Of a stretch of DNA of 64,000 bases, positions 1-64,000 are shown piece by piece; the first letter of the stretch is position 1, and each line of letters starts with the position of its first letter. Under the pieces are notes generated by a model that saw nothing but the letters and a program-made list of their open reading frames with translations, ran no database searches and had not been told where the DNA came from. Location of the stretch: the NCBI GenBank assembly GCA_018266795.1, contig JAFDZV010000042.1:2308-66307 (forward strand), written 5' to 3'. The stretch comes from Bacteroidota bacterium. GTDB taxonomy: Bacteria; Bacteroidota; Ignavibacteria; OLB7. The translations under genes and the position numbers were made by a program.

Positions 1-179
1 CCGCGCTCCTGCTCCTGCTCCATGTAGTCCATGGTTGCAGCACCATCATGCACTTCGCCCATGCGGTGCAGGACGCCGGTATAGAAAAGGATTCGTTCGG
101 TCGTCGTAGTCTTTCCGGCATCGATGTGAGCCATGATGCCGATGTTGCGCACGCGATCGAGTGGATATAAACGGGGCAT
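1..179 (-). CDS. fusA: Elongation factor G, N-terminal fragment (cut by window edge)
   Basis: This is the first 59 codons of translation elongation factor G, the GTPase that drives ribosomal translocation. The reading starts [20 protein letters not shown] and contains the P-loop [13 protein letters not shown], followed by a switch I-side segment with [14 protein letters not shown], as in all EF-G proteins. The remainder lies beyond position 1. It is the third gene of the str operon here, 196 bp downstream of rpsG on the same strand. The ATG at 179 is the only start that gives the conserved N-terminus. Confidence 0.97.
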
Positions 180-375
180 GACCTGATGAAATCCCTATAC
201 GTGAATGTTCGTGTTCTTCGAATCGGACCCTGGCCAGCGAATCAACTTCAAACAGCTCCTGTTCGAGAAGCTCCAACTCGTCCGCATGGCACGCAGTCGC
301 GTCGTGCGCGGGCACGACGCGGGGAGATTACTGCGCTCGAATAATCTGGATGTAAACAACGAAGCGAAGCGTGGC

Positions 376-843
376 TTACCAGCGGAAGTGGGCGAATGCA
401 CGGTTGGCATCGGCCATGCGATGCACATCCTCGCGCTTCTTCACCGAGCTCCCCTCGCCGTTGGCAGCGGCAACCAGTTCGCCGGCCAGCTTCTCCTGCA
501 TGCTCTTCTCACGACGATCGGTCGCATACTTGATCAACCAGCGGATGCCGAGCGCCGTCCGGCGATCCGGGCGAACTTCCATCGGCACCTGATACGTGGA
601 TCCGCCAACGCGGCGCGAACGCACCTCGACCATCGGCGATGCGTTGTTGAGCGCCTTGCGGAACACTTCGAGCGGCTCCTGCGAGGTACGCTTGCCGGCA
701 AGCTCCAGGGCGCTGTAGAAGATGCGACGAGCGGTGCTCTTCTTGCCGTCCTCCATCAGGTTGTTGATGAACCGTGCAACCGTGATGTCGTTGTACAACG
801 GATCAGGAAGCACACGGCGCTTCTCGGCGCGTTTCTTTCTCAT
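376..843 (-). CDS. rpsG: 30S ribosomal protein S7
   Basis: This 155-residue protein is ribosomal protein S7, which nucleates assembly of the 30S head by binding the 3' major domain of 16S rRNA and contacts the E site. The start [15 protein letters not shown], the central [16 protein letters not shown] and the C-terminal [20 protein letters not shown] are all diagnostic. Length equals the usual 155-156. It lies between rpsL and fusA, the classic str operon order. In E. coli S7 represses this operon by binding the rpsL-rpsG spacer; whether that happens here cannot be judged from sequence. Confidence 0.99.
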
Positions 844-978
844 GCTACTCTCGCGATGTATTGATTCGAGTTACTTCTGGTACAATCGTCTTCGGGCCGC
901 GCAGGCCCGCAACCGAACCCGGCTGCGTATCGTTCCGCCCAACCCATGCAGCGCCCGATGCCGGGTGCCGAGGCTTCC

Positions 979-1353
979 TTACTTCTTCGGGCGCTTCGCG
1001 CCGTACTTCGAACGTCCCTGGGCGCGCTTGCTGACACCCTGGGTGTCCAACGTGCCGCGAATGATGTGATAGCGCACACCCGGCAGGTCCTTGACGCGGC
1101 CGCCGCGGATCAGCACGATCGAGTGCTCCTGCAGATTGTGCCCCTCGCCCGGGATGTAGGCGGTCACCTCGATGCCGTTCGTCAGGCGAACGCGGGCAAC
1201 CTTGCGAAGAGCGGAGTTCGGCTTCTTCGGCGTGGTTGTATAGACACGGGTGCAAACGCCACGGCGCTGCGGGCAGGAGTCGAGCGCCGGCGAGCTGCTC
1301 TTGTACGACTCGACTTGGCGCCCCTTACGGACGAGCTGGTTGATTGTCGGCAC
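979..1353 (-). CDS. rpsL: 30S ribosomal protein S12
   Basis: This is ribosomal protein S12, the decoding-centre protein that is the target of streptomycin resistance mutations. The GTG at 1353 gives [12 protein letters not shown] and a 124-residue product, exactly the family length; a longer ATG start at 1431 would add 26 unconserved residues and is rejected. [19 protein letters not shown] and the loop around [10 protein letters not shown] are the conserved decoding loops. The residues equivalent to E. coli K43 (in TPKKPNS) and K88 (in [10 protein letters not shown]) are lysines, the streptomycin-sensitive form. It is the first gene of the operon. Confidence 0.98.
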
Positions 1354-1408
1354 TGGTTCGGACTCGAAAAATGACTGGATTTGGTCGTTCGATGTAAGAA
1401 AGCCTGCT

Positions 1409-1438
1409 AATATAGGAAGCACCTCAAACATGAGTCAA
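1409..1438 (-). promoter_or_regulatory. Promoter of rpsL-rpsG-fusA
   Basis: Reading the minus strand, TTGACT (1438-1433) is followed after 18 bp by TATATT (1414-1409), and the rpsL GTG lies 55 bp further on. This is a near-consensus housekeeping-type promoter and is the only strong one upstream of the operon. The Bacteroidota -7 box TAnnTTTG is only partly matched (TATATTAG), so the sigma-factor assignment is an inference. Confidence 0.6.
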
Positions 1439-1494
1439 GCTCACGTTCGAGCCAATTCCCCTCGGTTTTGTTACGGATCGTGTGTCTTCAGGGC

Positions 1495-2217
1495 TCAATG
1501 TCCCTTCGGCGCGGCCGATCCGGAGCGCGTTCCCTGCCCGGTCGCGCCCTGCTGCGCAGCGTTCGGAGCCGGGGAGGTCCCTTCGCTCTGACCGCTCGAG
1601 GCAGGTCCGCTCGAGCCGCCACCCTCCCGCGGCGCACCGTTCGGAACGGAGCCGTTCGGCATGGCGCCGCCCGGCATGCGCTGGCCCGGAGGTTGATCCG
1701 GACGCTGCGCCTGCGGCCCGCCCGGAGGCCCTCCCGGGGGCCGGGGCGGCTTCGCCACCTGATACTTGTCGCCGCGCGGACGAAGGTACATCACGTTTGC
1801 CGGCTGGCCGCTATGCTGTACCGTGACAACGATCAACGTATCCACCTTGAGAACCTTGTAGTCGCCGGCGAACATCGCGGCAACACCCTGGTCCGTCGCA
1901 AGGATCTTCGAGTAGATGTCGCGATGACTCTTCCCCTTCAGCGCTTCCCAGCGGGTGCGTTCGGCGGGCGGCAGTTGATCCAGGTGGGCCATCTGCATGC
2001 CGATCAGCGTATCCACCTCCGCGCGGCGTGCGCTGTCCAGAACGTCGTACAGGAAACCGCCATCGTGCTTGCGCGCCGCCTCCACCAGTTCACGGTAGAA
2101 GTCCCGCGGGTCCGATTCGGCCCCGCCGCCGCACGAGGATACGAGTACCCCGGCCGCAATCAGCAGCAATGCCGCGATGGCATGGCCGGAAGGCCGCAAC
2201 CGGCCATGTAGGATCAT
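1495..2217 (-). CDS. Secreted lipoprotein with Pro/Gly-rich tail, function unknown
   Basis: This 240-residue protein starts at the ATG at 2217 (MILHGRLRPSG), giving a signal peptide that ends in the lipobox VSSC at about residue 29, so it is probably a lipidated envelope protein. Residues about 35-150 form a mixed alpha/beta domain (DFYRELVEAARKHDGGFLYD, then KVLKVDTLIVVTVQHSG) that recalls small periplasmic domains accumulating unfolded strand pairs, but I do not recognise a family. The last 90 residues are low complexity, rich in Pro, Gly, Ser and Gln (PPGGPPGGP), probably a flexible linker or wall-spanning tail. A longer reading upstream is rejected because it would bury the signal peptide. 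Confidence 0.75.
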   Translation of the reverse strand: MILHGRLRPSGHAIAALLLIAAGVLVSSCGGGAESDPRDFYRELVEAARKHDGGFLYDVLDSARRAEVDTLIGMQMAHLDQLPPAERTRWEALKGKSHRDIYSKILATDQGVAAMFAGDYKVLKVDTLIVVTVQHSGQPANVMYLRPRGDKYQVAKPPRPPGGPPGGPQAQRPDQPPGQRMPGGAMPNGSVPNGAPREGGGSSGPASSGQSEGTSPAPNAAQQGATGQGTRSGSAAPKGH

Positions 2218-2313
2218 GTGCAATTCGGATAGTCCTTGACTCTTGTTCGTCCAGACTCTCCTCCGTCCTGCCGGAATGTGCGGCGCACATGGCAGTACAA
2301 CGGAGAAGAACGG

Positions 2314-2343
2314 CAAAGTTACATCCGCGGAGGGAGTTGGCAA
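2314..2343 (-). promoter_or_regulatory. Bacteroidota-type promoter of the 1495-2217 lipoprotein gene
   Basis: On the minus strand TTG (2343-2341) is followed after 19 bp by TAACTTTG (2321-2314), a full match to the Bacteroidota -7 consensus TAnnTTTG with correct spacing from the -33 TTG. The gene start is 97 bp downstream. The pattern is well established for Bacteroides/Flavobacterium; use here is inferred. Confidence 0.55.
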
Positions 2344-2391
2344 TGTCCCGTCGGTCACACCGCCACAGTTTCACCGCCGGGCACCATCACG

Positions 2392-2399
2392 TAACTTCG
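2392..2399 (+). promoter_or_regulatory. TAACTTCG box immediately before the ygjP-like gene
   Basis: TAACTTCG begins 12 bp before the ATG at 2404, with only four bases between box and start codon. Similar boxes stand in the same place before the genes at 8173, 51224 and 59864. If this is a -7 element (TAnnTTTG with one mismatch), transcription would begin at or next to the start codon. Confidence 0.4.
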
Positions 2400-2403
2400 C
2401 GCC

Positions 2404-3141
2404 ATGCAAGCCGGCAGGATCGCTCCGACAACCGATACCATTACGCTCGACGGCACACTCGTCACGTATACCGTGCGGCGCAATCCTCGCGCGAAGTACA
2501 TGCGCATCACCATCTCCCCGTACAACGGCGTGGTGGTGACACTCCCGGCACGGCTGAAGCGCTATGTGAATCCGGCTGCTCTGCTTCGCGAGAAGAAGGA
2601 GTGGGTGCTCGAGCAGCTTCAGCGCATCCCCGTCTCCTCCCCCCCAAAGCCCCTCGAGAACGGTTCGGTCGTGTACTTCCTGGGAAAGGAATGCAAGGTG
2701 CGCCTGCGTTCGGGTGAACTGTGGACAGGATGCGAACTCGCGCACGGCATTCTGTCGGTGCACATGCCGCATGACTTCGAGGGAGATCCGAAGCAGATCG
2801 TGCTGGCGTGGATACGGGAGCAGGCGGCGAAACGTATCAAGGCGGAGGCCGAACATCTTGCCGGGTTGATCGATGTTCGCTACACACGAGTCAGCGTACG
2901 CGACCAGAAAACGAAATGGGGAAGTTGTTCCAAGACCGGCGCACTCTCCTTCAACTGGCGCCTGATCCTCTTCCCTCCGAAGGTGCTCCGCTACATCGTT
3001 GTCCACGAACTCTGCCACCTCCGGCACTTCAATCACTCGCAGCGATTCTGGAATCTGGTGGCGCGCCACGATCCTGACTATGAAAGCTCCGTGGAGTGGT
3101 TGAAGACGAACGGCCTGCGGATGGAGGCGGCGCTGAGATAG
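2404..3141 (+). CDS. YgjP-like zinc metallopeptidase (DUF45/SprT-like)
   Basis: This 245-residue protein belongs to the YgjP/DUF45 metal-dependent hydrolase family, distant from SprT and WSS1 proteases. The first 110 residues form the family's beta-rich N-terminal domain (RRNPRAKYMRITISP, then VTLPARLKRYV). The catalytic region has TKWGSCSKTGALSFNWRL at about 170-187 and the zinc motif HELCH (His201, Glu202, His205), with His211 in FNHSQRFW as likely third ligand. No signal peptide is present, so it is cytoplasmic. The biological substrate of the family is largely unknown; in some genomes it sits beside restriction enzymes, but not here. Confidence 0.92.
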   Translation: MQAGRIAPTTDTITLDGTLVTYTVRRNPRAKYMRITISPYNGVVVTLPARLKRYVNPAALLREKKEWVLEQLQRIPVSSPPKPLENGSVVYFLGKECKVRLRSGELWTGCELAHGILSVHMPHDFEGDPKQIVLAWIREQAAKRIKAEAEHLAGLIDVRYTRVSVRDQKTKWGSCSKTGALSFNWRLILFPPKVLRYIVVHELCHLRHFNHSQRFWNLVARHDPDYESSVEWLKTNGLRMEAALR

Positions 3142-3146
3142 GAGGA

Positions 3147-3209
3147 GTTATGCGTTATGTGTGATGGGTTAAATGGGCACTCATCACGCATCATTCATCA
3201 CCCATCACT
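3147..3209. repeat. Palindromic heptanucleotide-period array 1
   Basis: Four 7-bp units GTTATGC, GTTATGT, GTGATGG, GTTAAAT (3147-3174) are followed by a 7-bp spacer and four units of the inverted sense, CATCACG, CATCATT, CATCACC, CATCACT (3182-3209). GTGATGGG (3161-3168) pairs perfectly with CCCATCAC (3201-3208). The array fills the gap between two convergent genes. Two more arrays with the same period but different unit sequences lie at 16756-16839 and 59731-59834. Confidence 0.8.
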
Positions 3210-3306
3210 ACATATAGTCCACGACAGCGGAGGCGAGACCGGGGAACGTTCCCGCAGCCATCGCCTCCGCTGATTTCACCATCCGCCGGCACCATGCGGA
3301 ACCAGA

Positions 3307-4974
3307 CTACTGCAGGATCACGAGCGGATAGATAGAAACATTTCCAGCCGTTGCCACGCGCACGAAGTAGCGTCCGTTTGCAATTCCGTGCAGATCGATC
3401 GGCAGCGTGTGCTCTCCTTCACCGAGCACACCGTCGAACAACAGCGCAACACGCCTCCCCTGGGCATCGATCACGTCGGCGGCGGCATGCCCGCCCGCCG
3501 GCATCGTGAACCGCAACTCCCCCTCACCGTGCAGCGGGTTCGGCGCAACCTCCATGCCTACGGCCTTTGCCGGCTCCTCCTGCCGCACAACGCCCGCAAC
3601 ACCGGGAGCATGATAGCCAAGCATGCGGCCGGGGAGCGTGTCGCCGTCGTATGCAAGCGAAGGCATCACGTTCCGGAGCGTTCCGTTGCGCCGGGAATCG
3701 GGCGACGTGTAGTACACCGAGCAGCATCCCTTCTCGAAGACGATGTCCGCGATGCTTGCGAAGACGGAATCCATTGCCGAGGCATCGCGCACGCTGAAGT
3801 ACCGCCCGCCGGTCTCCGCGGCGAGCTTGCGAAGCGAGTCGTCACTGTCCAGCAGAAGGCCGACGGTAAACACCGGAACGCCGGCCTTCCGCGCACGCGC
3901 TATCACCTCGGTTACGGTGGTAACGACGGATCGATTGTCCTCACCGTCGGTGAGAACCACAATGGCCTTCCGCCGCATTGCCGGACGGCTCTGGATATCG
4001 CCGATGGAACGGATCACCGCATCGTACACCGCCGTCCATCCACCGGGCTGCAGCCCGTCGATAGCGCGATTCAGCAGCACCGTGTTGCTGGTCCAGTCCT
4101 GATCCAGACGGGTTGCATCGTCGAAGGAGTAGATGGCGGATTCGTCGGCGGCCCCCAGCTTGGCAACGAAGTGTTTGCCGGCATCGCGCGTCTGCGCAAT
4201 CCGCGTGGAGTTGCCGAACGGTTCGCTCATGCTGCCGCTGCGATCGAACACCATCGCCACGGAGACCGCACCGGAACGCTCGGAGCAGTCCACCCTGTCC
4301 ACCGGCACCGGCATGCCGTTCTCGGCGAGCAGAACGTGATCGCCGAAATTCTCCTGCACCACCGAATCGCGCCGCACCTTCATCGCAACGCGGATCGTCG
4401 GGAAGGCGCTGGAGTCGATGCCGCAGATCTCGAACGTCGTGAGCGGCAGTTCCTCCACCAGCACATGCAGCCAGCCGCTGTTGTTGTCGTGAGCGTCGCG
4501 CTTCACCAGGTTCTTGAAATTCCAGTCGATGATGGTGGCGGATATCGGACGGCCGTCCCCCTGGATGATCGTCGAGTAGCGATGGTCATCGCTCAGCGGC
4601 GCCTTCGGCAGCGGTTGGCCGTTGATGCGGAGCCCGTGGGAGTTCAGCAGCCGCGCATCACCCACGTAGACCGGAGGCCCCTCCGGAAACACCCGCCACT
4701 CCGGCTTCGCCCATTCCTCTGCCGGGAAGGAATAGATCCACATCCCGTCCACGCTGCTGTTGACCGTATCCTCCCACATGGAGTAGGTGCCCCATGCCGT
4801 GATGCGGTATCGATGATCGGGAAGGGTGGCGGACGGCGAATAGAGCGTATCGAGCGATCGCGAGTCGAGCTCGAACTGATACGGGAACTGGCGCTGCGCG
4901 CGTGCGGCCGTGAACGCGATTGCAAGAAGGAACAATGTTGCGAGGAATCTGCGCGGTATCGATCTGCTGTTCAT
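3307..4974 (-). CDS. Secreted von Willebrand factor A domain protein with T9SS sorting domain
   Basis: This 555-residue protein has a signal peptide (cleavage after about residue 26, TAARAQ), an unassigned N-terminal half, a VWA domain from about 235 to 410 and a type A C-terminal sorting domain from about 480 (VAPNPLHGEGELRF to NGRYFVRV). The MIDAS motif DRSGS is intact (Asp244, Ser246, Ser248) and TDGED supplies the later metal-contact loop, so it should bind a divalent cation and adhere to a partner. Known biology: such C-terminal domains direct export by the type IX secretion system and cell-surface attachment. Partner and role are not visible. A 16-bp poly-T run lies about 100 bp upstream of the start. 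Confidence 0.9.
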   Translation of the reverse strand: MNSRSIPRRFLATLFLLAIAFTAARAQRQFPYQFELDSRSLDTLYSPSATLPDHRYRITAWGTYSMWEDTVNSSVDGMWIYSFPAEEWAKPEWRVFPEGPPVYVGDARLLNSHGLRINGQPLPKAPLSDDHRYSTIIQGDGRPISATIIDWNFKNLVKRDAHDNNSGWLHVLVEELPLTTFEICGIDSSAFPTIRVAMKVRRDSVVQENFGDHVLLAENGMPVPVDRVDCSERSGAVSVAMVFDRSGSMSEPFGNSTRIAQTRDAGKHFVAKLGAADESAIYSFDDATRLDQDWTSNTVLLNRAIDGLQPGGWTAVYDAVIRSIGDIQSRPAMRRKAIVVLTDGEDNRSVVTTVTEVIARARKAGVPVFTVGLLLDSDDSLRKLAAETGGRYFSVRDASAMDSVFASIADIVFEKGCCSVYYTSPDSRRNGTLRNVMPSLAYDGDTLPGRMLGYHAPGVAGVVRQEEPAKAVGMEVAPNPLHGEGELRFTMPAGGHAAADVIDAQGRRVALLFDGVLGEGEHTLPIDLHGIANGRYFVRVATAGNVSIYPLVILQ

Positions 4975-5070
4975 GTTCTCCCCACTTCAAACGGACATGA
5001 GTTCACCGGAGATTGTGTTCATCGGAACATTCCCCATGACAGCAAAGCCCCGCCGAGGTTGACTGCGCTC

Positions 5071-5086
5071 AAAAAAAAAAAAAAAA
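5071..5086. repeat. Homopolymer of 16 A
   Basis: An uninterrupted run of 16 adenines (16 T on the minus strand) lies in otherwise GC-rich DNA, 97 bp upstream of the VWA gene start and about 80 bp downstream of the esterase gene, both on the minus strand. Such runs are prone to slippage and could tune a promoter, or could be the T-tract of a terminator for the esterase gene. Confidence 0.9.
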
Positions 5087-5102
5087 TCGTGGTGGCAAGG
5101 AT

Positions 5103-5150
5103 GCGGGAGGCCGCGCGGCACGCAGCCTCCCGCCGGCGATATCGCCGGCG
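5103..5150. terminator. Hairpins between esterase and VWA genes, possible terminator
   Basis: A 9-bp perfect stem GCGGGAGGC/GCCTCCCGC (5103-5111 and 5125-5133) is adjacent to the 20-bp perfect palindrome CGCCGGCGATATCGCCGGCG (5131-5150). On the minus strand the T16 run follows the first stem after 16 bases, further than in a canonical intrinsic terminator, so the terminator call is tentative. Confidence 0.4.
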
Positions 5151-5166
5151 CACGTTCGCGGCCGGA

Positions 5167-5898
5167 TCAGAAATAGCGATTCAGATAGTCCGGAAGCATG
5201 GCGCGCCATGTCGGCCAGTCGTGCCCCCACTCCGGTCCCCAGATCTCCACGTTGTTCGGGATGCCCTTCGCTCCGAGCACGTTCGCAATTGCCCACGTTG
5301 CTCCAGGCGCCTCGTACGAGCCCTCGCCGCTCAGGAAGTGTATATCCGACTTGCTCTTCAGAAGGCCGAGGACGGTCTCGTCGTGCAGGTTCGGGAGATA
5401 GTCCATGGGTGAGTTGAAGTACACATCCTCATCGTAGTAGCCCTTCGAATAGGACTTCAGATCGTAGATGCCGCTCATCGCGATCGTGCCGTCGAAGAGA
5501 TCGGGACGGCGGAACACGGTGTTCGCAGCGTGGAAGGCACCGAGCGAGACGCCCGAGGTGATCGTAAGCGTGCGCCCGCCGGTTGCATTGTTCATGTAGG
5601 GCACCACCTCCTCCGCCACATATGCATTGAACTGCTGGTGCCGCACCGCCTTCTGCCGCGGCGAGATGGTATCGTTCAACCAGCTCTCGCTGTTGATGGA
5701 GTTGATGGAGAAGACGCGAATCCTTCCTTCCTCGATCATCGGCTTGATCGAGTCGATCAGATAGAAACGTTCGTACTCGAGATAGTCCGCGGCGGCCGAA
5801 GGAAACATCAACAGCGCGAAGCCGCTGTGGCCGTAGATCGCGATCTCCATCTCCTTGTTCAGGTTCGGGCTATACCAGGAATCAAGCAATCGATCCAT
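5167..5898 (-). CDS. Esterase-family alpha/beta hydrolase
   Basis: This 243-residue protein belongs to the putative esterase family (PF00756-like, distantly related to S-formylglutathione hydrolase and esterase D). The start chosen is the ATG at 5898 (MDRLLDSWYSPNLNKEMEI), which matches the family's usual N-terminus; the frame is open further upstream but those residues are unlike the family. The nucleophile elbow is GVSLG in TSGVSLGAFHAANT; YFNSPMDYLPNLHD and the terminal GHDWPTWRAMLPDYL with the catalytic His are typical. No signal peptide is seen, so it is probably cytoplasmic. The physiological ester is unknown. Confidence 0.85.
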   Translation of the reverse strand: MDRLLDSWYSPNLNKEMEIAIYGHSGFALLMFPSAAADYLEYERFYLIDSIKPMIEEGRIRVFSINSINSESWLNDTISPRQKAVRHQQFNAYVAEEVVPYMNNATGGRTLTITSGVSLGAFHAANTVFRRPDLFDGTIAMSGIYDLKSYSKGYYDEDVYFNSPMDYLPNLHDETVLGLLKSKSDIHFLSGEGSYEAPGATWAIANVLGAKGIPNNVEIWGPEWGHDWPTWRAMLPDYLNRYF

Positions 5899-6121
5899 GC
5901 TGTTCGAGGGAATTGACGTGAGATGTGCATGAACGGCAACGGGTGTGCCGAGGTCGAGGTGCGCGGGATAATAAGAAAAAGCGTGGTGCGCAATGGCCGG
6001 TTCAACCCGGTCCCATTGGATTTCTCCGCCGAAGGTTCGGCCGCAGTCAACCACGCGACGCCGTTTCCCGACACGTCGTAACACGATAGTTGTTCGGATG
6101 CAGTGGCGGTGGGCAGCCGCT

Positions 6122-6811
6122 TCAGGCGCCGTGGATCACCAGTACGATCTCCCCCTTCACTGCGGCCCGCGTCTCGTAGGCGGCCTGCAGTTCCGCAAGC
6201 GTGCCGCGGTTGATCTCCTCGTACATCTTCGTCAGCTCGCGGCAGAGCGCAGCCTGCCGGTCCGAGCCCAGATGTTCCGCCAGTTCGCCGAGCGTCTTCA
6301 CGATTCTGTGCGGCGACTCGTACAGGATAACCGTACGCTCCTCCCCCGCCAGCGCGCGCAGCGCCGTCTGCCTCCCCTTCTTGTGCGGAAGGAAGCCCGC
6401 GAAGAGGAACGAGTCCGTGGGAAGCCCGCTCGCCGTGAGCGCAACAACCAGCGCGCTGGCCCCGGGGAGCGGAACAACCGTGATGCCCGCGGCGATCGCC
6501 GCGGCGATCAGCCGCGTTCCGGGATCGCTGACGCCCGGCGTGCCGGCATCGCTCACGAGCGCCACATCGCCGCCTCCCTGCAGAATGCCCACGATCTGCG
6601 GCACACGCCCCGCTTCGTTGCCGGAGAAGTAACTGATCAATCGCTTGTGCGGCAGTTCGAAGTGGCGGAGAAGATTCGCCGTCACCCGCGTATCCTCGCA
6701 GGCTACCGTCTCAACCTCGCGTAGAATGCGCAGCGCCCGGAGGGTGATATCCTCCAGATTGCCGATCGGCGTAGGCACGATGTAGAGCGTTCCCGAGGTC
6801 TGCTGGCTCAT
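6122..6811 (-). CDS. rsmI: 16S rRNA 2'-O-ribose C1402 methyltransferase
   Basis: This 229-residue protein is RsmI, which 2'-O-methylates C1402 in helix 44 of 16S rRNA using S-adenosylmethionine. It starts at the ATG at 6811 ([21 protein letters not shown]), exactly the family N-terminus. [30 protein letters not shown] and the [12 protein letters not shown] segment are tetrapyrrole-methylase fold motifs. Length is slightly shorter than E. coli RsmI (286), lacking its C-terminal extension, as in many bacteria. The start codon overlaps the tadA stop (ATGA), so the two RNA-modification genes are translationally coupled. Confidence 0.96.
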
Positions 6812-7272
6812 GTGGCGTTTCCGGCTCTCCTCATCTGAAAGAACTCGCGAAGCAGCGCGGCACACTCGGCATCCAGAATCCCGCCAAGCGTCTCGGCGCG
6901 ATGATTCAACCGTGCGTCCGATGTAATCGCGTACAGCGTCCCCGTGGCTCCGGCCTTGGCATCGTACGCGCCGAACAGAAGCTGGTCCACCCGGGCGTTC
7001 ACGATGGCTCCCGCACACATCACGCACGGCTCCAGGGTCACGTACAGACGGCATCCCTCCAGGCGCGGACGCTCCAGAGCCGTGCAGGCGGCCGTGATGG
7101 CAATCATCTCCGCATGCGCCGTTGGATCGTTCAGCCGCCCGGTCTGGTTGTGCCCGCGCCCGATCACGCGATCGTTGTACACCACAACCGCGCCAACAGG
7201 CACCTCGCCTTCGTTGAACGCACGCCGCGCTTCGTCGAGCGCGATGCGCATGAACTGCTCGTGATAGATCAT
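6808..7272 (-). CDS. tadA: tRNA-specific adenosine deaminase (A34 to I34)
   Basis: This 154-residue protein is TadA, which deaminates the wobble adenosine of tRNA-Arg(ACG) to inosine. The zinc site is complete: HAE (His53, Glu55 as proton shuttle) and PCVMC (Cys83, Cys86). NDPTAHAEM and [18 protein letters not shown] are characteristic of TadA rather than of cytidine or guanine deaminases. It overlaps rsmI by 4 bp. An 84-bp gap separates it from the lipoprotein gene that ends at position 7357, on the same strand and upstream of it. Confidence 0.96.
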
Positions 7273-7356
7273 GAATACCAGTAACGGTAGCGCACCGTGA
7301 ACACGTTCTCCGCCTTCGCCGAACGCACGATACGTTCGCAGCCGGCACCGGGCGGT

Positions 7357-7830
7357 TCAACGCTTCTGCCTGCGCACGGCCTCGCGGAATGATGCAAGGA
7401 ATGTCCGGATCTCCGCCTGATGGCTCTCCGGAAGGTGATGGGACACCATCACCAGCAGCGTTGTATCCAGGCCGTACTCGCCGCCGTTGTACATCATGGT
7501 TCCCTTCGCGAAGCCGAGCGTATCTGAACGGCCGCCGCGATAGAGGACGCAGGCGAGGAAGATACCACCCCGACTTGGTCCGAGCGCAGAGCCGCGGTGC
7601 GCCAGACGTTCCGCGATGCCGTCCAGAAGCGCGCGATCGTTGACGGACGTCCGATAGTCGGCCCAGTGCGCGTCGGGATCGAGCAGATGCTCCGGGAGGA
7701 GCGAGCCGAGCGATCGCGTGCCGAGGTGCACGGCGGCGATATCCACACCGTCACCATCGTGTGTTCCGTGGGAGGATGAGCATGCGGAGATGGCGCAGAG
7801 GAACGCCAGCAGGAATGGGATCGGCTTCAT
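7357..7830 (-). CDS. Small lipoprotein, function unknown
   Basis: This 157-residue protein has a lipoprotein signal peptide (MKPIPFLLAFLCAISAC; lipobox ISAC, Cys17) followed by a Gly/Asp/His-rich linker and a globular domain of about 120 residues. FLACVLYRGGRSDTLGFAKG and TMMYNGGEYGLDTTLLVMVS suggest a small alpha/beta fold with strands carrying conserved Gly. I do not recognise a family. It is oriented with tadA-rsmI, 84 bp upstream, and could share a transcript with them. It is divergent from the lipoprotein at 8173. Confidence 0.72.
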   Translation of the reverse strand: MKPIPFLLAFLCAISACSSSHGTHDGDGVDIAAVHLGTRSLGSLLPEHLLDPDAHWADYRTSVNDRALLDGIAERLAHRGSALGPSRGGIFLACVLYRGGRSDTLGFAKGTMMYNGGEYGLDTTLLVMVSHHLPESHQAEIRTFLASFREAVRRQKR

Positions 7831-8172
7831 GTGGGAAAATTCAACTGGACTGGATCTTCAAGCCGCGCCCCGGACTTCATGGGCCTCCCGGACCGGCGCT
7901 CCCGGGACCTGCAGGATACGAAGCGCCGTCCGACATCTGGAAGGTTGCAAGGCCGCGCGACCATGAAAGGACAAAGCTACGGCATGCGAGCTTCACGGCA
8001 GCACGCCCGATGGATCGGGGCAGCGGCCGGGAGCAGCGGCCGCCGCGTAGCCGCCGCATCGGCAACGGGCCTCAGCTGCACGGCCTCACGGCGCGTAAAC
8101 GTTGGTGAGCATTCTGCTGTCATATGCCCGAACTCTTTTTCCGGCGGCTGAATGCAACGTAACTTCAAGGCA
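7831..8172. other. Intergenic region between divergent lipoprotein genes
   Basis: No convincing gene is seen in these 342 bp. The candidate reading frames are basic, Arg/Ser-rich and unlike the neighbours. The stretch holds the 5' regions of two divergent genes, including the TAACTTCA box at 8160-8167 with a T-run (8136-8140) about 19 bp upstream of it. Confidence 0.6.
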
Positions 8173-9048
8173 ATGAACATGATTCCGATCCTCGCAACTC
8201 TGGCCGCGGCTGGCATGCTGGCGGCATCATCGGGATGCAGCAGTTCGCAGAAGGGAACCGTGCTCCCGCACGGGTCGGCACCGGCGGCCCTCGATTCCAC
8301 GCTCGAGGCGGCAGGCCCGCAGTTCGCGATCTCCACTCTTCCCAACCATCGCTACGGCTTCAACTTCGTCGCCGCCGGCAACGGCGTGGGAAGCGGGCTT
8401 CACAGGATCAATCTCTTCTCCGTCGTGATCGTCGCGCCTGACGGAACCCGCATGGACTCCGTTTCCACTACGGACATCAACACGAGCGGAACCATGAACG
8501 CGCAGACGAAGGCAACATCGGCGGCAGTCTACGGCGGCGTGGAATGGGCTGCGGCCGGCCCCGTCCGGAGCGGTGCGTATGCGGAGATGACGCTCTCCAC
8601 GGAGTCCGGCTCCGTTCAGCGGCGCATCCCGTTCGACGGCCCCGTGCCGACCGTCAAGCCGGAGCAGAGTGCCCGCAGCCCGATCGAGATGACGCTGGAT
8701 GTGGACTCGCGCGGCACCGGTGCGGAGTTCACGCTCCGGGTACACCGCCGCGGCCCCGCGCCGGAGGGAGAGTATCTTCCAACCGGCGAGAAGTATCGCA
8801 TCGAGATCCTGAGCGATGATGGAAACGTTATCTGGTCATCATCGAAGGGGATGATGTTTACACAGGGGCTCGGCGTGGTTGAACCTCGCGAGGTTGGCGG
8901 CACGGCGGAGTACAGGGCATTGTGGAGCGGCACGAGCGATCGTACGCACAGCCGTCTGGAGCCCGGCACCTATCGCATCGTGGCTACCCTTCCAGCGAAG
9001 CCGGCACCATACATCATTCGAGAGGAGTTTACCTGGAGTGGGCGATAA
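8173..9048 (+). CDS. Lipoprotein with BsuPI-like C-terminal domain
   Basis: This protein of about 291 residues has a short signal peptide with lipobox SSGC and then two regions. The first (to about 165) resembles secreted immunoglobulin-like folds. The second, about 175-290, resembles the intracellular proteinase inhibitor BsuPI fold (YRIEILSDDGNVIWSSSKG, then TYRIVATL), a beta-sandwich. The start is uncertain: ATG codons at 8152, 8173 and 8179 are in frame. I chose 8173 because a TAACTTCA box lies 13 bp upstream, as in three other genes here, although 8152 would give a more positively charged signal-peptide N-region. It overlaps ribD by 11 bp, which suggests co-transcription. Confidence 0.78.
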   Translation: MNMIPILATLAAAGMLAASSGCSSSQKGTVLPHGSAPAALDSTLEAAGPQFAISTLPNHRYGFNFVAAGNGVGSGLHRINLFSVVIVAPDGTRMDSVSTTDINTSGTMNAQTKATSAAVYGGVEWAAAGPVRSGAYAEMTLSTESGSVQRRIPFDGPVPTVKPEQSARSPIEMTLDVDSRGTGAEFTLRVHRRGPAPEGEYLPTGEKYRIEILSDDGNVIWSSSKGMMFTQGLGVVEPREVGGTAEYRALWSGTSDRTHSRLEPGTYRIVATLPAKPAPYIIREEFTWSGR

Positions 9049-10171
9049 CAACGGATCTTCCGCACCAAACCAGTTGGAGTACGACGAACTGATGATGCGC
9101 CGTGCGCTGGATCTTGCGCGGCGCGGCGCCGGTTCGGTGAGCCCGAATCCGATGGTGGGCGCCGTGATCGTCGACGCCGAACGGCGCTTCGTTTCGGAGG
9201 GATGGCACCAGCAATACGGCGGCCCGCATGCCGAGGCGAACGCGCTTGCCGCAGCGACCGGGCGGGACCTCGCCGGCTGCACCATGTATGTAACGTTGGA
9301 GCCGTGCAGCCATCACGGCAAGACGCCGCCGTGCGCCGAAGCGGTGGCAGCAAGCGGCATCAGCCGCGTTGTCGTGGCGATGCGCGATCCCAATCCCCTC
9401 GTCAGCGGCCGCGGGAACAGGCGCCTGCGCGAAGCGGGCGTGGAGGTGGTAGTCGGGACATTGGAGCGGGAGAGCCGCCTGCTCAACGAGGCATACATCC
9501 ACTTCATCTCCACCGGCACTCCGTTCGTGACGATCAAGATGGCGCAGACGCTGGACGGCTACACAGCGCTTCCCACCGGCGAGTCCCGCTGGATCACGAC
9601 GGAGGCTTCGCGCCGGCGCGTGCACGAACTGCGCGCCGGGCACGACGCCGTGATGGTGGGCACACGCACGGCGATGCTGGACAATCCGTCGCTCACGCTC
9701 CGCTATGGAGTTACGGGCCGCAACCCGCGCCGCGTCACGCTCGATCGCCAGCTTGCCCTCCCCACCGATCTCCGCATCTTCAGCGACGACCATCGGGATC
9801 ATACCATCCTCTTTACCGCCGACGCGCTGGCATCCACCGGCCGCGCCCAGGAGCTTCGCGATGCGGGGGTGAAGGTGTTCGGTATCCCGATGACGGCGAA
9901 GGGACTGCAGCTCCCGGAATTGCTGCGCGTTCTCGGCGAGCAGGGCATTGCCTCGCTGCTGGTTGAAGGGGGCGCCGAGCTTGCCGGCGCGCTGATCAAG
10001 GAGGGGCTCACGCAGAAGCTGATCCTCTTCATCGCACCAAAGCTGTTCGGCCGCGGCTGGCCGGCGTTCACCGGCATCGAGGTGACCAGCCTGGATCAGG
10101 CCTACACCATGCGCATCCACGACGTGGAACGAATCGCGGACGATTTGATGGTAACGTCATACTGGGAATAG
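9038..10171 (+). CDS. ribD: Bifunctional riboflavin biosynthesis deaminase/reductase
   Basis: RibD catalyses the second and third steps of riboflavin synthesis: deamination of the pyrimidinone from GTP cyclohydrolase II, then NADPH-dependent reduction of its ribose. The N-terminal deaminase carries HAEAN (His64, Glu66) and PCSHHGKTPPC (Cys90, Cys99). The reductase domain (about 150-375) has VTIKMAQTLDGYTALPTGES and SLLVEGGAELAGALI. The GTG at 9038 gives 377 residues, close to E. coli RibD (367), preceded by GAGAGGAG; the longer TTG start is rejected. No FMN riboswitch is seen; the gene overlaps the upstream lipoprotein gene. Other rib genes are not in the window. Confidence 0.96.
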   Translation: MGDNNGSSAPNQLEYDELMMRRALDLARRGAGSVSPNPMVGAVIVDAERRFVSEGWHQQYGGPHAEANALAAATGRDLAGCTMYVTLEPCSHHGKTPPCAEAVAASGISRVVVAMRDPNPLVSGRGNRRLREAGVEVVVGTLERESRLLNEAYIHFISTGTPFVTIKMAQTLDGYTALPTGESRWITTEASRRRVHELRAGHDAVMVGTRTAMLDNPSLTLRYGVTGRNPRRVTLDRQLALPTDLRIFSDDHRDHTILFTADALASTGRAQELRDAGVKVFGIPMTAKGLQLPELLRVLGEQGIASLLVEGGAELAGALIKEGLTQKLILFIAPKLFGRGWPAFTGIEVTSLDQAYTMRIHDVERIADDLMVTSYWE

Positions 10172-10176
10172 CTGCC

Positions 10177-12270
10177 ATGAGCAGGACCGCCCGCACACTC
10201 CATCGGTTCCTGAAGCGGAGGAGACTGGAGCTCCTGGTTGCCGCGTTCCTCGCGCCGCTGCTCAGCGTCGTGGCATCCAACCTTCCGCAGATGAACCTGG
10301 TGCAGTCCGCCATCAACGACGACAACTTCACCGACTTCGTACTGCAGACACGCGGCGAACTGGCGATCGACACCAACATCCGCGTTCTCACCTACGACTC
10401 CTCCATTCTCGACTCCAACGATCTGGTAAACCGGGCCACGCTGGCGATGAACCTTGCCGCTCTGTTCGAGTTGAAGCCGCGCGTTGTCGGCGTGGACTTC
10501 CTGCTGGAGACGGAGCGGCCCGATGCTCCGGACGGCGATGCGATGCTGAGCGCACTGATCGGCGATCACCCGGACAACCTGGTGTTCGGCATCTTCTACG
10601 AGGACTCGCTGAACAGCTTTCGCGTCCCTCCGAAAAGCTTCCGGCTGAACGACCGGCAGATCGGCTGCATCAATCTGATCACCGATGACGACAACACCAT
10701 CCGCACGTTCACGCCAACCTGGGGAGCGGATACCGGAAGGCGCTGCGAGGCGTTCGATTTGAAGCTTGCGCGCGCCACGGACAGCACCGCCGCAGAATAT
10801 CTGACGTCGTTCGGCGACCAGAACTTCGTAATCGATTACGCCGGCGGCATCGGCGAGACGATTCACAACGGCAGTGAGGGCGATCAGATCTTTCCCGTGA
10901 TGCCGTTGAAGACCGTATTCGACATCGTCTCCTCCGGCGACAGCGCCAAGACTGCGGCCTTGCGCGAACAGTATCGGGGGAAGACCGTGCTGGTGGGATA
11001 CGGCGACATCCGCAACGGGCAGGTGACGAACGTGGTGGACCGGTTCTACACGCCGCTCAAGCCGGAGAAGAACACGCTGCCGGACATGCATGGCGTGGCC
11101 ATTCACGCGAACATCCTCAACGACATTCTTCGTCGCAGAGTGATGGAGAAGATGCCGATGGCAACCAACATACTCTGGAGCGCCGTGCTGGTGCTGATCC
11201 TGCTTGCCGGACGCGAGCGCCTGAAGCGTGTGAAGCATCCCACACGCAAGGCCGTGCTCACCTACACCGGGTTTGCCGTTCTCTTCGCTCTGGCAGCGCT
11301 TCTTCCGGTCGAGGCATTCCGCTACACACCGTACAAGTTCTCCATCTTCACCCCCATCGCATCGCTGCTGCTTGCGGTGCCGACGCTGGAAGGATTGGGG
11401 AAGGGGATCGATCTGCTGCTGGATCTGCGGCGACGCGTGTACCTGCGGCACGCGCTGGCCCCCGCGATGCGGGCGGGGATGCTGGGAATATTGAAGGCGT
11501 GGAGCATCGAGGAGCGCATCGAGCGCGCATCCCACTTCCTCGAACGGCAGTTTCACGCAGCCGGCGCGATTCTCTTCGCGGAGGCGGCCGCAGGGAACTT
11601 TCCGCGATTCCCGGCAACGGCCGTCGGCTCCCCGACGCTCGCGCGCCTCGTTGACGCGATTGACCGCGCCACCGCAGCCGAGGCTCCGCTGTCGCCGCGC
11701 GCCGCGCAGGCGGTTGCGATCCTTCGTACGCTGGCCGCCGAGCCGGTGCTGGCGGCGACGCTTCGACTCTCGCGTTCACTCTACATCGCCTTGAATGAAA
11801 TCCGCCGCCAGTCCGAAGAGATGGATGAGCCGGAGGCGAATGCGGATGCAGGGCTGCACGACGAGGCGCAGGCCAGAACGACGGACTATGCGGACCTGGC
11901 GCTGAAGACGCTTGCAGGACAGAAGGGCGCGGACGACGAGGAGCACTTCGACGAGCTGTACGCTGCACTGGAGCGCTTCGTCGCCGCGGCCGCCGCGATA
12001 CTCACAACGAACGATGGCGCCGTGGCAGATCTGCTTCCGCCGGGCGAGACGCTTCCCCCGTACGTCTTCACATCCCGCTGTTCGCTCCACCGTGTGGAGG
12101 AGCAGTTCATCTACTTCGGCGAGCAGGAGGACGCGAACAACCGCGATGATTTCTTCGACCTCCTCTACGGCGGCAATACCATCCGCTGCCAGCCCGGGGA
12201 ACACCCGGGCCTTACCCGATTCCGCGAACTGAGTGCCGCAGCGCGCCGGCCGGGCGAAGGAGATGCATAA
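10177..12270 (+). CDS. CHASE2-domain membrane receptor without recognisable output domain
   Basis: This 697-residue protein has an N-terminal transmembrane helix (about 18-35), an extracytoplasmic CHASE2 sensor domain (about 40-320, with VVGVDFLL, GKTVLVGYGD and DMHGVAIHANILNDIL) and three closely spaced helices (about 328-345, 359-378, 388-403), the standard CHASE2 topology. CHASE2 normally feeds a histidine kinase, Ser/Thr kinase or cyclase. Here the last 290 residues are a mostly helical, Ala/Glu-rich cytoplasmic region without kinase, GGDEF or cyclase motifs. It starts 5 bp after ribD and is probably in the same operon. Ligand and output are unknown. Confidence 0.85.
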   Translation: MSRTARTLHRFLKRRRLELLVAAFLAPLLSVVASNLPQMNLVQSAINDDNFTDFVLQTRGELAIDTNIRVLTYDSSILDSNDLVNRATLAMNLAALFELKPRVVGVDFLLETERPDAPDGDAMLSALIGDHPDNLVFGIFYEDSLNSFRVPPKSFRLNDRQIGCINLITDDDNTIRTFTPTWGADTGRRCEAFDLKLARATDSTAAEYLTSFGDQNFVIDYAGGIGETIHNGSEGDQIFPVMPLKTVFDIVSSGDSAKTAALREQYRGKTVLVGYGDIRNGQVTNVVDRFYTPLKPEKNTLPDMHGVAIHANILNDILRRRVMEKMPMATNILWSAVLVLILLAGRERLKRVKHPTRKAVLTYTGFAVLFALAALLPVEAFRYTPYKFSIFTPIASLLLAVPTLEGLGKGIDLLLDLRRRVYLRHALAPAMRAGMLGILKAWSIEERIERASHFLERQFHAAGAILFAEAAAGNFPRFPATAVGSPTLARLVDAIDRATAAEAPLSPRAAQAVAILRTLAAEPVLAATLRLSRSLYIALNEIRRQSEEMDEPEANADAGLHDEAQARTTDYADLALKTLAGQKGADDEEHFDELYAALERFVAAAAAILTTNDGAVADLLPPGETLPPYVFTSRCSLHRVEEQFIYFGEQEDANNRDDFFDLLYGGNTIRCQPGEHPGLTRFRELSAAARRPGEGDA

Positions 12271-12354
12271 CCGACAGCGGCGAGCGAGCGCACCAAGGGT
12301 TTCCAACAGAACGGTCCCGAACGTCATCGACGGCTGTTGGCTGCCGCGAGCCTT

Positions 12355-12407
12355 GTTCTTTGTACGCGCGCCTGCGGCTCGCCGCGAGTTCCTGGTCAGT
12401 TGCAGGA
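12355..12407 (+). repeat. Dispersed repeat family 1, copy A
   Basis: The segment reads TTGTACGC-GCGCCTGCGGCTCGCCG, then GAGTTCCTGGTCAGTTGCA-GGA. It shares this order of blocks with copy B (52761-52836) and, in its first half, with copy C (55365-55408). It lies in the gap after the CHASE2 gene. No coding signal is seen. Confidence 0.6.
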
Positions 12408-12486
12408 CTACATCGAGCGGAAGAAGACAACGCCCCGGCTGTGTCAGGAACTCTGGAGAGCAGAGACGGAACACGTATGTAGCAGA

Positions 12487-12517
12487 GAGGGATCGCGGCA
12501 GTGCAGCGATCCCCCTC
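12487..12517. terminator. Hairpin between convergent CHASE2 and IPT protein genes
   Basis: GAGGGATCGC (12487-12496) pairs with GCGATCCC plus CTC (12506-12517, two extra C). It lies between two genes that converge. No clear T-tract follows on either strand, so it is a weak candidate for a bidirectional terminator. Confidence 0.45.
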
Positions 12518-12555
12518 GTCATTCATACAATCATGCGACGGTTGCTCCCGTGCGC

Positions 12556-14166
12556 CTACCCGGTTACCGGAGCCGCGGGCTGCGCGTCGCTCCCGGACCC
12601 GCCGTCGGGTGGCCCGTCCGGCGCAGGAGCCGGCACGGAATCGGCTGCGGCGGCCTGATCTCCATCGCCAGCAGCGGGCCGGTCGCCGCCGGGAACTGCG
12701 GCCTGGGTGGTGATCAGAGTCTGCGCCGGACGCCCCGCGAGTGTCAGCGTGGCACGCTGCCCGTCGGGATTCACCACAACCACCTGCCTCGGCCCCCCCA
12801 TGGACTTGGTGGCCGCACCGCCGCCAGACACCGCCTTCAGCTCCGTTGCATTGTTTCCGGACTTCGTTGGATCCACCTTCGTGGTGCTCACGGTGCCGGC
12901 CTCCACGCCGTCGATCAGAACCTTCGCATTCGGCGCGAGGTTCTGTCCCGTGATGGAGTAGGTGCCGTCGCCGTTGGGAACGGCGTTGGTGACGGTTGGC
13001 CCGGGACTGCGAATCATCTTGCCGCCGATGTATCCTGCGGAACTGAGCCCCATCACCGCGAGCAGTTCCTGCGGGATCACCGGCATCATGGTGGAGATGG
13101 AATAGTTCTTCAGCAGGATCACCACGAACATCACGGAGCCCACCAGCGTCCAGAGCACCTGTTGCACGCGCTCCAACGCGATCACGCCGCCGTGCACGAA
13201 GAGATCCGCCAGCACCGGCGCACCGGTACCGCTCCCCTTCGCTCCCTTCACCTGCTCGGTTGCCTGCGCGCTGAGCAGCGTGCCCAGGCTGATCATGAAG
13301 GTCCAGGCGAAGCCATCCAGCGACGGGAACTCGTAGATGTGCTCGACAAGCGCACGCGAGATGAAGAGGAATCCGTAGGAGAAGACAAGGATCCCCGTCC
13401 ACCAGATGAACTGGGCACGCGACAGGCTGTAGGTGTTGTTGCGGGGATCGATCAGGAGCAGCTGCAGCCAGTTGCGCTTCGGCTCGTTGGGAAGCGGCCT
13501 GTAACGCCGCACCACCAGCCAGATGATCAGCGCCATCACCAGCATCGGAATCAGCGCGATCGCGATGAGGCCGTACAGGTCCTTGACGATTACCTCCTGC
13601 GGCGCATGCGCAAGGGCGTGTCTGGGATCGGTGTCGGAATAGACCAGCACGCGATAGCGGCCGTTGCGTGTCTTCGAGGGAATGCGTACGAAGAGATTGG
13701 TGCCGCTGATGGCATCGACACCGAGCCGGATCGGCTGCGAATCCGGCGGCGCCTCCGTGCTGATGAGCGCAACAACGGGCGTGTCCGTTCGCGGCGCACG
13801 GTTCAATTGAAGCATCAGGCTGCCGCCGCTGACAACGCCATGCACACCGTTCGGCGCCGCCTTGAGCCCGAGGAACTGCAGTTGCGCCTGCGAGGTATCC
13901 GAAGCGGAAGCCGCAGAGACCGACGTTGCCGAGCTTGCCGAAGCGGTGGTGGGTGATGTGGCAGCAGGCACGGCTGCGGCACGGCTCTGAGCGGTGGACG
14001 CGGCCGCCGCCTTGCCGGTGTCCTGACTCTTCGCACGCTGCGTCGTGTCCGGTGTCTGCGATCTGGCGCCCGATAGCGATGCCAGCAATAGAATGCCTGC
14101 GAACAGGATGGCATGCATGCAACGCAGGCTCTCCCCTGCTCCCCTGCCTGATGGTGTGGTTGCCAT
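12556..14166 (-). CDS. Polytopic membrane protein with IPT/TIG-like C-terminal domain
   Basis: This 536-residue protein starts at the ATG at 14166 (GAGGGA just upstream). It has a signal or anchor helix (about 17-35), a Ser/Ala-rich linker, a beta-rich extracytoplasmic domain (about 95-190), helices at about 199-219, 253-272, 284-301, 336-353 and 368-382, and an IPT/TIG-like beta-sandwich (about 388-495: YSITGQNLAPNAKVLIDG) before a Pro/Asp-rich tail. NNTYSLSRAQFIWWTGIL and the SSAGYIGGKMIRSPGP stretch match a family of poorly characterised IPT-containing membrane proteins that I recall only as annotated hypotheticals. Function is unknown; the order of helices and IPT domain suggests a membrane-anchored binding protein. 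Confidence 0.78.
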   Translation of the reverse strand: MATTPSGRGAGESLRCMHAILFAGILLLASLSGARSQTPDTTQRAKSQDTGKAAAASTAQSRAAAVPAATSPTTASASSATSVSAASASDTSQAQLQFLGLKAAPNGVHGVVSGGSLMLQLNRAPRTDTPVVALISTEAPPDSQPIRLGVDAISGTNLFVRIPSKTRNGRYRVLVYSDTDPRHALAHAPQEVIVKDLYGLIAIALIPMLVMALIIWLVVRRYRPLPNEPKRNWLQLLLIDPRNNTYSLSRAQFIWWTGILVFSYGFLFISRALVEHIYEFPSLDGFAWTFMISLGTLLSAQATEQVKGAKGSGTGAPVLADLFVHGGVIALERVQQVLWTLVGSVMFVVILLKNYSISTMMPVIPQELLAVMGLSSAGYIGGKMIRSPGPTVTNAVPNGDGTYSITGQNLAPNAKVLIDGVEAGTVSTTKVDPTKSGNNATELKAVSGGGAATKSMGGPRQVVVVNPDGQRATLTLAGRPAQTLITTQAAVPGGDRPAAGDGDQAAAADSVPAPAPDGPPDGGSGSDAQPAAPVTG

Positions 14167-14371
14167 TGATCCCTCGTTGTTGGTCGGTCTGTATTGAACA
14201 CGAACGCAGCCATGCTGCCACGGACATCGTTCGGTATGGATCACATGCTACGGACGCTGATACGAGACTGATGGAGAATATCGATGGGAGCCTATCGCGC
14301 AAACGTACTGAATGCAGTCACGCAGTCCAACAATGGATTGCGGACGCGGACCGTGGTTCGCATCGGGACCG

Positions 14372-15724
14372 TCACCACCGCCATATGAACGAGAGCACGG
14401 GAGCCAGATGTGGATTGGTGATCTCACCCGAGAGTGCCCCGGTTCCCTGAACCGAACCGAAGTTTGCGAGGTCGAGTCCCAGGCCGGCATCGAGGGCCCA
14501 GTTCCTTCCGAACCAGCGCAGCGTTATCGCGAACGGGTTCAGCCCGGATGACTCGATGACGTACGTCTCGGCCGCCAGCTTCAGGCCGCGCGCAAGCGTA
14601 ACGTCGCCTCCGATTCCAACGATGTAGGCCTGCCGCTTGAACGTCTCGGCGGTCGTGGAGTGGCGCTTCCAACTGTAGCCAAGTGCCAGCGAGATCCGGT
14701 TGCGCCGGTTGCCGTAGCTGAATACCGAGTACGGAGCCTCCACGGAAATGTCCGATTCCTTCGTGGACGTGTAGGCAAACTGTCCCCCCACCGCCGCATT
14801 GAACAGCCCGGTGCGCAGCACCTCGTACTTCACCCCGGCGGTGGCAACGAAGAGTTTGGAGATGAAGTCCGGCACGGCAGCCGTGCCGAGTAGAAGCGTG
14901 AGGCGGTCGGTTGGCCCATAGCCGGCAAGCCAGCCGGCCAGATCGTAGTTGCCCGCGAAGAAGCCCCCACCCCCAAGGGACTCGGCCGTCGGCATCAGAA
15001 TATTCCGGAACGTTGTGGGATCCACCAGCGGCGGCACGGTATCGCGGGGCATGGTGTCCGGCTTCGGCGGCGGAGGAGGAACTACGGCCGCGGCGGTAAG
15101 CGGCTTCTCGATCACATACTGTGCCAGCCCTGCATTCGGCTGGTCGCGCCGGATATAGATCCGGATCATCTCCCGAATATTCTCCGGCTGGGCTGCGTGA
15201 TAGCAGACCTGATAGTGGAAGTCCGATCCGCTGGCCTGCCACGGCGCACTGCCGGGGGGCATGATCACGTGGACGTTCGGATTGCTCACCACGATCGAAT
15301 CCACCAGACGGCGGTCGGAGGTAACGATCTCGCATTGAAGGCAGGTGTCCCCGCCAACGCGAACCTTGCCGGTATACTCCTTCCTGATCTGCCAGTTCTG
15401 CGCTCGCAGCAGTACCGTGGCGAACGTGCCGTCGCAATCGTGCACGGTAAGATCCACCTGCTCGCTGGTGGTTGCATCGCCAACGTTGATCACCACATCC
15501 ACACTGGTCGGGCACCCGCTGATCGGAGGCACAACCACGGTCGTCTGCGACGATGCCCGGAAGCGGATCTTGTCGATGCCATCCGCATTCCGCACCGTGA
15601 CAACGTTCTCGCCTGGATAAAGCTCAGATGGATAGACTTCGCTTCGCTCACCCCGACCCTGTGCCATCATCTGGCCAACGGCGACAAGGAACAGAACGAA
15701 CGCTACAAGAAATCCCACGCGCAT
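14372..15724 (-). CDS. Secreted two-part protein with probable outer-membrane beta-barrel, function unknown
   Basis: This 450-residue protein has a signal peptide (MRVGFLVAFVLFLVAVGQMMAQ). Residues about 25-210 are beta-rich with paired cysteines (GCPTS, HDCDG, DTCLQCEI, YQVCYH), suggesting an immunoglobulin-like periplasmic domain with disulfides. A Pro-rich linker (PPPPPKPDTMPRDTVPP) follows. The last 210 residues alternate Gly and aromatic residues in strands (GFFAGNYDLAGWLAGYG, RISLALGYSWKRH) and end in FIWRW, as expected for a small outer-membrane beta-barrel of 8-10 strands. No family is recognised. It lies upstream of the IPT membrane protein gene on the same strand, 205 bp apart. Confidence 0.75.
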   Translation of the reverse strand: MRVGFLVAFVLFLVAVGQMMAQGRGERSEVYPSELYPGENVVTVRNADGIDKIRFRASSQTTVVVPPISGCPTSVDVVINVGDATTSEQVDLTVHDCDGTFATVLLRAQNWQIRKEYTGKVRVGGDTCLQCEIVTSDRRLVDSIVVSNPNVHVIMPPGSAPWQASGSDFHYQVCYHAAQPENIREMIRIYIRRDQPNAGLAQYVIEKPLTAAAVVPPPPPKPDTMPRDTVPPLVDPTTFRNILMPTAESLGGGGFFAGNYDLAGWLAGYGPTDRLTLLLGTAAVPDFISKLFVATAGVKYEVLRTGLFNAAVGGQFAYTSTKESDISVEAPYSVFSYGNRRNRISLALGYSWKRHSTTAETFKRQAYIVGIGGDVTLARGLKLAAETYVIESSGLNPFAITLRWFGRNWALDAGLGLDLANFGSVQGTGALSGEITNPHLAPVLSFIWRW

Positions 15725-15875
15725 TGTTGGCTGCGATTGTCGGCCGGCCTGTCAGGATGCCGGCCAGTGATGTCTGCATCGCACGTTCACTGTGAAGCTC
15801 ACCTCGCATCGGTGAGTCGAATCGGGATGCAATGAACCGTGACGTGGCCGAATATAACCACCTTGGAACTGGAAG

Positions 15876-15906
15876 TTACCGCACGAATGTGATTTCCTAT
15901 CTTTCA
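15876..15906 (+). promoter_or_regulatory. Possible promoter of the CPBP protease gene
   Basis: TTA (15876-15878) is followed after 20 bp by TATCTTTC (15899-15906), one base from TAnnTTTG, 20 bp before the ATG at 15927. It is weaker than the promoters at 2314 and 32484. Confidence 0.3.
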
Positions 15907-15926
15907 CAATCACATTGAGTTCCCGC

Positions 15927-16730
15927 ATGGACAATCCGATTGCTACCGACCCCTTCCAGCCGGCTTCCCCGGAGCCCCGACCGGTCCTCGACGGATCCGA
16001 GGCCCCCGTCACGGCGTATCTGCGCCTCTCCCGGACATGGACCTACAGCTATCTCTTCGTGCTGCCGCTCTTCCTGTTCTACGAGATCGGGATCAGGCTG
16101 GCAAATGCCGGAAGCACGATGGAGGTGCGCGTAAGCGCAGACGTCTTCGTGAAGCGGCTGCTCGGGATGGTGGGGATCGACAGCACGCTCTGGTTGAGTG
16201 CGCTGCTCGTGGCTCTCGGAGCCGGCATCGTTCTCTACGAACGAAGACACCACATCCCGGTCAGGCCGCGTTACTTCGCATGGATGTTCGGCGAAAGCCT
16301 GGCATACGGGCTTGTCATCGGAATGATCGTTGCATGGTTCGTCGCGGAACTCTTCAGCCTGGTATGGCCGCCGCTGCTCCAGATGGCCGGGCGCGTCGGC
16401 ACCATGCGGTCCGTGGTACTCTCGCTCGGCGCCGGAGTCTACGAGGAGCTGGTGTTCCGCCTCCTTCTCGTCTCGGCGTTCGTCTGGCTGCTGAAACTGG
16501 CGCGCGGGTTGAAGCAGCGCCAGCGGTACGCCATCGCCGCAATCGTCGGCGCGCTAATCTTCTCCGCGGTTCACTACATCGGCAGCCTCGGCGACACGTT
16601 CACCATTCCCAGCTTCACCTTCCGATTCCTGATGGGCCTCGTGCTGAACCTTCTCTTCCTCTGGCGCGGGTTCGGCATCGCCGCAATGACACACGCTCTC
16701 TACGATGTCATCTTCACGCTGATGCACTGA
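15927..16730 (+). CDS. CPBP-family intramembrane metalloprotease
   Basis: This 267-residue protein is a CPBP/Rce1-type membrane glutamyl-type protease homologue. About six hydrophobic helices are visible from residue 40 onward. The catalytic motifs are intact: EELVFR (Glu173, Glu174, Arg178), SAVHYIG (His216) and THALYD (His256). In eukaryotic Rce1 these motifs cleave prenylated proteins; bacterial members are linked to bacteriocin self-immunity or unknown roles. No bacteriocin gene is seen nearby. The start is the ATG at 15927; the frame also has an upstream TTG. Confidence 0.92.
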   Translation: MDNPIATDPFQPASPEPRPVLDGSEAPVTAYLRLSRTWTYSYLFVLPLFLFYEIGIRLANAGSTMEVRVSADVFVKRLLGMVGIDSTLWLSALLVALGAGIVLYERRHHIPVRPRYFAWMFGESLAYGLVIGMIVAWFVAELFSLVWPPLLQMAGRVGTMRSVVLSLGAGVYEELVFRLLLVSAFVWLLKLARGLKQRQRYAIAAIVGALIFSAVHYIGSLGDTFTIPSFTFRFLMGLVLNLLFLWRGFGIAAMTHALYDVIFTLMH

Positions 16731-16755
16731 AGGGGATGCCGGAATTTTGTCAAGC

Positions 16756-16839
16756 GTTGGGGCTTGGAGCTTGGAGCTTGGGGCTGGGGGACCAAGAACG
16801 AACCACCAAGAACGAAGTACCAAGAACGAAGTGCCAAGG
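16756..16839. repeat. Palindromic heptanucleotide-period array 2
   Basis: Twelve consecutive 7-bp units stay in register: GTTGGGG, CTTGGAG, CTTGGAG, CTTGGGG, CTGGGGG, then ACCAAGA, ACGAACC, ACCAAGA, ACGAAGT, ACCAAGA, ACGAAGT, GCCAAGG. The left arm (CTTGG) and right arm (CCAAG) are inverted. It lies between convergent genes ending at 16730 and 16846 and fills almost the whole gap. Confidence 0.85.
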
Positions 16840-16845
16840 CCCCAC

Positions 16846-18831
16846 TCAGAACGGCGTCCAGGAGAGCCCCAACTCCAGATAGGTCTCCGTGAAATCGCTC
16901 GATGGAAGTGTCACGCGCGCACGAGCGTAGTTCGTGGAGGAATTCCGCACCGTCCCTCCCATCAGGTTCAGCGTGAGAACCGATGAGCCGCTTTCGTTCA
17001 GCGAGAAGTCGTGCGAGAGATTCAGTTCGAACGTCGTGCGGGAGTCCACGCGATCGCGCAGTTCCACCGTCCTGTTCGCCACCGTCACAGTGGGCCGGCC
17101 GTAGTCGCGATGATTGAACGTCAGGTTCAGCGATGCGAGGATATCGAGCGGGAACATCTGCATTGCGACAAGCTGGATGGAGGTCCCCTTCCAACTGAAC
17201 GGATCGTCCGAGATGCTGGCCTTCCCGTCGCTCAACGCCCGCACCAGCCCGCCGCTGAAGCCCAGCGTAAGGCGTGGATGCAGCTCCGGCGTGGACTGAT
17301 ATCCCAGCGCTCCGCCAAGGACGGTGTTCGGCCCTGGACGCAGGAACACTCCGGCGCCGAAGGTAAGGAGCGATGTGGAGCCGGCCGTATCCGCGATCAC
17401 GCTGGCGTCCCCGCTCTGCGTATCGGACACCGGGTTCGCATAGTTCTTGAAGCCGGCGCCGGCATCCAGCACAACCATCGTCTTCTCCGACGGGACATAA
17501 CGGAACTGCGCAACGAAGTCGTGCTGCGTGGAGCTGAATACCGGCGCGTTGGGATATTGATCGGACGTGAGCGTATACGATCCCCATACCGACCACTCCG
17601 CCGAGAGGCGCTGCTCCAGCAATGCCGAGGCGCTGATACTGGTGGAGTTGTACTGCAGCAACGTGGAATCGGCAGTGTTGAGATAGCGCACGATGCCGGC
17701 ACTACCGTTCAGGCGGAACTGATCGGCACCGGCATCGCTGCTCGCCGTGTAGAAGAAGTAGTCGTCCCGGCTGTTTCTGATCAACGACTGATGCGAGAGC
17801 GAAAGCGGTGCGTACTCGTCCGGACCATCGTCCAGCAGTTCGCTCGCCTCCTCATCGGTCTGGGTTGCATCATCGGAGTCGTCGGCATCGTCATCCGGTT
17901 TCAGCTTCGCGAGATCGGCAAGGAACTGGTCGAGCTGCCGTGCGGCATCACGGGCCGCCGGATCGGCACCAAGCCCGCCGCGCAGCTGGCGTATCACCTG
18001 CCGCACGCCGTCGCCAACGCCCTTGATGGACTCCGCCGAGGCGCTGAAGAGATCCAGGGTATCGGAGAGATCGTCCAGGCGGTCGACGATGCGCGCCAGA
18101 AGCGAATCGGCCGGCACGCCGGCGCTCTTCGCTGCAGACGTGCCGTTCGCGCCGGGAACAGGCTGCACGGTCTGCAGCGAATCGTCATCGGCGGCATCGT
18201 CGTCGTCGAAGAGATCGTTTTCCAGATCGTCAAGGTCGTCCGAGTCGCCGTCACCATCGCCCGAATCGACGGCCCCGGTCTGCGCCGGAGGCGTGGGCGC
18301 AGGCGTGGGGGGCGTGCCTGCATGAGGCCGCGTATACAGAACGCTGTCCAGCATGTCCGCCACCGCATCCAGCTGCGCAACCAGGGCGTCGGTGCTGGTG
18401 GAGGCTCCCTGCGATGCAACGGGAGTATTCGCAGCCGGAGCCGGCTCGCGATACCCGAACAGTTTGGCATTCCGACTCTGCAGCGCCACGGCGAAGGTGT
18501 GCTCGATGAGGTTCTGCTGGCTTTGCTTTCCCCACAGCGTAAGCCCCAGCGAATAGCTCGGCGTTATGCTCAGGTTCTCCGAAGGACGAATCGCATAACC
18601 GAACCAGATGCTCTCATTGCCCAGAACGTCCCCGGCAGTGGTTGCGCGCTTGTCGTTCTTGTTCAGCTCGTTGGGGTTGTTGTTGCTCTGACTCACCGAG
18701 GAGATCTCGAGACTCGGTTGCGCAACGGCCACGGCCCCGGCAACGCACGCAAGCGCCAGGAGTTGAACGATACGAATGGCCGCACGGAGCCTGAGCCCCG
18801 AACGGGGAGGGCTGGAGGAAGAAATGCTCAT
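16846..18831 (-). CDS. Putative outer-membrane beta-barrel protein with acidic Asp-rich insert
   Basis: This 661-residue protein starts with an extended signal peptide (cleavage near VAVAQPS, residue about 38). Residues about 40-130 and 345-661 look like barrel strands (NLSITPSYSLGLTLWG, LTFGAGVFLRPGPNTVLGG) and the protein ends in LSWTPF with terminal Phe, the usual outer-membrane signature. Between them lies a 200-residue insert with Pro/Thr stretches, runs of Asp (DSGDGDGDSDDLDD, DDDDAADDD) and helical segments (SLLARIVDRLDDLSDTLDLF). The acidic runs suggest calcium binding or an extended surface loop. No family is recognised. Confidence 0.72.
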   Translation of the reverse strand: MSISSSSPPRSGLRLRAAIRIVQLLALACVAGAVAVAQPSLEISSVSQSNNNPNELNKNDKRATTAGDVLGNESIWFGYAIRPSENLSITPSYSLGLTLWGKQSQQNLIEHTFAVALQSRNAKLFGYREPAPAANTPVASQGASTSTDALVAQLDAVADMLDSVLYTRPHAGTPPTPAPTPPAQTGAVDSGDGDGDSDDLDDLENDLFDDDDAADDDSLQTVQPVPGANGTSAAKSAGVPADSLLARIVDRLDDLSDTLDLFSASAESIKGVGDGVRQVIRQLRGGLGADPAARDAARQLDQFLADLAKLKPDDDADDSDDATQTDEEASELLDDGPDEYAPLSLSHQSLIRNSRDDYFFYTASSDAGADQFRLNGSAGIVRYLNTADSTLLQYNSTSISASALLEQRLSAEWSVWGSYTLTSDQYPNAPVFSSTQHDFVAQFRYVPSEKTMVVLDAGAGFKNYANPVSDTQSGDASVIADTAGSTSLLTFGAGVFLRPGPNTVLGGALGYQSTPELHPRLTLGFSGGLVRALSDGKASISDDPFSWKGTSIQLVAMQMFPLDILASLNLTFNHRDYGRPTVTVANRTVELRDRVDSRTTFELNLSHDFSLNESGSSVLTLNLMGGTVRNSSTNYARARVTLPSSDFTETYLELGLSWTPF

Positions 18832-19518
18832 ATCGGTGCGTCGGATTGAGTCGCAATGACGTGATTTCGATGAACCTGTCAGGAAGCTATGGGATCAGAG
18901 ACAACAGACGCAACTTCGTTCCCGGACTGCGAGGCCAGGGAGCCTGCATCACGGCGGCCGGACCGCCCGGAAGGCCGCACGAGGCCGTTCAACAGGGTGC
19001 GGAGGCGGCAGCCTCCGGTGCGATGATCGCCCGCACCGCGGCTTCGGATCGTGGATGGGAATTCCCCGATGCCCGGATATCGGAAACGCATGCCCCGAGC
19101 AGCCACCCGTAAGGACGGCAAGGCGGGTAGGCAGAGCCGGATGAGCCGAAACAGGAGCCGCACAGTGGCCATGAACGATCGTCCGTTTTCACGCGCCATG
19201 GGTGTCACATCCATACTGCCCCGAAGATGGTTTTGCGATACCGTGCGGAACACCCCAACGGAGAGTAGTGCGATCCGGCCGCAGTGCCGCCTGTACGTTT
19301 ATGGCCGAAGGCGGCCAAATTATGCTTCAAGCATCGCGCGGATTTCGTACGTTGGGCACCGGCCGTTACACTGAGCTGCCCCGGGGGTCACAGATTACCC
19401 GTATTCCGTGTCGTTACCAGCATGGCAGCCCGCCCGGCACATTCTATCGCACTGCGATGGATAGCAGTTGGCACGGCTGTTCCTGTGAACGATGTTCAGG
19501 CACATTCCGATTACGACC
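18832..19518. other. Long intergenic region, no gene seen
   Basis: These 687 bp lie between a minus-strand and a plus-strand gene and must hold both promoters, but neither a clear TAnnTTTG box nor a sigma-70-like pair stands out. Open frames are short, basic and unlike the neighbouring genes. Near 18940-19020 there are several short GC-rich inverted repeats without a repeat partner in the window. Confidence 0.5.
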
Positions 19519-20292
19519 ATGAAGTACTTCAGCTCCATCACAGCAGCAGCGATCGCGGCCGCAGCGTCATTGATCGCTGCGGGCTGCTCAAAGCCGATCG
19601 CCGGCCCGAGCGAGCCGCTGATTCACACACCGAAGGCCGGAAGCACCTTCCTCTTTCATACCTATGCGAAGGATACGCTGGGCAAGGAGGATCCGGCCAC
19701 CGACACGGTCTCAGCCCGGATCGTTACCTCAACCAACGCAACGGTTGCCGGAAAGACGGGAGTGATTCAGTACAAGGAGGCAGCCGATACTCTGAGCATG
19801 CACTTCGAGGATAACGGCGACGTTTCGAACCTGATCCCTGCGATCACCTTCCCCGGCAACCAGGCCCCGCCGACCCCGCAGACCCCATCGTTCTCGTTTC
19901 CTGCGCGCTGGGCCGTGCTTCCATATGGCAGCAAGACCCCGCAGACCGTGCCGCCGATCGACACCACGGTTTCATTTCCCGTGCAGGGCGTTCCGCTCGC
20001 GATCCCTGTGAAGGGAAGCGGCACCAGTACCTACGTGGGAACGGAGGATCTGACGGTCGGCTCGGAGAAGATCGGCACGCAGAAGGCGTTCGTTACCTAC
20101 AACGTCGGCTTCACGATTCCATTCGTCGGCGACGGAAAGATCACGATCAGCGACACACTCTGGTTCTCGCCGAAGCTCGGCATGTTCGTCAAGGATGACG
20201 GCCTCACAACCGCGCAGTACCCGCAGGGCCTGGGCCGCAGCGGCATCCAGGGTGGCAGCTTCAGCATCCTGACAAGCTACGTCATCCCCTGA
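19519..20292 (+). CDS. Secreted lipoprotein, function unknown
   Basis: This 257-residue protein starts MKYFSSITAAA with lipobox IAAGC. The mature part is beta-rich and Thr/Pro-rich (PPTPQTPSFSFPARWAVLPYG), with repeated short strands such as GSGTSTYVGTEDLTVGSEKIG and TYNVGFTIPFVGDGKITI. This recalls the hypothetical lipoproteins that Bacteroidota export in large numbers; no family was recognised. The ATG at 19519 is preferred to a TTG/ATG further upstream because it begins the signal peptide. A strong hairpin terminator follows 58 bp after the stop. Confidence 0.75.
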   Translation: MKYFSSITAAAIAAAASLIAAGCSKPIAGPSEPLIHTPKAGSTFLFHTYAKDTLGKEDPATDTVSARIVTSTNATVAGKTGVIQYKEAADTLSMHFEDNGDVSNLIPAITFPGNQAPPTPQTPSFSFPARWAVLPYGSKTPQTVPPIDTTVSFPVQGVPLAIPVKGSGTSTYVGTEDLTVGSEKIGTQKAFVTYNVGFTIPFVGDGKITISDTLWFSPKLGMFVKDDGLTTAQYPQGLGRSGIQGGSFSILTSYVIP

Positions 20293-20350
20293 TCGCCGAA
20301 GCAGCGGTGCGAATCCCGGGCACTTCCCCGGCACAAGCAACCAACACGTC

Positions 20351-20383
20351 AACGCCCCGATGCGCGATGCTCATCGGGGCGTT
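20351..20383. terminator. Bidirectional hairpin terminator
   Basis: AACGCCCCGATG (20351-20362) and CATCGGGGCGTT (20372-20383) form a perfect 12-bp stem with a 9-base loop. On the plus strand GTATTTG follows. It separates the convergent lipoprotein and Fe-S oxidoreductase genes and could serve both. Confidence 0.8.
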
Positions 20384-20446
20384 GTATTTGCAGCCGGCTG
20401 CAGCCGACCGGCACGGCAGCCGCGTGAAAGCCTCCGGCGATCGGTC

Positions 20447-22495
20447 TCAGGCGTCCGCCGCCACGCTGCCGCGCACCGACTCCAGCAGCACCTCCGCAAC
20501 ATCGCGCACCACGACGTGCCCGTCCGGATCGGTGGCCTTCACGCCGTCGCTCATCATCGTCATGCAGAACGGGCAGGCCGTTGCAACGACGTCCGCTCCG
20601 GTTCCCAGCGCCTCCTCCGTCCGCTCGATGTTCACACGCTTCCCCTGCTTCTCCTCCATGTACATCTGGCCGCCTCCCGCACCGCAGCAAAGGCCGCGGC
20701 TTTTGCTCCGGTCCATCTCGATGATATCGAGGCCGGGCACGTTCTCCAGCAGGGCGCGCGGTGCTTCGTACTGATTGTTGTAGCGTCCCAGATAACAACT
20801 GTCGTGATAGGTCACCTTGTGCTGCATCTCCGTCATCCCCTTGATGCGCCCCTGCTTCACGAGCGAGTCGATGAATGCCGTGTGATGCACAACCTCGTAC
20901 GATCCGCCGAAGTCCGGGTACTCGTTCTTCAGCGTGTTGAAGCAGTGCGGGCAGGTGGTCACGATCTTCTTCACATTGTACGCGTTGAGCGTCTCCACGT
21001 TCATCGTGATCATCATCTGCGCGAGATATTCGTTTCCCAGCCGCCGTGCGGGATCGCCCGTGCAGCGCTCCTCCGTGCCGAGAATGCGGAACTTCACACC
21101 GGCAATCTCCATCAGCTCCGCAAACGACCTGGTCACCTTCCTGTAGCGATCGTCGTAACTACCGGCGCATCCCACCCAGAACAGAACGTCCAGCTGCTCG
21201 CGCTCCTCCTCCGGGGTCTCCTCCATCGTCAGCACACCGGTTCCCTCGCGCCAGTCAGCACGCTCGCTCGCGGCGAAGGCCCACGGCGTGAAGTTGTTCT
21301 CGATGTTCTGAAATGCAGGCTGAATCTCACCCGGGAAGTCCGCCTCCATCATCACGAGCGCACGCCGCAGATCCACGATCGCCGGCACATGCTCGATCAT
21401 CACCGGGCACTCCTGTACGCATGCCATGCAGGTTGTGCACTGCCAGAGCGCCTCCGGATTGATGTAATCGCCAACGAACTTCTTCCCGTCTCCCGCTCCA
21501 TCGGCCGAAGCCTCCGCCCCACCGGCCGCATCCAGGCCGGCCGCGGCCGCCGCAACCAGCGAGGGGGCATGATTCATGGTGCGATGATGGGTCTGGATGA
21601 TGATCTGCTTCGGATCCAGCACCTTCCCCGTAAGATTGGCCGGACATACCGACGTGCACCGGCCGCAGTGCGTACAGGTCATCCCGTCCAGCAACTGCTT
21701 CCACGTGAAGTCCTCGATGTCGCTCACACCGTACTTGGTCTGCGTCTCATCCTCGAAGTCGATCTTCTTCAGCTTGTTCACCGTATCCAGCGTACCGAAG
21801 TAGACATTCGGCACGGAGGTCATCACGTGCAGATGCTTGGAGTACGGGAGATAGTTCATGAACCCGAGGATGGTGATGATGTGCACCCACCACATGGTCT
21901 CGAACAGCGCGGCTGCACCGGAGCCGCTGCCGGCGAGCGGCCGCAGGAGATGCCCCACCGGCCGCACCGCCCATGAATATTCGATCCCTGCACCATAGCG
22001 CGCAGCGTTCATCAGCAGGAGCGACGTGACGATGATTCCGATCAACGCCAGGATGAGGGTGGCGTCCTTCTTCTCCGCCGCGTCGCCCTGCAGGCGGCGC
22101 ACCTTCGAGACATTGCGCCGCCAGAAGGCCCAGATCACTCCAACCAGGATCAGAACGCAGAAGACGTCCTGCGAGATCGTCAGCAGCGAGTACACCGGAC
22201 CCAGCCAGTTGAGGTTGGCGCCGGGGAACAATCCCTCGAGCAATGCCTCGATCACCGCCGCAAGCAGAACCAGGAACCCCCAGAAGATGGCCGCGTGAAT
22301 AGCGCCCGCCAGCGGTTCACGCATCAGCTTCGATTGCCCGATCGCGACCACGAGCACATTGCGTATGCGTTCACCAACGTTGCCGAATCGGTTCTCCGGC
22401 TTTCCGACACTGAGATAGGAGATCAGCCGTTTGACATTCCAGGCAATGCCTCCCATTGCTGCAATGAAGAGGACCCAGAAAAGGATGTGCTTCAT
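20447..22495 (-). CDS. Membrane-bound Fe-S oxidoreductase, HdrD/DsrK-like (CCG domains)
   Basis: This 682-residue protein fuses a NarI/HdrE-like membrane module (about five helices between residues 5 and 215) with two 4Fe-4S ferredoxin motifs (CTHCGRCTSVCP, Cys274-284; CTTCMACVQECP, Cys353-363) and two cysteine-rich CCG-type domains (FWVGCAGS with CTGDPARRLGNE and TTCPHCF; then HDSCYLGRY, CCGAGGG and ACPFCM). This is the architecture of heterodisulfide-reductase-related respiratory enzymes, including those thought to move electrons from electron-transfer flavoprotein to quinone during beta-oxidation. That role is inferred. The ATG at 22495 begins the first helix; the frame is open 249 codons further upstream but those residues are unsupported. 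Divergent from ndh. Confidence 0.93.
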   Translation of the reverse strand: MKHILFWVLFIAAMGGIAWNVKRLISYLSVGKPENRFGNVGERIRNVLVVAIGQSKLMREPLAGAIHAAIFWGFLVLLAAVIEALLEGLFPGANLNWLGPVYSLLTISQDVFCVLILVGVIWAFWRRNVSKVRRLQGDAAEKKDATLILALIGIIVTSLLLMNAARYGAGIEYSWAVRPVGHLLRPLAGSGSGAAALFETMWWVHIITILGFMNYLPYSKHLHVMTSVPNVYFGTLDTVNKLKKIDFEDETQTKYGVSDIEDFTWKQLLDGMTCTHCGRCTSVCPANLTGKVLDPKQIIIQTHHRTMNHAPSLVAAAAAGLDAAGGAEASADGAGDGKKFVGDYINPEALWQCTTCMACVQECPVMIEHVPAIVDLRRALVMMEADFPGEIQPAFQNIENNFTPWAFAASERADWREGTGVLTMEETPEEEREQLDVLFWVGCAGSYDDRYRKVTRSFAELMEIAGVKFRILGTEERCTGDPARRLGNEYLAQMMITMNVETLNAYNVKKIVTTCPHCFNTLKNEYPDFGGSYEVVHHTAFIDSLVKQGRIKGMTEMQHKVTYHDSCYLGRYNNQYEAPRALLENVPGLDIIEMDRSKSRGLCCGAGGGQMYMEEKQGKRVNIERTEEALGTGADVVATACPFCMTMMSDGVKATDPDGHVVVRDVAEVLLESVRGSVAADA

Positions 22496-22724
22496 GAGTA
22501 GGTAGTCTGAGATCGGATTCGGTTGGAGCGTTGCGAGGCACGCCGTGTGCAACGCGTTGAAATTACTGCTTCGCAGGTAACATGGAAATATGAGCTGGAT
22601 AGAAGATGTTACATCGATGGGTGCATCTTCGTCCGTCTGACGCGTACATCCACCCAGCCTCGATCGAGCGGCAAGCATCGATAACAAACATCCCTTGTTC
22701 CACGTTGACACCGTGGGGGCACAT

Positions 22725-23969
22725 ATGGGCACCGACGCACGCAAACGTCTCGTTGTACTCGGATCCGGCTTCGCGGCGATCTCTCTGCTGAAACGGATCG
22801 ACCTGAAGGAGTATGATGTCACAGTGGTGAGCCCAAGGAACCACTTCCTCTTCACTCCTCTTCTTCCAAGCACCACGATCGGGACGATCGAGTTCCGAAG
22901 CATCGTTGAACCGATCCGCAAGGTACGCGACGGCGACAGGTTCGTGCAGGCATCGTGCACGGCAATCGACCCGGACGAACGAACGATCACATGCCGGGCC
23001 ACGGAGAACGATGCCGTGTTCACGCTTCCATACGACATGCTTCTCATCTCCGTGGGGACGTGGAACAATACGTTCGGCGTGCCGGGAGTGAAGGAGAACG
23101 CGTTCTTTCTCAAGGAGCTGAGCGACGCCCGTTCGATTCGCGAGCGTGTGATCTCCTGCCTGGAGGCAGCGGACGTTCCCGGCACCCCGCCGGAGGAGCG
23201 CGCACGGCTGCTGCACTTCGCGGTAGTTGGGGGCGGCCCCACGGGAGTGGAGTTCGCCGCGGAACTGCACGATCTGATCGTGGAGGACCTGGTGAATCAC
23301 TACGAGGCGCTCGAGGGGCAGGTACGTGTCACGCTCTTCGAAGCCGGCCGGAGCATCCTCAACGCATTCGACGAGAACCTGCGCGAATATACAGTGGAGC
23401 ACTTCGGGCGGAACGATATCGATGTCCGCCTGGAGACGCAGGTGTCCGAGGTGCGCCCAGGCGGACTGCAGCTTCGGAACGGTGAGTTCGTTCCGGCCGG
23501 CGTAGTCGTCTGGTCCACCGGCAACGGCCCGACCGGCCTCATTCAGTCGCTTCCGTTCACCAGGGAGAGAGGCGGGCGCGTTCTGACGAACGAATATCTC
23601 CAGATACCCTCTCATCCGGAGATCTATGCCGCGGGCGACTGCGCAGTGCCGGCCGGCACGGGCCTGCCGCAGACGGCGCAGGTGGCGATGCAGCAGGGAA
23701 AGTATCTGGCCAGGGAATTCAATCGTATGGCGCGAGGGCGCGCGGTGAGGCCGTTTCATTTCAACAACCTCGGCATGCTCGCCTACGTCGGGGAGCATCG
23801 CGCTCTCGCCGACATCCCAAAGGCCAACGTTCGCGGCCACGGACTGCTCACATACTTCTTCTGGCGCTCGGCCTATCTCACCCGCCTCGTGAGTCTGAAG
23901 AACAAGGCGCTCGTACTCTCCAACTGGATCATCACGGCACTCTTCGGCCGGGATCTCAGCAAGTTCTGA
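22725..23969 (+). CDS. ndh: Type II NADH:quinone oxidoreductase
   Basis: This 414-residue FAD-dependent enzyme transfers electrons from NADH to the quinone pool without pumping protons. It has a GxGxxA dinucleotide motif at the N-terminus (VVLGSGFAA), a second in AVVGGGPTGVEFAAEL for NADH, and the C-terminal YAAGDCAV and QTAQVAMQQGKYLA motifs of the family. NHFLFTPLLPSTTIGTIEFRSI is highly typical. The C-terminus (RLVSLKNKALVLSNWIITALFG) is the amphipathic membrane-binding helix. The ATG at 22725 is preferred to the TTG at 22695. It diverges from the Fe-S oxidoreductase gene by 229 bp, which suggests a shared respiratory context. Confidence 0.93.
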   Translation: MGTDARKRLVVLGSGFAAISLLKRIDLKEYDVTVVSPRNHFLFTPLLPSTTIGTIEFRSIVEPIRKVRDGDRFVQASCTAIDPDERTITCRATENDAVFTLPYDMLLISVGTWNNTFGVPGVKENAFFLKELSDARSIRERVISCLEAADVPGTPPEERARLLHFAVVGGGPTGVEFAAELHDLIVEDLVNHYEALEGQVRVTLFEAGRSILNAFDENLREYTVEHFGRNDIDVRLETQVSEVRPGGLQLRNGEFVPAGVVVWSTGNGPTGLIQSLPFTRERGGRVLTNEYLQIPSHPEIYAAGDCAVPAGTGLPQTAQVAMQQGKYLAREFNRMARGRAVRPFHFNNLGMLAYVGEHRALADIPKANVRGHGLLTYFFWRSAYLTRLVSLKNKALVLSNWIITALFGRDLSKF

Positions 23970-24481
23970 TCGCATTCCCCCCGAACCTCCCGTCGAGCAC
24001 CCCGGACTTCCCGGCCCCGTGCCCGGGCGTTCGATTTCAGCCGAGCGGCGGCGTGCATCGATTCGCCGATCGCCGTCGAATCGATGTGAGGCACGCTCTT
24101 GTTTCCGCCCGCGGGTACCATCGTACTGCGAGATCTACGGGTCGCGGTACGACATTCATTGGTCGCGATGCGACATCCGGAGCCCATCAATACTGGGCTG
24201 GCGGCCCGCCCGAACGCCACCACAACAACACGAAGGAACTTCGCACCATCCAATTCACCTGTCTCGCTAACGCCCTTCGCCCACCTACCGTTATATCTGC
24301 AGTACGCCGTGCGCCTGCATCCCCCCATGGAGCACTGCCTCACCGAGAAGGTACGGATGCAGCGTACGTTGAGAACCTATCCATTCAACCCAGGAGCTTC
24401 GGCACTGATGATTACCTCATACTGTCATTCCTGACGTGAACATCACAGCACTCCCATTTGCTGGGGAGCAGGAGGCAAGGT
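23970..24481. other. Intergenic region upstream of the transposase derivative
   Basis: No gene is seen. A 9-bp inverted repeat CATCGATTC/GAATCGATG (24056-24064 and 24078-24086) lies about 90 bp after ndh, without T-tract. Terminal inverted repeats of an IS256-type element were looked for around 24430-24480 and not recognised. AGGAGG at 24470-24475 belongs to the next gene. Confidence 0.5.
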
Positions 24482-25252
24482 ATGCAGGCTCATTCAGAAC
24501 GTGGCGAACCCACCCGGGACACGAACGCATTCGAACATGCTCTTCACCTGGCGATTCGGAATTATGCCGAGCGCTTCGCACAGTCGGCAATCGATGTTGA
24601 AACGGCCCGGTTCGTTGACGCCCACTCGGCTCGCACCGGCCCCGAAGGACGCAGACACGTGGTGCGAAACGGATACATGCCGGCCAGGGTTCTGCAAACT
24701 GGAATCGGTCCTTTGACAATCAAGCAGCCGCGCGTGAAGGACAGAAGTGAACAGGTAACATTTACCAGTTCGCTGCTGCGCCGCTACGCGAGAACGATCG
24801 CATTCAGCAACATGGAGTCGCTGCTCCCACATATCGGCGGAACGGGACGTCGGAACTTCACAGCGCTCCTCCGTTCGATATTCGGCAAGCATGTCGACGA
24901 GCTGCCACCTGACCTGGCTCGGCGCATCGAAACAGACTGGCGGCGGAAACATCGCATGTGGGATGAACGCGATCTCTCTACCCGGAAATACTCACGACTC
25001 TGGGCGGGACCGGCAAGCGGCACCAGCAGTTCCGGCAGCAGGAAGTCACTGCTCGTGCTTGTAGGGAAAGCAGAGAACGGAGATCATGAGATAATCGCCA
25101 TGGCCGAAGGGGCCGATGCAGGGAGGCGGCCATGGCGCGACCTGATCCGTCGGGTAAACAACCGCGGCCTGGCGATCAACCCGGCCACTGTATCGGCCAA
25201 ACCGCGATCGGGGGTCTGGGCGGCACTCGCTCGAACATCCCCTTCGAATTGA
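24482..25252 (+). CDS. IS256/Mutator-type transposase derivative, catalytic residues lost
   Basis: This 256-residue protein aligns by eye to the first two thirds of IS256-family transposases (usually about 400 residues). VVRNGYMPARVLQTGIGPL, the LPPDLARRIETDW segment and the KSLLVLVGKAENGDHEIIAMAEG block correspond to the family's DNA-binding and early catalytic regions. The first catalytic Asp, normally in WADG, is replaced (LWAGPASG), and the second, normally in GDGALGFW, is replaced by AKPRSGVWAA, after which the protein ends. The third catalytic Glu and the whole C-terminal third are absent. The frame is intact and starts with a good AGGAGG six bases before ATG. It is therefore either a domesticated DNA-binding protein or a recent remnant. 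Confidence 0.85.
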   Translation: MQAHSERGEPTRDTNAFEHALHLAIRNYAERFAQSAIDVETARFVDAHSARTGPEGRRHVVRNGYMPARVLQTGIGPLTIKQPRVKDRSEQVTFTSSLLRRYARTIAFSNMESLLPHIGGTGRRNFTALLRSIFGKHVDELPPDLARRIETDWRRKHRMWDERDLSTRKYSRLWAGPASGTSSSGSRKSLLVLVGKAENGDHEIIAMAEGADAGRRPWRDLIRRVNNRGLAINPATVSAKPRSGVWAALARTSPSN

Positions 25253-25466
25253 CGAACTGATAATCCGCCGGGGAACGTCCCTGGCTCCCCCCTTCCCACT
25301 CCCTCCCCGAAATCGTGCATGCCGTATCGGGCTGCGCGCATCACCATTGCGCGCGTGATTCCGCACGGACATTTGCACCCATCCGAGACCAATGCCGCAT
25401 GTATCGCTGCTTTAGGACGGCGGTGATACCGTGGCGCACATTCATAATCTCATTGAGGACACGACT

Positions 25467-26789
25467 ATGAGGAACATGACGGTACTCACTGGCATGCTGC
25501 TCCTTGGAATTTGCAGTTCCGTTTCCTTCGCCCAGACTTCCGCTGACGCGAGCGGAGAGTTCTCGCTCCAGGGCAGGCTGACAACGACAGCGGGTGCGCC
25601 GGTGGCGGACACCCGGCACACGCTCACACTGACCGTGTATGCCAAGGGGACGGCAAACGCCATCTATTCCGAGGTGGACAGTGTCACGACGGCAAATGGA
25701 ATATTCTCGACAGTCGTTGGCGACAACGGAGCCGGCGGTGCAATGCTGAAGATAAATTCATCGGCCGATTACGAGCTCGGCATTCGTGTGGACGACGAAA
25801 ACGAGATGACTCCGCACATCCGCCTTGGCCGTGCACTTCGGGCGGCCGTGGCCGATGTTGCCGCGGACGCGCGGTCCATGGCCGGATTTACCGTGGACTC
25901 CCTCGGCACGCAGGCACATGCAATCGTCACAACCGATGCTTCGGGCCACTTGAATGCAGGACTTCTCGGGAACAGCCTGGTGACATCGCTGAACGGACTG
26001 CACGGTAATGTCAACATTCAGCTCACCGGAAGCGGAGTCACCACGGACACAACGGGCGGCACACTGCATCTGAACATCGGAGGCGGAGCCGGCGGCAGCT
26101 TCTCACTGCCGTTCGTATCCAACTCCCTTGCCGTAGCCACGGGCGATGTGTTCTCGATCACCAACACGCTCGGCGGCACCGGTGGTGCCTTCGTGAATCT
26201 CGGCACGGGTCTCGCGCTTCGCGCACAGGCGGCCACCGGCTCCGCAATCCAGGCATCGTCCAACGGCGCGCTTACCGGTTCGGCAACGATACGCGCAGAG
26301 AATACGGCCGGCGCGGCCATCGATGCCGTGGGGAGCACCACGACGGACGCCGTGCTTCGCGTGCGGAACAACGCGGCGAGCGGCGGCGGACGCCTGATCA
26401 GCGCTCTGAATGCAAGCGGCAATACGGCATTCGAGGTGGCAGCATCCGGCCGCACAACCATCACGTCGTCAACGGACAACGCGCTCGAGGTAACCGCCTC
26501 CACGGCCGGCGACAACGCAATGAAGCTGAACGGCGGCCTGTTGCTCAACGGACCCACCGGCTCAGGAACGATCGATCTAACCACGGGCTCGGTTGCGATC
26601 ACCAACGCCTATGCGCGCGCCAATTCGATCATCATGGTGACCATTACATCGGCAACCGGAATTTCCACGGCAGTGCCGCTCCGCATTTCATCGCAGGGGA
26701 ACGGAACGTTCACGGTGTCGGCGGTTACCAGCGGCCTCGGCTCGCTGACCGGCAACTACTCCTTCAACTATCTGATCATCAACCAGTAG
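25467..26789 (+). CDS. Secreted surface protein, tail-fibre-like Gly/Thr/Ala repeats
   Basis: This 440-residue protein begins with a signal peptide (MRNMTVLTGMLLLGICSSVSFAQ). The N-terminal 110 residues have the shape of a Bacteroidota surface-protein module (FSLQGRLTTTAGAPVADTRH, YSEVDSVTTANGIFSTVVG). The remainder is low in charge and rich in Thr, Ala, Ser and Gly, with irregular 18-22-residue repeats (ALRAQAATGSAIQASSNGAL, DAVGSTTTDAVLRVRNNAAS), probably a beta-helical or fibrous stalk. A GTG 36 bp upstream is in frame but less likely as start. It precedes a T9SS-type small protein by 54 bp and may be its partner. Confidence 0.78.
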   Translation: MRNMTVLTGMLLLGICSSVSFAQTSADASGEFSLQGRLTTTAGAPVADTRHTLTLTVYAKGTANAIYSEVDSVTTANGIFSTVVGDNGAGGAMLKINSSADYELGIRVDDENEMTPHIRLGRALRAAVADVAADARSMAGFTVDSLGTQAHAIVTTDASGHLNAGLLGNSLVTSLNGLHGNVNIQLTGSGVTTDTTGGTLHLNIGGGAGGSFSLPFVSNSLAVATGDVFSITNTLGGTGGAFVNLGTGLALRAQAATGSAIQASSNGALTGSATIRAENTAGAAIDAVGSTTTDAVLRVRNNAASGGGRLISALNASGNTAFEVAASGRTTITSSTDNALEVTASTAGDNAMKLNGGLLLNGPTGSGTIDLTTGSVAITNAYARANSIIMVTITSATGISTAVPLRISSQGNGTFTVSAVTSGLGSLTGNYSFNYLIINQ

Positions 26790-26843
26790 CGGCCGATGCA
26801 CCGGTTGGACGATCACGATCAATTCCACTTGAAGGAGGCAACG

Positions 26844-27362
26844 ATGACCATTCGCAAGCTACTCGTGAGCGCCGGGGCGCTCGCACTGATACCGCTCTCG
26901 CTGCTGACGGCGCAGACCCGCATGGAGAAAGCTGTGATAGCAGAGGGAGGCGGCCGGGCCAGCAGTTCAACAACGACGTTCGATGGCACGATCGGGCAGG
27001 AGGCAACGGATCGTGCCGCAAGCAGTTCCACCGTGGGACAGTTCGGTTTCTGGAACGAACCCGCGGCTCCGGCATCGGCGCCGATCATGGCAGGGTTGGA
27101 TGCCGCAAACACCATCGCCGTGGCACCGAACCCACTGATGGAGGAGGCAGCAATCTCGGTCGCCGTGACGGCGACGTCGGATATGGAGGTGACTCTCTAC
27201 GACCTCACCGGCAAACGCGTCGCGACGCTCTTCGCCGGAACCGTGCACCCGGGCACACTGGTTGTTCCGGTTGACGGACGCAACTTCGCAGCAGGACGCT
27301 ACTACGTTTCGGCAAGCGCCGAAGGGTTGTTGATGCAGAAGCCGATAACCATCGTTCACTGA
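26844..27362 (+). CDS. Small secreted protein with T9SS type A sorting domain
   Basis: This 172-residue protein has a signal peptide (MTIRKLLVSAGALALIPLSLLTAQ), a short mature region (GGGRASSSTTTFDGTIGQ, then GQFGFWNEP) and a C-terminal sorting domain of about 85 residues that begins IAVAPNPLMEEAAISVAV and ends GRYYVSASAEGLLMQKPITIVH. An AAGGAGG lies 6 bp before the ATG. Known biology: such domains are cargo signals for type IX secretion. A single-gene partner function with the fibrous protein upstream is inferred from the 54-bp gap. Confidence 0.9.
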   Translation: MTIRKLLVSAGALALIPLSLLTAQTRMEKAVIAEGGGRASSSTTTFDGTIGQEATDRAASSSTVGQFGFWNEPAAPASAPIMAGLDAANTIAVAPNPLMEEAAISVAVTATSDMEVTLYDLTGKRVATLFAGTVHPGTLVVPVDGRNFAAGRYYVSASAEGLLMQKPITIVH

Positions 27363-27391
27363 CGGCTCTGATCCAACGGGTATCCCGATCG

Positions 27392-27425
27392 AAAGGGTTC
27401 GCGCTCAGAGGAGCGCGAACCCTTT
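27392..27425. terminator. Strong bidirectional terminator
   Basis: AAAGGGTTCGCGCTC (27392-27406) and GAGCGCGAACCCTTT (27411-27425) form a perfect 15-bp stem with loop AGAG, with TTTCT-type tracts on both strands. It separates the convergent T9SS cargo gene and the GH44 gene. Confidence 0.92.
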
Positions 27426-27447
27426 TCTCTACGGAGAGACGGGATCG

Positions 27448-29334
27448 TCAGTGAACGATCTCCACCTTCTGCACCAGCATCCGCCCGCCCGCATCGAGCC
27501 GGCAGTAATAGGAGCCGGCGGGAACCGTCAGCGCCGGAAGGAGCACGTAGTTCTCTCCGGCTTCGCGCGGCCCATCGGCAAGCGTGGTGACCTGGCGTCC
27601 GAGAACGTCGAACAGCGTGACGCGCACATCCATGCGGCGGTTCAACACGTAGCGAACCATTCCGTGCGTGGATACCGGATTGGGCATGCAGGGATCGAGA
27701 CGGATGCCGTCCGCAACCGTCCCGTCCACACTGCTGTCGTCGGCCGGCTTCAGAATCAGATGATGCACACTGAGAACGGGAAGCCGGTAGGTGAAGCGAT
27801 TGCCGGTGATCGGCCCGACGTTGCCGAGCGCGGTGATGGCGGAATCGTTCGCATCAAAGCCGTAGACGATGCCTCCCTGATACCGCTTCGCGCCGCTGAT
27901 GGAGAACTCTACATCCAGCGCATCGGTCTGGCTTCGGTTGATCGCGATCACGTGGAGTTGGCCGAGCGAATCGAGTGATGCATGAACGGAACTCCGTTCG
28001 TTGTCGCTCACCGCCGCCGCAACCAGGCTATCGCCGTACGTGGAGTTGCGGCCGTCGTAGTTGCGATAGATCCTGTATGCCGAGGAAACGTAGCCGGCAA
28101 TCGGTCCCCAGTAGTTGGTCATGTAGACGCCGTACTTCGCCATGATGCCGAACACGTCCGCCATGGCAATCCCGCCGGAGATATGATGATCGCCACCGTA
28201 GTTGATCTCGGTAAACGCAAGTTTGGTCCCGGGATAATTGCGTGCGATGGAGGCACGCAGCCCGGGCAGCAGTGCAACAGGACTGAAGTACTGTCCGATC
28301 CAGCTGTCCTCCACGTAGGAGGAATCCCACAGCGTTCGCGGCGCCTGCATCCGGGCGCGCGCAACGTCCGGCTCCGCGTTGTCGCTGAGCGCAACCCGCA
28401 CCTTCCCCTGGCTCCCCTGCCCCAGCGCTTCCGGGTACCAGTGAAGGTCCAGCACATCGATCAGACGTTTCCCGTACTGCGCCTCGGCGTCCTTCATCTT
28501 CGCCAGATACGCATCCAGGAACGTGCCGTAACTCCGATACTGGGCCCAGTCCGGTGCCGACTGAAAATTCTGATACTCCGCGAAGCCGTACGACACCGGC
28601 CCGAATATCTCCGCTGCGGGATCGACCCCCTTCACGGCTCGCGCAAGCTGGATGCCGCGATCGATGATCTCCGCAATCGTTGGCTGTGCGGGATGCAGCC
28701 GCGCATGCGTGGAACTCCAGAGGCCGGGCTCGTTGTCCACGGCGTAGCCCCGTATGCCGTGCCGGTTCGCCGCGCCTCCGTAGCGATTGACCAGCATGTT
28801 CACCTCCTCGTCCACATACATAACGCCATCGGACGTATCCGGCTGAAGCGAGAAGGCGCTCCCCTTCGCGAACTGAACTCTGTTCCAGCGTGATGACGGA
28901 GCCGCCTCGCTCGCGGCAACCGGTCCCTTCATGTCGCGCGCAACATAGCCGGCGGCAGGGAGCGTGATCAACGAATAGCAGTTCGTTGCAACGGAGACGT
29001 CGTGGAACGCGGCGGGCACGATGCCCGGCCGGTGCTGCACACTGTCCGGCATCTGATACGTGAGATAGTCGTCGCTCTGATGCAGGTAATCGCTCCCGGC
29101 GTTGGAGGCATTGTTCTCCCAGTTGTAGCCGGTAAGCCGGTTGCCGCCAAGGCGCCGTGCCGCGATGTTCTCGTCGCGATCGTCGGACTGGCCGTTGGAT
29201 CCGAAGATGAAGGGGCTGATGCCCAGAAGCGTACGCGTTGGATCGATGGTTGCAGCCACCTGGGTGACGGGCTGCGCAGCAAGGAATACGGGCAGGAACG
29301 GGAGAAGAAAGGTAGAGAGCAGCGTTCGTCTCAT
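27448..29334 (-). CDS. Glycoside hydrolase family 44 protein with T9SS sorting domain
   Basis: This 628-residue secreted enzyme has a signal peptide (MRRTLLSTFLLPFLPVFLAAQ), a GH44 catalytic domain and a C-terminal sorting domain (CMPNPVSTHGMVRYVLN to YYCRLDAG). GH44 enzymes are retaining endoglucanases or xyloglucanases. The acid/base Glu lies in VDNEPGLW (Glu202) and the nucleophile in FTEINYGG (Glu376), both intact. HPAQPTIAEIIDRGIQLA and LDLHWYPEA are family features. The ATG at 29334 is chosen because CGGAGA precedes it. The 5' leader carries a terminator-like hairpin (29387-29418). No other polysaccharide-degradation gene is near. Confidence 0.9.
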   Translation of the reverse strand: MRRTLLSTFLLPFLPVFLAAQPVTQVAATIDPTRTLLGISPFIFGSNGQSDDRDENIAARRLGGNRLTGYNWENNASNAGSDYLHQSDDYLTYQMPDSVQHRPGIVPAAFHDVSVATNCYSLITLPAAGYVARDMKGPVAASEAAPSSRWNRVQFAKGSAFSLQPDTSDGVMYVDEEVNMLVNRYGGAANRHGIRGYAVDNEPGLWSSTHARLHPAQPTIAEIIDRGIQLARAVKGVDPAAEIFGPVSYGFAEYQNFQSAPDWAQYRSYGTFLDAYLAKMKDAEAQYGKRLIDVLDLHWYPEALGQGSQGKVRVALSDNAEPDVARARMQAPRTLWDSSYVEDSWIGQYFSPVALLPGLRASIARNYPGTKLAFTEINYGGDHHISGGIAMADVFGIMAKYGVYMTNYWGPIAGYVSSAYRIYRNYDGRNSTYGDSLVAAAVSDNERSSVHASLDSLGQLHVIAINRSQTDALDVEFSISGAKRYQGGIVYGFDANDSAITALGNVGPITGNRFTYRLPVLSVHHLILKPADDSSVDGTVADGIRLDPCMPNPVSTHGMVRYVLNRRMDVRVTLFDVLGRQVTTLADGPREAGENYVLLPALTVPAGSYYCRLDAGGRMLVQKVEIVH

Positions 29335-29386
29335 TGTAGACCATCTCCGCATTGAGTGATGCGACCGGTGAGTCCACAAAATGCAA

Positions 29387-29418
29387 AACGGCGCCAACCC
29401 AGAGAAGTCAGCGCCGTT
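29387..29418 (-). promoter_or_regulatory. Terminator-like hairpin in the GH44 leader
   Basis: On the minus strand AACGGCGC and GCGCCGTT form an 8-bp stem with a 16-base loop, followed by TTTGCATTTTG. It lies about 53 bp before the GH44 ATG. This is the form of an intrinsic terminator, but no complete gene ends just upstream of it, so it could act as an attenuator of the GH44 gene. Confidence 0.5.
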
Positions 29419-29683
29419 CGAGTTCACGTCACCATCAAGTCCTAATCAATCACATCGGATGTATTCATCACCTGGCAACGGCTGTGTCCACTCGATACCA
29501 TTTGCACGATCGATCGTGATGCCGATCGCTGTTCATGTTTTCGTCGTCATCTGCTTCGCACGCGTGATCGCCACAACGGGCGATCGCCATATCATCGTTA
29601 CAGGTACAAAGTTATTCTCTCAGAATGATGAACGGATGATGCGCACGCCCGACGCATCTGTACAACCACTTTACCAGACAAAA

Positions 29684-29708
29684 GCGCCCCGGAAAAACTC
29701 CGAAGCGC
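29684..29708 (-). terminator. Terminator of the 29808-30197 gene
   Basis: On the minus strand the RNA GCGCUUCGG...CCGGGGCGC (two G-U pairs) closes a U-rich loop and is followed directly by UUUUGU. It lies about 100 bp after the gene's stop codon. Confidence 0.75.
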
Positions 29709-29807
29709 CATTGTCTCGATCGGCCCGCAGGGCCCGGGCTCTGTCCGACAATCCTCTCCGGGCCGGATCGCGAGCGATCGGCTCACGGGCCAACTATCAG
29801 GCAGCCC

Positions 29808-30197
29808 CTAGTGCGCGCCGCCGGGGTTGTCGCGCTTGCGCCGGTCGCGGCGAAGATCACGACGATCGTGCCGGACATCACGCACGTCCTTGTGCAGATC
29901 GCGCTTATCCTTGTTGATATCGTGCTGGTCTGCGCGCAGGTCGCGACGGTCTCCCTTCAGATCGCCCACGTTGCCGTTCCGCCTGTCCCTGCGAAGCTCG
30001 CGTGCGTCGTGATTGCGATCCTTGCGATCGGCATGGAGATCCTTGCGATCGTTCTTCACGTCCTTCGCATCGTGTCGCAGGTCCCTGCGGTCATGACGGA
30101 TATCGCCTCCGGTCGCGGGTGTGGTCTGCGCGGCGGCGACTCCCACCGCCAGCAGAACCGAAACGACGGACACACCCATGATGTTCCTGATCTTCAT
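29808..30197 (-). CDS. Secreted Arg/Asp heptad-repeat protein 1
   Basis: This 129-residue protein starts at the ATG at 30197 (AGGAGAG seven bases upstream) with a signal peptide ending VGVAAAQT. The mature part is almost entirely seven-residue repeats of the pattern D-R-R-D-L-R-x, for example DRRDLRH, DAKDVKN, DRKDLHA, DRKDRNH, DQHDINK, DKRDLHK, DVRDVRH, DRRDLRR. Charges balance between Arg/Lys and Asp. A heptad with one Leu/Val per repeat would form a long helix with a single hydrophobic stripe. No function is known. A paralogue lies 196 bp upstream (30394-30744). Confidence 0.8.
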   Translation of the reverse strand: MKIRNIMGVSVVSVLLAVGVAAAQTTPATGGDIRHDRRDLRHDAKDVKNDRKDLHADRKDRNHDARELRRDRRNGNVGDLKGDRRDLRADQHDINKDKRDLHKDVRDVRHDRRDLRRDRRKRDNPGGAH

Positions 30198-30336
30198 CTC
30201 TGCTCTCCTGAATGATTCATTGTACATACGGTCGTCAATGGGTTCATCTGCAATGCGTATCGATGCGGACAATCCCTCATCTCGAACAATAGTGCAGCAT
30301 CACGGGAATCGGTTCCCGACTTGATATCCGAAAAAA

Positions 30337-30360
30337 GCGCCCCGGAGAATTCCGGGGCGT
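30337..30360 (-). terminator. Terminator between the two heptad-repeat protein genes
   Basis: On the minus strand ACGCCCCGGA and TCCGGGGCGC form a 10-bp stem with loop ATTC, followed by six T. It ends the 30394-30744 transcript, so the two paralogues are separate transcription units. Confidence 0.9.
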
Positions 30361-30393
30361 TGGGTTTCGCACACCGATTGCCGGCGTTGCGCA

Positions 30394-30744
30394 TCAGTGA
30401 TGCTCGTGCCGCTCGCACCGCCAGTCTCTGCGATCGTGCCGCAGATCGTGCCGGTCGTAGCGGATCTCGCGCTCGTCACGGCGCAGGTCCCGCCTCTCCT
30501 GCCTCGCCTCGCGGTGCTCTCCCTCCCGACGGTCCTTCCGGAGCTCTCGCAGATCGCGATTGCGCTCCCGCTCGTCGGCACGAAGATCCTTTCGGTCATC
30601 CCTCACTTCCCGCGCATCGTGTCGCGCATCCGCAGGAACGTTTCCGATCTGGTGGTGCGTCTCGGACGATGTCTGCGCGGCGGCAACTCCTACCGCCAGC
30701 AGCACCGACGCCGCCGACACACTCAGAATCCTGGTGATATTCAT
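30394..30744 (-). CDS. Secreted Arg/Asp heptad-repeat protein 2
   Basis: This 116-residue protein starts at the ATG at 30744 (GGAGAA seven bases upstream) with a signal peptide SVLLAVGVAAAQT almost identical to that of the neighbour at 29808. The mature part is again a charged heptad array (DRKDLRA, DERERNR, DLRELRK, DRREGEH, DEREIRY, DRHDLRH, DRRDWRC), richer in Glu than the neighbour and ending CERHEHH. The leader before each start is also similar, so the pair arose by tandem duplication including the 5' region. A role in metal or nucleic-acid binding is speculative. Confidence 0.8.
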   Translation of the reverse strand: MNITRILSVSAASVLLAVGVAAAQTSSETHHQIGNVPADARHDAREVRDDRKDLRADERERNRDLRELRKDRREGEHREARQERRDLRRDEREIRYDRHDLRHDRRDWRCERHEHH

Positions 30745-30906
30745 CGCTGTTCTCCAGACTGATTCGTAATACATCCATCGCTCTCGATCGATTGCGTGCC
30801 AGCCGGGGTGGGGCTGCCGGCGCCCTCTCGATCAACAGTCAAGCATTCCGACATCCGTCGCTCCTCTGGGTTGAATCCGGTGGAGGATACGGCGCCCGTA
30901 AAGAAA

Positions 30907-30937
30907 CAGGCCGCATTCGCGATGGCGATGCGGCCTG
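30907..30937 (-). terminator. Terminator of purB
   Basis: On the minus strand CAGGCCGCAT and ATGCGGCCTG form a 10-bp stem followed by TTTCTTT, 28 bp after the purB stop codon. Confidence 0.88.
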
Positions 30938-30964
30938 CATGCGTGCCTGGATTTCAGTATGCCG

Positions 30965-32257
30965 CTACAAGCCGCAGCGCTGGAAGATGTAGTCCACATT
31001 CCGGATGGACTTCTGCAGGTCGCACAACTCGTCGATCTCCTCCGGCGGAAGCACGGCCGTCAGCTCTGCGTCGCGCTTCAGCACCTCCGGGAACTGCTCG
31101 CGCGTTCTCCACACCTCCATCGCGTTCCGCTGCACGATGCTGTACGCATCCTCGCGGCTCAGCCCCTTCTTCGCCAACGCAAGAAGGATGGTCTGCGAGA
31201 AATGGAGCCCGCTCGTGATTTCCAGATTCTTCCTCATGTTCTCCGGATACACCAGCAGATGCTCGATCATGGACGACATCTTGTCCAGCATGTAGTCCAG
31301 CGCGATGGTGGAGTCCGGACAGATCACACGCTCCACGGAGGAGTGGCTGATATCCCGTTCGTGCCAGAGCGCAACCCCCTCCATCGCTGCGATGGAGTTT
31401 GCGCGCACCACGCGCGCGAGGCCGCAAATGCGTTCGGAGACGATCGGGTTTCGCTTGTGGGGCATCGCCGAACTCCCCTTCTGCCCGGCAGAGAAATACT
31501 CCTCGGCCTCCAACACCTCCGTGCGCTGCAGATGCCGGATCTCCGTGGCGAACTGCTCCAGCGTGGAGGCGATCACGGCCAGCGTAGCCATGTACTCAGC
31601 ATGGCGGTCGCGCTGCACAACCTGCGTGGTCACGGGATCCGCCCTCAGCCCGAGATGCTGGCAGACGTACTCCTCAACCCTGGGGCTGAGATGTTCGAAC
31701 GTTCCAACAGCGCCAGAGATCTGGCCGTAGGAGATCACGTCGATCGCACGCTTCATCCGCTCGATGTTTCTCCTGGTCTCCTCGTACCACAACGCAAGCT
31801 TCAGCCCGAACGTGATGGGCTCCGCATGAATGCCATGGGAGCGCCCGATCATGATCGTGTACTTGAACTCCACCGCACGCTTCGCCAGCACATCTCTCAG
31901 GCGTTCCAGCTCACCCAGAAGAAGCTCTCCTGCCTGCTTCAGCTGTACGGCGAGGCAGGTATCGAGCACGTCGGAGGAAGTCATCCCCAGATGCACATAA
32001 CGCGAAGGCTCGCCGACGTACTCGGCAACGTTGGTGAGAAAGGCAATCACGTCGTGCTTGGTGGTGTCCTCGATCTCCAGCACGCGCGCCACGTCGAAGT
32101 TCCCAAGCCTGCGTACTGCCTGCGCGGCCTCCAGCGGCACCTCTCCCAGCTCCGCCTGCGCTTCCACGGCGAGGGTCTCGATCTCGAGCCAGATGCGATA
32201 CTTGTTTTCGTCCTGCCAGATGGCGCCCATCTTCGGGCGGGTATAGCGTTCGATCAT
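30965..32257 (-). CDS. purB: Adenylosuccinate lyase
   Basis: This 430-residue protein is PurB, which releases fumarate from SAICAR and from adenylosuccinate in purine synthesis. The fumarase/aspartase signature [10 protein letters not shown] is present, as are [10 protein letters not shown] and [14 protein letters not shown] with the catalytic His. Start [20 protein letters not shown] is at 32257, matching the Bacillus-type N-terminus; a longer upstream reading is rejected. Length fits the 431-residue Bacillus enzyme. It stands alone, oppositely oriented to the regulator and glnA. Confidence 0.97.
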
Positions 32258-32483
32258 GGATTGTGCGGATACGTTGGTTGAGTTTCCCGAAAGGTTATTG
32301 AAGAACCGGAAGACCGGAGCGCGCGGACGAAGCACATGCGCATCACCGGTCCGATGCATCCGGGCAAGGATGGAGCGCGCTGCGGCCGGTGGCGGACAGC
32401 GTCATGCCCGTGGAGGAGCGCACGCGGCGATCCACTGCCGCGGCCGGCATCCCGGCCCGCCATGTAAAAAGAGCTTTCGGCAC

Positions 32484-32513
32484 TTGCGAACTTAAATTAT
32501 CTCTGTATCTTTG
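32484..32513 (+). promoter_or_regulatory. Bacteroidota-type promoter of the Lrp/AsnC gene
   Basis: TTG (32484-32486) is followed after 19 bp by TATCTTTG (32506-32513), a full match to TTG-N19-TAnnTTTG. The start codon lies 26 bp downstream. This is the clearest promoter in the window and supports an FCB-group host. Confidence 0.7.
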
Positions 32514-32539
32514 CCGCCACACTTAAGAAAACAAAGCAA

Positions 32540-33052
32540 ATGCGACTTTCGACCGATCTCGACGGCATCGACCTACAGCTTCTCAAGGCATTGCAGGAGA
32601 ACGGCCGGGCACAGATCGGTACGCTTGCCGAGATCGTTGCCCTCTCCCCACCGGCAGTCACCGAACGGTTGCGCAAGCTGGAAGAACGCGGGATCATCCG
32701 CGGGTTCACGGCTCAGCTCGCACCGTCCGCGCTCGCGCTGGACATCACCGGCTTCATCCTGGTACGTGTGGATTCCTCGACGCACTATCCAAAGTTCCTG
32801 GCCAGGGCCACAGCGAACCCGGAAGTGATGGAGTGCCATGCGATCACCGGCGATGCATCCCATCTGTTGAAGATCCGCACGCGCAATACGTCGACGCTGG
32901 AGACCCTTCTTGCGGAGATACAGCGATGGCCCGGCGTGATAGGCACACGCACCAGCCTGGTTCTTTCCACGCACAAGGAGTCGTGCGAACTCCCTTTCTC
33001 GCATGTGGAGGAAGTGATCGCGGAAAGCCGACAGGCGCGGCGGAAGGAATAA
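32540..33052 (+). CDS. Lrp/AsnC-family transcriptional regulator
   Basis: This 170-residue protein has the family layout: an N-terminal helix-turn-helix (about 7-60: LDGIDLQLLKALQENGRAQI, PPAVTERLRKLEERGII) and a RAM ligand-binding domain (about 70-145: GFILVRVDSS, CHAITGDASHLLKIRT). Family members form octamers and respond to amino acids. It precedes glnA by 136 bp on the same strand, so it is a good candidate to control glutamine synthetase, though this is inferred from position only. Confidence 0.93.
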   Translation: MRLSTDLDGIDLQLLKALQENGRAQIGTLAEIVALSPPAVTERLRKLEERGIIRGFTAQLAPSALALDITGFILVRVDSSTHYPKFLARATANPEVMECHAITGDASHLLKIRTRNTSTLETLLAEIQRWPGVIGTRTSLVLSTHKESCELPFSHVEEVIAESRQARRKE

Positions 33053-33188
33053 TGCCCGGCAGCAACACGCAGCAGTCACAACAGCTACGCGACCAAGCGC
33101 GCATGCAGCCCGTGCGCACGCGGCAAACATAGAGAATCGCAGAACGCCAGATCCTTTCAATCCATTACATACCAGGAGCATCAAACCG

Positions 33189-34532
33189 ATGGCGATGACG
33201 AAACAGGATGTCTTGAAGCTCGCCCACGACCAGAACGTCCAGTTCGTGAACCTCCAGTTCACCGATATCATCGGCACCTTGAAGGCCGTTACGATCCCAG
33301 TCTGGAAGCTCGAAGATGCGATCGACCAGAACGTGTGGTTCGACGGTTCATCGATCGAAGGCTTTACCCGTATCCATGAGAGCGACATGTTTCTGAAGCT
33401 CGACCTGGATACGTTCGCAGTGATTCCGTGGACAAAGGATTCTCACTCCGGCACGCGTGCCCGCATCATCTGCGACGTCTACATGCCGGACGGCACGCCG
33501 TTCGAAGGCGATCCGCGCGGCATCCTGAAGCGCCAGCTGGAGCGCGCGAAGGCGATGGGCTATGTCTTCAACGTCGGCCCGGAGCTGGAGTTCTTCCTCT
33601 TCAGGCGCGATGCAGAGGGAAGGCTTGCCCCGCTCCCGCACGACGAGGCGGGGTACTTCGACCAGACCACCGATGCGGCAACCGAGATCCGCCAGGAGAT
33701 GACCTTCGCGCTGCAGGCGTTCGGCATCGATGTGGAGGCCCTGCATCATGAGGTGGCCGTAGGCCAGCACGAGATCGACTTCCGCTACTGCGACGCGCTC
33801 GCCGGCGCCGATGCCTCGGTGACGCTTCGTTATGCGCTCAAGTCCGTCGCCCTCCAGCACGGCCTGCACGCCACATTCATGCCGAAGCCTATCGCCGGCA
33901 TCAACGGCTCCGGGATGCACGTGCATCAGTCGCTCTTCACTACCGACGGAAAGAACATGATGTTCGACAAGGACGGCACGTACTCGCTCAGCGATTTCGC
34001 GAAGCAGTTCATCGCCGGCCAGATGCATCATATCAAGGCGCTCAACGCAATCATCAACCCAACGGTCAACAGCTACAAGCGTCTCGTGGTGGGCTACGAG
34101 GCGCCGGTGAACGTTGCCTGGGGCCAGCGCAACCGCTCGGTGCTGATCCGCGTGCCGCGCTATACGCCGGGCCGCGAGAAGGCGGTGCGGGTCGAGATTC
34201 GCTGTCCGGATCCGGCAGCCAATCCATATCTGGCGTTCGCGGTGCTGCTGGCCGCGGGTCTGGATGGTGTGGAGAAGAAGATGAATCCGCCGGAGCCGGT
34301 TGAGGACGATATCTTCGAGATGACGCCGGAGGAAGTGGCTCACCGCGGCATCGGCTCTGTGGCGGCAAACCTTGCCGAGGCTCTCGAGGAACTGAAGAAC
34401 AACAGCGTGGTGCGCGGCGCACTCGGCGAGTTCACCTTCAACAAGTTCTTCGAGGCCAAGATGCAGGAGTGGGACAGCTACAGGATCGCGGTGTCGCAGT
34501 GGGAGCTGGATCGCTACATGGAGATCCACTAG
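33189..34532 (+). CDS. glnA: Glutamine synthetase, type I (GSI-alpha)
   Basis: This 447-residue enzyme makes glutamine from glutamate, ammonia and ATP. It has DGSSIEGF, NVGPELEFFLF with the metal-site glutamates, NGSGMHVHQS, NPTVNSYKRLVVGYEAP and RVEIRCPDPAANPYLAFA. The tyrosine adenylylation motif of GSI-beta (NLYDLP) is absent, so it belongs to the feedback-inhibited GSI-alpha subgroup. AGGAG precedes the ATG by about ten bases. A strong terminator follows. The Lrp/AsnC gene upstream is its probable regulator. Confidence 0.97.
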   Translation: MAMTKQDVLKLAHDQNVQFVNLQFTDIIGTLKAVTIPVWKLEDAIDQNVWFDGSSIEGFTRIHESDMFLKLDLDTFAVIPWTKDSHSGTRARIICDVYMPDGTPFEGDPRGILKRQLERAKAMGYVFNVGPELEFFLFRRDAEGRLAPLPHDEAGYFDQTTDAATEIRQEMTFALQAFGIDVEALHHEVAVGQHEIDFRYCDALAGADASVTLRYALKSVALQHGLHATFMPKPIAGINGSGMHVHQSLFTTDGKNMMFDKDGTYSLSDFAKQFIAGQMHHIKALNAIINPTVNSYKRLVVGYEAPVNVAWGQRNRSVLIRVPRYTPGREKAVRVEIRCPDPAANPYLAFAVLLAAGLDGVEKKMNPPEPVEDDIFEMTPEEVAHRGIGSVAANLAEALEELKNNSVVRGALGEFTFNKFFEAKMQEWDSYRIAVSQWELDRYMEIH

Positions 34533-35038
34533 GTACCGAAGCGCAGGCCGCACCGGAGGCGGTGTACGATACACGGCCGGAAGCACGGCGCACGGGCCGG
34601 CGACGACATGTCATGCCTTCGATTCACAAGGGCCTCCATGATGGAGGCCCTTCTCTTTATCGAACTGCACGTTCGGCCGGATTGCGGTCTCGTGCAATGA
34701 ACCCCACCTCGGGCTCACGCCCCGGGCTTCGTTCTTCCACCGCTCGGGGGCCGGCAGACAACGAAACGCAGATGTGCCGCAAGGTTGGAAGCTCCGCGAG
34801 GAGAGCAACGGATATCGGCCAGCGCCGCAGGACTTCGGGAGCCCGGCCCCTTCGAACAGCCGACCGCACGAAGGGGCATTCTCCGGCGCACCATGGATGC
34901 CGGCAGCCCAGCTCATGTTGACACTGACGCGCACCGGAGATCCGCAGGCAGATTCGTATTATCGCGCGCGAAGAGGGGCGTGATGCCCGTGCTGCGGCAG
35001 TGTCCGTTCATCCATCCGTCAATCCTGAGCTTGCAATC
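34533..35038. other. Intergenic region after glnA
   Basis: These 506 bp hold the glnA terminator (34628-34652) and, from about 34700 to 34900, a GC-rich stretch of short inverted repeats (CGGGCTCACGCCCCGGGC type) without coding signal. No gene is supported. Confidence 0.5.
34628..34652 (+). terminator. Terminator of glnA
   Basis: AAGGGCCTCC and GGAGGCCCTT form a 10-bp stem with a 5-base loop ATGAT, followed by CTCTTTAT, about 100 bp after the glnA stop. Confidence 0.88.
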
Positions 35039-35251
35039 ATGGCAAAGCTGAACGCCGAATGGCATCGCGAACATCGGATGCCGAAGAACGCGACGCTCTC
35101 CGAGAGAGTTCAATGGCATCTGGAGCATGCTGCTGCGTGTGGTTGCAGGGAGATGCCGGCGAGCATTGCAGCCGAATTGAACAAGCGCGGCACTACTCCC
35201 CCGAAGAGTCCCGGCACCGGCCCGGCAAAGGGCCGCAGCCATCGCGCCTGA
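35039..35251 (+). CDS. Small conserved protein with CGC and His/Cys-rich core, function unknown
   Basis: This 70-residue protein starts at the ATG at 35039. NAEWHREHRMPKNATLSERV, then WHLEHAAACGCREMPASI, is a pattern I recall from short hypothetical proteins of many bacteria, where the spacing His-x3-His...CGC suggests a metal or structural site. The last 20 residues are basic and Pro-rich. It is cytoplasmic. It precedes the LprI-like gene by 50 bp and may be co-transcribed. Confidence 0.7.
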   Translation: MAKLNAEWHREHRMPKNATLSERVQWHLEHAAACGCREMPASIAAELNKRGTTPPKSPGTGPAKGRSHRA

Positions 35252-35301
35252 ACGCAGGCCGCTGCCGCCTCCATTCCGATCACACTACTCGACGAAGCAT
35301 C

Positions 35302-35703
35302 ATGAAAGTCGCTCTCATCCCTGCTCTGTTTCTGCTCGCCTCCTCCGCGCTCCTTGCCCAGACCCAGGCGACGATGAACGAGGATGCGCTGGCCGCCTAT
35401 CACAAGGCCGACAAGGAGTTGAACGATGTCTACCAGCAGGTTACGCGCCGGTACAAGGACGATCAGCTCTTCCTCGAGAATCTGAAGACCGCCGAGAAGG
35501 CATGGATCGCCTTCCGCGACGCACAGCTTGCGATGAAGTACCCGCTGAAGGCGAACGAGCCCAATCCATACGGATCGGTCTATCCGATGTGCGCGAACAA
35601 CTACCTGACGGCGCTGACGAAGGAGCGGACGAAGACGCTGCGTGCCTGGTTGACGGGAGTTGCGGAGGGTGATGTCTGCGCGGGATCGATCCAGACGAAC
35701 TGA
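35302..35703 (+). CDS. Secreted LprI-like (DUF1311) protein
   Basis: This 133-residue protein has a signal peptide (MKVALIPALFLLASSALLAQ) and a DUF1311/LprI-type domain: AYHKADKELNDVYQQV, LKTAEKAWIAFRDAQLAMKY and a Cys pair near the C-terminus (YPMCANN, GDVCAG) that should form a disulfide. In mycobacteria LprI inhibits host lysozyme; most bacterial members have no assigned role. The ATG at 35302 begins the signal peptide. A strong terminator follows. Confidence 0.88.
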   Translation: MKVALIPALFLLASSALLAQTQATMNEDALAAYHKADKELNDVYQQVTRRYKDDQLFLENLKTAEKAWIAFRDAQLAMKYPLKANEPNPYGSVYPMCANNYLTALTKERTKTLRAWLTGVAEGDVCAGSIQTN

Positions 35704-35710
35704 AACGCGG

Positions 35711-35745
35711 AACGGGGCATCACATCCGGGATGTGATGCCCCGTT
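35711..35745. terminator. Bidirectional terminator between LprI-like and LVIVD genes
   Basis: AACGGGGCATCACATC (35711-35726) and GATGTGATGCCCCGTT (35730-35745) form a perfect 16-bp stem with loop CGG, between two convergent genes. Confidence 0.9.
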
Positions 35746-35770
35746 CGAATCATCGGCAGGCGGGCCCCGA

Positions 35771-38185
35771 CTACCGCACCACGAGCGTGCTTCGGCTCAT
35801 GACCTCCCCATCATCGAGCTGCAGGCTCCAGGTGTAGCGGCCGCTCGGAAGCCCCGATGCATCGACCGGGAACGAACGCGCCCCCCGTTCCAGCACGCCC
35901 GTGTAGACGGTGCGCACTCTGCGTCCTGCGGCATCGAAGAGATCGAGACGCGCATTCTGCTGCGGCTCTGCCACGGTGAGTTCCAGCGTTGCACCATTCG
36001 TGATCGGGTTGGGATGGATGCCGAACCCGGTTACGACTCCGCCGGCCTGGATCGTGCTGACGCCGGCTGCAGGCTTGCCGCTGTCCGCAACGGCAAAATC
36101 ATCCAGCCCGGCTTCCACCAACGACTGCGCATACAGATCGCTGGCGACAATTCTGAAGAGCGTCTGCGTTCCGAACTGGGTCAGGTAATCGCGCAGGCGA
36201 TAGCGCTTTGCTGTCCAGCGCTGCGGCGAGTCCGTGATCCGCTCCACAGTATGCCACGTGCCGCCGTTGTCGCCGGAGACCAGCACCTCCAGCGTATCGT
36301 TCACCACGTCCGGGCGGGCATCGCGCGAATACCAGATCCAGCAGGTAAGGATCGGATTATCGTACGTGCTCAGATCCATCGGCGGCGTGGTAAGCGTGGT
36401 AACGCCGTCGTCCACATCGTTGGCTCCGACACCGGCATCGGAGTTCGCGATGCCGGTGATGAAGGCATGATCGCGGAAGCCGGCACTGTGGTCCGAATCG
36501 GGCTGCACGATCACGCCGTTCAGATCCGTCTGCGTCGGCACGCCGCGCTCCCACTGCCCCCCCTTCGCATTGTCCGTTGGAAGCCCGAGCGACCAGCCGA
36601 GATCCAGCTCGGCATCGTCGAAGTAGCCGGGATCGAGCCGGGCCTCGAGTACCCCGGACGGGTTCGTGAGCGTGAGCAGAGTCGGATGATATCCCCACGC
36701 ACCCACGTAGATGTGATACGTGCTGTCCTGCGGCACGCGAAACACCTGCGGGTTGGCGGCGGCGCGGCCGTCCGCTGAGGAGCGCTCGATGATCCGGTAG
36801 GAGAATGCGCTCACCGGCTGCCCGCTCGCCGCATCGACCGCCCTCACCGAAAAGCTTGCAAGGGGAAGCGAGGGAAGGAGGATGTCCTGCGCGGTGCCGG
36901 CCTCGGTCAGCACCAGCGTGCCGCCGGCGCTCTGATAGTTCGGCGCGCCGGCCGTGTACGCCAGCGAATCCACCGCACCCGAGTAGTTGTAGCGCCCCTG
37001 CGCATCGGCCGTGACCGTTCGCCCGAACTTCGTGATCACCAGGCTCGCGTTCGGTACCGGATCGTTCGTTGCTGCATCACGCACCACGCCGTGAACGTTG
37101 CCGCGCTTGGCGCCGTTGAAGGTGAACACATAGAGACCGGTCTGCATGTCGCTGGAGATTATCTTGCCGCTCGGCAGATACGGATACGTTCCCCAGTTGC
37201 CGACATAGTTGTTCTCCGCGGTCGGATACGTATCGAAGTACCCCAGCTCGGCTGGCTCCTCCGGCCTGCTCATGTCGATGATTCGGGTTCCTGCGGAGTA
37301 CCACGCCACATATGCCGTGGTTCCCTTCATGTGGACGTTGTGAATGATCTCGTTCGGAACGGGTGTGTAGTCCGCCACCTTGGAGATGTTGCCGATGTCC
37401 CGGCGATCCCACACCTTCAGCGTCTTCGGCGTTGCGTTGATCTCGTCCGTCGTCATGACGTAGCTGCCATCCGGCGTGAGGGCGCAGTTGTGTGTCCCGG
37501 CTCCCGGATAGGTGATTGTCGCAACGGTCTGCGGTGCCTTGCGGTCCGCACCGAGCGCGATGATGTTCAGCTGGCCGTCGTTGATCGCAGCCACGTAGAG
37601 CGTGTCGTTGCGCACCGTGCAATCATGGCTGTATCGTTCGGTCCACTGCCCCACTTTAACCGGCCCGGTTGGATTGGTGATATCCAGGATGATCACTCCG
37701 CCGTTGGCGCCGGCACTGGCACCGGTACCGTTCACGTAGAGATACTTTCCCTCGGCGGTGATGGTATGTGCCGTGCGAAAGTATGTTGTGTCGTTCCTGA
37801 TCAACGTCGCACTCGACGGAAGCTGCGAGAGATCCACGATCTGAAGGCCGAACCCTCCCTCGCTGACGATGTAGGCATAGGTGCCAACCGTCTTCAACTC
37901 GCGCCAGCCGCTGGCCGGCCCGGCGATAAACGCAACCTGCTTGATCGGCTTGTCCGTGACATCGACGATGTACGTCCCGCTGTAGCCGCCTATCAACGCG
38001 TACTCGCGGCCGTTCGGATGGGCATATCCGATCAGCGACGAATACTTCCACGATCCACTTTGCGTTTCAGGATCGAGCGTTCCGAACAGTGTGGTGTTGT
38101 AGCTTTGCGGCGGCTGCTGTGCATGGAGCACTGCAGCAACCAGCAGGCAACCGGCGAGGGAGAGGAATCGGATGCTGGTCATCAT
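35771..38185 (-). CDS. Secreted choice-of-anchor B/LVIVD beta-propeller protein with T9SS sorting domain
   Basis: This 804-residue protein has a signal peptide (cleavage after HAQ, about residue 23), an LVIVD/choice-of-anchor-B propeller (about 25-385: YIVDVTDKPIKQVAFIAGP, LQIVDLSQLPSSATLIRN, AWYSAGTRIIDMSRPEEPA), a carboxypeptidase-regulatory-like beta domain (about 390-450: GVVRDAATNDPVPNASLVI), a concanavalin-like region and a type A sorting domain (from about 725, GFGIHPNPITNGATLELTV). Known biology: the sorting domain marks a type IX secretion cargo; the propeller is probably an adhesion or ligand-binding module. Two start codons (38185, 38182) are possible. Confidence 0.92.
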   Translation of the reverse strand: MMTSIRFLSLAGCLLVAAVLHAQQPPQSYNTTLFGTLDPETQSGSWKYSSLIGYAHPNGREYALIGGYSGTYIVDVTDKPIKQVAFIAGPASGWRELKTVGTYAYIVSEGGFGLQIVDLSQLPSSATLIRNDTTYFRTAHTITAEGKYLYVNGTGASAGANGGVIILDITNPTGPVKVGQWTERYSHDCTVRNDTLYVAAINDGQLNIIALGADRKAPQTVATITYPGAGTHNCALTPDGSYVMTTDEINATPKTLKVWDRRDIGNISKVADYTPVPNEIIHNVHMKGTTAYVAWYSAGTRIIDMSRPEEPAELGYFDTYPTAENNYVGNWGTYPYLPSGKIISSDMQTGLYVFTFNGAKRGNVHGVVRDAATNDPVPNASLVITKFGRTVTADAQGRYNYSGAVDSLAYTAGAPNYQSAGGTLVLTEAGTAQDILLPSLPLASFSVRAVDAASGQPVSAFSYRIIERSSADGRAAANPQVFRVPQDSTYHIYVGAWGYHPTLLTLTNPSGVLEARLDPGYFDDAELDLGWSLGLPTDNAKGGQWERGVPTQTDLNGVIVQPDSDHSAGFRDHAFITGIANSDAGVGANDVDDGVTTLTTPPMDLSTYDNPILTCWIWYSRDARPDVVNDTLEVLVSGDNGGTWHTVERITDSPQRWTAKRYRLRDYLTQFGTQTLFRIVASDLYAQSLVEAGLDDFAVADSGKPAAGVSTIQAGGVVTGFGIHPNPITNGATLELTVAEPQQNARLDLFDAAGRRVRTVYTGVLERGARSFPVDASGLPSGRYTWSLQLDDGEVMSRSTLVVR

Positions 38186-38393
38186 GTGAAATGTTTACGG
38201 GTACGCTCCCGTTTGCGGGAACCATGGTGCGACGTGGTATCAACGGCGATTGTGCGGGCAGGCGGTGTCCGCAATGAGTGGGGCAACAATCATATGGAGA
38301 ACAATGCATTTCTGCAAGGTTCACCGCCTCCTGTAACCGGTATCGGCGCACGACGCGAACGCATACCGATCATTCATCCAGCAAAGGCATGTC

Positions 38394-39053
38394 ATGGGAA
38401 CCGAGCGGATACGAAATCTGATTTTCGACCAACGCCTGATCGCCGTTGTACGTCTGGCCACCGCAGAAGGGGCCGAGGAGATCATCGACGCGATCATCGA
38501 GGGCGGAATCCATGTGATCGAGATCACGCTCACCACACCGGGAGCCGCGGATCTGATCGCAACCTACAGCGGCCGTGAAGGAGTGACGATGGGAGCCGGT
38601 ACGGTATTGACAATGGGGGATGCCCACATGTCACTGGACGCGGGAGCGGCCTTCGTTGCCAGCCCCGTAACGAACGTCGCGATAATGAACACCGCTGCAA
38701 ACGGAGGCGCCGTGACGATGCCGGGCGCATATACTCCAACCGAGATACTCCACGCCTGGAACGGCGGCGGCGATATCGTCAAGCTCTTCCCTGCCCCACC
38801 GGATACTGTTTCCTATCTGACGGCCATGCGAGGCCCGCTCCCGGCAATTCCACTCGCCCCCTCCGGCGGCATCACACCGGAGACCGCCCCCCTGCTGCTG
38901 CAGGCCGGCGCCGCGGCTCTCCATGTCGGCACATGGCTGACACATACGGACGGAGTGGTAAGCGATCCGAAGACGATCGCTCGGCGCTCGGCACAACTTC
39001 ACGACGCGATTGCCCATGCCCCGCGATACAGTTCCGCACCGATCCAGGCCTGA
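38394..39053 (+). CDS. eda: 2-dehydro-3-deoxyphosphogluconate (KDPG) aldolase
   Basis: This 219-residue class I aldolase cleaves KDPG to pyruvate and glyceraldehyde 3-phosphate, the last step of the Entner-Doudoroff pathway (it may also act on 4-hydroxy-2-oxoglutarate). The Schiff-base lysine is in GGGDIVKLFPA (Lys130) and the acid/base Glu in VIEITLTTPGA (Glu43). GAGTVL and APSGGI complete the family pattern. No edd gene is in the window, so the pathway is not confirmed from here. Confidence 0.93.
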   Translation: MGTERIRNLIFDQRLIAVVRLATAEGAEEIIDAIIEGGIHVIEITLTTPGAADLIATYSGREGVTMGAGTVLTMGDAHMSLDAGAAFVASPVTNVAIMNTAANGGAVTMPGAYTPTEILHAWNGGGDIVKLFPAPPDTVSYLTAMRGPLPAIPLAPSGGITPETAPLLLQAGAAALHVGTWLTHTDGVVSDPKTIARRSAQLHDAIAHAPRYSSAPIQA

Positions 39054-39204
39054 CTCCCGAGCGGCTCCGCCCCACTATCGCAGCGCATCGGGTCGCATTG
39101 ATGCCTATCAAAACAGTAGACTGTGCCATGGCAAGGAAGACACTTGCGGCAACAGCGCGCAAGGGCACACACAACGGCGCACAGCCGCGCGCAACGGCCG
39201 GCTC

Positions 39205-39300
39205 GGCATCACGTGTCCGCTCGGCGGAACAACGCGCCGTGCGGGAGAGATGGCCTTCGGCGCTGCTTCGCGGTGCTGCGCCCCCGTTTCGCGCAGGCTC
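39205..39300 (+). repeat. Dispersed repeat family 2, copy 1
   Basis: This segment, with blocks CGGCATCACG, CTCGGCG, CGCCGTGC and GATGGCCTTCGGCGC in that order, aligns with the reverse complement of 62597-62681 at roughly 70% identity by eye. Neither copy lies in a gene. Confidence 0.65.
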
Positions 39301-39444
39301 GCGACGACCGTAGGCGGGTCATTGCAGAGGAATACCCTGACATTGTCGGGGTTGAGTGTCTCGCGACAACGTATTGAATGTCCACTCCCGGATCGCGCTG
39401 CAGTCCTTCCCCTCGCCTGCAAGCCGCTGCGGATCGAAAAAGGA

Positions 39445-39479
39445 ATCGCCACGCCCCGACGATATCGGAGCGTGGCGAT
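39445..39479 (-). terminator. Terminator of the peroxiredoxin gene
   Basis: On the minus strand ATCGCCACGC and GCGTGGCGAT form a 10-bp stem with an inner CCGA/TCGG pairing, followed by TCCTTTTT, 26 bp after the gene's stop. Confidence 0.88.
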
Positions 39480-39505
39480 GACCGCGGCAAAGAATACGGC
39501 GCAGC

Positions 39506-40147
39506 CTAGTCCTTGTTCGGCTGCGGCGTCATGCGCAGATAGGGCTTCACGATCGTGTAACCCTTCGGGAAGCGCTTTGCGAGATCCTCGGGATCCTGAA
39601 GCGCGGGGGCGATCACAACGTCCTCCCCATCCTTCCAGTTGGCCGGCGTAGCAACGCTGTACTTGTCGGTAAGCTGCAACGAGTCGATCACGCGAAGAAG
39701 CTCATCGAAGTTGCGCCCCGTGCTTGCCGGATAGGTGATCGTGAGACGAAGCTTGTTGTTCGGATCGATGATGAATACCGAACGGACGGTTGCCGTGTTG
39801 TCCGCATTCGGATGAATCATGTCGTAGAGATTCGACACGGTGCGATCGGGATCGGCAATGATGGGATAGTTCAGCGTTACCCCCTGCGTCTCCTCGATAT
39901 CCTTCACCCATCCCGCGTGCGAGTCCACGTCGTCCACACTCAGGGCAATCGTCTTCACGTTCCGCTTGTCGAACTCCGGCTTGAGCCTGGCAACCATGCC
40001 GAGTTCCGTGGTACAGACAGGTGTATAATCCTTCGGATGGGAGAAGAGAACCACCCAGCTACCGCCTGCCCACTCACTGAAGTGTATGTCGCCCGCCGTC
40101 GACTTCTGCGTAAAATCAGGGACGCTGTCCCCCAACCGAAGTGCCAT
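39506..40147 (-). CDS. 1-Cys peroxiredoxin (Prx6 type)
   Basis: This 213-residue protein is a peroxidase of the Prx6 group. The peroxidatic Cys45 lies in DYTPVCTTELG and no other cysteine is present, so it is a 1-Cys enzyme. The long C-terminal domain (from about 150, NFDELLRVIDSLQL to the end) is typical of this group. A very strong SD (AGAGGAGG) and a Bacteroidota-type promoter (40236-40266) precede it, with a terminator behind, so it is probably highly expressed. Confidence 0.95.
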   Translation of the reverse strand: MALRLGDSVPDFTQKSTAGDIHFSEWAGGSWVVLFSHPKDYTPVCTTELGMVARLKPEFDKRNVKTIALSVDDVDSHAGWVKDIEETQGVTLNYPIIADPDRTVSNLYDMIHPNADNTATVRSVFIIDPNNKLRLTITYPASTGRNFDELLRVIDSLQLTDKYSVATPANWKDGEDVVIAPALQDPEDLAKRFPKGYTIVKPYLRMTPQPNKD

Positions 40148-40235
40148 GTCCTGCCTCCTCTGTAGTCGTATAGGATGTTCACTGAATCGGAAGCCGTTCG
40201 TTCGACGGCTTCGCGAAGGTGCGTGATAACGCGCG

Positions 40236-40266
40236 CGAAATTACACAGGATGCACCGGAACGTCAA
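40236..40266 (-). promoter_or_regulatory. Promoter of the peroxiredoxin gene
   Basis: On the minus strand TTG (40266-40264, in CTTGACG) is followed after 20 bp by TAATTTCG (40243-40236), one base from TAnnTTTG, about 90 bp before the gene start. Confidence 0.45.
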
Positions 40267-40418
40267 GACGCTGCCAAGAGCTAACAGAGTCTTGCAAACA
40301 CGGACCGCCGTAGTCATCTTGCAGGCCGCCTGAACGCATGACTCCATCCATGAAGCCCGGCCTCGCCAGGCCAACAGCCGGACAGTGATGCCGCTGTTAC
40401 CCAATGCAGGTATTACGC

Positions 40419-41117
40419 ATGAACCATATCCCGAGCTCGATCAACCGCATGCTGGGGCTTTTACTGCTCTGCGGTTCGTGCGGCTGCGCGGCAAGCATGG
40501 TGTACAGCCCGACGCTGAATCTGCCGTCGCATGCACTACGTCAAGGTCAGGGACAGGCCCTCGCGGACTACGGCCTCCTCCCCGAGACACGCCCGGCAAA
40601 CGCAGGTGCGGTTGCCGTTCCGGGGCTCGGCCTTGGTATCCGGTTCGCCACGTCGAACTCGTTCGCACTGGGCGTGAAGTGGTGGGGCACGTTCAGCCAG
40701 CATTACTCGAACGATTCCGATCTCCACCTTCGAAGTGGCGTGGCGGCCGAGGCGATCATTCCACTTTCGCTCTCCGGCGCATCGTATCGCACGGCGATCG
40801 TTCCCCGCTTCGGATTCGTGTTCGATGGGAACAGCATGCAGGGCTTCGGGACCACAATCTCGATTGCATACTGGCTTCCAGGCACCGGCGGGCTCTCACC
40901 ATATGCTGCTATCGGCCCGCTCCTTGGACTGTACAACAACTTCGATCCGCCCCTGCGATATGGCTACGGACTGGTCGGCAACCTTGGAACGTCGCTCGAG
41001 ATCATCGAGCACCTCACGCTGCATGCGGAAGTTGCAGGCATCGTGCAGGTGAACCAGGCGGAGTCCATCACGCACGGCATCCTTGCTCCATCGCTCGGAA
41101 TCGACTGGGGTTTCTAG
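40419..41117 (+). CDS. Outer-membrane lipoprotein, function unknown
   Basis: This 232-residue protein starts at the ATG at 40419 (MNHIPSSINRMLGLLLLCGS) with lipobox GSCGC. The remainder is a Gly-rich beta-sheet sequence (GAVAVPGLGLGIRFATSNS, FGFVFDGNSMQGFGTTISIA, LSPYAAIGPLLGLYNN) ending in IDWGF, compatible with a small outer-membrane beta-barrel or porin-like domain of about eight strands. No family was recognised. It is divergent from the peroxiredoxin gene. Confidence 0.75.
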   Translation: MNHIPSSINRMLGLLLLCGSCGCAASMVYSPTLNLPSHALRQGQGQALADYGLLPETRPANAGAVAVPGLGLGIRFATSNSFALGVKWWGTFSQHYSNDSDLHLRSGVAAEAIIPLSLSGASYRTAIVPRFGFVFDGNSMQGFGTTISIAYWLPGTGGLSPYAAIGPLLGLYNNFDPPLRYGYGLVGNLGTSLEIIEHLTLHAEVAGIVQVNQAESITHGILAPSLGIDWGF

Positions 41118-41210
41118 CACTCACGCGTTCCGCTGCGCACACGCAACAATCCCATCATCCGTCGTTCAAACACAGTCCTGTCTCGGCGAGCACGCCGGGC
41201 AGATCCAGGT

Positions 41211-42290
41211 ATGAACATGACGGCAGGGATCGAAACAATGGCAAGCCCGCTTGAATGGATGGAGGTGTCGAAGGACGTTGATGCTCATACTGTGAATGCA
41301 ACAGCGGCCGCAGGCCGCCAGGTGGTTGATGACGATGACGAGCTACTGGATGCATACTCGAACGCGGTGACCGGTGTTGTCGACAGGGTGCACGCTTCAG
41401 TCGTACACATCGAAGTAACGAAAGGGGAGCGGAGACGGCCGGACAGCGGCGATGAAAGCACCGGCAGCGGCTCCGGATTCATATTCACTCCGGACGGGTT
41501 CATCATCACGAACAGTCATGTGGTCCACGGGGCGCGAGGCATCCGGGTTACCACAACGGACGGGCATCGCGTCCGTGCGGAGTTGATCGGCGACGATCCG
41601 GAGACGGATCTTGCGGTGATCCGCATCGACGTTCCGGACTTGCAGCCGGCCCGCCTCGGCGACTCGCGGCGCGTCCGGGTCGGGCAGCTTGCAGTGGCGA
41701 TCGGAAGCCCCTATGGCTTCGAATACTCGGTGACGGCCGGCGTGGTCAGCGGACTGGGGCGCTCGCTCCGTTCGCGTGCCGGGAGGCTGATCGACAACGT
41801 TATTCAAACGGACGCGGCTCTCAATCCGGGGAACTCCGGCGGACCGCTCGTGAACTCCCGTGGAGAGGTGATCGGTGTGAACACGGCGGTGATCCTTCCG
41901 GCGCAGGGGCTCTGCTTCGCGATCGCAAGCAACACGGCCCACGTCGTGGCGGCGCAACTGGTAACGCATGGGCGGGTACGGCGAAGCGTTCTCGGCATCG
42001 GAGCGCAGACGACGGCGATCCCGCGAGGCATCGCCCGCGCATACGATCTGACATCACCGAACGGGGTTCGCATCATGTCGGTTGCCGAGGGAAGCCCGGC
42101 TCAACTGGCCGGGGTGCTGGAGGGGGATGTGATCGTGGCGCTGGATGAGCATCCGGTTACCGGCGTGGACGATCTGCACCGCCTGCTGACCGGAGATATC
42201 GCCGGAACCTCGTGCCGGCTAACGCTGATCCGCTCGCTCGCTCTCCACTCCGTGATGGTTGTTCCGCAGGAGTCGTCGCAGACGGATTGA
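41211..42290 (+). CDS. HtrA/DegP-like serine protease with one PDZ domain, no signal peptide
   Basis: This 359-residue protein has an S1C protease domain with intact triad: His103 (ITNSHVVHG), Asp133 (ETDLAVIRID) and Ser209 (NPGNSGGPLVN), and one PDZ domain at about 262-350 (VRIMSVAEGSPAQLAGVLEGD). The first 45 residues are polar and acidic, with no hydrophobic signal or anchor, so unlike typical HtrA proteins it is predicted to be cytoplasmic or exported in an unusual way. It sits 94 bp downstream of the outer-membrane lipoprotein gene, and a UBP-type zinc-finger protein gene follows, on the same strand. Confidence 0.92.
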   Translation: MNMTAGIETMASPLEWMEVSKDVDAHTVNATAAAGRQVVDDDDELLDAYSNAVTGVVDRVHASVVHIEVTKGERRRPDSGDESTGSGSGFIFTPDGFIITNSHVVHGARGIRVTTTDGHRVRAELIGDDPETDLAVIRIDVPDLQPARLGDSRRVRVGQLAVAIGSPYGFEYSVTAGVVSGLGRSLRSRAGRLIDNVIQTDAALNPGNSGGPLVNSRGEVIGVNTAVILPAQGLCFAIASNTAHVVAAQLVTHGRVRRSVLGIGAQTTAIPRGIARAYDLTSPNGVRIMSVAEGSPAQLAGVLEGDVIVALDEHPVTGVDDLHRLLTGDIAGTSCRLTLIRSLALHSVMVVPQESSQTD

Positions 42291-42367
42291 CCATGGCCAA
42301 CGGCCGTGCACTCTCTTCAACGCCGCGCGGCGGCGCTGCGCACGAACACAATCAAGGATTTCTGCAT

Positions 42368-42622
42368 ATGCCCTGCACGCATCTCGATCAGATCCGGAAC
42401 GTAACGCCGAGCGCCAACGGGTGCGAGGAGTGCCTGAAGATGGGGGACACGTGGGTGCACCTTCGCATCTGCCTCACGTGCGGGCACGTTGGATGCTGCG
42501 ACTCCTCGAAGAACAGGCATGCAACCAAACACTTTCTGGCCACGGGGCACCCCGTAATCCAGTCCATGGAGCCGGGTGAGGACTGGAAGTGGTGCTATGC
42601 CGACGATCTTCTCATCGAATGA
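42368..42622 (+). CDS. UBP-type zinc-finger protein
   Basis: This 84-residue protein is almost entirely a UBP-type zinc finger (PF02148), the fold that in eukaryotes binds the free C-terminus of ubiquitin. CTHLDQIR (Cys3, His5), NGCEECLKMG (Cys19, Cys22), ICLTCGHVGCCDSSKNRHA (Cys35, Cys38, His40, Cys43) and TKHFLATGHPVI (His55, His61) supply the ligands. Short bacterial versions of this kind are common in Bacteroidota and others; their partner is unknown. The ATG at 42368 matches their usual start; an ATG at 42293 is also in frame. Confidence 0.88.
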   Translation: MPCTHLDQIRNVTPSANGCEECLKMGDTWVHLRICLTCGHVGCCDSSKNRHATKHFLATGHPVIQSMEPGEDWKWCYADDLLIE

Positions 42623-42675
42623 GCCCGCGGCGCAACGCCCGGGTGCGGAGATTGACATCGAGACGTCGAGAACGA

Positions 42676-42711
42676 GAAACTCCCGTCCGGCAATGCCGCG
42701 ACGGGAGTTTC
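42676..42711. terminator. Bidirectional terminator between UBP zinc-finger and M16 genes
   Basis: GAAACTCCCGTC (42676-42687) and GACGGGAGTTTC (42700-42711) form a perfect 12-bp stem; the loop can fold into a further CGGC-AAT-GCCG stem. It lies between two convergent genes. Confidence 0.88.
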
Positions 42712-42750
42712 GGTTGTTCGTCCCGAGTGCTCGGGCGGGAATGCGAGCCA

Positions 42751-44868
42751 CTACTGCTTCTTGAAGAGCGACTCGTCCACCTTGCCGTCCACCACGTAGC
42801 TGAAATCCGTGAGCATGATCGTGGAGCCGGGCTGCGGCTCGAAGGAGACCTTGTGTGCGAGCATGATGCCTCCCTCGTTGTGCCAGTCGTCGTAGCTGAC
42901 AACGCCGTTCTCGGTGGACTCCACCGCCAACGGAAGGAATGTCTCCGGATTGAGATAGTAGATCACCGTCCCGTTCTTCGGATAGTTCACCTCGACGGCC
43001 ATGGCCTGCCTGCCGTTCACCGAGCGCATGCCAACCATGTTCAGCTTCCCCTTCAGCTCGTCCAAGTATGCCTCGTTGAGGATGTGGGAATCCTCCAGCA
43101 CCTTGTCGCGCTGGTCCGGCGGGAGCTCCTCCAGCGGCCCGCCGCTGCTGCGGCGCACCATCTTCCCATCGCTCACCATTTCCTGCTTGAACAGACCGAA
43201 GTCGTAGTAGGAGTAGACCTTGTTCGGCGCCACTTCCACCTTCTTCACCGTTCCCTTCAGATCGTGCCCCGCTATGCTTCCGCCGATCTTCGCCGTGCTT
43301 TGAATGGACTTCACGGAACGCAGCTTCTTCTTCCCTCCCATCGCCGTGAGCAGCTTCTCCCACGCCTGTTCCGCGGTCATCGTCACCTTGGCGCCCTTCG
43401 TGGCATCGCCGTTGTCCTCCGGCATCAGATCGGAATTCCACACTTCCACCTTGCCGAACTGATCCAGCTTGGACTTCACCTCGCTGGCCTTGCCGACCAC
43501 AACCACGGTCAGGTCGTCGTTGTTCAGATACTTCTTGGCAAGCCGCATCACATCGTCCGGTGTCACCGAGGCGTAGGCAGCCGTCAGCTTCTCGTAGTAA
43601 TCCTTCGGAAGACCGTAGAAGTCGATGGACTGCACGCGGATCGCCGTGGTGGTGGCGTCGGCCACCGACATGAGGAAGCCGCCAACGGAGGACTGGATGT
43701 TGCGCTGCAGCTCGTCATCCGGAACGCGCTGGGTCTGGATGCGGTCGATCTCGTAGAACATCTCCTTGAGCGCCGAATCCGTCACCGCATTGCGCACGTC
43801 CGCAACGGCCGTGAAATGCCCGCGATAGTAGTTGGCATCGAAGCCGCTGTACGGAGTGTAGGTATAGGCATGGGTCTCGCGAAGGTTCATCGCCAGACGG
43901 TTGCCCAGGCCGGTTCCGCCGCCGAGGATGCTGTTGAGCACGAACGCCTTCGGGCGATCCGGATCGCGGAACTCCGGCCCCTTGCCCAGAACGCGAATCG
44001 CGCTCTGCACCGCCGTCGGCCGGTCAACGAGCACGATCCGGCGTCCCTTCAGTTCAGGGAAGTTCGGCGGCAACTGCGAGGGCACCGGGCCCGTTGCCCA
44101 GTCGCCGAAGGCATGCTCCAGCATCGGTTCCAGCTCCTCGCGCGTCGTGCTGCCGATCACCGCAAGCGTTGCGTTTCCGGGCACGAAGTGAACGGAATGG
44201 AACTGCTTCAGCACGCTCGAGGAGAGATGCTTCAACGCCTCCTCGCTCGGCATCCGGCCGTACGGCGTCTCGCCGTAGAGCACCTTGTTGACTCCATACT
44301 CTGCGAGGAACTCGGCGCGCGCCTTCTGGGACTTCAGACCCGTGGTCTGCTCGGTCACGTACTTGGCCAGCTCGTCATCGGGGAACACCGGGTTCTTCAC
44401 GGCATCGGCGAAGAGATCGAGAATCTTCGTCATGTGCTTGCGAAGGCCGCCGGCCGTAACCGAGATGGCATCTGCGCTGGCGGAGGCATTGATGGAGCCG
44501 CCGATGAAGTCGATCAGCTTCGCGAACTCGAGCGACGTGCGGCTCTTGGTTCCCTTCACCATCTGATCGGCCACCGCGTCGGAAAGGCCCGGCAGGTCGC
44601 CGTCGGCACCGTTGCCACCACGCACCAGAAGGCGGAACGTGATGAGCGCGCGGTCGTCCTTGACGAAGAAGACCTTCAGCCCGTTCTTCAGCTTGAACTC
44701 ATCATAGTGCGGGAACGTGGCGGTCGGTGCGGGATCGGGTGCGGGCTGCTTGCTCCGGTCCACCTGCGCCGGCGAATTCTGCGACATGAGCATGAATAAT
44801 ACGGTGAATGGAAGGCATGCGCGAACAAGCCCGACGTTCCGGAATGAACGATTGGTTCTCATCAGCAT
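42751..44868 (-). CDS. M16-type peptidase homologue, inactive subunit
   Basis: This 705-residue protein has a signal peptide (about 35 residues) and two M16 half-domains: about 55-250 and 270-470 (VFFVKDDRALITFRLLVRGG, VHFVPGNATLAVIGSTTREE, NNDDLTVVVVGKASEV). In place of the metal motif HxxEH the protein reads LPGLSDAVADQM, so it is probably inactive, as in the non-catalytic subunits of paired M16 enzymes. The last 215 residues (from about 490) resemble LolA-like beta-sheet domains (NMVGMRSVNGRQAMAVEV, MLTDFSYVVDGKVD). It begins 3 bp after the active partner, so the two are co-translated. Confidence 0.9.
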   Translation of the reverse strand: MLMRTNRSFRNVGLVRACLPFTVLFMLMSQNSPAQVDRSKQPAPDPAPTATFPHYDEFKLKNGLKVFFVKDDRALITFRLLVRGGNGADGDLPGLSDAVADQMVKGTKSRTSLEFAKLIDFIGGSINASASADAISVTAGGLRKHMTKILDLFADAVKNPVFPDDELAKYVTEQTTGLKSQKARAEFLAEYGVNKVLYGETPYGRMPSEEALKHLSSSVLKQFHSVHFVPGNATLAVIGSTTREELEPMLEHAFGDWATGPVPSQLPPNFPELKGRRIVLVDRPTAVQSAIRVLGKGPEFRDPDRPKAFVLNSILGGGTGLGNRLAMNLRETHAYTYTPYSGFDANYYRGHFTAVADVRNAVTDSALKEMFYEIDRIQTQRVPDDELQRNIQSSVGGFLMSVADATTTAIRVQSIDFYGLPKDYYEKLTAAYASVTPDDVMRLAKKYLNNDDLTVVVVGKASEVKSKLDQFGKVEVWNSDLMPEDNGDATKGAKVTMTAEQAWEKLLTAMGGKKKLRSVKSIQSTAKIGGSIAGHDLKGTVKKVEVAPNKVYSYYDFGLFKQEMVSDGKMVRRSSGGPLEELPPDQRDKVLEDSHILNEAYLDELKGKLNMVGMRSVNGRQAMAVEVNYPKNGTVIYYLNPETFLPLAVESTENGVVSYDDWHNEGGIMLAHKVSFEPQPGSTIMLTDFSYVVDGKVDESLFKKQ

Positions 44869-44871
44869 CGA

Positions 44872-46224
44872 TCAATGCCCTCCCTTGGCTGCTGGATAAT
44901 ACTTCAAGATAACCCGGTTCTCGGGGACCAGATACTTCTTGGCCACGCGCTGAATGTCGTCGCGCGTAAGCGAGGTGTAGCGCTCGAACTCGGTATTGAT
45001 CACGCCCGGATCCTTGAAGAAGGTCTCGTAGGTGGCCAGCGCCTGGGCCTTGTCCAGATCGTCGTTGAACCGGCGCGCGAACTGCGTCTCCAGCTGGTTC
45101 AGCGCCTTGGTGAACTCCTCCTCGGTAACGCCGTTCTGCTGCACATTCTCGATCTCGTGGTTGAACGCCGTGCCCAACTGGTCCATCGAGACGGTTGGAT
45201 GCGACACCGCGAAGAGGCCCATCAGGCCGCCGAGCTCGAGATCGAACGGGAATGCCTGCACACCAACGGCGAGCTGATGCTGGTCGATCATGTTCTGATA
45301 GAGGCGCGAGCTGTTGCCGGTGGCGAGAATCGTGGAGAGCACCTCGATGGCATAGGCATCGTGCTCGCCGCGCTTCGGCGTACGGTAGGCGTAGAGGAGC
45401 GCTGGAAGCGGCGTGTTGTCCTCGCGAACATCAACCACCTTCTCGGACTTCCCCATCTCCAACTGGAACTGCGGACGAACGATGTCCTTGCCGCGCGGAA
45501 TGTCGGCGAAGTAATCCTTCACCAGCTGCTTCGTACGCTCCACGTCGATATCGCCAACGATGGCAAGCACCGCGTTGTTCGGCACATAGTAGGTCTTGTA
45601 GAAGTCGCGGAACTCGTCGATCCGCGCCTGATCGATGTACTGTGCCGAACCGATCGGCGTCCACGAATACGGCGTCCCTTCGGCAACGTACTTCGCAAGG
45701 TTCTCCAGTACCGATCCGTACGGCGTGTTGTCGTAGCGATTCTTTCGCTCCTCCTTCACCACACCGCGCTGTGTCTCCACGCCGATCTCCTCGACGCGCG
45801 CATGCAGCATCCGCTCGGACTCCAGCCAGAGCGCAAGCTTCAACTGGTTGGACGGAAGCTCGATCTGATAGCCGGTTTCATCGAACGTGGTAAACGCATT
45901 CAAACGTCCGCCGGCCGACTGGACGATCTTGTCGATCGAGTGCCGGGCGATGTTCTCGGTTCCCTCGAACATCAGATGTTCGAAGAAGTGCGCGAATCCG
46001 GTGCGATCCGGACGCTCGTTCTTGGAACCGACATGGTAGTGCACGAACGTTGCCACCACCGGTGCAGTTTTGTCGACGGACAGAATGACGCGAAGGCCGT
46101 TCGGCAGTTCGAACTTCGTGAAGTTCACCTTCGGAAGCTCGGACGTCTGCGCATTGACCGTAAGCGCCGTCGCCAGCGAAAGCCCTGCTACGATCGCATG
46201 GCACTTTCGGATGGGATACAGCAT
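44872..46224 (-). CDS. M16-type zinc peptidase, active subunit
   Basis: This 450-residue protein has a signal peptide (about 26 residues, ending VNAQ) and a complete M16B domain. The zinc motif HFFEH (His79, Glu82, His83) and the distal Glu about 76 residues later (GVVKEERKN) are intact. RKNRYDNTPYGSVLENLAKY and GVGVQAFPFDLELGGLMGLF-type features and the C-terminal RVILKYYPAAKG match the family. Together with the inactive partner it would form a heterodimeric periplasmic peptidase that degrades short peptides; this is the established role of paired M16B proteins. Confidence 0.94.
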   Translation of the reverse strand: MLYPIRKCHAIVAGLSLATALTVNAQTSELPKVNFTKFELPNGLRVILSVDKTAPVVATFVHYHVGSKNERPDRTGFAHFFEHLMFEGTENIARHSIDKIVQSAGGRLNAFTTFDETGYQIELPSNQLKLALWLESERMLHARVEEIGVETQRGVVKEERKNRYDNTPYGSVLENLAKYVAEGTPYSWTPIGSAQYIDQARIDEFRDFYKTYYVPNNAVLAIVGDIDVERTKQLVKDYFADIPRGKDIVRPQFQLEMGKSEKVVDVREDNTPLPALLYAYRTPKRGEHDAYAIEVLSTILATGNSSRLYQNMIDQHQLAVGVQAFPFDLELGGLMGLFAVSHPTVSMDQLGTAFNHEIENVQQNGVTEEEFTKALNQLETQFARRFNDDLDKAQALATYETFFKDPGVINTEFERYTSLTRDDIQRVAKKYLVPENRVILKYYPAAKGGH

Positions 46225-46474
46225 AGGTTCAGCTCGTCTGGGTATGGATGATTGATATATGCAACTCGCCTGTCAAAGTTCGGCAAGTTACGAAAAGATC
46301 GTACCGATGGCCCCGGGGAGTGGTCTCGAAACCCATTCATACGATTCCGTACTAACCTTCGTTGCTCGCGGCAGGGAGCGCCTGCAGGGCGCCCGCAGCG
46401 AGAGCTCGCGGCAGGAGTTCACGGCGGCCGCGCGCGGGTTTGCCGGCCAGTTGCCGCGTGCGTAGCTTCGATAC

Positions 46475-47176
46475 GTGCTCCGACATGGCAACAGACGTTC
46501 CCGTTTACCATCCCACTCCACCGCCGGAGGCGCGGCGCGCCCGTACCGGCCCGGGGAACAATTCCGCTACATCATCTTCAACAAGCCCTACGGCGTGCTC
46601 TCGCAGTTCACGCCGGCGGATGGCAGCGACAAGCCCACGCTTGCCGCGTTCGGCTTCCCGCCGCACGTCTATCCGGTGGGACGCCTGGATCACGACAGCG
46701 AAGGTCTGCTGCTCCTGAGCGACGATCCGGGGCTCACAGACTATCTGCTCAATCCGGCGCACCATCATACACGGACGTATCTGGCGCAGGTTGAGCGTAT
46801 CCCCGACGCCGAGGCGATCGATCGCCTCGAGAGAGGGGTGATCATCGAGGGGAAGCGCACGCGGCCGGCCGCCGCCGTTCTGCTGGCGCACCCGCCGCCG
46901 CTTCCCGAGCGCCCGGTTCCGATACGGTTCCGTCTGTCGGTCCCCACCGCATGGATCCGGCTTACACTCACCGAGGGGCGCAACCGTCAGGTACGCCGCA
47001 TGACCGCGGCGGTTGGGCATCCCACTCTGCGGCTGGTTCGCGAGCGTATCGGCAGGCTGGATCTTTTCAAACTCGGCATCGCTCCCGGCGCGTGGCGCCA
47101 TCTTACGATGCCGGAACTGCAGCTTGCGATGCAACAACGGCGGGGTTCTCGCCGTAGCGAACCGCCATCCGCATGA
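46475..47176 (+). CDS. rluE: 23S rRNA pseudouridine synthase, RluE type
   Basis: This 233-residue RsuA/RluB/RluE-family enzyme carries the catalytic Asp in VGRLDHDSEGLLLLS and the typical FRYIIFNKPYGVLSQFTP start of the catalytic domain and ends in ITLTEGRNRQVRRM-type residues. The absence of an N-terminal S4 domain matches RluE, which modifies U2457 of 23S rRNA in E. coli. The only in-frame start is the GTG at 46475; an ATG at 46485 in another frame encodes a plausible N-terminus (MATDVPVYHPTPPPE), so a frameshift at about 46550 is possible. Substrate assignment is by family. Confidence 0.87.
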   Translation: MLRHGNRRSRLPSHSTAGGAARPYRPGEQFRYIIFNKPYGVLSQFTPADGSDKPTLAAFGFPPHVYPVGRLDHDSEGLLLLSDDPGLTDYLLNPAHHHTRTYLAQVERIPDAEAIDRLERGVIIEGKRTRPAAAVLLAHPPPLPERPVPIRFRLSVPTAWIRLTLTEGRNRQVRRMTAAVGHPTLRLVRERIGRLDLFKLGIAPGAWRHLTMPELQLAMQQRRGSRRSEPPSA

Positions 47177-47329
47177 CGCGGCCCGACAACCTCGCCGCCG
47201 GGCACCGGCCTCAGACCGGAGTGCCGGCACTCCCCGGAATGGTGCCGGCACTCCGAATCGTGCGGTGAACCATTGCGAACGAAAATGCCATTGCCGGGGT
47301 TGAACGGAGAAAACCTGGATGAGTTACGT

Positions 47330-48271
47330 ATGAGCGCTCCGGCGATCAACATCTCTGGATTCGAGAAGATCTATCGTGCGCGGCGTCGCGGCGAGAACGA
47401 CGTGCACGCATTGAAACCGCTTACGCTTGCGATCGAGCCGGGGGAGGTGTTCGGGTTGCTCGGCCCCAACGGCGCGGGGAAGACCACGCTGGTGAAGCTG
47501 CTGCTGGGGATCGTTCATGCCACATCCGGAAGCGCAACGATCTGCGGGCATGCTGCCGGCACCACCGGGAGCAAGGCGCTGATCGGATATCTGCCGGAGA
47601 ATCATCGCTACCCTGCCTATCTGGCCGGAGAGGGCGTGCTCTCCTACTTCGGAAGCCTGAGCGGAATGGAGACGTCCGCCGTGCGGAAACGTTCCGCGAT
47701 GCTGCTGGAGCTGGTGAACATGACGAAGTGGCGCCGCACGCGCGTGCGCCAGTACTCGAAGGGAATGATGCAGCGTCTGGGCATCGCGCAGGCACTGTTG
47801 AACGATCCGCAGGTGGTGTTCCTGGACGAGCCGACCGACGGCGTCGATCCGGTTGGGCGCCGCGAGATCCGGGATGTGATCGGGCGCCTGCGCAACGAGG
47901 GGAAGACCATCTTTCTGAACAGCCATCTCCTCTCGGAAGTGGAATTGATATCGGATCGCGTGGCCATCCTGAAGCAGGGAGAGATGGTTCGCATCGGCAC
48001 GGTGCGCGAGCTCACCAGCAGCAGCAATGCCTATCACATCGCCGTTGCCGCCGACCGGGCGGAGGAATTTGCGGAGGCGATCGCGCCGTTCGGACCGGAA
48101 CGCATCGAGGGTGCGAGCGCGCTGATCACGGCGGACGCCGAACGCGTGAACCAGGCGATCGACAGTCTGCGGGCCCGCGGGCTGCTGATCACGGAGATCA
48201 CGCCGGCCCGGCGGAGCCTGGAGGATCTGTTCATGGACATCGTTGGCGACAACGGAGGTGATGCACGATGA
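47330..48271 (+). CDS. ABC-2 type transporter ATP-binding protein
   Basis: This 313-residue protein is the ATPase of an ABC exporter. Walker A is GPNGAGKTTLVKL, the signature is RQYSKGMMQRLGIAQ and Walker B is VVFLDEPTDGVDPVGRR; the switch His is in FLNSHLLSEVE. The C-terminal 80 residues form the extra domain found in ATPases that pair with ABC-2 permeases. It overlaps the permease gene by 4 bp (ATGA). Substrate is not indicated; a role in lipid, polysaccharide or drug export is possible. Confidence 0.95.
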   Translation: MSAPAINISGFEKIYRARRRGENDVHALKPLTLAIEPGEVFGLLGPNGAGKTTLVKLLLGIVHATSGSATICGHAAGTTGSKALIGYLPENHRYPAYLAGEGVLSYFGSLSGMETSAVRKRSAMLLELVNMTKWRRTRVRQYSKGMMQRLGIAQALLNDPQVVFLDEPTDGVDPVGRREIRDVIGRLRNEGKTIFLNSHLLSEVELISDRVAILKQGEMVRIGTVRELTSSSNAYHIAVAADRAEEFAEAIAPFGPERIEGASALITADAERVNQAIDSLRARGLLITEITPARRSLEDLFMDIVGDNGGDAR

Positions 48272-49290
48272 AGATTCGCGCTCTCGTCGCAGACACCTTC
48301 CGCGAGATCTACGCAAAGAAGGTGATCATCGGCATCGTGGTGATCGAGATCGTAACGCTGGTGATCACGGCGCTGATCCTCTTCTCCGGTGGAATGCAGC
48401 GCGAGTACCGCGAGGCCGCGCAGGGGACGAACGCGGACTCCGCCAGCACCTCCGGCCAGCACCCGGCGGCGCCCATCGGATCGGCGCCGTACGATACATC
48501 GCTTCTCGGGGCGGAGAGCGCCCCGCTTCCCGGCGCCACCCTCACCGACAGCGAGCGCGCGGCCGCGCATGCCGGCAGCAGCACGTTCCGCGACACCGCG
48601 GGCTCCAGGCTTCCGATCGCCATGCATGTGGACGGCAAGGCCATGCTGCGCGAGAAGGTGAAGGGGGCGATGGCCGGCTATGCAGGCGTGTTCGGCGCCA
48701 TCTCCATCCTCCTCGGCATCTTCATGGCAGCCGGCATCGTCTCGTCCATGATGGAGAAGGGCACCATCGATCTCCTCCTCTCGAAACCCCTCACCCGCTC
48801 CGCTCTCCTGTTCGGCCGCGCGCTCGGAGGTGTTGCCGCAGTGGCACTCAATCTCGCCCTCTTCGTAACCGCACTCTGGGCACTCTACGGATTTGCAAGC
48901 GGCGTCTGGCATCTTCCCTTTCTCGCGGCGGCGATCGCACTTCCGCTCTTCTCCTTCATCGTGACGTATGCCGGCGTCATCCTTCTCAACGTCTATACCG
49001 ACGGCTGGATGCTGCCGCTCAGTATCGCCTACATGCATACGGCCGTTCTCTCCCCCTTCCTCTTCTCGCGCGAACAGACACTCTTCTCGCTGGTCTCCAG
49101 TGCGGCACTGCGGAGCGTGATCGACGGCCTCTACTACGTGCTGCCGCAGACTGCCGACGTGATCAAGACGATGTCCGATATCATCTACAGCGGCAACGTG
49201 AGCAACGCCATGCCGTTCGTTCAGGGAACGATCTTCGCGGTGGTCTGCCTGGTCTGGGCTGCGTGGAAGTTTCAGCGCAAGGACTTCTAG
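48268..49290 (+). CDS. ABC-2 type transporter permease
   Basis: This 340-residue protein has an N-terminal helix (about 18-42), a soluble periplasmic loop rich in Ala/Ser/Pro (about 45-135), and about five further helices (145-165, 186-205, 210-235 and others) to the C-terminus, the layout of ABC-2 permeases. KGTIDLLLSKPLTRSALLFGR is typical of the coupling loop after the second helix. It is the co-translated partner of the ATPase upstream. The last codons lie in a 35-bp tandem duplication (49274-49353). Confidence 0.92.
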   Translation: MKIRALVADTFREIYAKKVIIGIVVIEIVTLVITALILFSGGMQREYREAAQGTNADSASTSGQHPAAPIGSAPYDTSLLGAESAPLPGATLTDSERAAAHAGSSTFRDTAGSRLPIAMHVDGKAMLREKVKGAMAGYAGVFGAISILLGIFMAAGIVSSMMEKGTIDLLLSKPLTRSALLFGRALGGVAAVALNLALFVTALWALYGFASGVWHLPFLAAAIALPLFSFIVTYAGVILLNVYTDGWMLPLSIAYMHTAVLSPFLFSREQTLFSLVSSAALRSVIDGLYYVLPQTADVIKTMSDIIYSGNVSNAMPFVQGTIFAVVCLVWAAWKFQRKDF

Positions 49291-49353
49291 AGAGATATGA
49301 AATATGACAGCGCAAGGACTTCTAGAGAGATATGAAATATGACAGCGCAAGGA
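49274..49353. repeat. 35-bp tandem direct duplication at the permease 3' end
   Basis: A 35-bp unit (49274-49308, beginning AGCGCAAGGACTTCTAG) is repeated exactly at 49309-49343 and its first ten bases a third time (49344-49353). The first copy contains the last codons and stop (TAG) of the permease gene, so the second copy re-encodes the C-terminus after the stop. Confidence 0.95.
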
Positions 49354-49433
49354 GGAGCACTTCACACATATTTCAGGGTGACAGGGCGGCAAGGATGGCT
49401 GGCGAGAGCGTCTGCCCACAATGCGCCGGTGAA

Positions 49434-49475
49434 GTCATCCTGACGACGAGCGAAGCGAGGAGGAAGGATCCTGAC
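49434..49475 (+). repeat. Left arm of inverted repeat around GIY-YIG fragment
   Basis: The arm begins GTCATCCTGACGACGAGC and ends AAGGATCCTGAC. It matches the reverse complement of 49685-49728, which begins GTCACCCTGAGTCGCG and ends GAAGGGTCCTGAC, with about 30 of 42 positions agreeing by eye. Confidence 0.75.
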
Positions 49476-49550
49476 GGAGTTGAGCCCGTGGTTGAGAACG
49501 CAATTTGTACAACCATGATTCATCCGTTCCGGTAATGCCAGTGTTGGGCC

Positions 49551-49640
49551 ATGTCCTATTACGTCTACATCCTGAGCAGCCCCACTCGAACGTTGTATGT
49601 CGGGATGACGAACGTAATAATCCCGAATGGCATGATCTGA
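49551..49640 (+). pseudogene. GIY-YIG nuclease fragment
   Basis: The reading MSYYVYILSSPTRTLYVGMT is the diagnostic N-terminus of the short GIY-YIG endonuclease family (UPF0213-like, usually about 90 residues), but after the first 21 codons homology is lost (NVIIPNGMI) and a stop follows at 49640. The catalytic Arg, Glu and Tyr further along are absent. It is therefore a truncated remnant, not a functional gene. Confidence 0.8.
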
Positions 49641-49684
49641 GCGAGGAGTGGTTACGCGATGATGGATGAGATCGGACCATGCTC

Positions 49685-49728
49685 GTCAGGACCCTTCGCC
49701 GCCCGCTGCGCGCGCGACTCAGGGTGAC
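49685..49728 (-). repeat. Right arm of inverted repeat around GIY-YIG fragment
   Basis: This is the reverse-complement partner of the arm at 49434-49475, 209 bp away. On the plus strand it begins GTCAGGACCCTTCGCC and ends CAGGGTGAC. Confidence 0.75.
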
Positions 49729-49803
49729 AATGCGGGAGTCACCGGCGATGAAACATGGGAACGCTCGCGCCAATTCGTAGACGCAGGGACGCGCCCCGTT
49801 ACA

Positions 49804-51123
49804 TCAGACGCCAAGTTGCATCCGTTGCGGATCGAGCACCAGCAGTGAGCTGTCGCCGTAGCTCAGGAATCGGTAGCCGGCGGCAAGCGCTTCCTGATAG
49901 AGCCTCCACCAGAGATCGCGCCCGAGCATTGCGCCCACCAGAAGAATCAGCGTGCTGTCCGGCTGGTGGAAGTTGGTGATCAGCGCATCGCACGCATGGA
50001 AGGTGTAGCCGGGAACGATCATGATTCCCGTGCGCCCGGTTATCGTCTCCATCCCCTGCGTCTCCCCCCACCGGTCAACGGCGGCAAGGGACTCCGGCAG
50101 CGAGGGAAGCTCGGGCAGCGCAGCGGCCAGCCGGTACGGATCCCACTGCTCAACATCCATCTCCCTCATTCCCCCGCACTCCCCGGCCAGCAACCGAACG
50201 CCGAACCAGTAGAGCGACTCCACCGTCCGCAGGCCCGTTGTGCCCACGATGACGAACGGCGCAGCATCGGGTGCGGCATCGCGCAGCCGGGCCTGTTGCA
50301 ACAGCGCCCCGAGCGCGGAGCGGCCAACCGCGATTCGCTCGCGGTGCATCTCGTGGTGAAGGATGTCCCCCTTCACCTGCCGGAAGGTTCCGGCGCCCAC
50401 ATGCAACGCAACGCGAGTCTGCAACACCCCCTTCGCAGCCAGCACGCCGAGCAGGCCGGGCGTGAAGTGAAGGCCCGCGGTTGGTGCGGCAACGGCTCCT
50501 TCCTGCTCGGCATAAACGGTCTGATAGGAGCCGGCATCGGCATCGGTGGCCTCACGATGGATATAGGGCGGCAGAGGGACGCGCCCCGCATGTTCCAGTA
50601 TGGCGGCGAAGCTCTCATCCGCCGGCCGCCAGCTGAACAGGATGGTGAATCCTTCCTCGCTCCGCCCCTCCAGATGTGCCCGCAGTTCCACCTCCCTTCC
50701 ATCGCCGATTGGAAACGTTCCGCACAGGAGCGGCTCGCGCTCCAGCTTGCGGGCCCCACCTACCATGCAGAGCCAGCGCGATTCGCCATGCGCGGCAAGC
50801 GCAAGGGCGGGATCGCGTACGGAGCCGGCAGGCTCCAGCAGGAACAGTTCAACGCGGCCGCCGGTTGCGCGATGCATCACGATGCGGGCCCGCACAACGC
50901 GCGTGGTGTTCAGCACCAGCATCGCGCCGGCTGGAATCATCCTCTCCAGATCGCGAAACCGATGGCCCGAAAGCGCACCGTCCGGAACCGAACAGACCAG
51001 CAGGCGGCTCTGATCGCGCTCCGCCAATGGGTGCTCGGCAATCCGGTCCGCCGGCAGATCGTAACGATACGCGGCCGGATCCACGGCGGGGAGATAGCGT
51101 GCGGGATCGATGTTGGAGGGCAT
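49804..51123 (-). CDS. queA: S-adenosylmethionine:tRNA ribosyltransferase-isomerase
   Basis: This 439-residue protein is QueA, which transfers the ribosyl part of SAM to preQ1 in tRNA to make epoxyqueuosine. AAPTAGLHFTPGLL, the LHVGAGTFRQVKGD segment, ITNFHQPDSTLILLV and YRFLSYGDSSLLV are diagnostic. It is longer than E. coli QueA (356), with extra residues at the N-terminus and in the middle. The ATG at 51123 is preferred; TATTATTG ends 3 bp before it. No other queuosine gene is in the window. Confidence 0.95.
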   Translation of the reverse strand: MPSNIDPARYLPAVDPAAYRYDLPADRIAEHPLAERDQSRLLVCSVPDGALSGHRFRDLERMIPAGAMLVLNTTRVVRARIVMHRATGGRVELFLLEPAGSVRDPALALAAHGESRWLCMVGGARKLEREPLLCGTFPIGDGREVELRAHLEGRSEEGFTILFSWRPADESFAAILEHAGRVPLPPYIHREATDADAGSYQTVYAEQEGAVAAPTAGLHFTPGLLGVLAAKGVLQTRVALHVGAGTFRQVKGDILHHEMHRERIAVGRSALGALLQQARLRDAAPDAAPFVIVGTTGLRTVESLYWFGVRLLAGECGGMREMDVEQWDPYRLAAALPELPSLPESLAAVDRWGETQGMETITGRTGIMIVPGYTFHACDALITNFHQPDSTLILLVGAMLGRDLWWRLYQEALAAGYRFLSYGDSSLLVLDPQRMQLGV

Positions 51124-51211
51124 GGCCAATAATACTCACGATGAGGCTCACGGCCGCACGCGGCAACGGCTCGTCACATTCCCGCCGGCGGGTGCTGGAT
51201 TTGCAATTGCG

Positions 51212-51219
51212 TAACTTCG
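51212..51219 (+). promoter_or_regulatory. TAACTTCG box immediately before the methyltransferase gene
   Basis: TAACTTCG begins 12 bp before the ATG at 51224, in the same sequence context (GTAACTTCGC) and at the same distance as at 2392. No good -33 TTG is visible. Confidence 0.4.
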
Positions 51220-51223
51220 CCGC

Positions 51224-52024
51224 ATGACGAACGATGGCGACGGCTTCGAGATCATTCCCGGCGAACATGTGGAGCGCGACTGGGAATGGTGGAGTGATTT
51301 TCTCCAACGCGAGTATTACGGCACGCCGGAGGAGATGAGTTCCTGGCGTGCGGCGGCGGCATCGATTGCCCGCGACACGGGCCTTGCCGCCGGAACCCGC
51401 GTGCTGGATCTCGGCTCCGGCTGCGGCGAGCTTGCGCTGCAGCTGGCGATGCGAGGCGCCGATGCCGTTGGCGTCGAGCAATCCGCATCACTGGTGGCGT
51501 ACTGCACGGAGCTTGCCCGGCAACGCGAAGTGCAGGCCACGTTCGTTGCCGCGGACATGTTCGCCTTCGAGCCGGACGCACCGTTCGATCTCGTCCTCTC
51601 CATCAACACAAGCTTCGGCTACGGAACGGATGCCCAGAACCGGGGGCTCATCCGGAAGATCGGGCGCTGGCTGAAGCCGGGAGGGATCTTCTACTGCGAC
51701 ATCATCTCCGCCGACTGCGCGGAGGCGTTCGGAAGCTGGAACGATGTCGTGGCAGGCGGACGGTTTCTGGTGGACAACAGCTACGATGCGGAGCGCCGCG
51801 TGATGACGAGCCATCCGACATGGATCTCGCCGGACGAGCGCCAGATCGTAACGGCGGTAACGCCGGAGGTGATCCAGCTCTATACGCGAGCCGGGATGGA
51901 GGAGATGATGCGTGAGGCAGGCCTGGAGCCGCAGCGGCTGCGGCGCGCGATGGGGCGGAAGTTCGACCAGGACGACGAGCAGATGTTGACGACGTGGATT
52001 GCACGAAAGGAAATTCGTAGGTAG
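51224..52024 (+). CDS. Class I SAM-dependent methyltransferase
   Basis: This 266-residue protein has the Rossmann methyltransferase motif I VLDLGSGCGELALQLA, motif post-I with VEQSASLV and motif IV LVLSINTSFGYG, then KPGGIFYCDII. The substrate is not indicated; the LSINTSFGYGTDAQNRGLI region recalls enzymes that act on small molecules or sugars. It is divergent from queA and is followed at 11 bp by a helical protein gene. Function is only general. Confidence 0.9.
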   Translation: MTNDGDGFEIIPGEHVERDWEWWSDFLQREYYGTPEEMSSWRAAAASIARDTGLAAGTRVLDLGSGCGELALQLAMRGADAVGVEQSASLVAYCTELARQREVQATFVAADMFAFEPDAPFDLVLSINTSFGYGTDAQNRGLIRKIGRWLKPGGIFYCDIISADCAEAFGSWNDVVAGGRFLVDNSYDAERRVMTSHPTWISPDERQIVTAVTPEVIQLYTRAGMEEMMREAGLEPQRLRRAMGRKFDQDDEQMLTTWIARKEIRR

Positions 52025-52035
52025 CATTGCCTGCC

Positions 52036-52749
52036 ATGACCGAACCGTTTCTCGCATATATCAGAACGCTCTACTTCATCGGCCCGGAGGTCGAGAAGCG
52101 CTACTATCGTCTATTCGGCGATCTGGAGTACGATCTTCTCTCACTCCGCGTGGAGTGTGCGGTGATGGACCTGCGCATCCGGGAGGTGAAGCGCCGCGCC
52201 ACGGCCGCCGTTCCGATCGACAGCAATGCCGAGCGCCGCATCAGCGAGACATCGCAGGAACTGAACGAGCATCTGTACGCGCGGCTGGAACGGCTGCAGA
52301 AGCGCACCGCCGCGGCGAAGAGCTTTCGCTACGATCATGAAAGCGAGGCGCACGGCTACTACCTGGTCCGCGACATCGCCACCGCGATCCTGGGCCTTCG
52401 CCGTCAGGAGGCGCGGGTGCGGCATCTCGAGACGCTGGACGATGCCTGCCAGGCCTACAGACAGTTGGACATCGCGGAGCTGATCGACCTGCACGAAAGC
52501 GTGCAGCATCTGCTGGCGCAGGAGCGCCGCACGGTGCTGAGCCGGAAGGAAGCGGGCGAGTGGCGACGGCGCCTCAGCGCGCTGCACAGGCGGCATCCGC
52601 TCTGCCGGTCGATGATCCTGGATACGCCTGAGCAGATCGCCGCGCACGCCGAGCGGTTGAAGCGCAGCATCGCACGCTGGCAGGCGCGGCTGGAGCAGCG
52701 CGGCGTTGTGTATGCCGCCGGCATTCGTTCGCTCCGCTTCAGAAACTGA
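52036..52749 (+). CDS. Helical protein, function unknown
   Basis: This 237-residue protein is rich in charged helices with regular Leu/Arg spacing (KRYYRLFGDLEYDLLSLRVE, LYARLERLQKRTAAAKSF, KRSIARWQARLEQRG). It has no signal peptide, transmembrane segment or recognised motif, though the pattern suggests coiled-coil regions. It follows the methyltransferase gene by 11 bp and is probably co-transcribed, so the two may work together. The ATG at 52036 is preferred to the upstream TTG at 52027. Confidence 0.72.
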   Translation: MTEPFLAYIRTLYFIGPEVEKRYYRLFGDLEYDLLSLRVECAVMDLRIREVKRRATAAVPIDSNAERRISETSQELNEHLYARLERLQKRTAAAKSFRYDHESEAHGYYLVRDIATAILGLRRQEARVRHLETLDDACQAYRQLDIAELIDLHESVQHLLAQERRTVLSRKEAGEWRRRLSALHRRHPLCRSMILDTPEQIAAHAERLKRSIARWQARLEQRGVVYAAGIRSLRFRN

Positions 52750-52760
52750 GGAAGGGGCGG

Positions 52761-52836
52761 GGTTCCTTGTACGCTCGCTCGGATCCGTCCGATGGCCGGA
52801 TCCAGGCTCGCCGTAGTTCTTGGTCAGTTGCAAGGA
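52761..52836 (+). repeat. Dispersed repeat family 1, copy B
   Basis: It has the block TTGTACGCTCGCT and, after a 25-bp insertion that contains two GGATCC sites, AGGCTCGCCGTAGTTCTTGG and TCAGTTGCAAGGA, the same order as in copy A (12355-12407). Confidence 0.6.
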
Positions 52837-52900
52837 GAGTTGAAGAGAGGAACGTCCGGGAACTCCTGCTGTTCCGGCTTCTCGTGAATTTCCTCGCCTA

Positions 52901-52927
52901 TGTTGCCGCGGAGTTTACTCCGCGATC
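52901..52927. repeat. Hairpin repeat CGCGGAG-TTTA-CTCCGCG, copy 1
   Basis: A perfect 7-bp stem with TTTA loop (52907-52924) within TGTTGC...GATC. It is identical in 25 of 27 bases to 53307-53333. Its flanks allow a longer outer stem (GCCGCG/CGCGGC). Confidence 0.85.
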
Positions 52928-53026
52928 GCGGCAGTGACTCAGTGTGCATTTCGATGGGAGCAGTCTGTGCCCACATGCAGGACCGGGATCGCTCCGCGGA
53001 GCCTGAAGATTTCATTCGCTCGTATC

Positions 53027-53119
53027 CTACCGACGGGACGCCGCTACGCGGCTCGATGGCATGGCTGGCTGCACCAATGCCGGATATCGCAAGCGCCGTC
53101 AGGCGCGAACCGTCGGTAG
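53027..53119. repeat. Cloverleaf-like inverted-repeat element
   Basis: CTACCGACGG (53027-53036) and CCGTCGGTAG (53110-53119) are perfect 10-bp inverted ends. Between them are three local hairpins: GCCGC-TAC-GCGGC, GGCAT...ATGCC, and GCGCC-GTCA-GGCGC. The whole can fold as a closed three-armed structure. It is not a tRNA (no T-loop). Confidence 0.7.
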
Positions 53120-53306
53120 CATGCACACGCCCAACGTGAACAAACGGTGCGGACCATTCGGCGCACGTCCTTCGGCAAACTGAGACACTACCGCTGCGAG
53201 CGGCAGGTTGACTCTCTGACGAAAGGTCTGCCGCCTGCGCTGCAGACCCGACAGCTGTGGAACCGGAACCCGTGAGGAGCCGGGGATCAACATTCATGAA
53301 CCTTGA

Positions 53307-53333
53307 TGTTATCGCGGAGTTTACTCCGCGATC
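53307..53333. repeat. Hairpin repeat CGCGGAG-TTTA-CTCCGCG, copy 2
   Basis: Second copy of the hairpin sequence of 52901-52927, with stem 53313-53330 and the same GATC after it, 17 bp before the GroES start. Confidence 0.85.
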
Positions 53334-53349
53334 TCCATAAACATCTTCC

Positions 53350-53730
53350 GTGATACGCAGAGAATCGAACATACTGATCGTTGGCGATCGTGTGCTGATC
53401 CGTCCGGACAGCCCGACCGATCGGACGCCGCATGGACTGTATCTCCCTCCCAGCGTCGGAGAAAAGGAACAGGTACAGACTGGCCACATCATCAAGGTTG
53501 GGCCGGGATATCCCATCCCCAATCCCAACTTCACCGATGATGAGCCATGGGCGCCGAACCGCGAGCCGGCGCGCTACATTCCGCTGCAGGCATTGGTTGG
53601 CGATCACGCGCTGTTCCTTCGGAAGGAGGCGATCGAGATAGAGTTCAACGGCGAGCAGTTGTTGATCGTGCCGCAGCCCGCCCTCCTGATGCTGGTGCGT
53701 GAGGAGCTTCACGAGGAGCCGGAACTGTAA
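53350..53730 (+). CDS. GroES-family co-chaperonin
   Basis: This 126-residue protein is of the GroES/Cpn10 family, in the somewhat longer form seen in Bacteroidota. NILIVGDRVLIRPDSPTDRT, GLYLPPSVGEKEQVQTG and the acidic PNFTDDEPWAP insert precede the C-terminal strand EIEFNGEQLLIVPQ. It would cap a GroEL-like ring, but no GroEL is in the window, so this may be a second GroES. Start is GTG at 53350. A hairpin with repeat copy 2 lies directly upstream. Confidence 0.86.
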   Translation: MIRRESNILIVGDRVLIRPDSPTDRTPHGLYLPPSVGEKEQVQTGHIIKVGPGYPIPNPNFTDDEPWAPNREPARYIPLQALVGDHALFLRKEAIEIEFNGEQLLIVPQPALLMLVREELHEEPEL

Positions 53731-53759
53731 CGGGCCGCGCGAACAATCGCACGGCCCGT
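53730..53759. terminator. Bidirectional terminator between groES and trxB
   Basis: ACGGGCCG (53730-53737) and CGGCCCGT (53752-53759) form the base of a stem whose inner part adds GCGA/TCGC around loop ACAA. It starts at the last base of the groES stop codon and separates convergent genes. Confidence 0.8.
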
Positions 53760-53794
53760 CATGTATCTGCATTGTTCTCGTCCGAACGGAACGC

Positions 53795-54832
53795 TCAAGC
53801 CTCGTGGTTCACCGCAAGCCGCTGTTCGTGAGCCTCCGTCTCCAGCCAGCGCTCCGCATCGATTGCGGCCATGCAGCCGGAGCCGGCCGCGGTAACGGCC
53901 TGGCGGTAGGTCTGATCCTGCACGTCGCCGCACGCAAACACTCCGGGGACGTTCGTGTAGGTGCTCTTCCCGTGCGTCATGATGTAGCCGGTAGCATCCG
54001 TCTCGATCTTGCCGGCGAAGATATCCGTGTTGGGCCGATGCCCGATGGCAACGAACAGCCCCTGCACCGCACGCTCCGTGGTCTCGCCGGTCACCGTGTC
54101 GCGAAGCACCACGCCGGTCACCTTTCGCACCGGGTCCGTCTCCCCCAGCACGTGCACCACCTCAGCGTTGTAGACGATTTCGATCTTCGGGTTTGCCAGC
54201 GCGCGCGCCACCATGATCTTCGAGGCACGGAACTCATCGCGGCGGTGCACCATGATCACCTTGCTGCAGAAGCGCGTGAGGTAGTTCGCCTCCTCCATCG
54301 CCGTATCGCCGCCCCCCACCACAACCACCTCGCGATTGCGGAAGAAGAAGCCGTCGCACGTGGCGCAGGCGGAGACGCCGTATCCCATGAAGGCGGTCTC
54401 GGACTCCAGCCCGAGCAGCTTCGCCGACGCGCCGGTTGCGATGATCATGGCGTCGCAGGAGAGATGCCGGTTGCGATCGGTTGTCAATCGGTACGGCCGC
54501 TGGGAGAAATCCACCTGGGTCACGTACTCGAACCGGCAGTCGGCGCCGAAGCGCTGCGCCTGCTTGCGGAAGATGTCCATCATCTCCGGCCCCATGACAC
54601 CGCTCTCGAACCCCGGATAGTTCTCCACTTCGGTCGTGATCGTCAGCTGCCCACCCGGCTGATGCCCTTCCAGCACAACCGGCTTCAGATTGGCCCGAGC
54701 AGAATAGAGCGCCGCGGTAAGGCCGGCCGGTCCGGAGCCAACGATGATCAGCTTGTGGTGTTCGGCGCCGTTCAGCATCACGCCCTCGTGGCGTATTGGA
54801 GCCTGGGTATCATTCTCGAGGTGCTGTCCCAT
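53795..54832 (-). CDS. trxB: Thioredoxin-disulfide reductase
   Basis: This 345-residue FAD/NADPH enzyme reduces thioredoxin. The FAD motif is [19 protein letters not shown], the redox centre is ACATCDGFF (Cys156, Cys159), the NADPH motif is [17 protein letters not shown] and the C-terminal FAD motif is [10 protein letters not shown]. The N-terminus is about 18 residues longer than E. coli TrxB; an alternative ATG at 54778 has a better-placed GAGGG before it. Confidence 0.95.
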
Positions 54833-54949
54833 GGGTTTGATCTACTGGCAATGATGTCGTTGAACAACAATAACGTTTCACCTGTGCGCCTAGTGCAGCG
54901 GCAGCGATCGCACTGCGACATGTTCCGTCGCGCGGCGGCTCTATCGGCT

Positions 54950-55201
54950 TCACAGGCGCCGCGCGGCAATCGCCTCCTGCAGCAGCTCCTTCACGGCCGT
55001 GATATTGGCCCGAAGGCTTTCGATCTCGGCGGGGGCCACGGACTTGGAGACGGGTTTCTGATAATAGACTTCGAGCGCGTTCAACTCGAGGAGTGCGTCC
55101 GTCAACATCGAGAGTGTGGTTGTAATACGGCCCTCCACCTCGCCGCGACGGAAGATCGAATCGTCCAGCTCCTGTTCATACCGCAAAGGGAGTGAAGGCA
55201 T
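54950..55201 (-). CDS. Small helical protein, function unknown
   Basis: This 83-residue frame starts at the ATG at 55201 (MPSLPLRYEQELDDSIFRRG) and continues as a single helical stretch (ITTTLSMLTDALLELNALEV, then SLRANITAVKELLQEAIAAR). The composition and absence of stops look coding and no competing frame is better, but no SD or family is recognised. It sits between trxB and frr on the same strand. Confidence 0.45.
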   Translation of the reverse strand: MPSLPLRYEQELDDSIFRRGEVEGRITTTLSMLTDALLELNALEVYYQKPVSKSVAPAEIESLRANITAVKELLQEAIAARRL

Positions 55202-55364
55202 GATCGTAGATACCCAGGCTCTCGTGATTGAAATGGTGCTCGCCGCCGCGCGCGCCAGGAAAAGGTACGCGGCGCAAACCACTGCGGGTTGGCGCCGCTC
55301 GTACCAGGGGTTCCTACCAAAAGGCCGGTCACACTGTAGGCGGCCCTTCATAACCATGCGTCCG

Positions 55365-55408
55365 GCTCGTTGTACGCTCGCCTGCGGCTCGCCGAGGGTT
55401 CCCGGCAG
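55365..55408 (+). repeat. Dispersed repeat family 1, copy C
   Basis: It shares TTGTACGCTCGCCTGCGGCT and CGCCG with copies A and B, then diverges (AGGGTTCCCGGCAGG). It lies just after the end of frr. Confidence 0.55.
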
Positions 55409-55450
55409 GCATGGGCCGGCGGCATGTTCCGCCGGCCGACACGGAGAGGG

Positions 55451-56011
55451 CTACACCGAGAGTATGTCCTTCTCCTTGTCGGCGAGCAGCCGGTCCACCT
55501 CGGAGATATACCGATCGGTGAGCTTCTGCGCGTCCCCCTCGCCATTCTTCCGCATGTCCTCGCTCATGTGCTCGTCCTTCTCGGCCTTGCGGAGCGCATC
55601 CATGGCATCGCGCCGTGCATTGCGGATGCCGACCTTCGACTCCTCGGCAACCCTGCGCGCAACCTTCGCAAGCTCCTTGCGGCGTTCCTCGGTCAGCGGC
55701 GGAATCGGCAGGCGGATGGAACTGCCGTCGTTGCTCGGGTTCAGCCCGAGATTCGCCGCGTGGATGGCGCGGTCCACAGTGTTCACCATGTTCTTCTCCC
55801 ACGGCTGCACGATGATCATCGTGGCATCGGGAGTGGTGACGGTGGCGACCTGCGACAGTGGAACCATCTGCCCGTAATAGTCAACGCGAACCGAATCGAG
55901 CAGGCTCACCGATGCACGTCCCGTCCGAATCTTTGCAAGCTCGACGTGACAATGTTCGATCGCCTTTTTCATCTCCTGTTCGGCGTGGGAAAGAATCGTC
56001 TTAACCTCCAT
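55451..56011 (-). CDS. frr: Ribosome recycling factor
   Basis: This 186-residue protein is RRF, which with EF-G splits post-termination ribosomes. KIRTGRASVSLLDSVRVDYYG, QPWEKNMVNTVDRAIHAANL, the LGLNPSNDGSSIRLPIPPLT segment and LTEERRKELAKVARRVAEES are universal features; length is standard (185). It starts at the ATG at 56011. Confidence 0.98.
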   Translation of the reverse strand: MEVKTILSHAEQEMKKAIEHCHVELAKIRTGRASVSLLDSVRVDYYGQMVPLSQVATVTTPDATMIIVQPWEKNMVNTVDRAIHAANLGLNPSNDGSSIRLPIPPLTEERRKELAKVARRVAEESKVGIRNARRDAMDALRKAEKDEHMSEDMRKNGEGDAQKLTDRYISEVDRLLADKEKDILSV

Positions 56012-56067
56012 AGGGATACGCTAGTAAGTAATGAAACAAGCACGCCACCGTTGAACCTGGCGTTCGA

Positions 56068-56970
56068 TCAGTTTCCGGTAAAGATAGCCTTGAAGACGTG
56101 CCCGGCAATCGATGGATTCTCCTTCAGACGACGAATCGAATATCCGTACCAGTCGTGTCCGAACGGCACATACACGCGCAGCCGGTGCCCCTGCGCAACC
56201 AGTTCGCGGCGCTTCGGGTCGCGTACACCGAGCAGCATCTGGAACTCGTAGCGCTCGCGCGCCAGCCCGCGCTCGGCGATCTTCCGTCGGGCGCCGTCGA
56301 TCAGCACATCGTCGTGCGTTGCGATGCCCACGTAGCAGCCGTGATCGAAGATGATATCCAGACAGCGAAGGTAGTTCTGTTGAACCTCCTCACGCGACTT
56401 GAACGCAATCGTCTCGGACTCCACATAGATTCCCTTGCAGAGCCGGAAGTGGCCCCCCTCGGCGGCAAGTACGCGAACGTCGCTCTCGGTGCGATGCAGA
56501 TAAGCCTGCAGCACGATCCCGATGTTCGCCGGGAACTCCGCATGGATGCGCCGGTACAAGTCGATCGTTCTGTCCGTGTATGGCGAGTTTTCCATATCGA
56601 TGCGAACGAAGTTCCCCAGCTCCGCGGCACGCGACACCACGCGATGCAGATTCTGATAGGCAAACTCCGTGTCGATATCCAGGCCGAGCGATGTGAGCTT
56701 CACCGAGAGATTGGAATCCACATGCTGGCGGGTGATCTCCTGCAGCACATCGATGGACGTCTCCGTCTCCGCGCGCGCAAGCTCCGCGCTCTTCACGAAC
56801 TCCCCGAGCGCATCGATCGTAGCCATGGTTCCCTCGCCGTTCAGACGGCGCACCGTGTTCATGGCATCGTTGATCGTTTCACCGGCAATGTATCTGCGGG
56901 CCACCACGCGAACGAGCGGCTTCGGTGCATATGGAAGGATACCCGAAATCAGGGAATCGAAAACACCCAT
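56068..56970 (-). CDS. Proline dehydrogenase
   Basis: This 300-residue FAD enzyme oxidises proline to pyrroline-5-carboxylate, the first step of proline degradation. VKLTSLGLDID, FVRIDMENSPYTDRTIDLYR, IGIVLQAYLHRTESDV and LCKGIYVESETIAF are diagnostic, and the C-terminal YVPFGHDWYGYSIRRLKENP carries the substrate-binding Arg pair. The length matches the Bacillus/Thermus-type monofunctional enzyme. The ATG at 56970 begins MGVFDSLISGILPYAPKPLV; a longer frame upstream is rejected. Confidence 0.95.
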   Translation of the reverse strand: MGVFDSLISGILPYAPKPLVRVVARRYIAGETINDAMNTVRRLNGEGTMATIDALGEFVKSAELARAETETSIDVLQEITRQHVDSNLSVKLTSLGLDIDTEFAYQNLHRVVSRAAELGNFVRIDMENSPYTDRTIDLYRRIHAEFPANIGIVLQAYLHRTESDVRVLAAEGGHFRLCKGIYVESETIAFKSREEVQQNYLRCLDIIFDHGCYVGIATHDDVLIDGARRKIAERGLARERYEFQMLLGVRDPKRRELVAQGHRLRVYVPFGHDWYGYSIRRLKENPSIAGHVFKAIFTGN

Positions 56971-57288
56971 GGATGGAATCTGTCTGCTGATGCCAAGGCC
57001 GGGAGGAATGCCGAACGGCCCGTTCGGACGGGGACGCAAGTTAACACACGGCATGCCGCGAGATGTGCGGCAACGCCCGGCCGCTGCGTTGCAAAATGTG
57101 TTGCGCCGAGCAACGGCACTTCGCGGCGGCCGTACGCCGTCCAGCCGTGCCGTCCTCAACACTCCCCTGTGCGGCAGTTCACGGCCGCGGGACCGGTCGT
57201 GAACCGCCGCGTGCATCGACGCATCGCCGGCCGTACACTACGCTGCATCGGCGGCGGCAGCCGGAGGCCCGGGCCGCACAGGGCGGCG
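56971..57288. other. Intergenic region between YfhO and proline dehydrogenase genes
   Basis: No gene, repeat or clear promoter is seen in these 318 bp. It is very GC-rich with short inverted repeats only. A long open frame of the opposite strand runs through it and is a shadow of the neighbouring genes. Confidence 0.5.
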
Positions 57289-59646
57289 CTACGCAGCCGG
57301 AGTGGTATCGGCCGACTGCACGGCGGACACGGAGCCGCGATCGCGACGGCGCTTCAGTCCGAAGAAGACGATGCCGACGAGCGCTGCGAGAAGCGAGACG
57401 ATGGTGATCAGCCTGCCTGTTGCGAAGGCCGAGGACTGGAACGCGAGCACCACGGTATGCTTCCCGGCCGGCACAGCAACGCCGCGCAGCGAGTAGTCCG
57501 CATGCAGAAGTTTCGCCGGCGCACCGTCGATGGTCACGGTCCAGGATGGATACCAGATCTCGCTCAGCAGAAGTATCCCGGGTTTGTCCGTGGTGACGTC
57601 CACGGCGATCTCCGCTGCGGTATACCTGGTGATGGCGGCCTGCCCCGCTCCCCCGCTCACCGCGATTCCCGGCTCCTCCTCAAGCACAACGGTGTGCGCG
57701 AAATCAACCTGGCCTCCCTTCATCATCTCGATCGCCTTCTCGGCCGGAGCCACCTTCACATCGTACATCATGCGGGCATGCGGGTAGCGGCTGGGACGCT
57801 CCGCAAGCCCGGCGCTGCCGGATGCGGAATCGACCTTCACCTCGTAGGCAACATCCAGGAGATCCAGCGTGTCCTTCATCGTCGGCGCAGGCGGAACACG
57901 GCGGCTGAGCAGCAGCGGATTGTATCCCTCGAAGAGCATGATGCCGCTGTACGGTCCCTGATTCCTCTGCATCAGCATGGCATGCCCCTCCCGCATCTTC
58001 ACACGGAAGAGTTTGCCCGGAGGAACCGCCTTGTAGGCGGCAAGCTGCTCGTCGCTCTGGCGATAGATCTCCTGCGGGTTCTCCTGCGCATTGTTCTGTC
58101 CCATGCCGAAGGCGCAGAGATCGGCAACGCCCAGCACCAGCAGCAGAGCCGCAGCCGCGGTGGCCGGCACCTTGCCGCGCAGCGACATGAACGCCACCGC
58201 AGCGGCGCCGCCTCCAACCAGCAGCGCCACCAGCCCGGTGGAGCGCACGGCGCCCAGAAGCTCGTTCGGTGCGTTGAGCATGGCGCCGAGAACGCCGGTC
58301 AACGTAAGAAGACCAAGGCCCGCCACGATGCCGCCAACGATCAGCACGATGCGCGACAGCCGCTCGCTCCCCTCGCCGCTCCGGACAACCCGCTCCAGGC
58401 CGGCGCCCGCAAGAAGTGCGCCGCCGAACGCGAGATAGATCGCCAGACGCGTCGGGATGCGAAATGTGTCGAAGAGAGGAAGCCGCGCAAGCAGCGGATG
58501 CACGAGGAAGTTGTCGCCCAGCGCGAAGAGCAGGCCCAGCAGGCCCATCGCCCCGAGGAACCATCCAACTCCGCCAAGCCGTCGCGATGCAAGCCCCACC
58601 ACGGCGAGGATCAGCGTCACCACGCCGAAGTAGATCGCCGTCTCCCAGAAGTAGTAGGCCTCCGGCCGATACCAGAACGGAAGCGTGGGATTGGGATCGG
58701 GATTCGAAACGCCGAAGAACTTCGGCACCGCAAGCGTCAGCAACTGTCCCGGCCCCACCTCTCCCTCCAGCGACTTCTTGTAGGTCATCTCCGAGCGCTC
58801 CGAGAGGCCGGCAAGCTCCTGCGATGGAAGCAACTGCACGGCGAATATTCCAACCCCGATCGCCACCGGAAGCGCGGCAAGCACCAGCTTCATCACCACT
58901 CCCTTCCGCTCCGCCTCATCCGCCGAGCGCATCGACCGCACAACCAGAACGATGGTGAGCAGGAGGAGGAAGAAGAGCATGTAGAGCGCGGACTGCGGAT
59001 GGCCGCTCAGCAGTGCACAGCCCAGCGTAAGACCTGCGAGAAGGGAATGCAGCCAGCTCCGTTCGGTAACGCCGCGATAGAACAGATAGGTGATCAGCGG
59101 AAACCACGCCAGATGGATGATCATGTTCGGATGGATCATGTGCACCACCATCATCCCGCTCAGGCCGTACGCAACGCCGGCGAAGACCGCTCCCCACGAT
59201 CCGATGCCGAGCCCCCTGGCAAGCTTCCACATGCCGACCATCGCGATGAAGTAGTGCACCACCACCAGGAACTGCGCCAGCCACACACTGAGCGTGCCGC
59301 CGGAGAAGAGATACATCAGCAGATTGCCGGGATAGAAAAAGCCGATCTGAAGATCGGCCAGAAACGGCATGCCGTTGAACGTGAACGGGTTCCAGAACGG
59401 GAGCGTTCCGGCGGCGAAGCTGCGCGCCGCGAACACCTGATTCGGATAGGTGAACTCGGTGAAATCCTCCCACAGAAACGCACCGCCGGTGATATGCTTC
59501 CAGAAGAAGATGATCGTCACGAGTGCGAAGATCCCGACGGCCCAGTATGCAGGCAGCTCGTACGGAAGGCGTTCGGCAACGGCCTGGCGGGCCATGCCGG
59601 ATTGCCGGCGCGGCGCGGCAGTCTTCTTGGTGCTTCGGTTCGTCAT
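57289..59646 (-). CDS. YfhO-family membrane protein
   Basis: This 785-residue protein is a member of the YfhO family of GT-C-like membrane proteins. About 12 hydrophobic helices run from residue 32 to 500 (IFALVTIIFFW, WLAQFLVVVHYFIAMVGMWK, LVLAALPVAIGVGIFAVQLL, others) and one more near 750, with a large C-terminal extracytoplasmic domain (about 520-740: GKLFRVKMREGHAMLMQRNQ, PGILLLSEIWYPSWTVTIDG) between. In Bacillus YfhO is linked to glycosylation of lipoteichoic acid. ITGGAFLWEDFTEFTYPNQV is typical of the first loop. A glycosyl transfer role is inferred only from the family. Confidence 0.9.
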   Translation of the reverse strand: MTNRSTKKTAAPRRQSGMARQAVAERLPYELPAYWAVGIFALVTIIFFWKHITGGAFLWEDFTEFTYPNQVFAARSFAAGTLPFWNPFTFNGMPFLADLQIGFFYPGNLLMYLFSGGTLSVWLAQFLVVVHYFIAMVGMWKLARGLGIGSWGAVFAGVAYGLSGMMVVHMIHPNMIIHLAWFPLITYLFYRGVTERSWLHSLLAGLTLGCALLSGHPQSALYMLFFLLLLTIVLVVRSMRSADEAERKGVVMKLVLAALPVAIGVGIFAVQLLPSQELAGLSERSEMTYKKSLEGEVGPGQLLTLAVPKFFGVSNPDPNPTLPFWYRPEAYYFWETAIYFGVVTLILAVVGLASRRLGGVGWFLGAMGLLGLLFALGDNFLVHPLLARLPLFDTFRIPTRLAIYLAFGGALLAGAGLERVVRSGEGSERLSRIVLIVGGIVAGLGLLTLTGVLGAMLNAPNELLGAVRSTGLVALLVGGGAAAVAFMSLRGKVPATAAAALLLVLGVADLCAFGMGQNNAQENPQEIYRQSDEQLAAYKAVPPGKLFRVKMREGHAMLMQRNQGPYSGIMLFEGYNPLLLSRRVPPAPTMKDTLDLLDVAYEVKVDSASGSAGLAERPSRYPHARMMYDVKVAPAEKAIEMMKGGQVDFAHTVVLEEEPGIAVSGGAGQAAITRYTAAEIAVDVTTDKPGILLLSEIWYPSWTVTIDGAPAKLLHADYSLRGVAVPAGKHTVVLAFQSSAFATGRLITIVSLLAALVGIVFFGLKRRRDRGSVSAVQSADTTPAA

Positions 59647-59704
59647 AGATGATCGTGATTCTGCGGGAGAGGCGGCGGCCGCCGCCCGTGAGACATGAGG
59701 AGCG

Positions 59705-59712
59705 CAAATATA
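59705..59712 (-). promoter_or_regulatory. TATATTTG box upstream of the YfhO gene
   Basis: On the minus strand TATATTTG (59712-59705) matches TAnnTTTG exactly, 58 bp before the gene start. No good -33 TTG is present, because the upstream DNA is the heptad array. Confidence 0.4.
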
Positions 59713-59730
59713 CGGTACGGGGGTGAGTGA

Positions 59731-59834
59731 TTGGCCAGTGGGCGGTTGTCATTGGTTAGTTGTCAGTGGTCAGGAAAGACAACTCTTCTCAACTGACAAC
59801 TGACTACTGACTACTGGCTCCCAGACCATTGACC
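59731..59834. repeat. Palindromic heptanucleotide-period array 3
   Basis: Six 7-bp units TTGGCCA, GTGGGCG, GTTGTCA, TTGGTTA, GTTGTCA, GTGGTCA (59731-59772), a spacer of 20 bp, then CTGACAA, CTGACTA, CTGACTA, CTGGCTC, CCAGACC, ATTGACC (59793-59834). AGTTGTCAGT (59758-59767) pairs perfectly with ACTGACAACT (59792-59801). The period is exact in both arms. Confidence 0.85.
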
Positions 59835-59858
59835 TTCATTCCACTCTGGGTAACTTCC
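59829..59858 (+). promoter_or_regulatory. Promoter of xseA, TAACTTCC box next to the start codon
   Basis: TTG (59829-59831) is followed after 19 bp by TAACTTCC (59851-59858), one or two bases from TAnnTTTG. The ATG of xseA is at 59864, only five bases after the box, so the transcript would be leaderless or nearly so. The -33 TTG lies in the last heptad of array 3. Confidence 0.5.
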
Positions 59859-59863
59859 GCCCT

Positions 59864-61177
59864 ATGGTGATCAGACGGAATGCCGGCCCGCCGCCGGCCG
59901 ATATCGACGCCGGCGACGCAGCCCCGGCACCGCGCGAGGGCGAGGGCGTGCCAACTGTCACCGAGTTCACGCGGCGGCTGGCGCGCATGCTGGACGGCGA
60001 GTTCGCGGACATCTCCGTTCAGGGAGAGATCTCGGGCTGGAGTCGCGCGGCGAGCGGCCACACCTACTTCACGTTGAAGGATGACGGCGCCGTGCTCGGC
60101 GCCGTGCTCTGGCGCAGCCGCACGCTGCAGCATACGATCCGCGACGGCATGAAGGTGATTGCCAGCGGGCGCATCAGCGTCTATCCGCCGCGCGGCCAGT
60201 ATCAGCTGGACTGCACGTCGATCGTCCCGATGGGGCTCGGCGATCTGCAGATCGCACTTGAGCAGCTCAAGGCAAAGCTGATGGCGGAGGGACTGTTCGA
60301 TGCCGCGCGCAAACGGCGGCTGCCGGAATTCCCGAAGCGCATCGGCATCGTCACCTCCGTTACCGGGGCAGCCGTCCGCGATATGCTCACCACACTTCGG
60401 CGGCGCATGCCGACGGTGGAGGTGGTGCTCCGCCCCGCACTGGTACAGGGAGCAGGGGCTGCCGAGGATGTTGCCCGCGCCATCGGCGAGATCAATCGCA
60501 TCGCCGATATCGACCTCATGATCGTGGGACGCGGCGGCGGCTCCATCGAGGACCTGTGGGCGTTCAACGAGGAGGTCGTTGCGCGCGCCATTGCCGCCTC
60601 GCGCATCCCGGTGATCTCCGCCGTTGGCCACGAGGTGGACTTCACCATCGCGGACTTTGTCGCCGACGTTCGTGCTGCAACGCCCACTGCGGCGGCGGAG
60701 CTTGCCGTACGCGATCGTTCGGAACTTCTTGCGGTGCTGCGAGATCTCGACGCCGCCATGGCTGCCTATGCGATGAACGCCGTGCGCCATCGTCGGCGCG
60801 ATCTCGCGGCGCTGATGCGGAGCCGCGGCCTGGCGCGTCCGCTGGATATCGTGCGATCGCACCAGCAGCGGCTGGACGATCTGGCGCACCGGGCCGCGCT
60901 TGCATTGCGCGGCGTCTCCACGCGCGCCGATCACCGCCTGCGCCTCGTGGAGTCAACGCTCCATGCGTTGAACCCGGCAAACGTGCTGGCACGCGGGTTC
61001 GCGATCATCGAACGCAACGGCGTGCCGGTAACGCGGGCCGCATCGCTCCGTGGTGGCGAGGTTGTCGGGATCCGAATGCACGACGGCCAGCGCAGCGCAC
61101 GCATCGCGCCGGAGAAGGCGGCCGGGCATGGCATGGAGGAGCTCTTCACGCAGGGCCCGGAGGCCGACGGGAATTGA
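59864..61177 (+). CDS. xseA: Exodeoxyribonuclease VII large subunit
   Basis: This 437-residue protein is XseA, the catalytic subunit of exonuclease VII, which degrades single-stranded DNA in mismatch repair and after topoisomerase damage. VTEFTRRLARMLDGEFADIS and VQGEISGWSRAASGHTYFTL are the N-terminal OB fold; KRIGIVTSVTGAAVRDM, then MIVGRGGGSIEDLWAFNEE and AVGHEVDFTIADFVADVRAA form the catalytic domain. Long helices follow. xseB lies 75 bp downstream. Confidence 0.97.
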   Translation: MVIRRNAGPPPADIDAGDAAPAPREGEGVPTVTEFTRRLARMLDGEFADISVQGEISGWSRAASGHTYFTLKDDGAVLGAVLWRSRTLQHTIRDGMKVIASGRISVYPPRGQYQLDCTSIVPMGLGDLQIALEQLKAKLMAEGLFDAARKRRLPEFPKRIGIVTSVTGAAVRDMLTTLRRRMPTVEVVLRPALVQGAGAAEDVARAIGEINRIADIDLMIVGRGGGSIEDLWAFNEEVVARAIAASRIPVISAVGHEVDFTIADFVADVRAATPTAAAELAVRDRSELLAVLRDLDAAMAAYAMNAVRHRRRDLAALMRSRGLARPLDIVRSHQQRLDDLAHRAALALRGVSTRADHRLRLVESTLHALNPANVLARGFAIIERNGVPVTRAASLRGGEVVGIRMHDGQRSARIAPEKAAGHGMEELFTQGPEADGN

Positions 61178-61252
61178 TTGCCGGCACGCGGACATCGATG
61201 GGCCGCGCGTGCACGTATCTCATGTACAACAGGATCGGGGGACGGAATATCG

Positions 61253-61477
61253 ATGGCGAAAGGACGCACGTTCGAACGTTCGCTTGCACGCCTCACGGAG
61301 ATCGTGGAGGCACTGGAGAGTGAAACCACGTCGCTGGCCGATGCGATGAAGCTCTATGAGGAAGGGATCACGCTCTCGCAGGCGTGCAGGCTGGAGCTGG
61401 AGCAGGCGGAGTTGAAGATTACGGAACTGAGGTCACGGGCCGACGGAGAGCTGGCGGAGGAGGCATCCAACCTGTAG
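61253..61477 (+). CDS. xseB: Exodeoxyribonuclease VII small subunit
   Basis: This 74-residue protein is XseB, many copies of which surround XseA. FERSLARLTEIVEALESE, SLADAMKLYEEGITLSQACR and LEQAELKITELR are the conserved two-helix hairpin. It starts at the ATG at 61253 (a longer frame upstream is unsupported) and is in the same operon as xseA. Confidence 0.95.
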   Translation: MAKGRTFERSLARLTEIVEALESETTSLADAMKLYEEGITLSQACRLELEQAELKITELRSRADGELAEEASNL

Positions 61478-61745
61478 GCAGCGGCTCCGGCTGCGACGCG
61501 AGGCAGCCCGGTGGCAACCGCGCGGATCGTGCAGTCCCCCCCACCCCGGCGCCGGCCAGCCCCGCGAAATTGGGGTAACGCATGCGCCGGTACCGCGTGT
61601 AATGCTCCGTTTGCAGCCGTTGCCTCCCGGCAGCGCTTCGCTCCCCCCGGGCACAGCGATTCATGGGCCGCGACCTGGTTCAGTTGCCCCGCTTCGTCCT
61701 ATCATTGCGAACATTCAACCAATCACGTACAGGAGTAATCACCGT

Positions 61746-62477
61746 ATGTCACGAACGATTCTGAGCTCGACGGTTCTTGCCGTCGCCGCGGCCTTCGTGC
61801 TGGCGAGCTGCGGCAAGGATATTCCGGCCGAGATGACCAAGAGCTTCGACGATGCGCAGAGCGGCGTCATGAAGCAGCTCGATGAGGTCAAGACGAAGCT
61901 GACCGATCAGATGAACAAGTGCATGGCGCTTCCCAAGGACAGCACGAAGAAGGCCGCGATCGACGCACTGGATGCCGAGCTGAAGAGTGACGAGACGCAG
62001 GTTGGCGAGATCGAGAAGACCCTGAACGATCTCAAGACGCAGAAGGATTCTCTGGTGACCGCTCACAAGGCGACGGAGTTCAAGACCCTCTGGGAGAAGG
62101 CGCAGACCACGTACGCCGATCTGGGGACGAAGATTGCCTCCATCAACACCGCGCTGGACGCCTCGGCTCAGAAGCTCCAGGCGCTGGGCGCCGGCAAGCC
62201 GGCCGCATCGGCCGGCGCAGACTCCGGCAAGGCCGCTACTCCGGCCGGTGACGCGAAGAGCGGCATGGACTCCACGATGGACAAAGCCCACGCGGCCGCA
62301 AGCGATGCCAAGACAAAGGCCGAGGCGAAGGTGAGCGACGCGAAGGCGAAGGTCGACGAGGCAAAGAAGGCCGTACACAGCAAGGCCGCCGATGCCGAGA
62401 AGACCCTCCCGCTCCGCCCGAACACCAACCCGGGCGAGAAGGAGAAGCCGGTGCTCCGCCCGAACACGAACCCGTAA
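61746..62477 (+). CDS. Coiled-coil lipoprotein with Ala/Lys repeats, function unknown
   Basis: This 243-residue protein starts at the ATG at 61746 (ACAGGAG upstream) with lipobox LASC (Cys22). Residues about 30-150 are a coiled coil (MKQLDEVKTKLTDQMNKC, EIEKTLNDLKTQKDSLVTAH, TKIASINTALDASAQKLQAL). A Gly/Ala-rich hinge leads to an Ala/Lys array (DAKTKAEAKVSDAKAKVDEA) that recalls LEA-type or MukB-like charged helices. The C-terminus carries a seven-residue motif LRPNTNP twice. It is probably anchored in the outer membrane and reaches into the periplasm, like OmpA-associated or Lpp-type proteins. Confidence 0.8.
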   Translation: MSRTILSSTVLAVAAAFVLASCGKDIPAEMTKSFDDAQSGVMKQLDEVKTKLTDQMNKCMALPKDSTKKAAIDALDAELKSDETQVGEIEKTLNDLKTQKDSLVTAHKATEFKTLWEKAQTTYADLGTKIASINTALDASAQKLQALGAGKPAASAGADSGKAATPAGDAKSGMDSTMDKAHAAASDAKTKAEAKVSDAKAKVDEAKKAVHSKAADAEKTLPLRPNTNPGEKEKPVLRPNTNP

Positions 62478-62509
62478 GGCGCGCCGAACGGTTCTCGTAC
62501 AAATTGAAG

Positions 62510-62540
62510 ACGCCCGCGTCGGACGATCCGGCGCGGGCGT
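62510..62540 (+). terminator. Terminator of the coiled-coil lipoprotein gene
   Basis: ACGCCCGCG (62510-62518) and CGCGGGCGT (62532-62540) form a 9-bp stem with a 13-base loop, followed by TTGCATGTTG. It lies 33 bp after the stop codon. Confidence 0.8.
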
Positions 62541-62596
62541 TTGCATGTTGATCCGCGGAGCCGAAGAGGTGTCACTCGATGGTCATCGAGGCAAAC

Positions 62597-62681
62597 AAGC
62601 GAAGCCACGGCACCGGGGAGCCGCGCCGAAGGCCATCGTTTCTGCACGGCGTATCGTTCGCCGAGTGAACCGTGATGCCGG
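62597..62681 (-). repeat. Dispersed repeat family 2, copy 2
   Basis: Read on the minus strand it has the blocks CGGCATCACG, CTCGGCG, CGCCGTGC and GATGGCCTTCGGCGC in the order of 39205-39300, with about 70% identity. The two copies are in opposite orientation, 23 kb apart. Confidence 0.65.
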
Positions 62682-62829
62682 CCGGCACCGGTTGCCACGT
62701 CGGCATCCGCTCCGCGACTGCCTCCTGCTCGCAACGACTGTTGGTGGACGTTCCTATCCATTGCACACCAGCTACGCCATCGAACGATCGTCTCCCTGCG
62801 CGCATCGGAAGCAGATACTCCATAAATGA

Positions 62830-62864
62830 AAACGGTGGATGCCTCCACGAGACATCCACCGTTT
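62830..62864 (-). terminator. Terminator of pckA
   Basis: On the minus strand AAACGGTGGATG and CATCCACCGTTT form a 12-bp stem, followed by TTCATTTATGG, 30 bp after the pckA stop codon. Confidence 0.85.
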
Positions 62865-62893
62865 CGACTATCGATGAAGCGAACGGGCGGCGG

Positions 62894-64000
<1,107 letters not shown>

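What the first reader, a model, noticed from the sequence alone, without database searches (positions are those of the whole stretch)
16756..16839. Palindromic heptanucleotide-period array 2: twelve 7-bp units in perfect register
Between two convergent genes, 84 bp divide into twelve units of exactly 7 bp. Five are CTTGGAG-like, seven are ACCAAGA/ACGAAGT-like, and the two sides are inverted (CTTGG against CCAAG). Two other gaps in this window (3147-3209, 59731-59834) have the same architecture with entirely different unit sequences. What is conserved is therefore period and palindromy, not sequence, which points to a mechanism (slippage plus inversion, or a structured binding array) rather than to copies of a mobile element. 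Heptanucleotide STRRs are known from cyanobacteria; I do not recall a description of palindromic arrays with different units in this group.
Basis: partly seen in the sequence, partly recalled or inferred. Interest (0 to 1): 0.72.

Follow-up and report, generated by a model that had tools for sequence, protein, structure and literature searches.

The report
Head-to-head heptamer arrays between genes
The gap holds two facing runs of a degenerate 7-base word, one of dozens of such palindromes in this genome; the same kind is known from Xanthomonas, is here found in many phyla and at nearly every gene boundary of some phages, and its arms always face the same way, which nobody has explained.

Summary
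Window 16756-16839 is twelve 7-bp units, five GT-rich (CTTGGAG-like) then seven AC-rich (ACCAAGA/ACGAAGT); neither its period nor its palindromy was matched in 20,000 shuffles. It is one of 43 arrays found in 1.23 Mb of the same genome. New facts: (1) wherever two arms of one vocabulary face each other, the GT-rich arm is 5' and the AC-rich arm 3' (36 to 0); in whole genomes the ACTGAC pattern occurs 59 times in this order and 0 in the reverse. (2) The arms share the core but not the variable seventh base. (3) Arrays start a median 9 bp after stop codons. (4) They turn over: relatives have other arrays, ordinary hairpins or nothing at the same junctions. (5) Some tailed phages carry one at nearly every junction. 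The closest published case is the GGGAATC heptamers of Xanthomonas (PMC4692102). Best reading: a REP-like gene-junction hairpin, enlarged by 14/21-bp block duplication. Function and origin are not shown; no reverse transcriptase or Ku was found in the array-rich genomes. New variant of a known kind.

The parts
16756..16790 (+). GT-rich arm of the focal array: GTTGGGG CTTGGAG CTTGGAG CTTGGGG CTGGGGG
16791..16839 (+). AC-rich arm of the focal array, seven units, directly joined to the GT arm; contains a 14-bp block ACCAAGAACGAAGT repeated 3.4 times
15915..16730 (+). left flanking gene, PF02517 Rce1-like/CPBP intramembrane protease; array begins 26 bp after its stop
16846..18831 (-). right flanking gene (no Pfam family); its stop lies 6 bp from the array
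3147..3209 (.). second array, AC[TC]CATN vocabulary, GT-rich arm (GTTATGCGTTATGTGTGATGGGT) then AC-rich arm (ACTCATCACGCATCATTCATCACCCATC), between convergent genes 2404-3141 (+, PF01863) and 3307-4935 (-, VWA)
59731..59834 (.). third array, ACTGACN vocabulary, GT-rich arm then AC-rich arm, in a gap called divergent

Best explanation
The array is one of a genome-wide set of REP-like gene-junction palindromes built from degenerate 7-bp units. Shown: each has a GT-rich arm 5' and an AC-rich arm 3' that share a 6-bp core, sits mostly right after a stop codon, and folds more strongly than chance. Inferred: in the transcript the two arms pair through their cores, in any of several registers, to make an intercistronic or 3'-terminal hairpin that separates or protects neighbouring messages, as REP/BIME elements do. 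Inferred from block identity: arms grow by duplication of 14- or 21-bp blocks, and whole arrays are gained and lost quickly. What creates the first units and fixes the polarity is not known.
For: Two-arm arrays of one vocabulary are all GT then AC: 36 against 0. In whole genomes, GTCAGTNGTCAGT..ACTGACNACTGAC has 59 matches per strand (overlapping matches; fewer distinct loci) in the own genome and 15 in G004, while the reverse order has 0 in 61 genomes. Unit profiles are the same in both arms: [ACG]C[CGA]AAGN, AC[TC][GA]ACN, AC[TC]CATN. Median distance to a stop codon is 9 bp, 38 of 47 within 20 bp; random placement gives 22 bp and 22.6 (p 0.002 and below 0.0002), and in tandem junctions the stop is the nearer end in 21 of 27 (p 0.003). 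Folding z median -2.3 against -1.0, -0.5 and -0.2 for array-free convergent, tandem and divergent gaps. In the same-genus genome G001 the two junctions that could be aligned carry ordinary GC-rich hairpins at that place. In phage L370 9 of 9 gaps and in L438, a tail operon, 10 of 12 gaps between same-strand genes hold such a palindrome, often running from stop to start. In Xanthomonas, transcripts begin or end in G4-capable heptamer repeats more often than in a control set (PMC4692102).
Against: The arms are not co-adapted: own partners pair no better than swapped partners (p 0.98 and 0.88 in the genome, 0.78-0.99 in five phage sets), and the minus-strand RNA of the focal array does not fold better than chance (z -0.4). 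The hairpin does not explain why GT always comes first. Convergent gaps are enriched only about twofold (p 0.07). Gene calls are from a simple script, not a standard gene finder. No RNA data exist for this organism here. A sister species without period-7 tracts in 100 kb lives without them.
Confidence: 0.4

Rival explanations
1. No function: heptanucleotide repeats arise by polymerase slippage in intergenic DNA, where they do little harm, and decay; inversion happens by template switching at hairpins.
For: Blocks of 14 and 21 bp are duplicated within arms, and perfect one-sided expansions of 14-15 units exist. Arrays come and go between sister species. Published view of Mrazek 2007 as cited in PMC4679880 and PMC4692102.
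Against: Single-unit slippage predicts that neighbours share the variable base; they do not (0.30 against 0.28 and 0.33 against 0.33). Neutral decay would not spare six positions and randomise one in every array and in both arms. Template switching predicts matched arms. Polarity and stop-anchoring are unexplained.
Confidence: 0.25
2. Repair scar: both 3' ends of a break or gap are extended with GT-rich heptamers by a terminal or telomerase-like polymerase and then joined, so that each side carries GT repeats on its inward 3' strand.
For: The geometry is that of two fused telomeres: GT-rich then AC-rich with a short spacer, independent arms, one vocabulary per array, polarity that does not depend on gene orientation. 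Bacterial DRT10 makes tandem repeats from an RNA template (PMC12632851).
Against: No RVT_1 reverse transcriptase in G000, G003 or G004, the three array-rich genomes, and no Ku. Scars should not hug stop codons or fill nearly every junction of a phage.
Confidence: 0.15
3. Directional protein-binding array: a protein reads the 6-bp core and needs sites facing each other.
For: The position-specific pattern (core fixed, one base free) looks like a binding motif. Fixed head-to-head orientation. Mixed arrays switch vocabulary in register (C10:101957).
Against: Each genome would need several such proteins, one per vocabulary; spacers vary from 0 to about 150 bp; a 7-bp step puts sites on different faces of the helix; no candidate protein was sought or found.
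Confidence: 0.12
4. Plain bidirectional transcription terminators.
For: Position after stops, palindromy, and ordinary hairpins at the orthologous junctions of G001.
Against: No U-tract is needed by the pattern; arrays are as common in divergent gaps (5 of 99) as in tandem gaps (27 of 451); phage tail operons carry one at nearly every junction, where termination would shut off the operon. Fewer ordinary hairpins in array-bearing convergent gaps (1 of 10 against 28 of 81) is not significant (p 0.16).
Confidence: 0.08

Closest known systems
GGGAATC / GGGANTN heptamer repeats of Xanthomonas (Rehm et al. 2015, PMC4692102)
   Same: Dispersed, intergenic, 7-bp, fixed core with free positions, hugging stop codons, 70-75 pairs in 'convergent orientation' per genome, length and sequence differ between sister species at the same genes.
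   Different: There the arm is G-quadruplex forming GGGA; here the cores are CTTGG(T), GTCAGT and ATGAGT, with at most GG runs. That paper studied one vocabulary per organism and reports few inverted pairs in Nostoc.
TAACTGA direct repeats of Beggiatoaceae, Cyanobacteria and Bacteroidetes (MacGregor 2015, PMC4679880)
   Same: Intergenic heptamers, close in sequence to the ACTGACN vocabulary; 7-nt indels between strains; patchy occurrence.
   Different: Mostly direct repeats just before start codons; only one indirect (inverted) repeat reported in the main genome.
STRR heptanucleotides of heterocystous cyanobacteria (Calothrix; cited in PMC4692102)
   Same: Tandem degenerate heptamers in intergenic DNA.
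   Different: From general knowledge not described as head-to-head palindromes; not compared by sequence here except one Oscillatoria contig (L167), which does show the same polarity.
REP/BIME intergenic palindromes (PMC3733652)
   Same: Dispersed intergenic palindromes after stops with an intrinsic polarity.
   Different: REPs are 20-40 bp unit hairpins with GTAG/CGTC tags and (general knowledge) are tied to a Y1 transposase; no such tags or unit are seen here, and the transposase was not searched for.

Membership tests
Heptamer SSR arrays of the Xanthomonas/Nostoc kind | 7-bp period beyond chance | tested here: met
   29 period-7 tracts against 0 shuffled in 1.23 Mb
Heptamer SSR arrays of the Xanthomonas/Nostoc kind | intergenic location | tested here: met
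   42 of 43 arrays
Heptamer SSR arrays of the Xanthomonas/Nostoc kind | pairs in convergent (head-to-head) orientation | tested here: met
   36 against 0; whole genome 59 against 0
Heptamer SSR arrays of the Xanthomonas/Nostoc kind | three-guanine runs able to form G-quadruplexes | tested here: not met
   cores CTTGGT, GTCAGT, ATGAGT have at most GG; some units with GGGG occur in the focal left arm. The G4 subtype is therefore not claimed
REP/BIME elements | intergenic palindrome close to stop codons | tested here: met
REP/BIME elements | GTAG or CGTC tag and 20-40 bp conserved unit | tested here: not met
   no common unit beyond the heptamer; spacers mostly unique
REP/BIME elements | associated RAYT (Y1) transposase | not tested
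Telomerase-like repeat synthesis (DRT10) | reverse transcriptase gene in the genome | tested here: not met
   PF00078: no match in G000, G003, G004; a very divergent RT could be missed
Intrinsic terminators | GC-rich hairpin followed by U-tract | tested here: not met
   no T-run follows either arm; fold z -2.4 plus strand, -0.4 minus strand
Known RNA families (Rfam) | covariance-model match | tested here: not met
   no match in the window at gathering thresholds

The most novel reading that the evidence does not exclude
Bacteria of many phyla and their phages share a dedicated process that writes degenerate GT-rich heptamers inward from both sides of a gene junction, giving palindromes of fixed polarity; phages carry one at nearly every junction because the process, or the machinery that reads the product, acts at every gene boundary.
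Probability: 0.15. Interest if true: 0.88.

Novelty: new variant of a known kind. Interest (0 to 1): 0.56.

Why it matters
Heptanucleotide repeats have been known in bacteria for decades and are filed as slippage products. The strict polarity, the free seventh base, the uncoupled arms and the saturation of phage gene junctions are constraints that slippage does not meet, and they turn an old curiosity into testable hypotheses. They also matter in practice: several of the scaffold gaps (N runs) in this assembly lie inside such arrays.

Tried and rejected
Telomerase-like origin: no RVT_1 hit in the array-rich genomes. End joining by Ku: none. Arms copied from each other: own partners no more alike than strangers. 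Mobile-element copies: the focal array has no close copy; spacers are mostly unique, although a few ACTGACN arrays share a GGAAAATGCAT-like centre. Terminator replacement of ordinary hairpins: suggestive, not significant. Stop codons in all frames as the function: fits ACTGACN but not ACCAAGN (reasoning only). Relatives of the array-rich phages among named phages: only distant ones (35% identity or less), so no host could be assigned.

Full report
Observation. Period 7 holds for 68% of positions and period 14 for 70%, and 22 of 35 left-arm bases match the reverse complement of the right arm; none of 20,000 shuffles reached either.

How common it is. I took stretches and scanned 1.23 Mb, window included, without any motif: 29 tracts of period 7 against none in Markov shuffles, with the excess at 7, 14, 21 and 28; the other periods with an excess are mostly multiples of three, as expected from coding repeats. 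Merging arms gives 43 arrays, 42 of them intergenic: 27 in tandem, 10 in convergent and 5 in divergent gaps. Per gap this is 6, 11 and 5%, so convergent gaps are at most mildly preferred (p 0.07).

Vocabulary. The units are few in kind. Read on the AC-rich strand they are [ACG]C[CGA]AAGN, AC[TC][GA]ACN and AC[TC]CATN, with the same profile in both arms. The window's three arrays represent one each. Whole-genome searches give 146 matches for the first pattern (up to 2 mismatches) and 211 for the second (up to 1 mismatch), in overlapping counts; the reversed-pattern control gives 42 and 0. Among 60 relatives the ACTGACN pattern is abundant in two genomes of another genus of the family and absent from the one same-genus relative; ACCAAGN is abundant only in the own genome.

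Polarity. In every pair of facing arms of one vocabulary the GT-rich arm is on the left (36 to 0). An exact pattern for ACTGACN over 61 whole genomes gives 59 and 15 overlapping matches per strand in two genomes for GT then AC, and none anywhere for AC then GT. The pattern is its own reverse complement, so forward and reverse counts are the same loci. The bias also appears in inverted pairs from other phyla and in viral contigs, with any unit sequence: 45 GT>AC against 3 AC>GT, though pairs there were picked partly by a motif. Because tandem, convergent and divergent gaps all show it, gene direction does not set it.

Arms are independent. If arms were copied from each other, or selected for full pairing, their variable bases should match. 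They do not: own partners score 0.51 against 0.57 for swapped partners (ACTGACN, 12 arrays) and 0.36 against 0.43 (ACCAAGN, 4 arrays). Five phage sets, not all independent of one another, give the same direction. A mild avoidance of perfect palindromes is possible, but arm length was not controlled. Within an arm, neighbours share the variable base no more than chance, but units two or three steps apart do (whole-unit identity 29% at lag 2 for ACCAAGN, 40% at lag 3 for ACTGACN, against 6 and 14%). So single-unit slippage did not make most neighbours; duplication of 14- and 21-bp blocks enlarged the arms.

Position. Arrays start a median 9 bp from a stop codon; 38 of 47 lie within 20 bp, against 22.6 under random placement (below 1 in 5,000). 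Start codons are farther away (median 59 bp). Arrays fold better than shuffles (median z -2.3, array-free gaps -0.2 to -1.0); the focal array does so on one strand only.

Turnover. The same-genus relative G001 is collinear with the window from 376 to 16730. Its junctions at the places of arrays 3147 and 16756 carry ordinary GC-rich inverted repeats and no heptamers, and it has no period-7 tract in 100 kb. G003 and G004, whose genes are about 78-91% identical in DNA, have unrelated sequence in most of the gaps compared: array against none, different vocabularies, or unrelated 14-mers at the same place.

Phages. Of the viral contigs with four ACTGACN units, some are packed with arrays. In L370 all 9 gaps of 25 bp or more, and in L438 10 of 12, hold one, several of them running from the stop codon of one gene to the start of the next on the same strand. 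PHROGs name these genes tail terminator, tape measure, head-tail adaptor, tail completion, tail assembly, minor tail and tail fibre J, so these are tailed phages. Several of the dense contigs are relatives of each other and should not be counted as independent; for one of them (L432) no gene tested had a PHROG. A plain terminator at each junction of a tail operon would be self-defeating, which argues for an intercistronic role or for a mutational process that acts at every gene boundary.

Mechanism. The reading I favour is a REP-like junction hairpin that pairs through the cores. It accounts for position, core conservation and phage junctions, but not for polarity or for uncoupled arms. A two-sided repair scar accounts for the geometry best of all, but its obvious enzymes are absent (no RVT_1 in the three array-rich genomes; no Ku) and it does not predict stop-anchoring. 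Neutral slippage accounts for growth and turnover only. None is proved.

What is known. Rehm et al. 2015 (PMC4692102) described heptamers GGGANTN in Xanthomonas with head-to-head pairs, stop-codon proximity and turnover between sister species; MacGregor 2015 (PMC4679880) described TAACTGA repeats. The present arrays are therefore a variant of a known kind. I did not find in the literature searched the strict polarity as a general rule, the shared vocabularies across phyla, the uncoupled arms, or the phage junctions; only open-access papers were searched.

Limits. Gene calls come from a script of mine. The arm finder knows the three main vocabularies plus one minor one, so the flavour-match figure is partly built in; the de novo scan and the whole-genome pattern test do not share that weakness for period and polarity.

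Noticed in passing
L370, L374, L386, L396, L423, L377, L432, L438: Viral contigs (tailed phages where genes could be named) with a head-to-head heptamer palindrome at nearly every gene junction, leaving little or no room for a usual ribosome-binding site.
   Followed up: partly
own genome C10:282470, C44:17256, C44:67321, C9 near 34727: Runs of about 100 N lie inside or next to heptamer arrays: the assembly breaks there, so array lengths in drafts are underestimates.
   Followed up: no
own genome C1:154790-154940 and C10:101870-101960; G003 C138:24417-25186: Spacers between the two arms can hold other dispersed intergenic repeats (CTGTCATTCTGAGGGAGCAAAGCGACCGAAGAATC; GCTCGGCTGCGCCTCGC; CCCTCACCCC..GGGAGAGGGG), giving nested palindromes.
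   Followed up: no
own genome C4:9799, C10:43879, C34:28888, C28:109344: Several ACTGACN arrays share a centre like GGAAAATGCATC, in both orientations, hinting at copying between loci.
   Followed up: partly
G003 C24:42550 and G004 C130:54471: At the same junction two sister species carry 14-bp tandem repeats of unrelated sequence (AACTGCCACAGGAC and GAACTTCCGCAAAC).
   Followed up: no
window 49273-49353: Perfect 35-bp tandem repeat, 2.3 copies, containing GATATGA-like heptamers.
   Followed up: no
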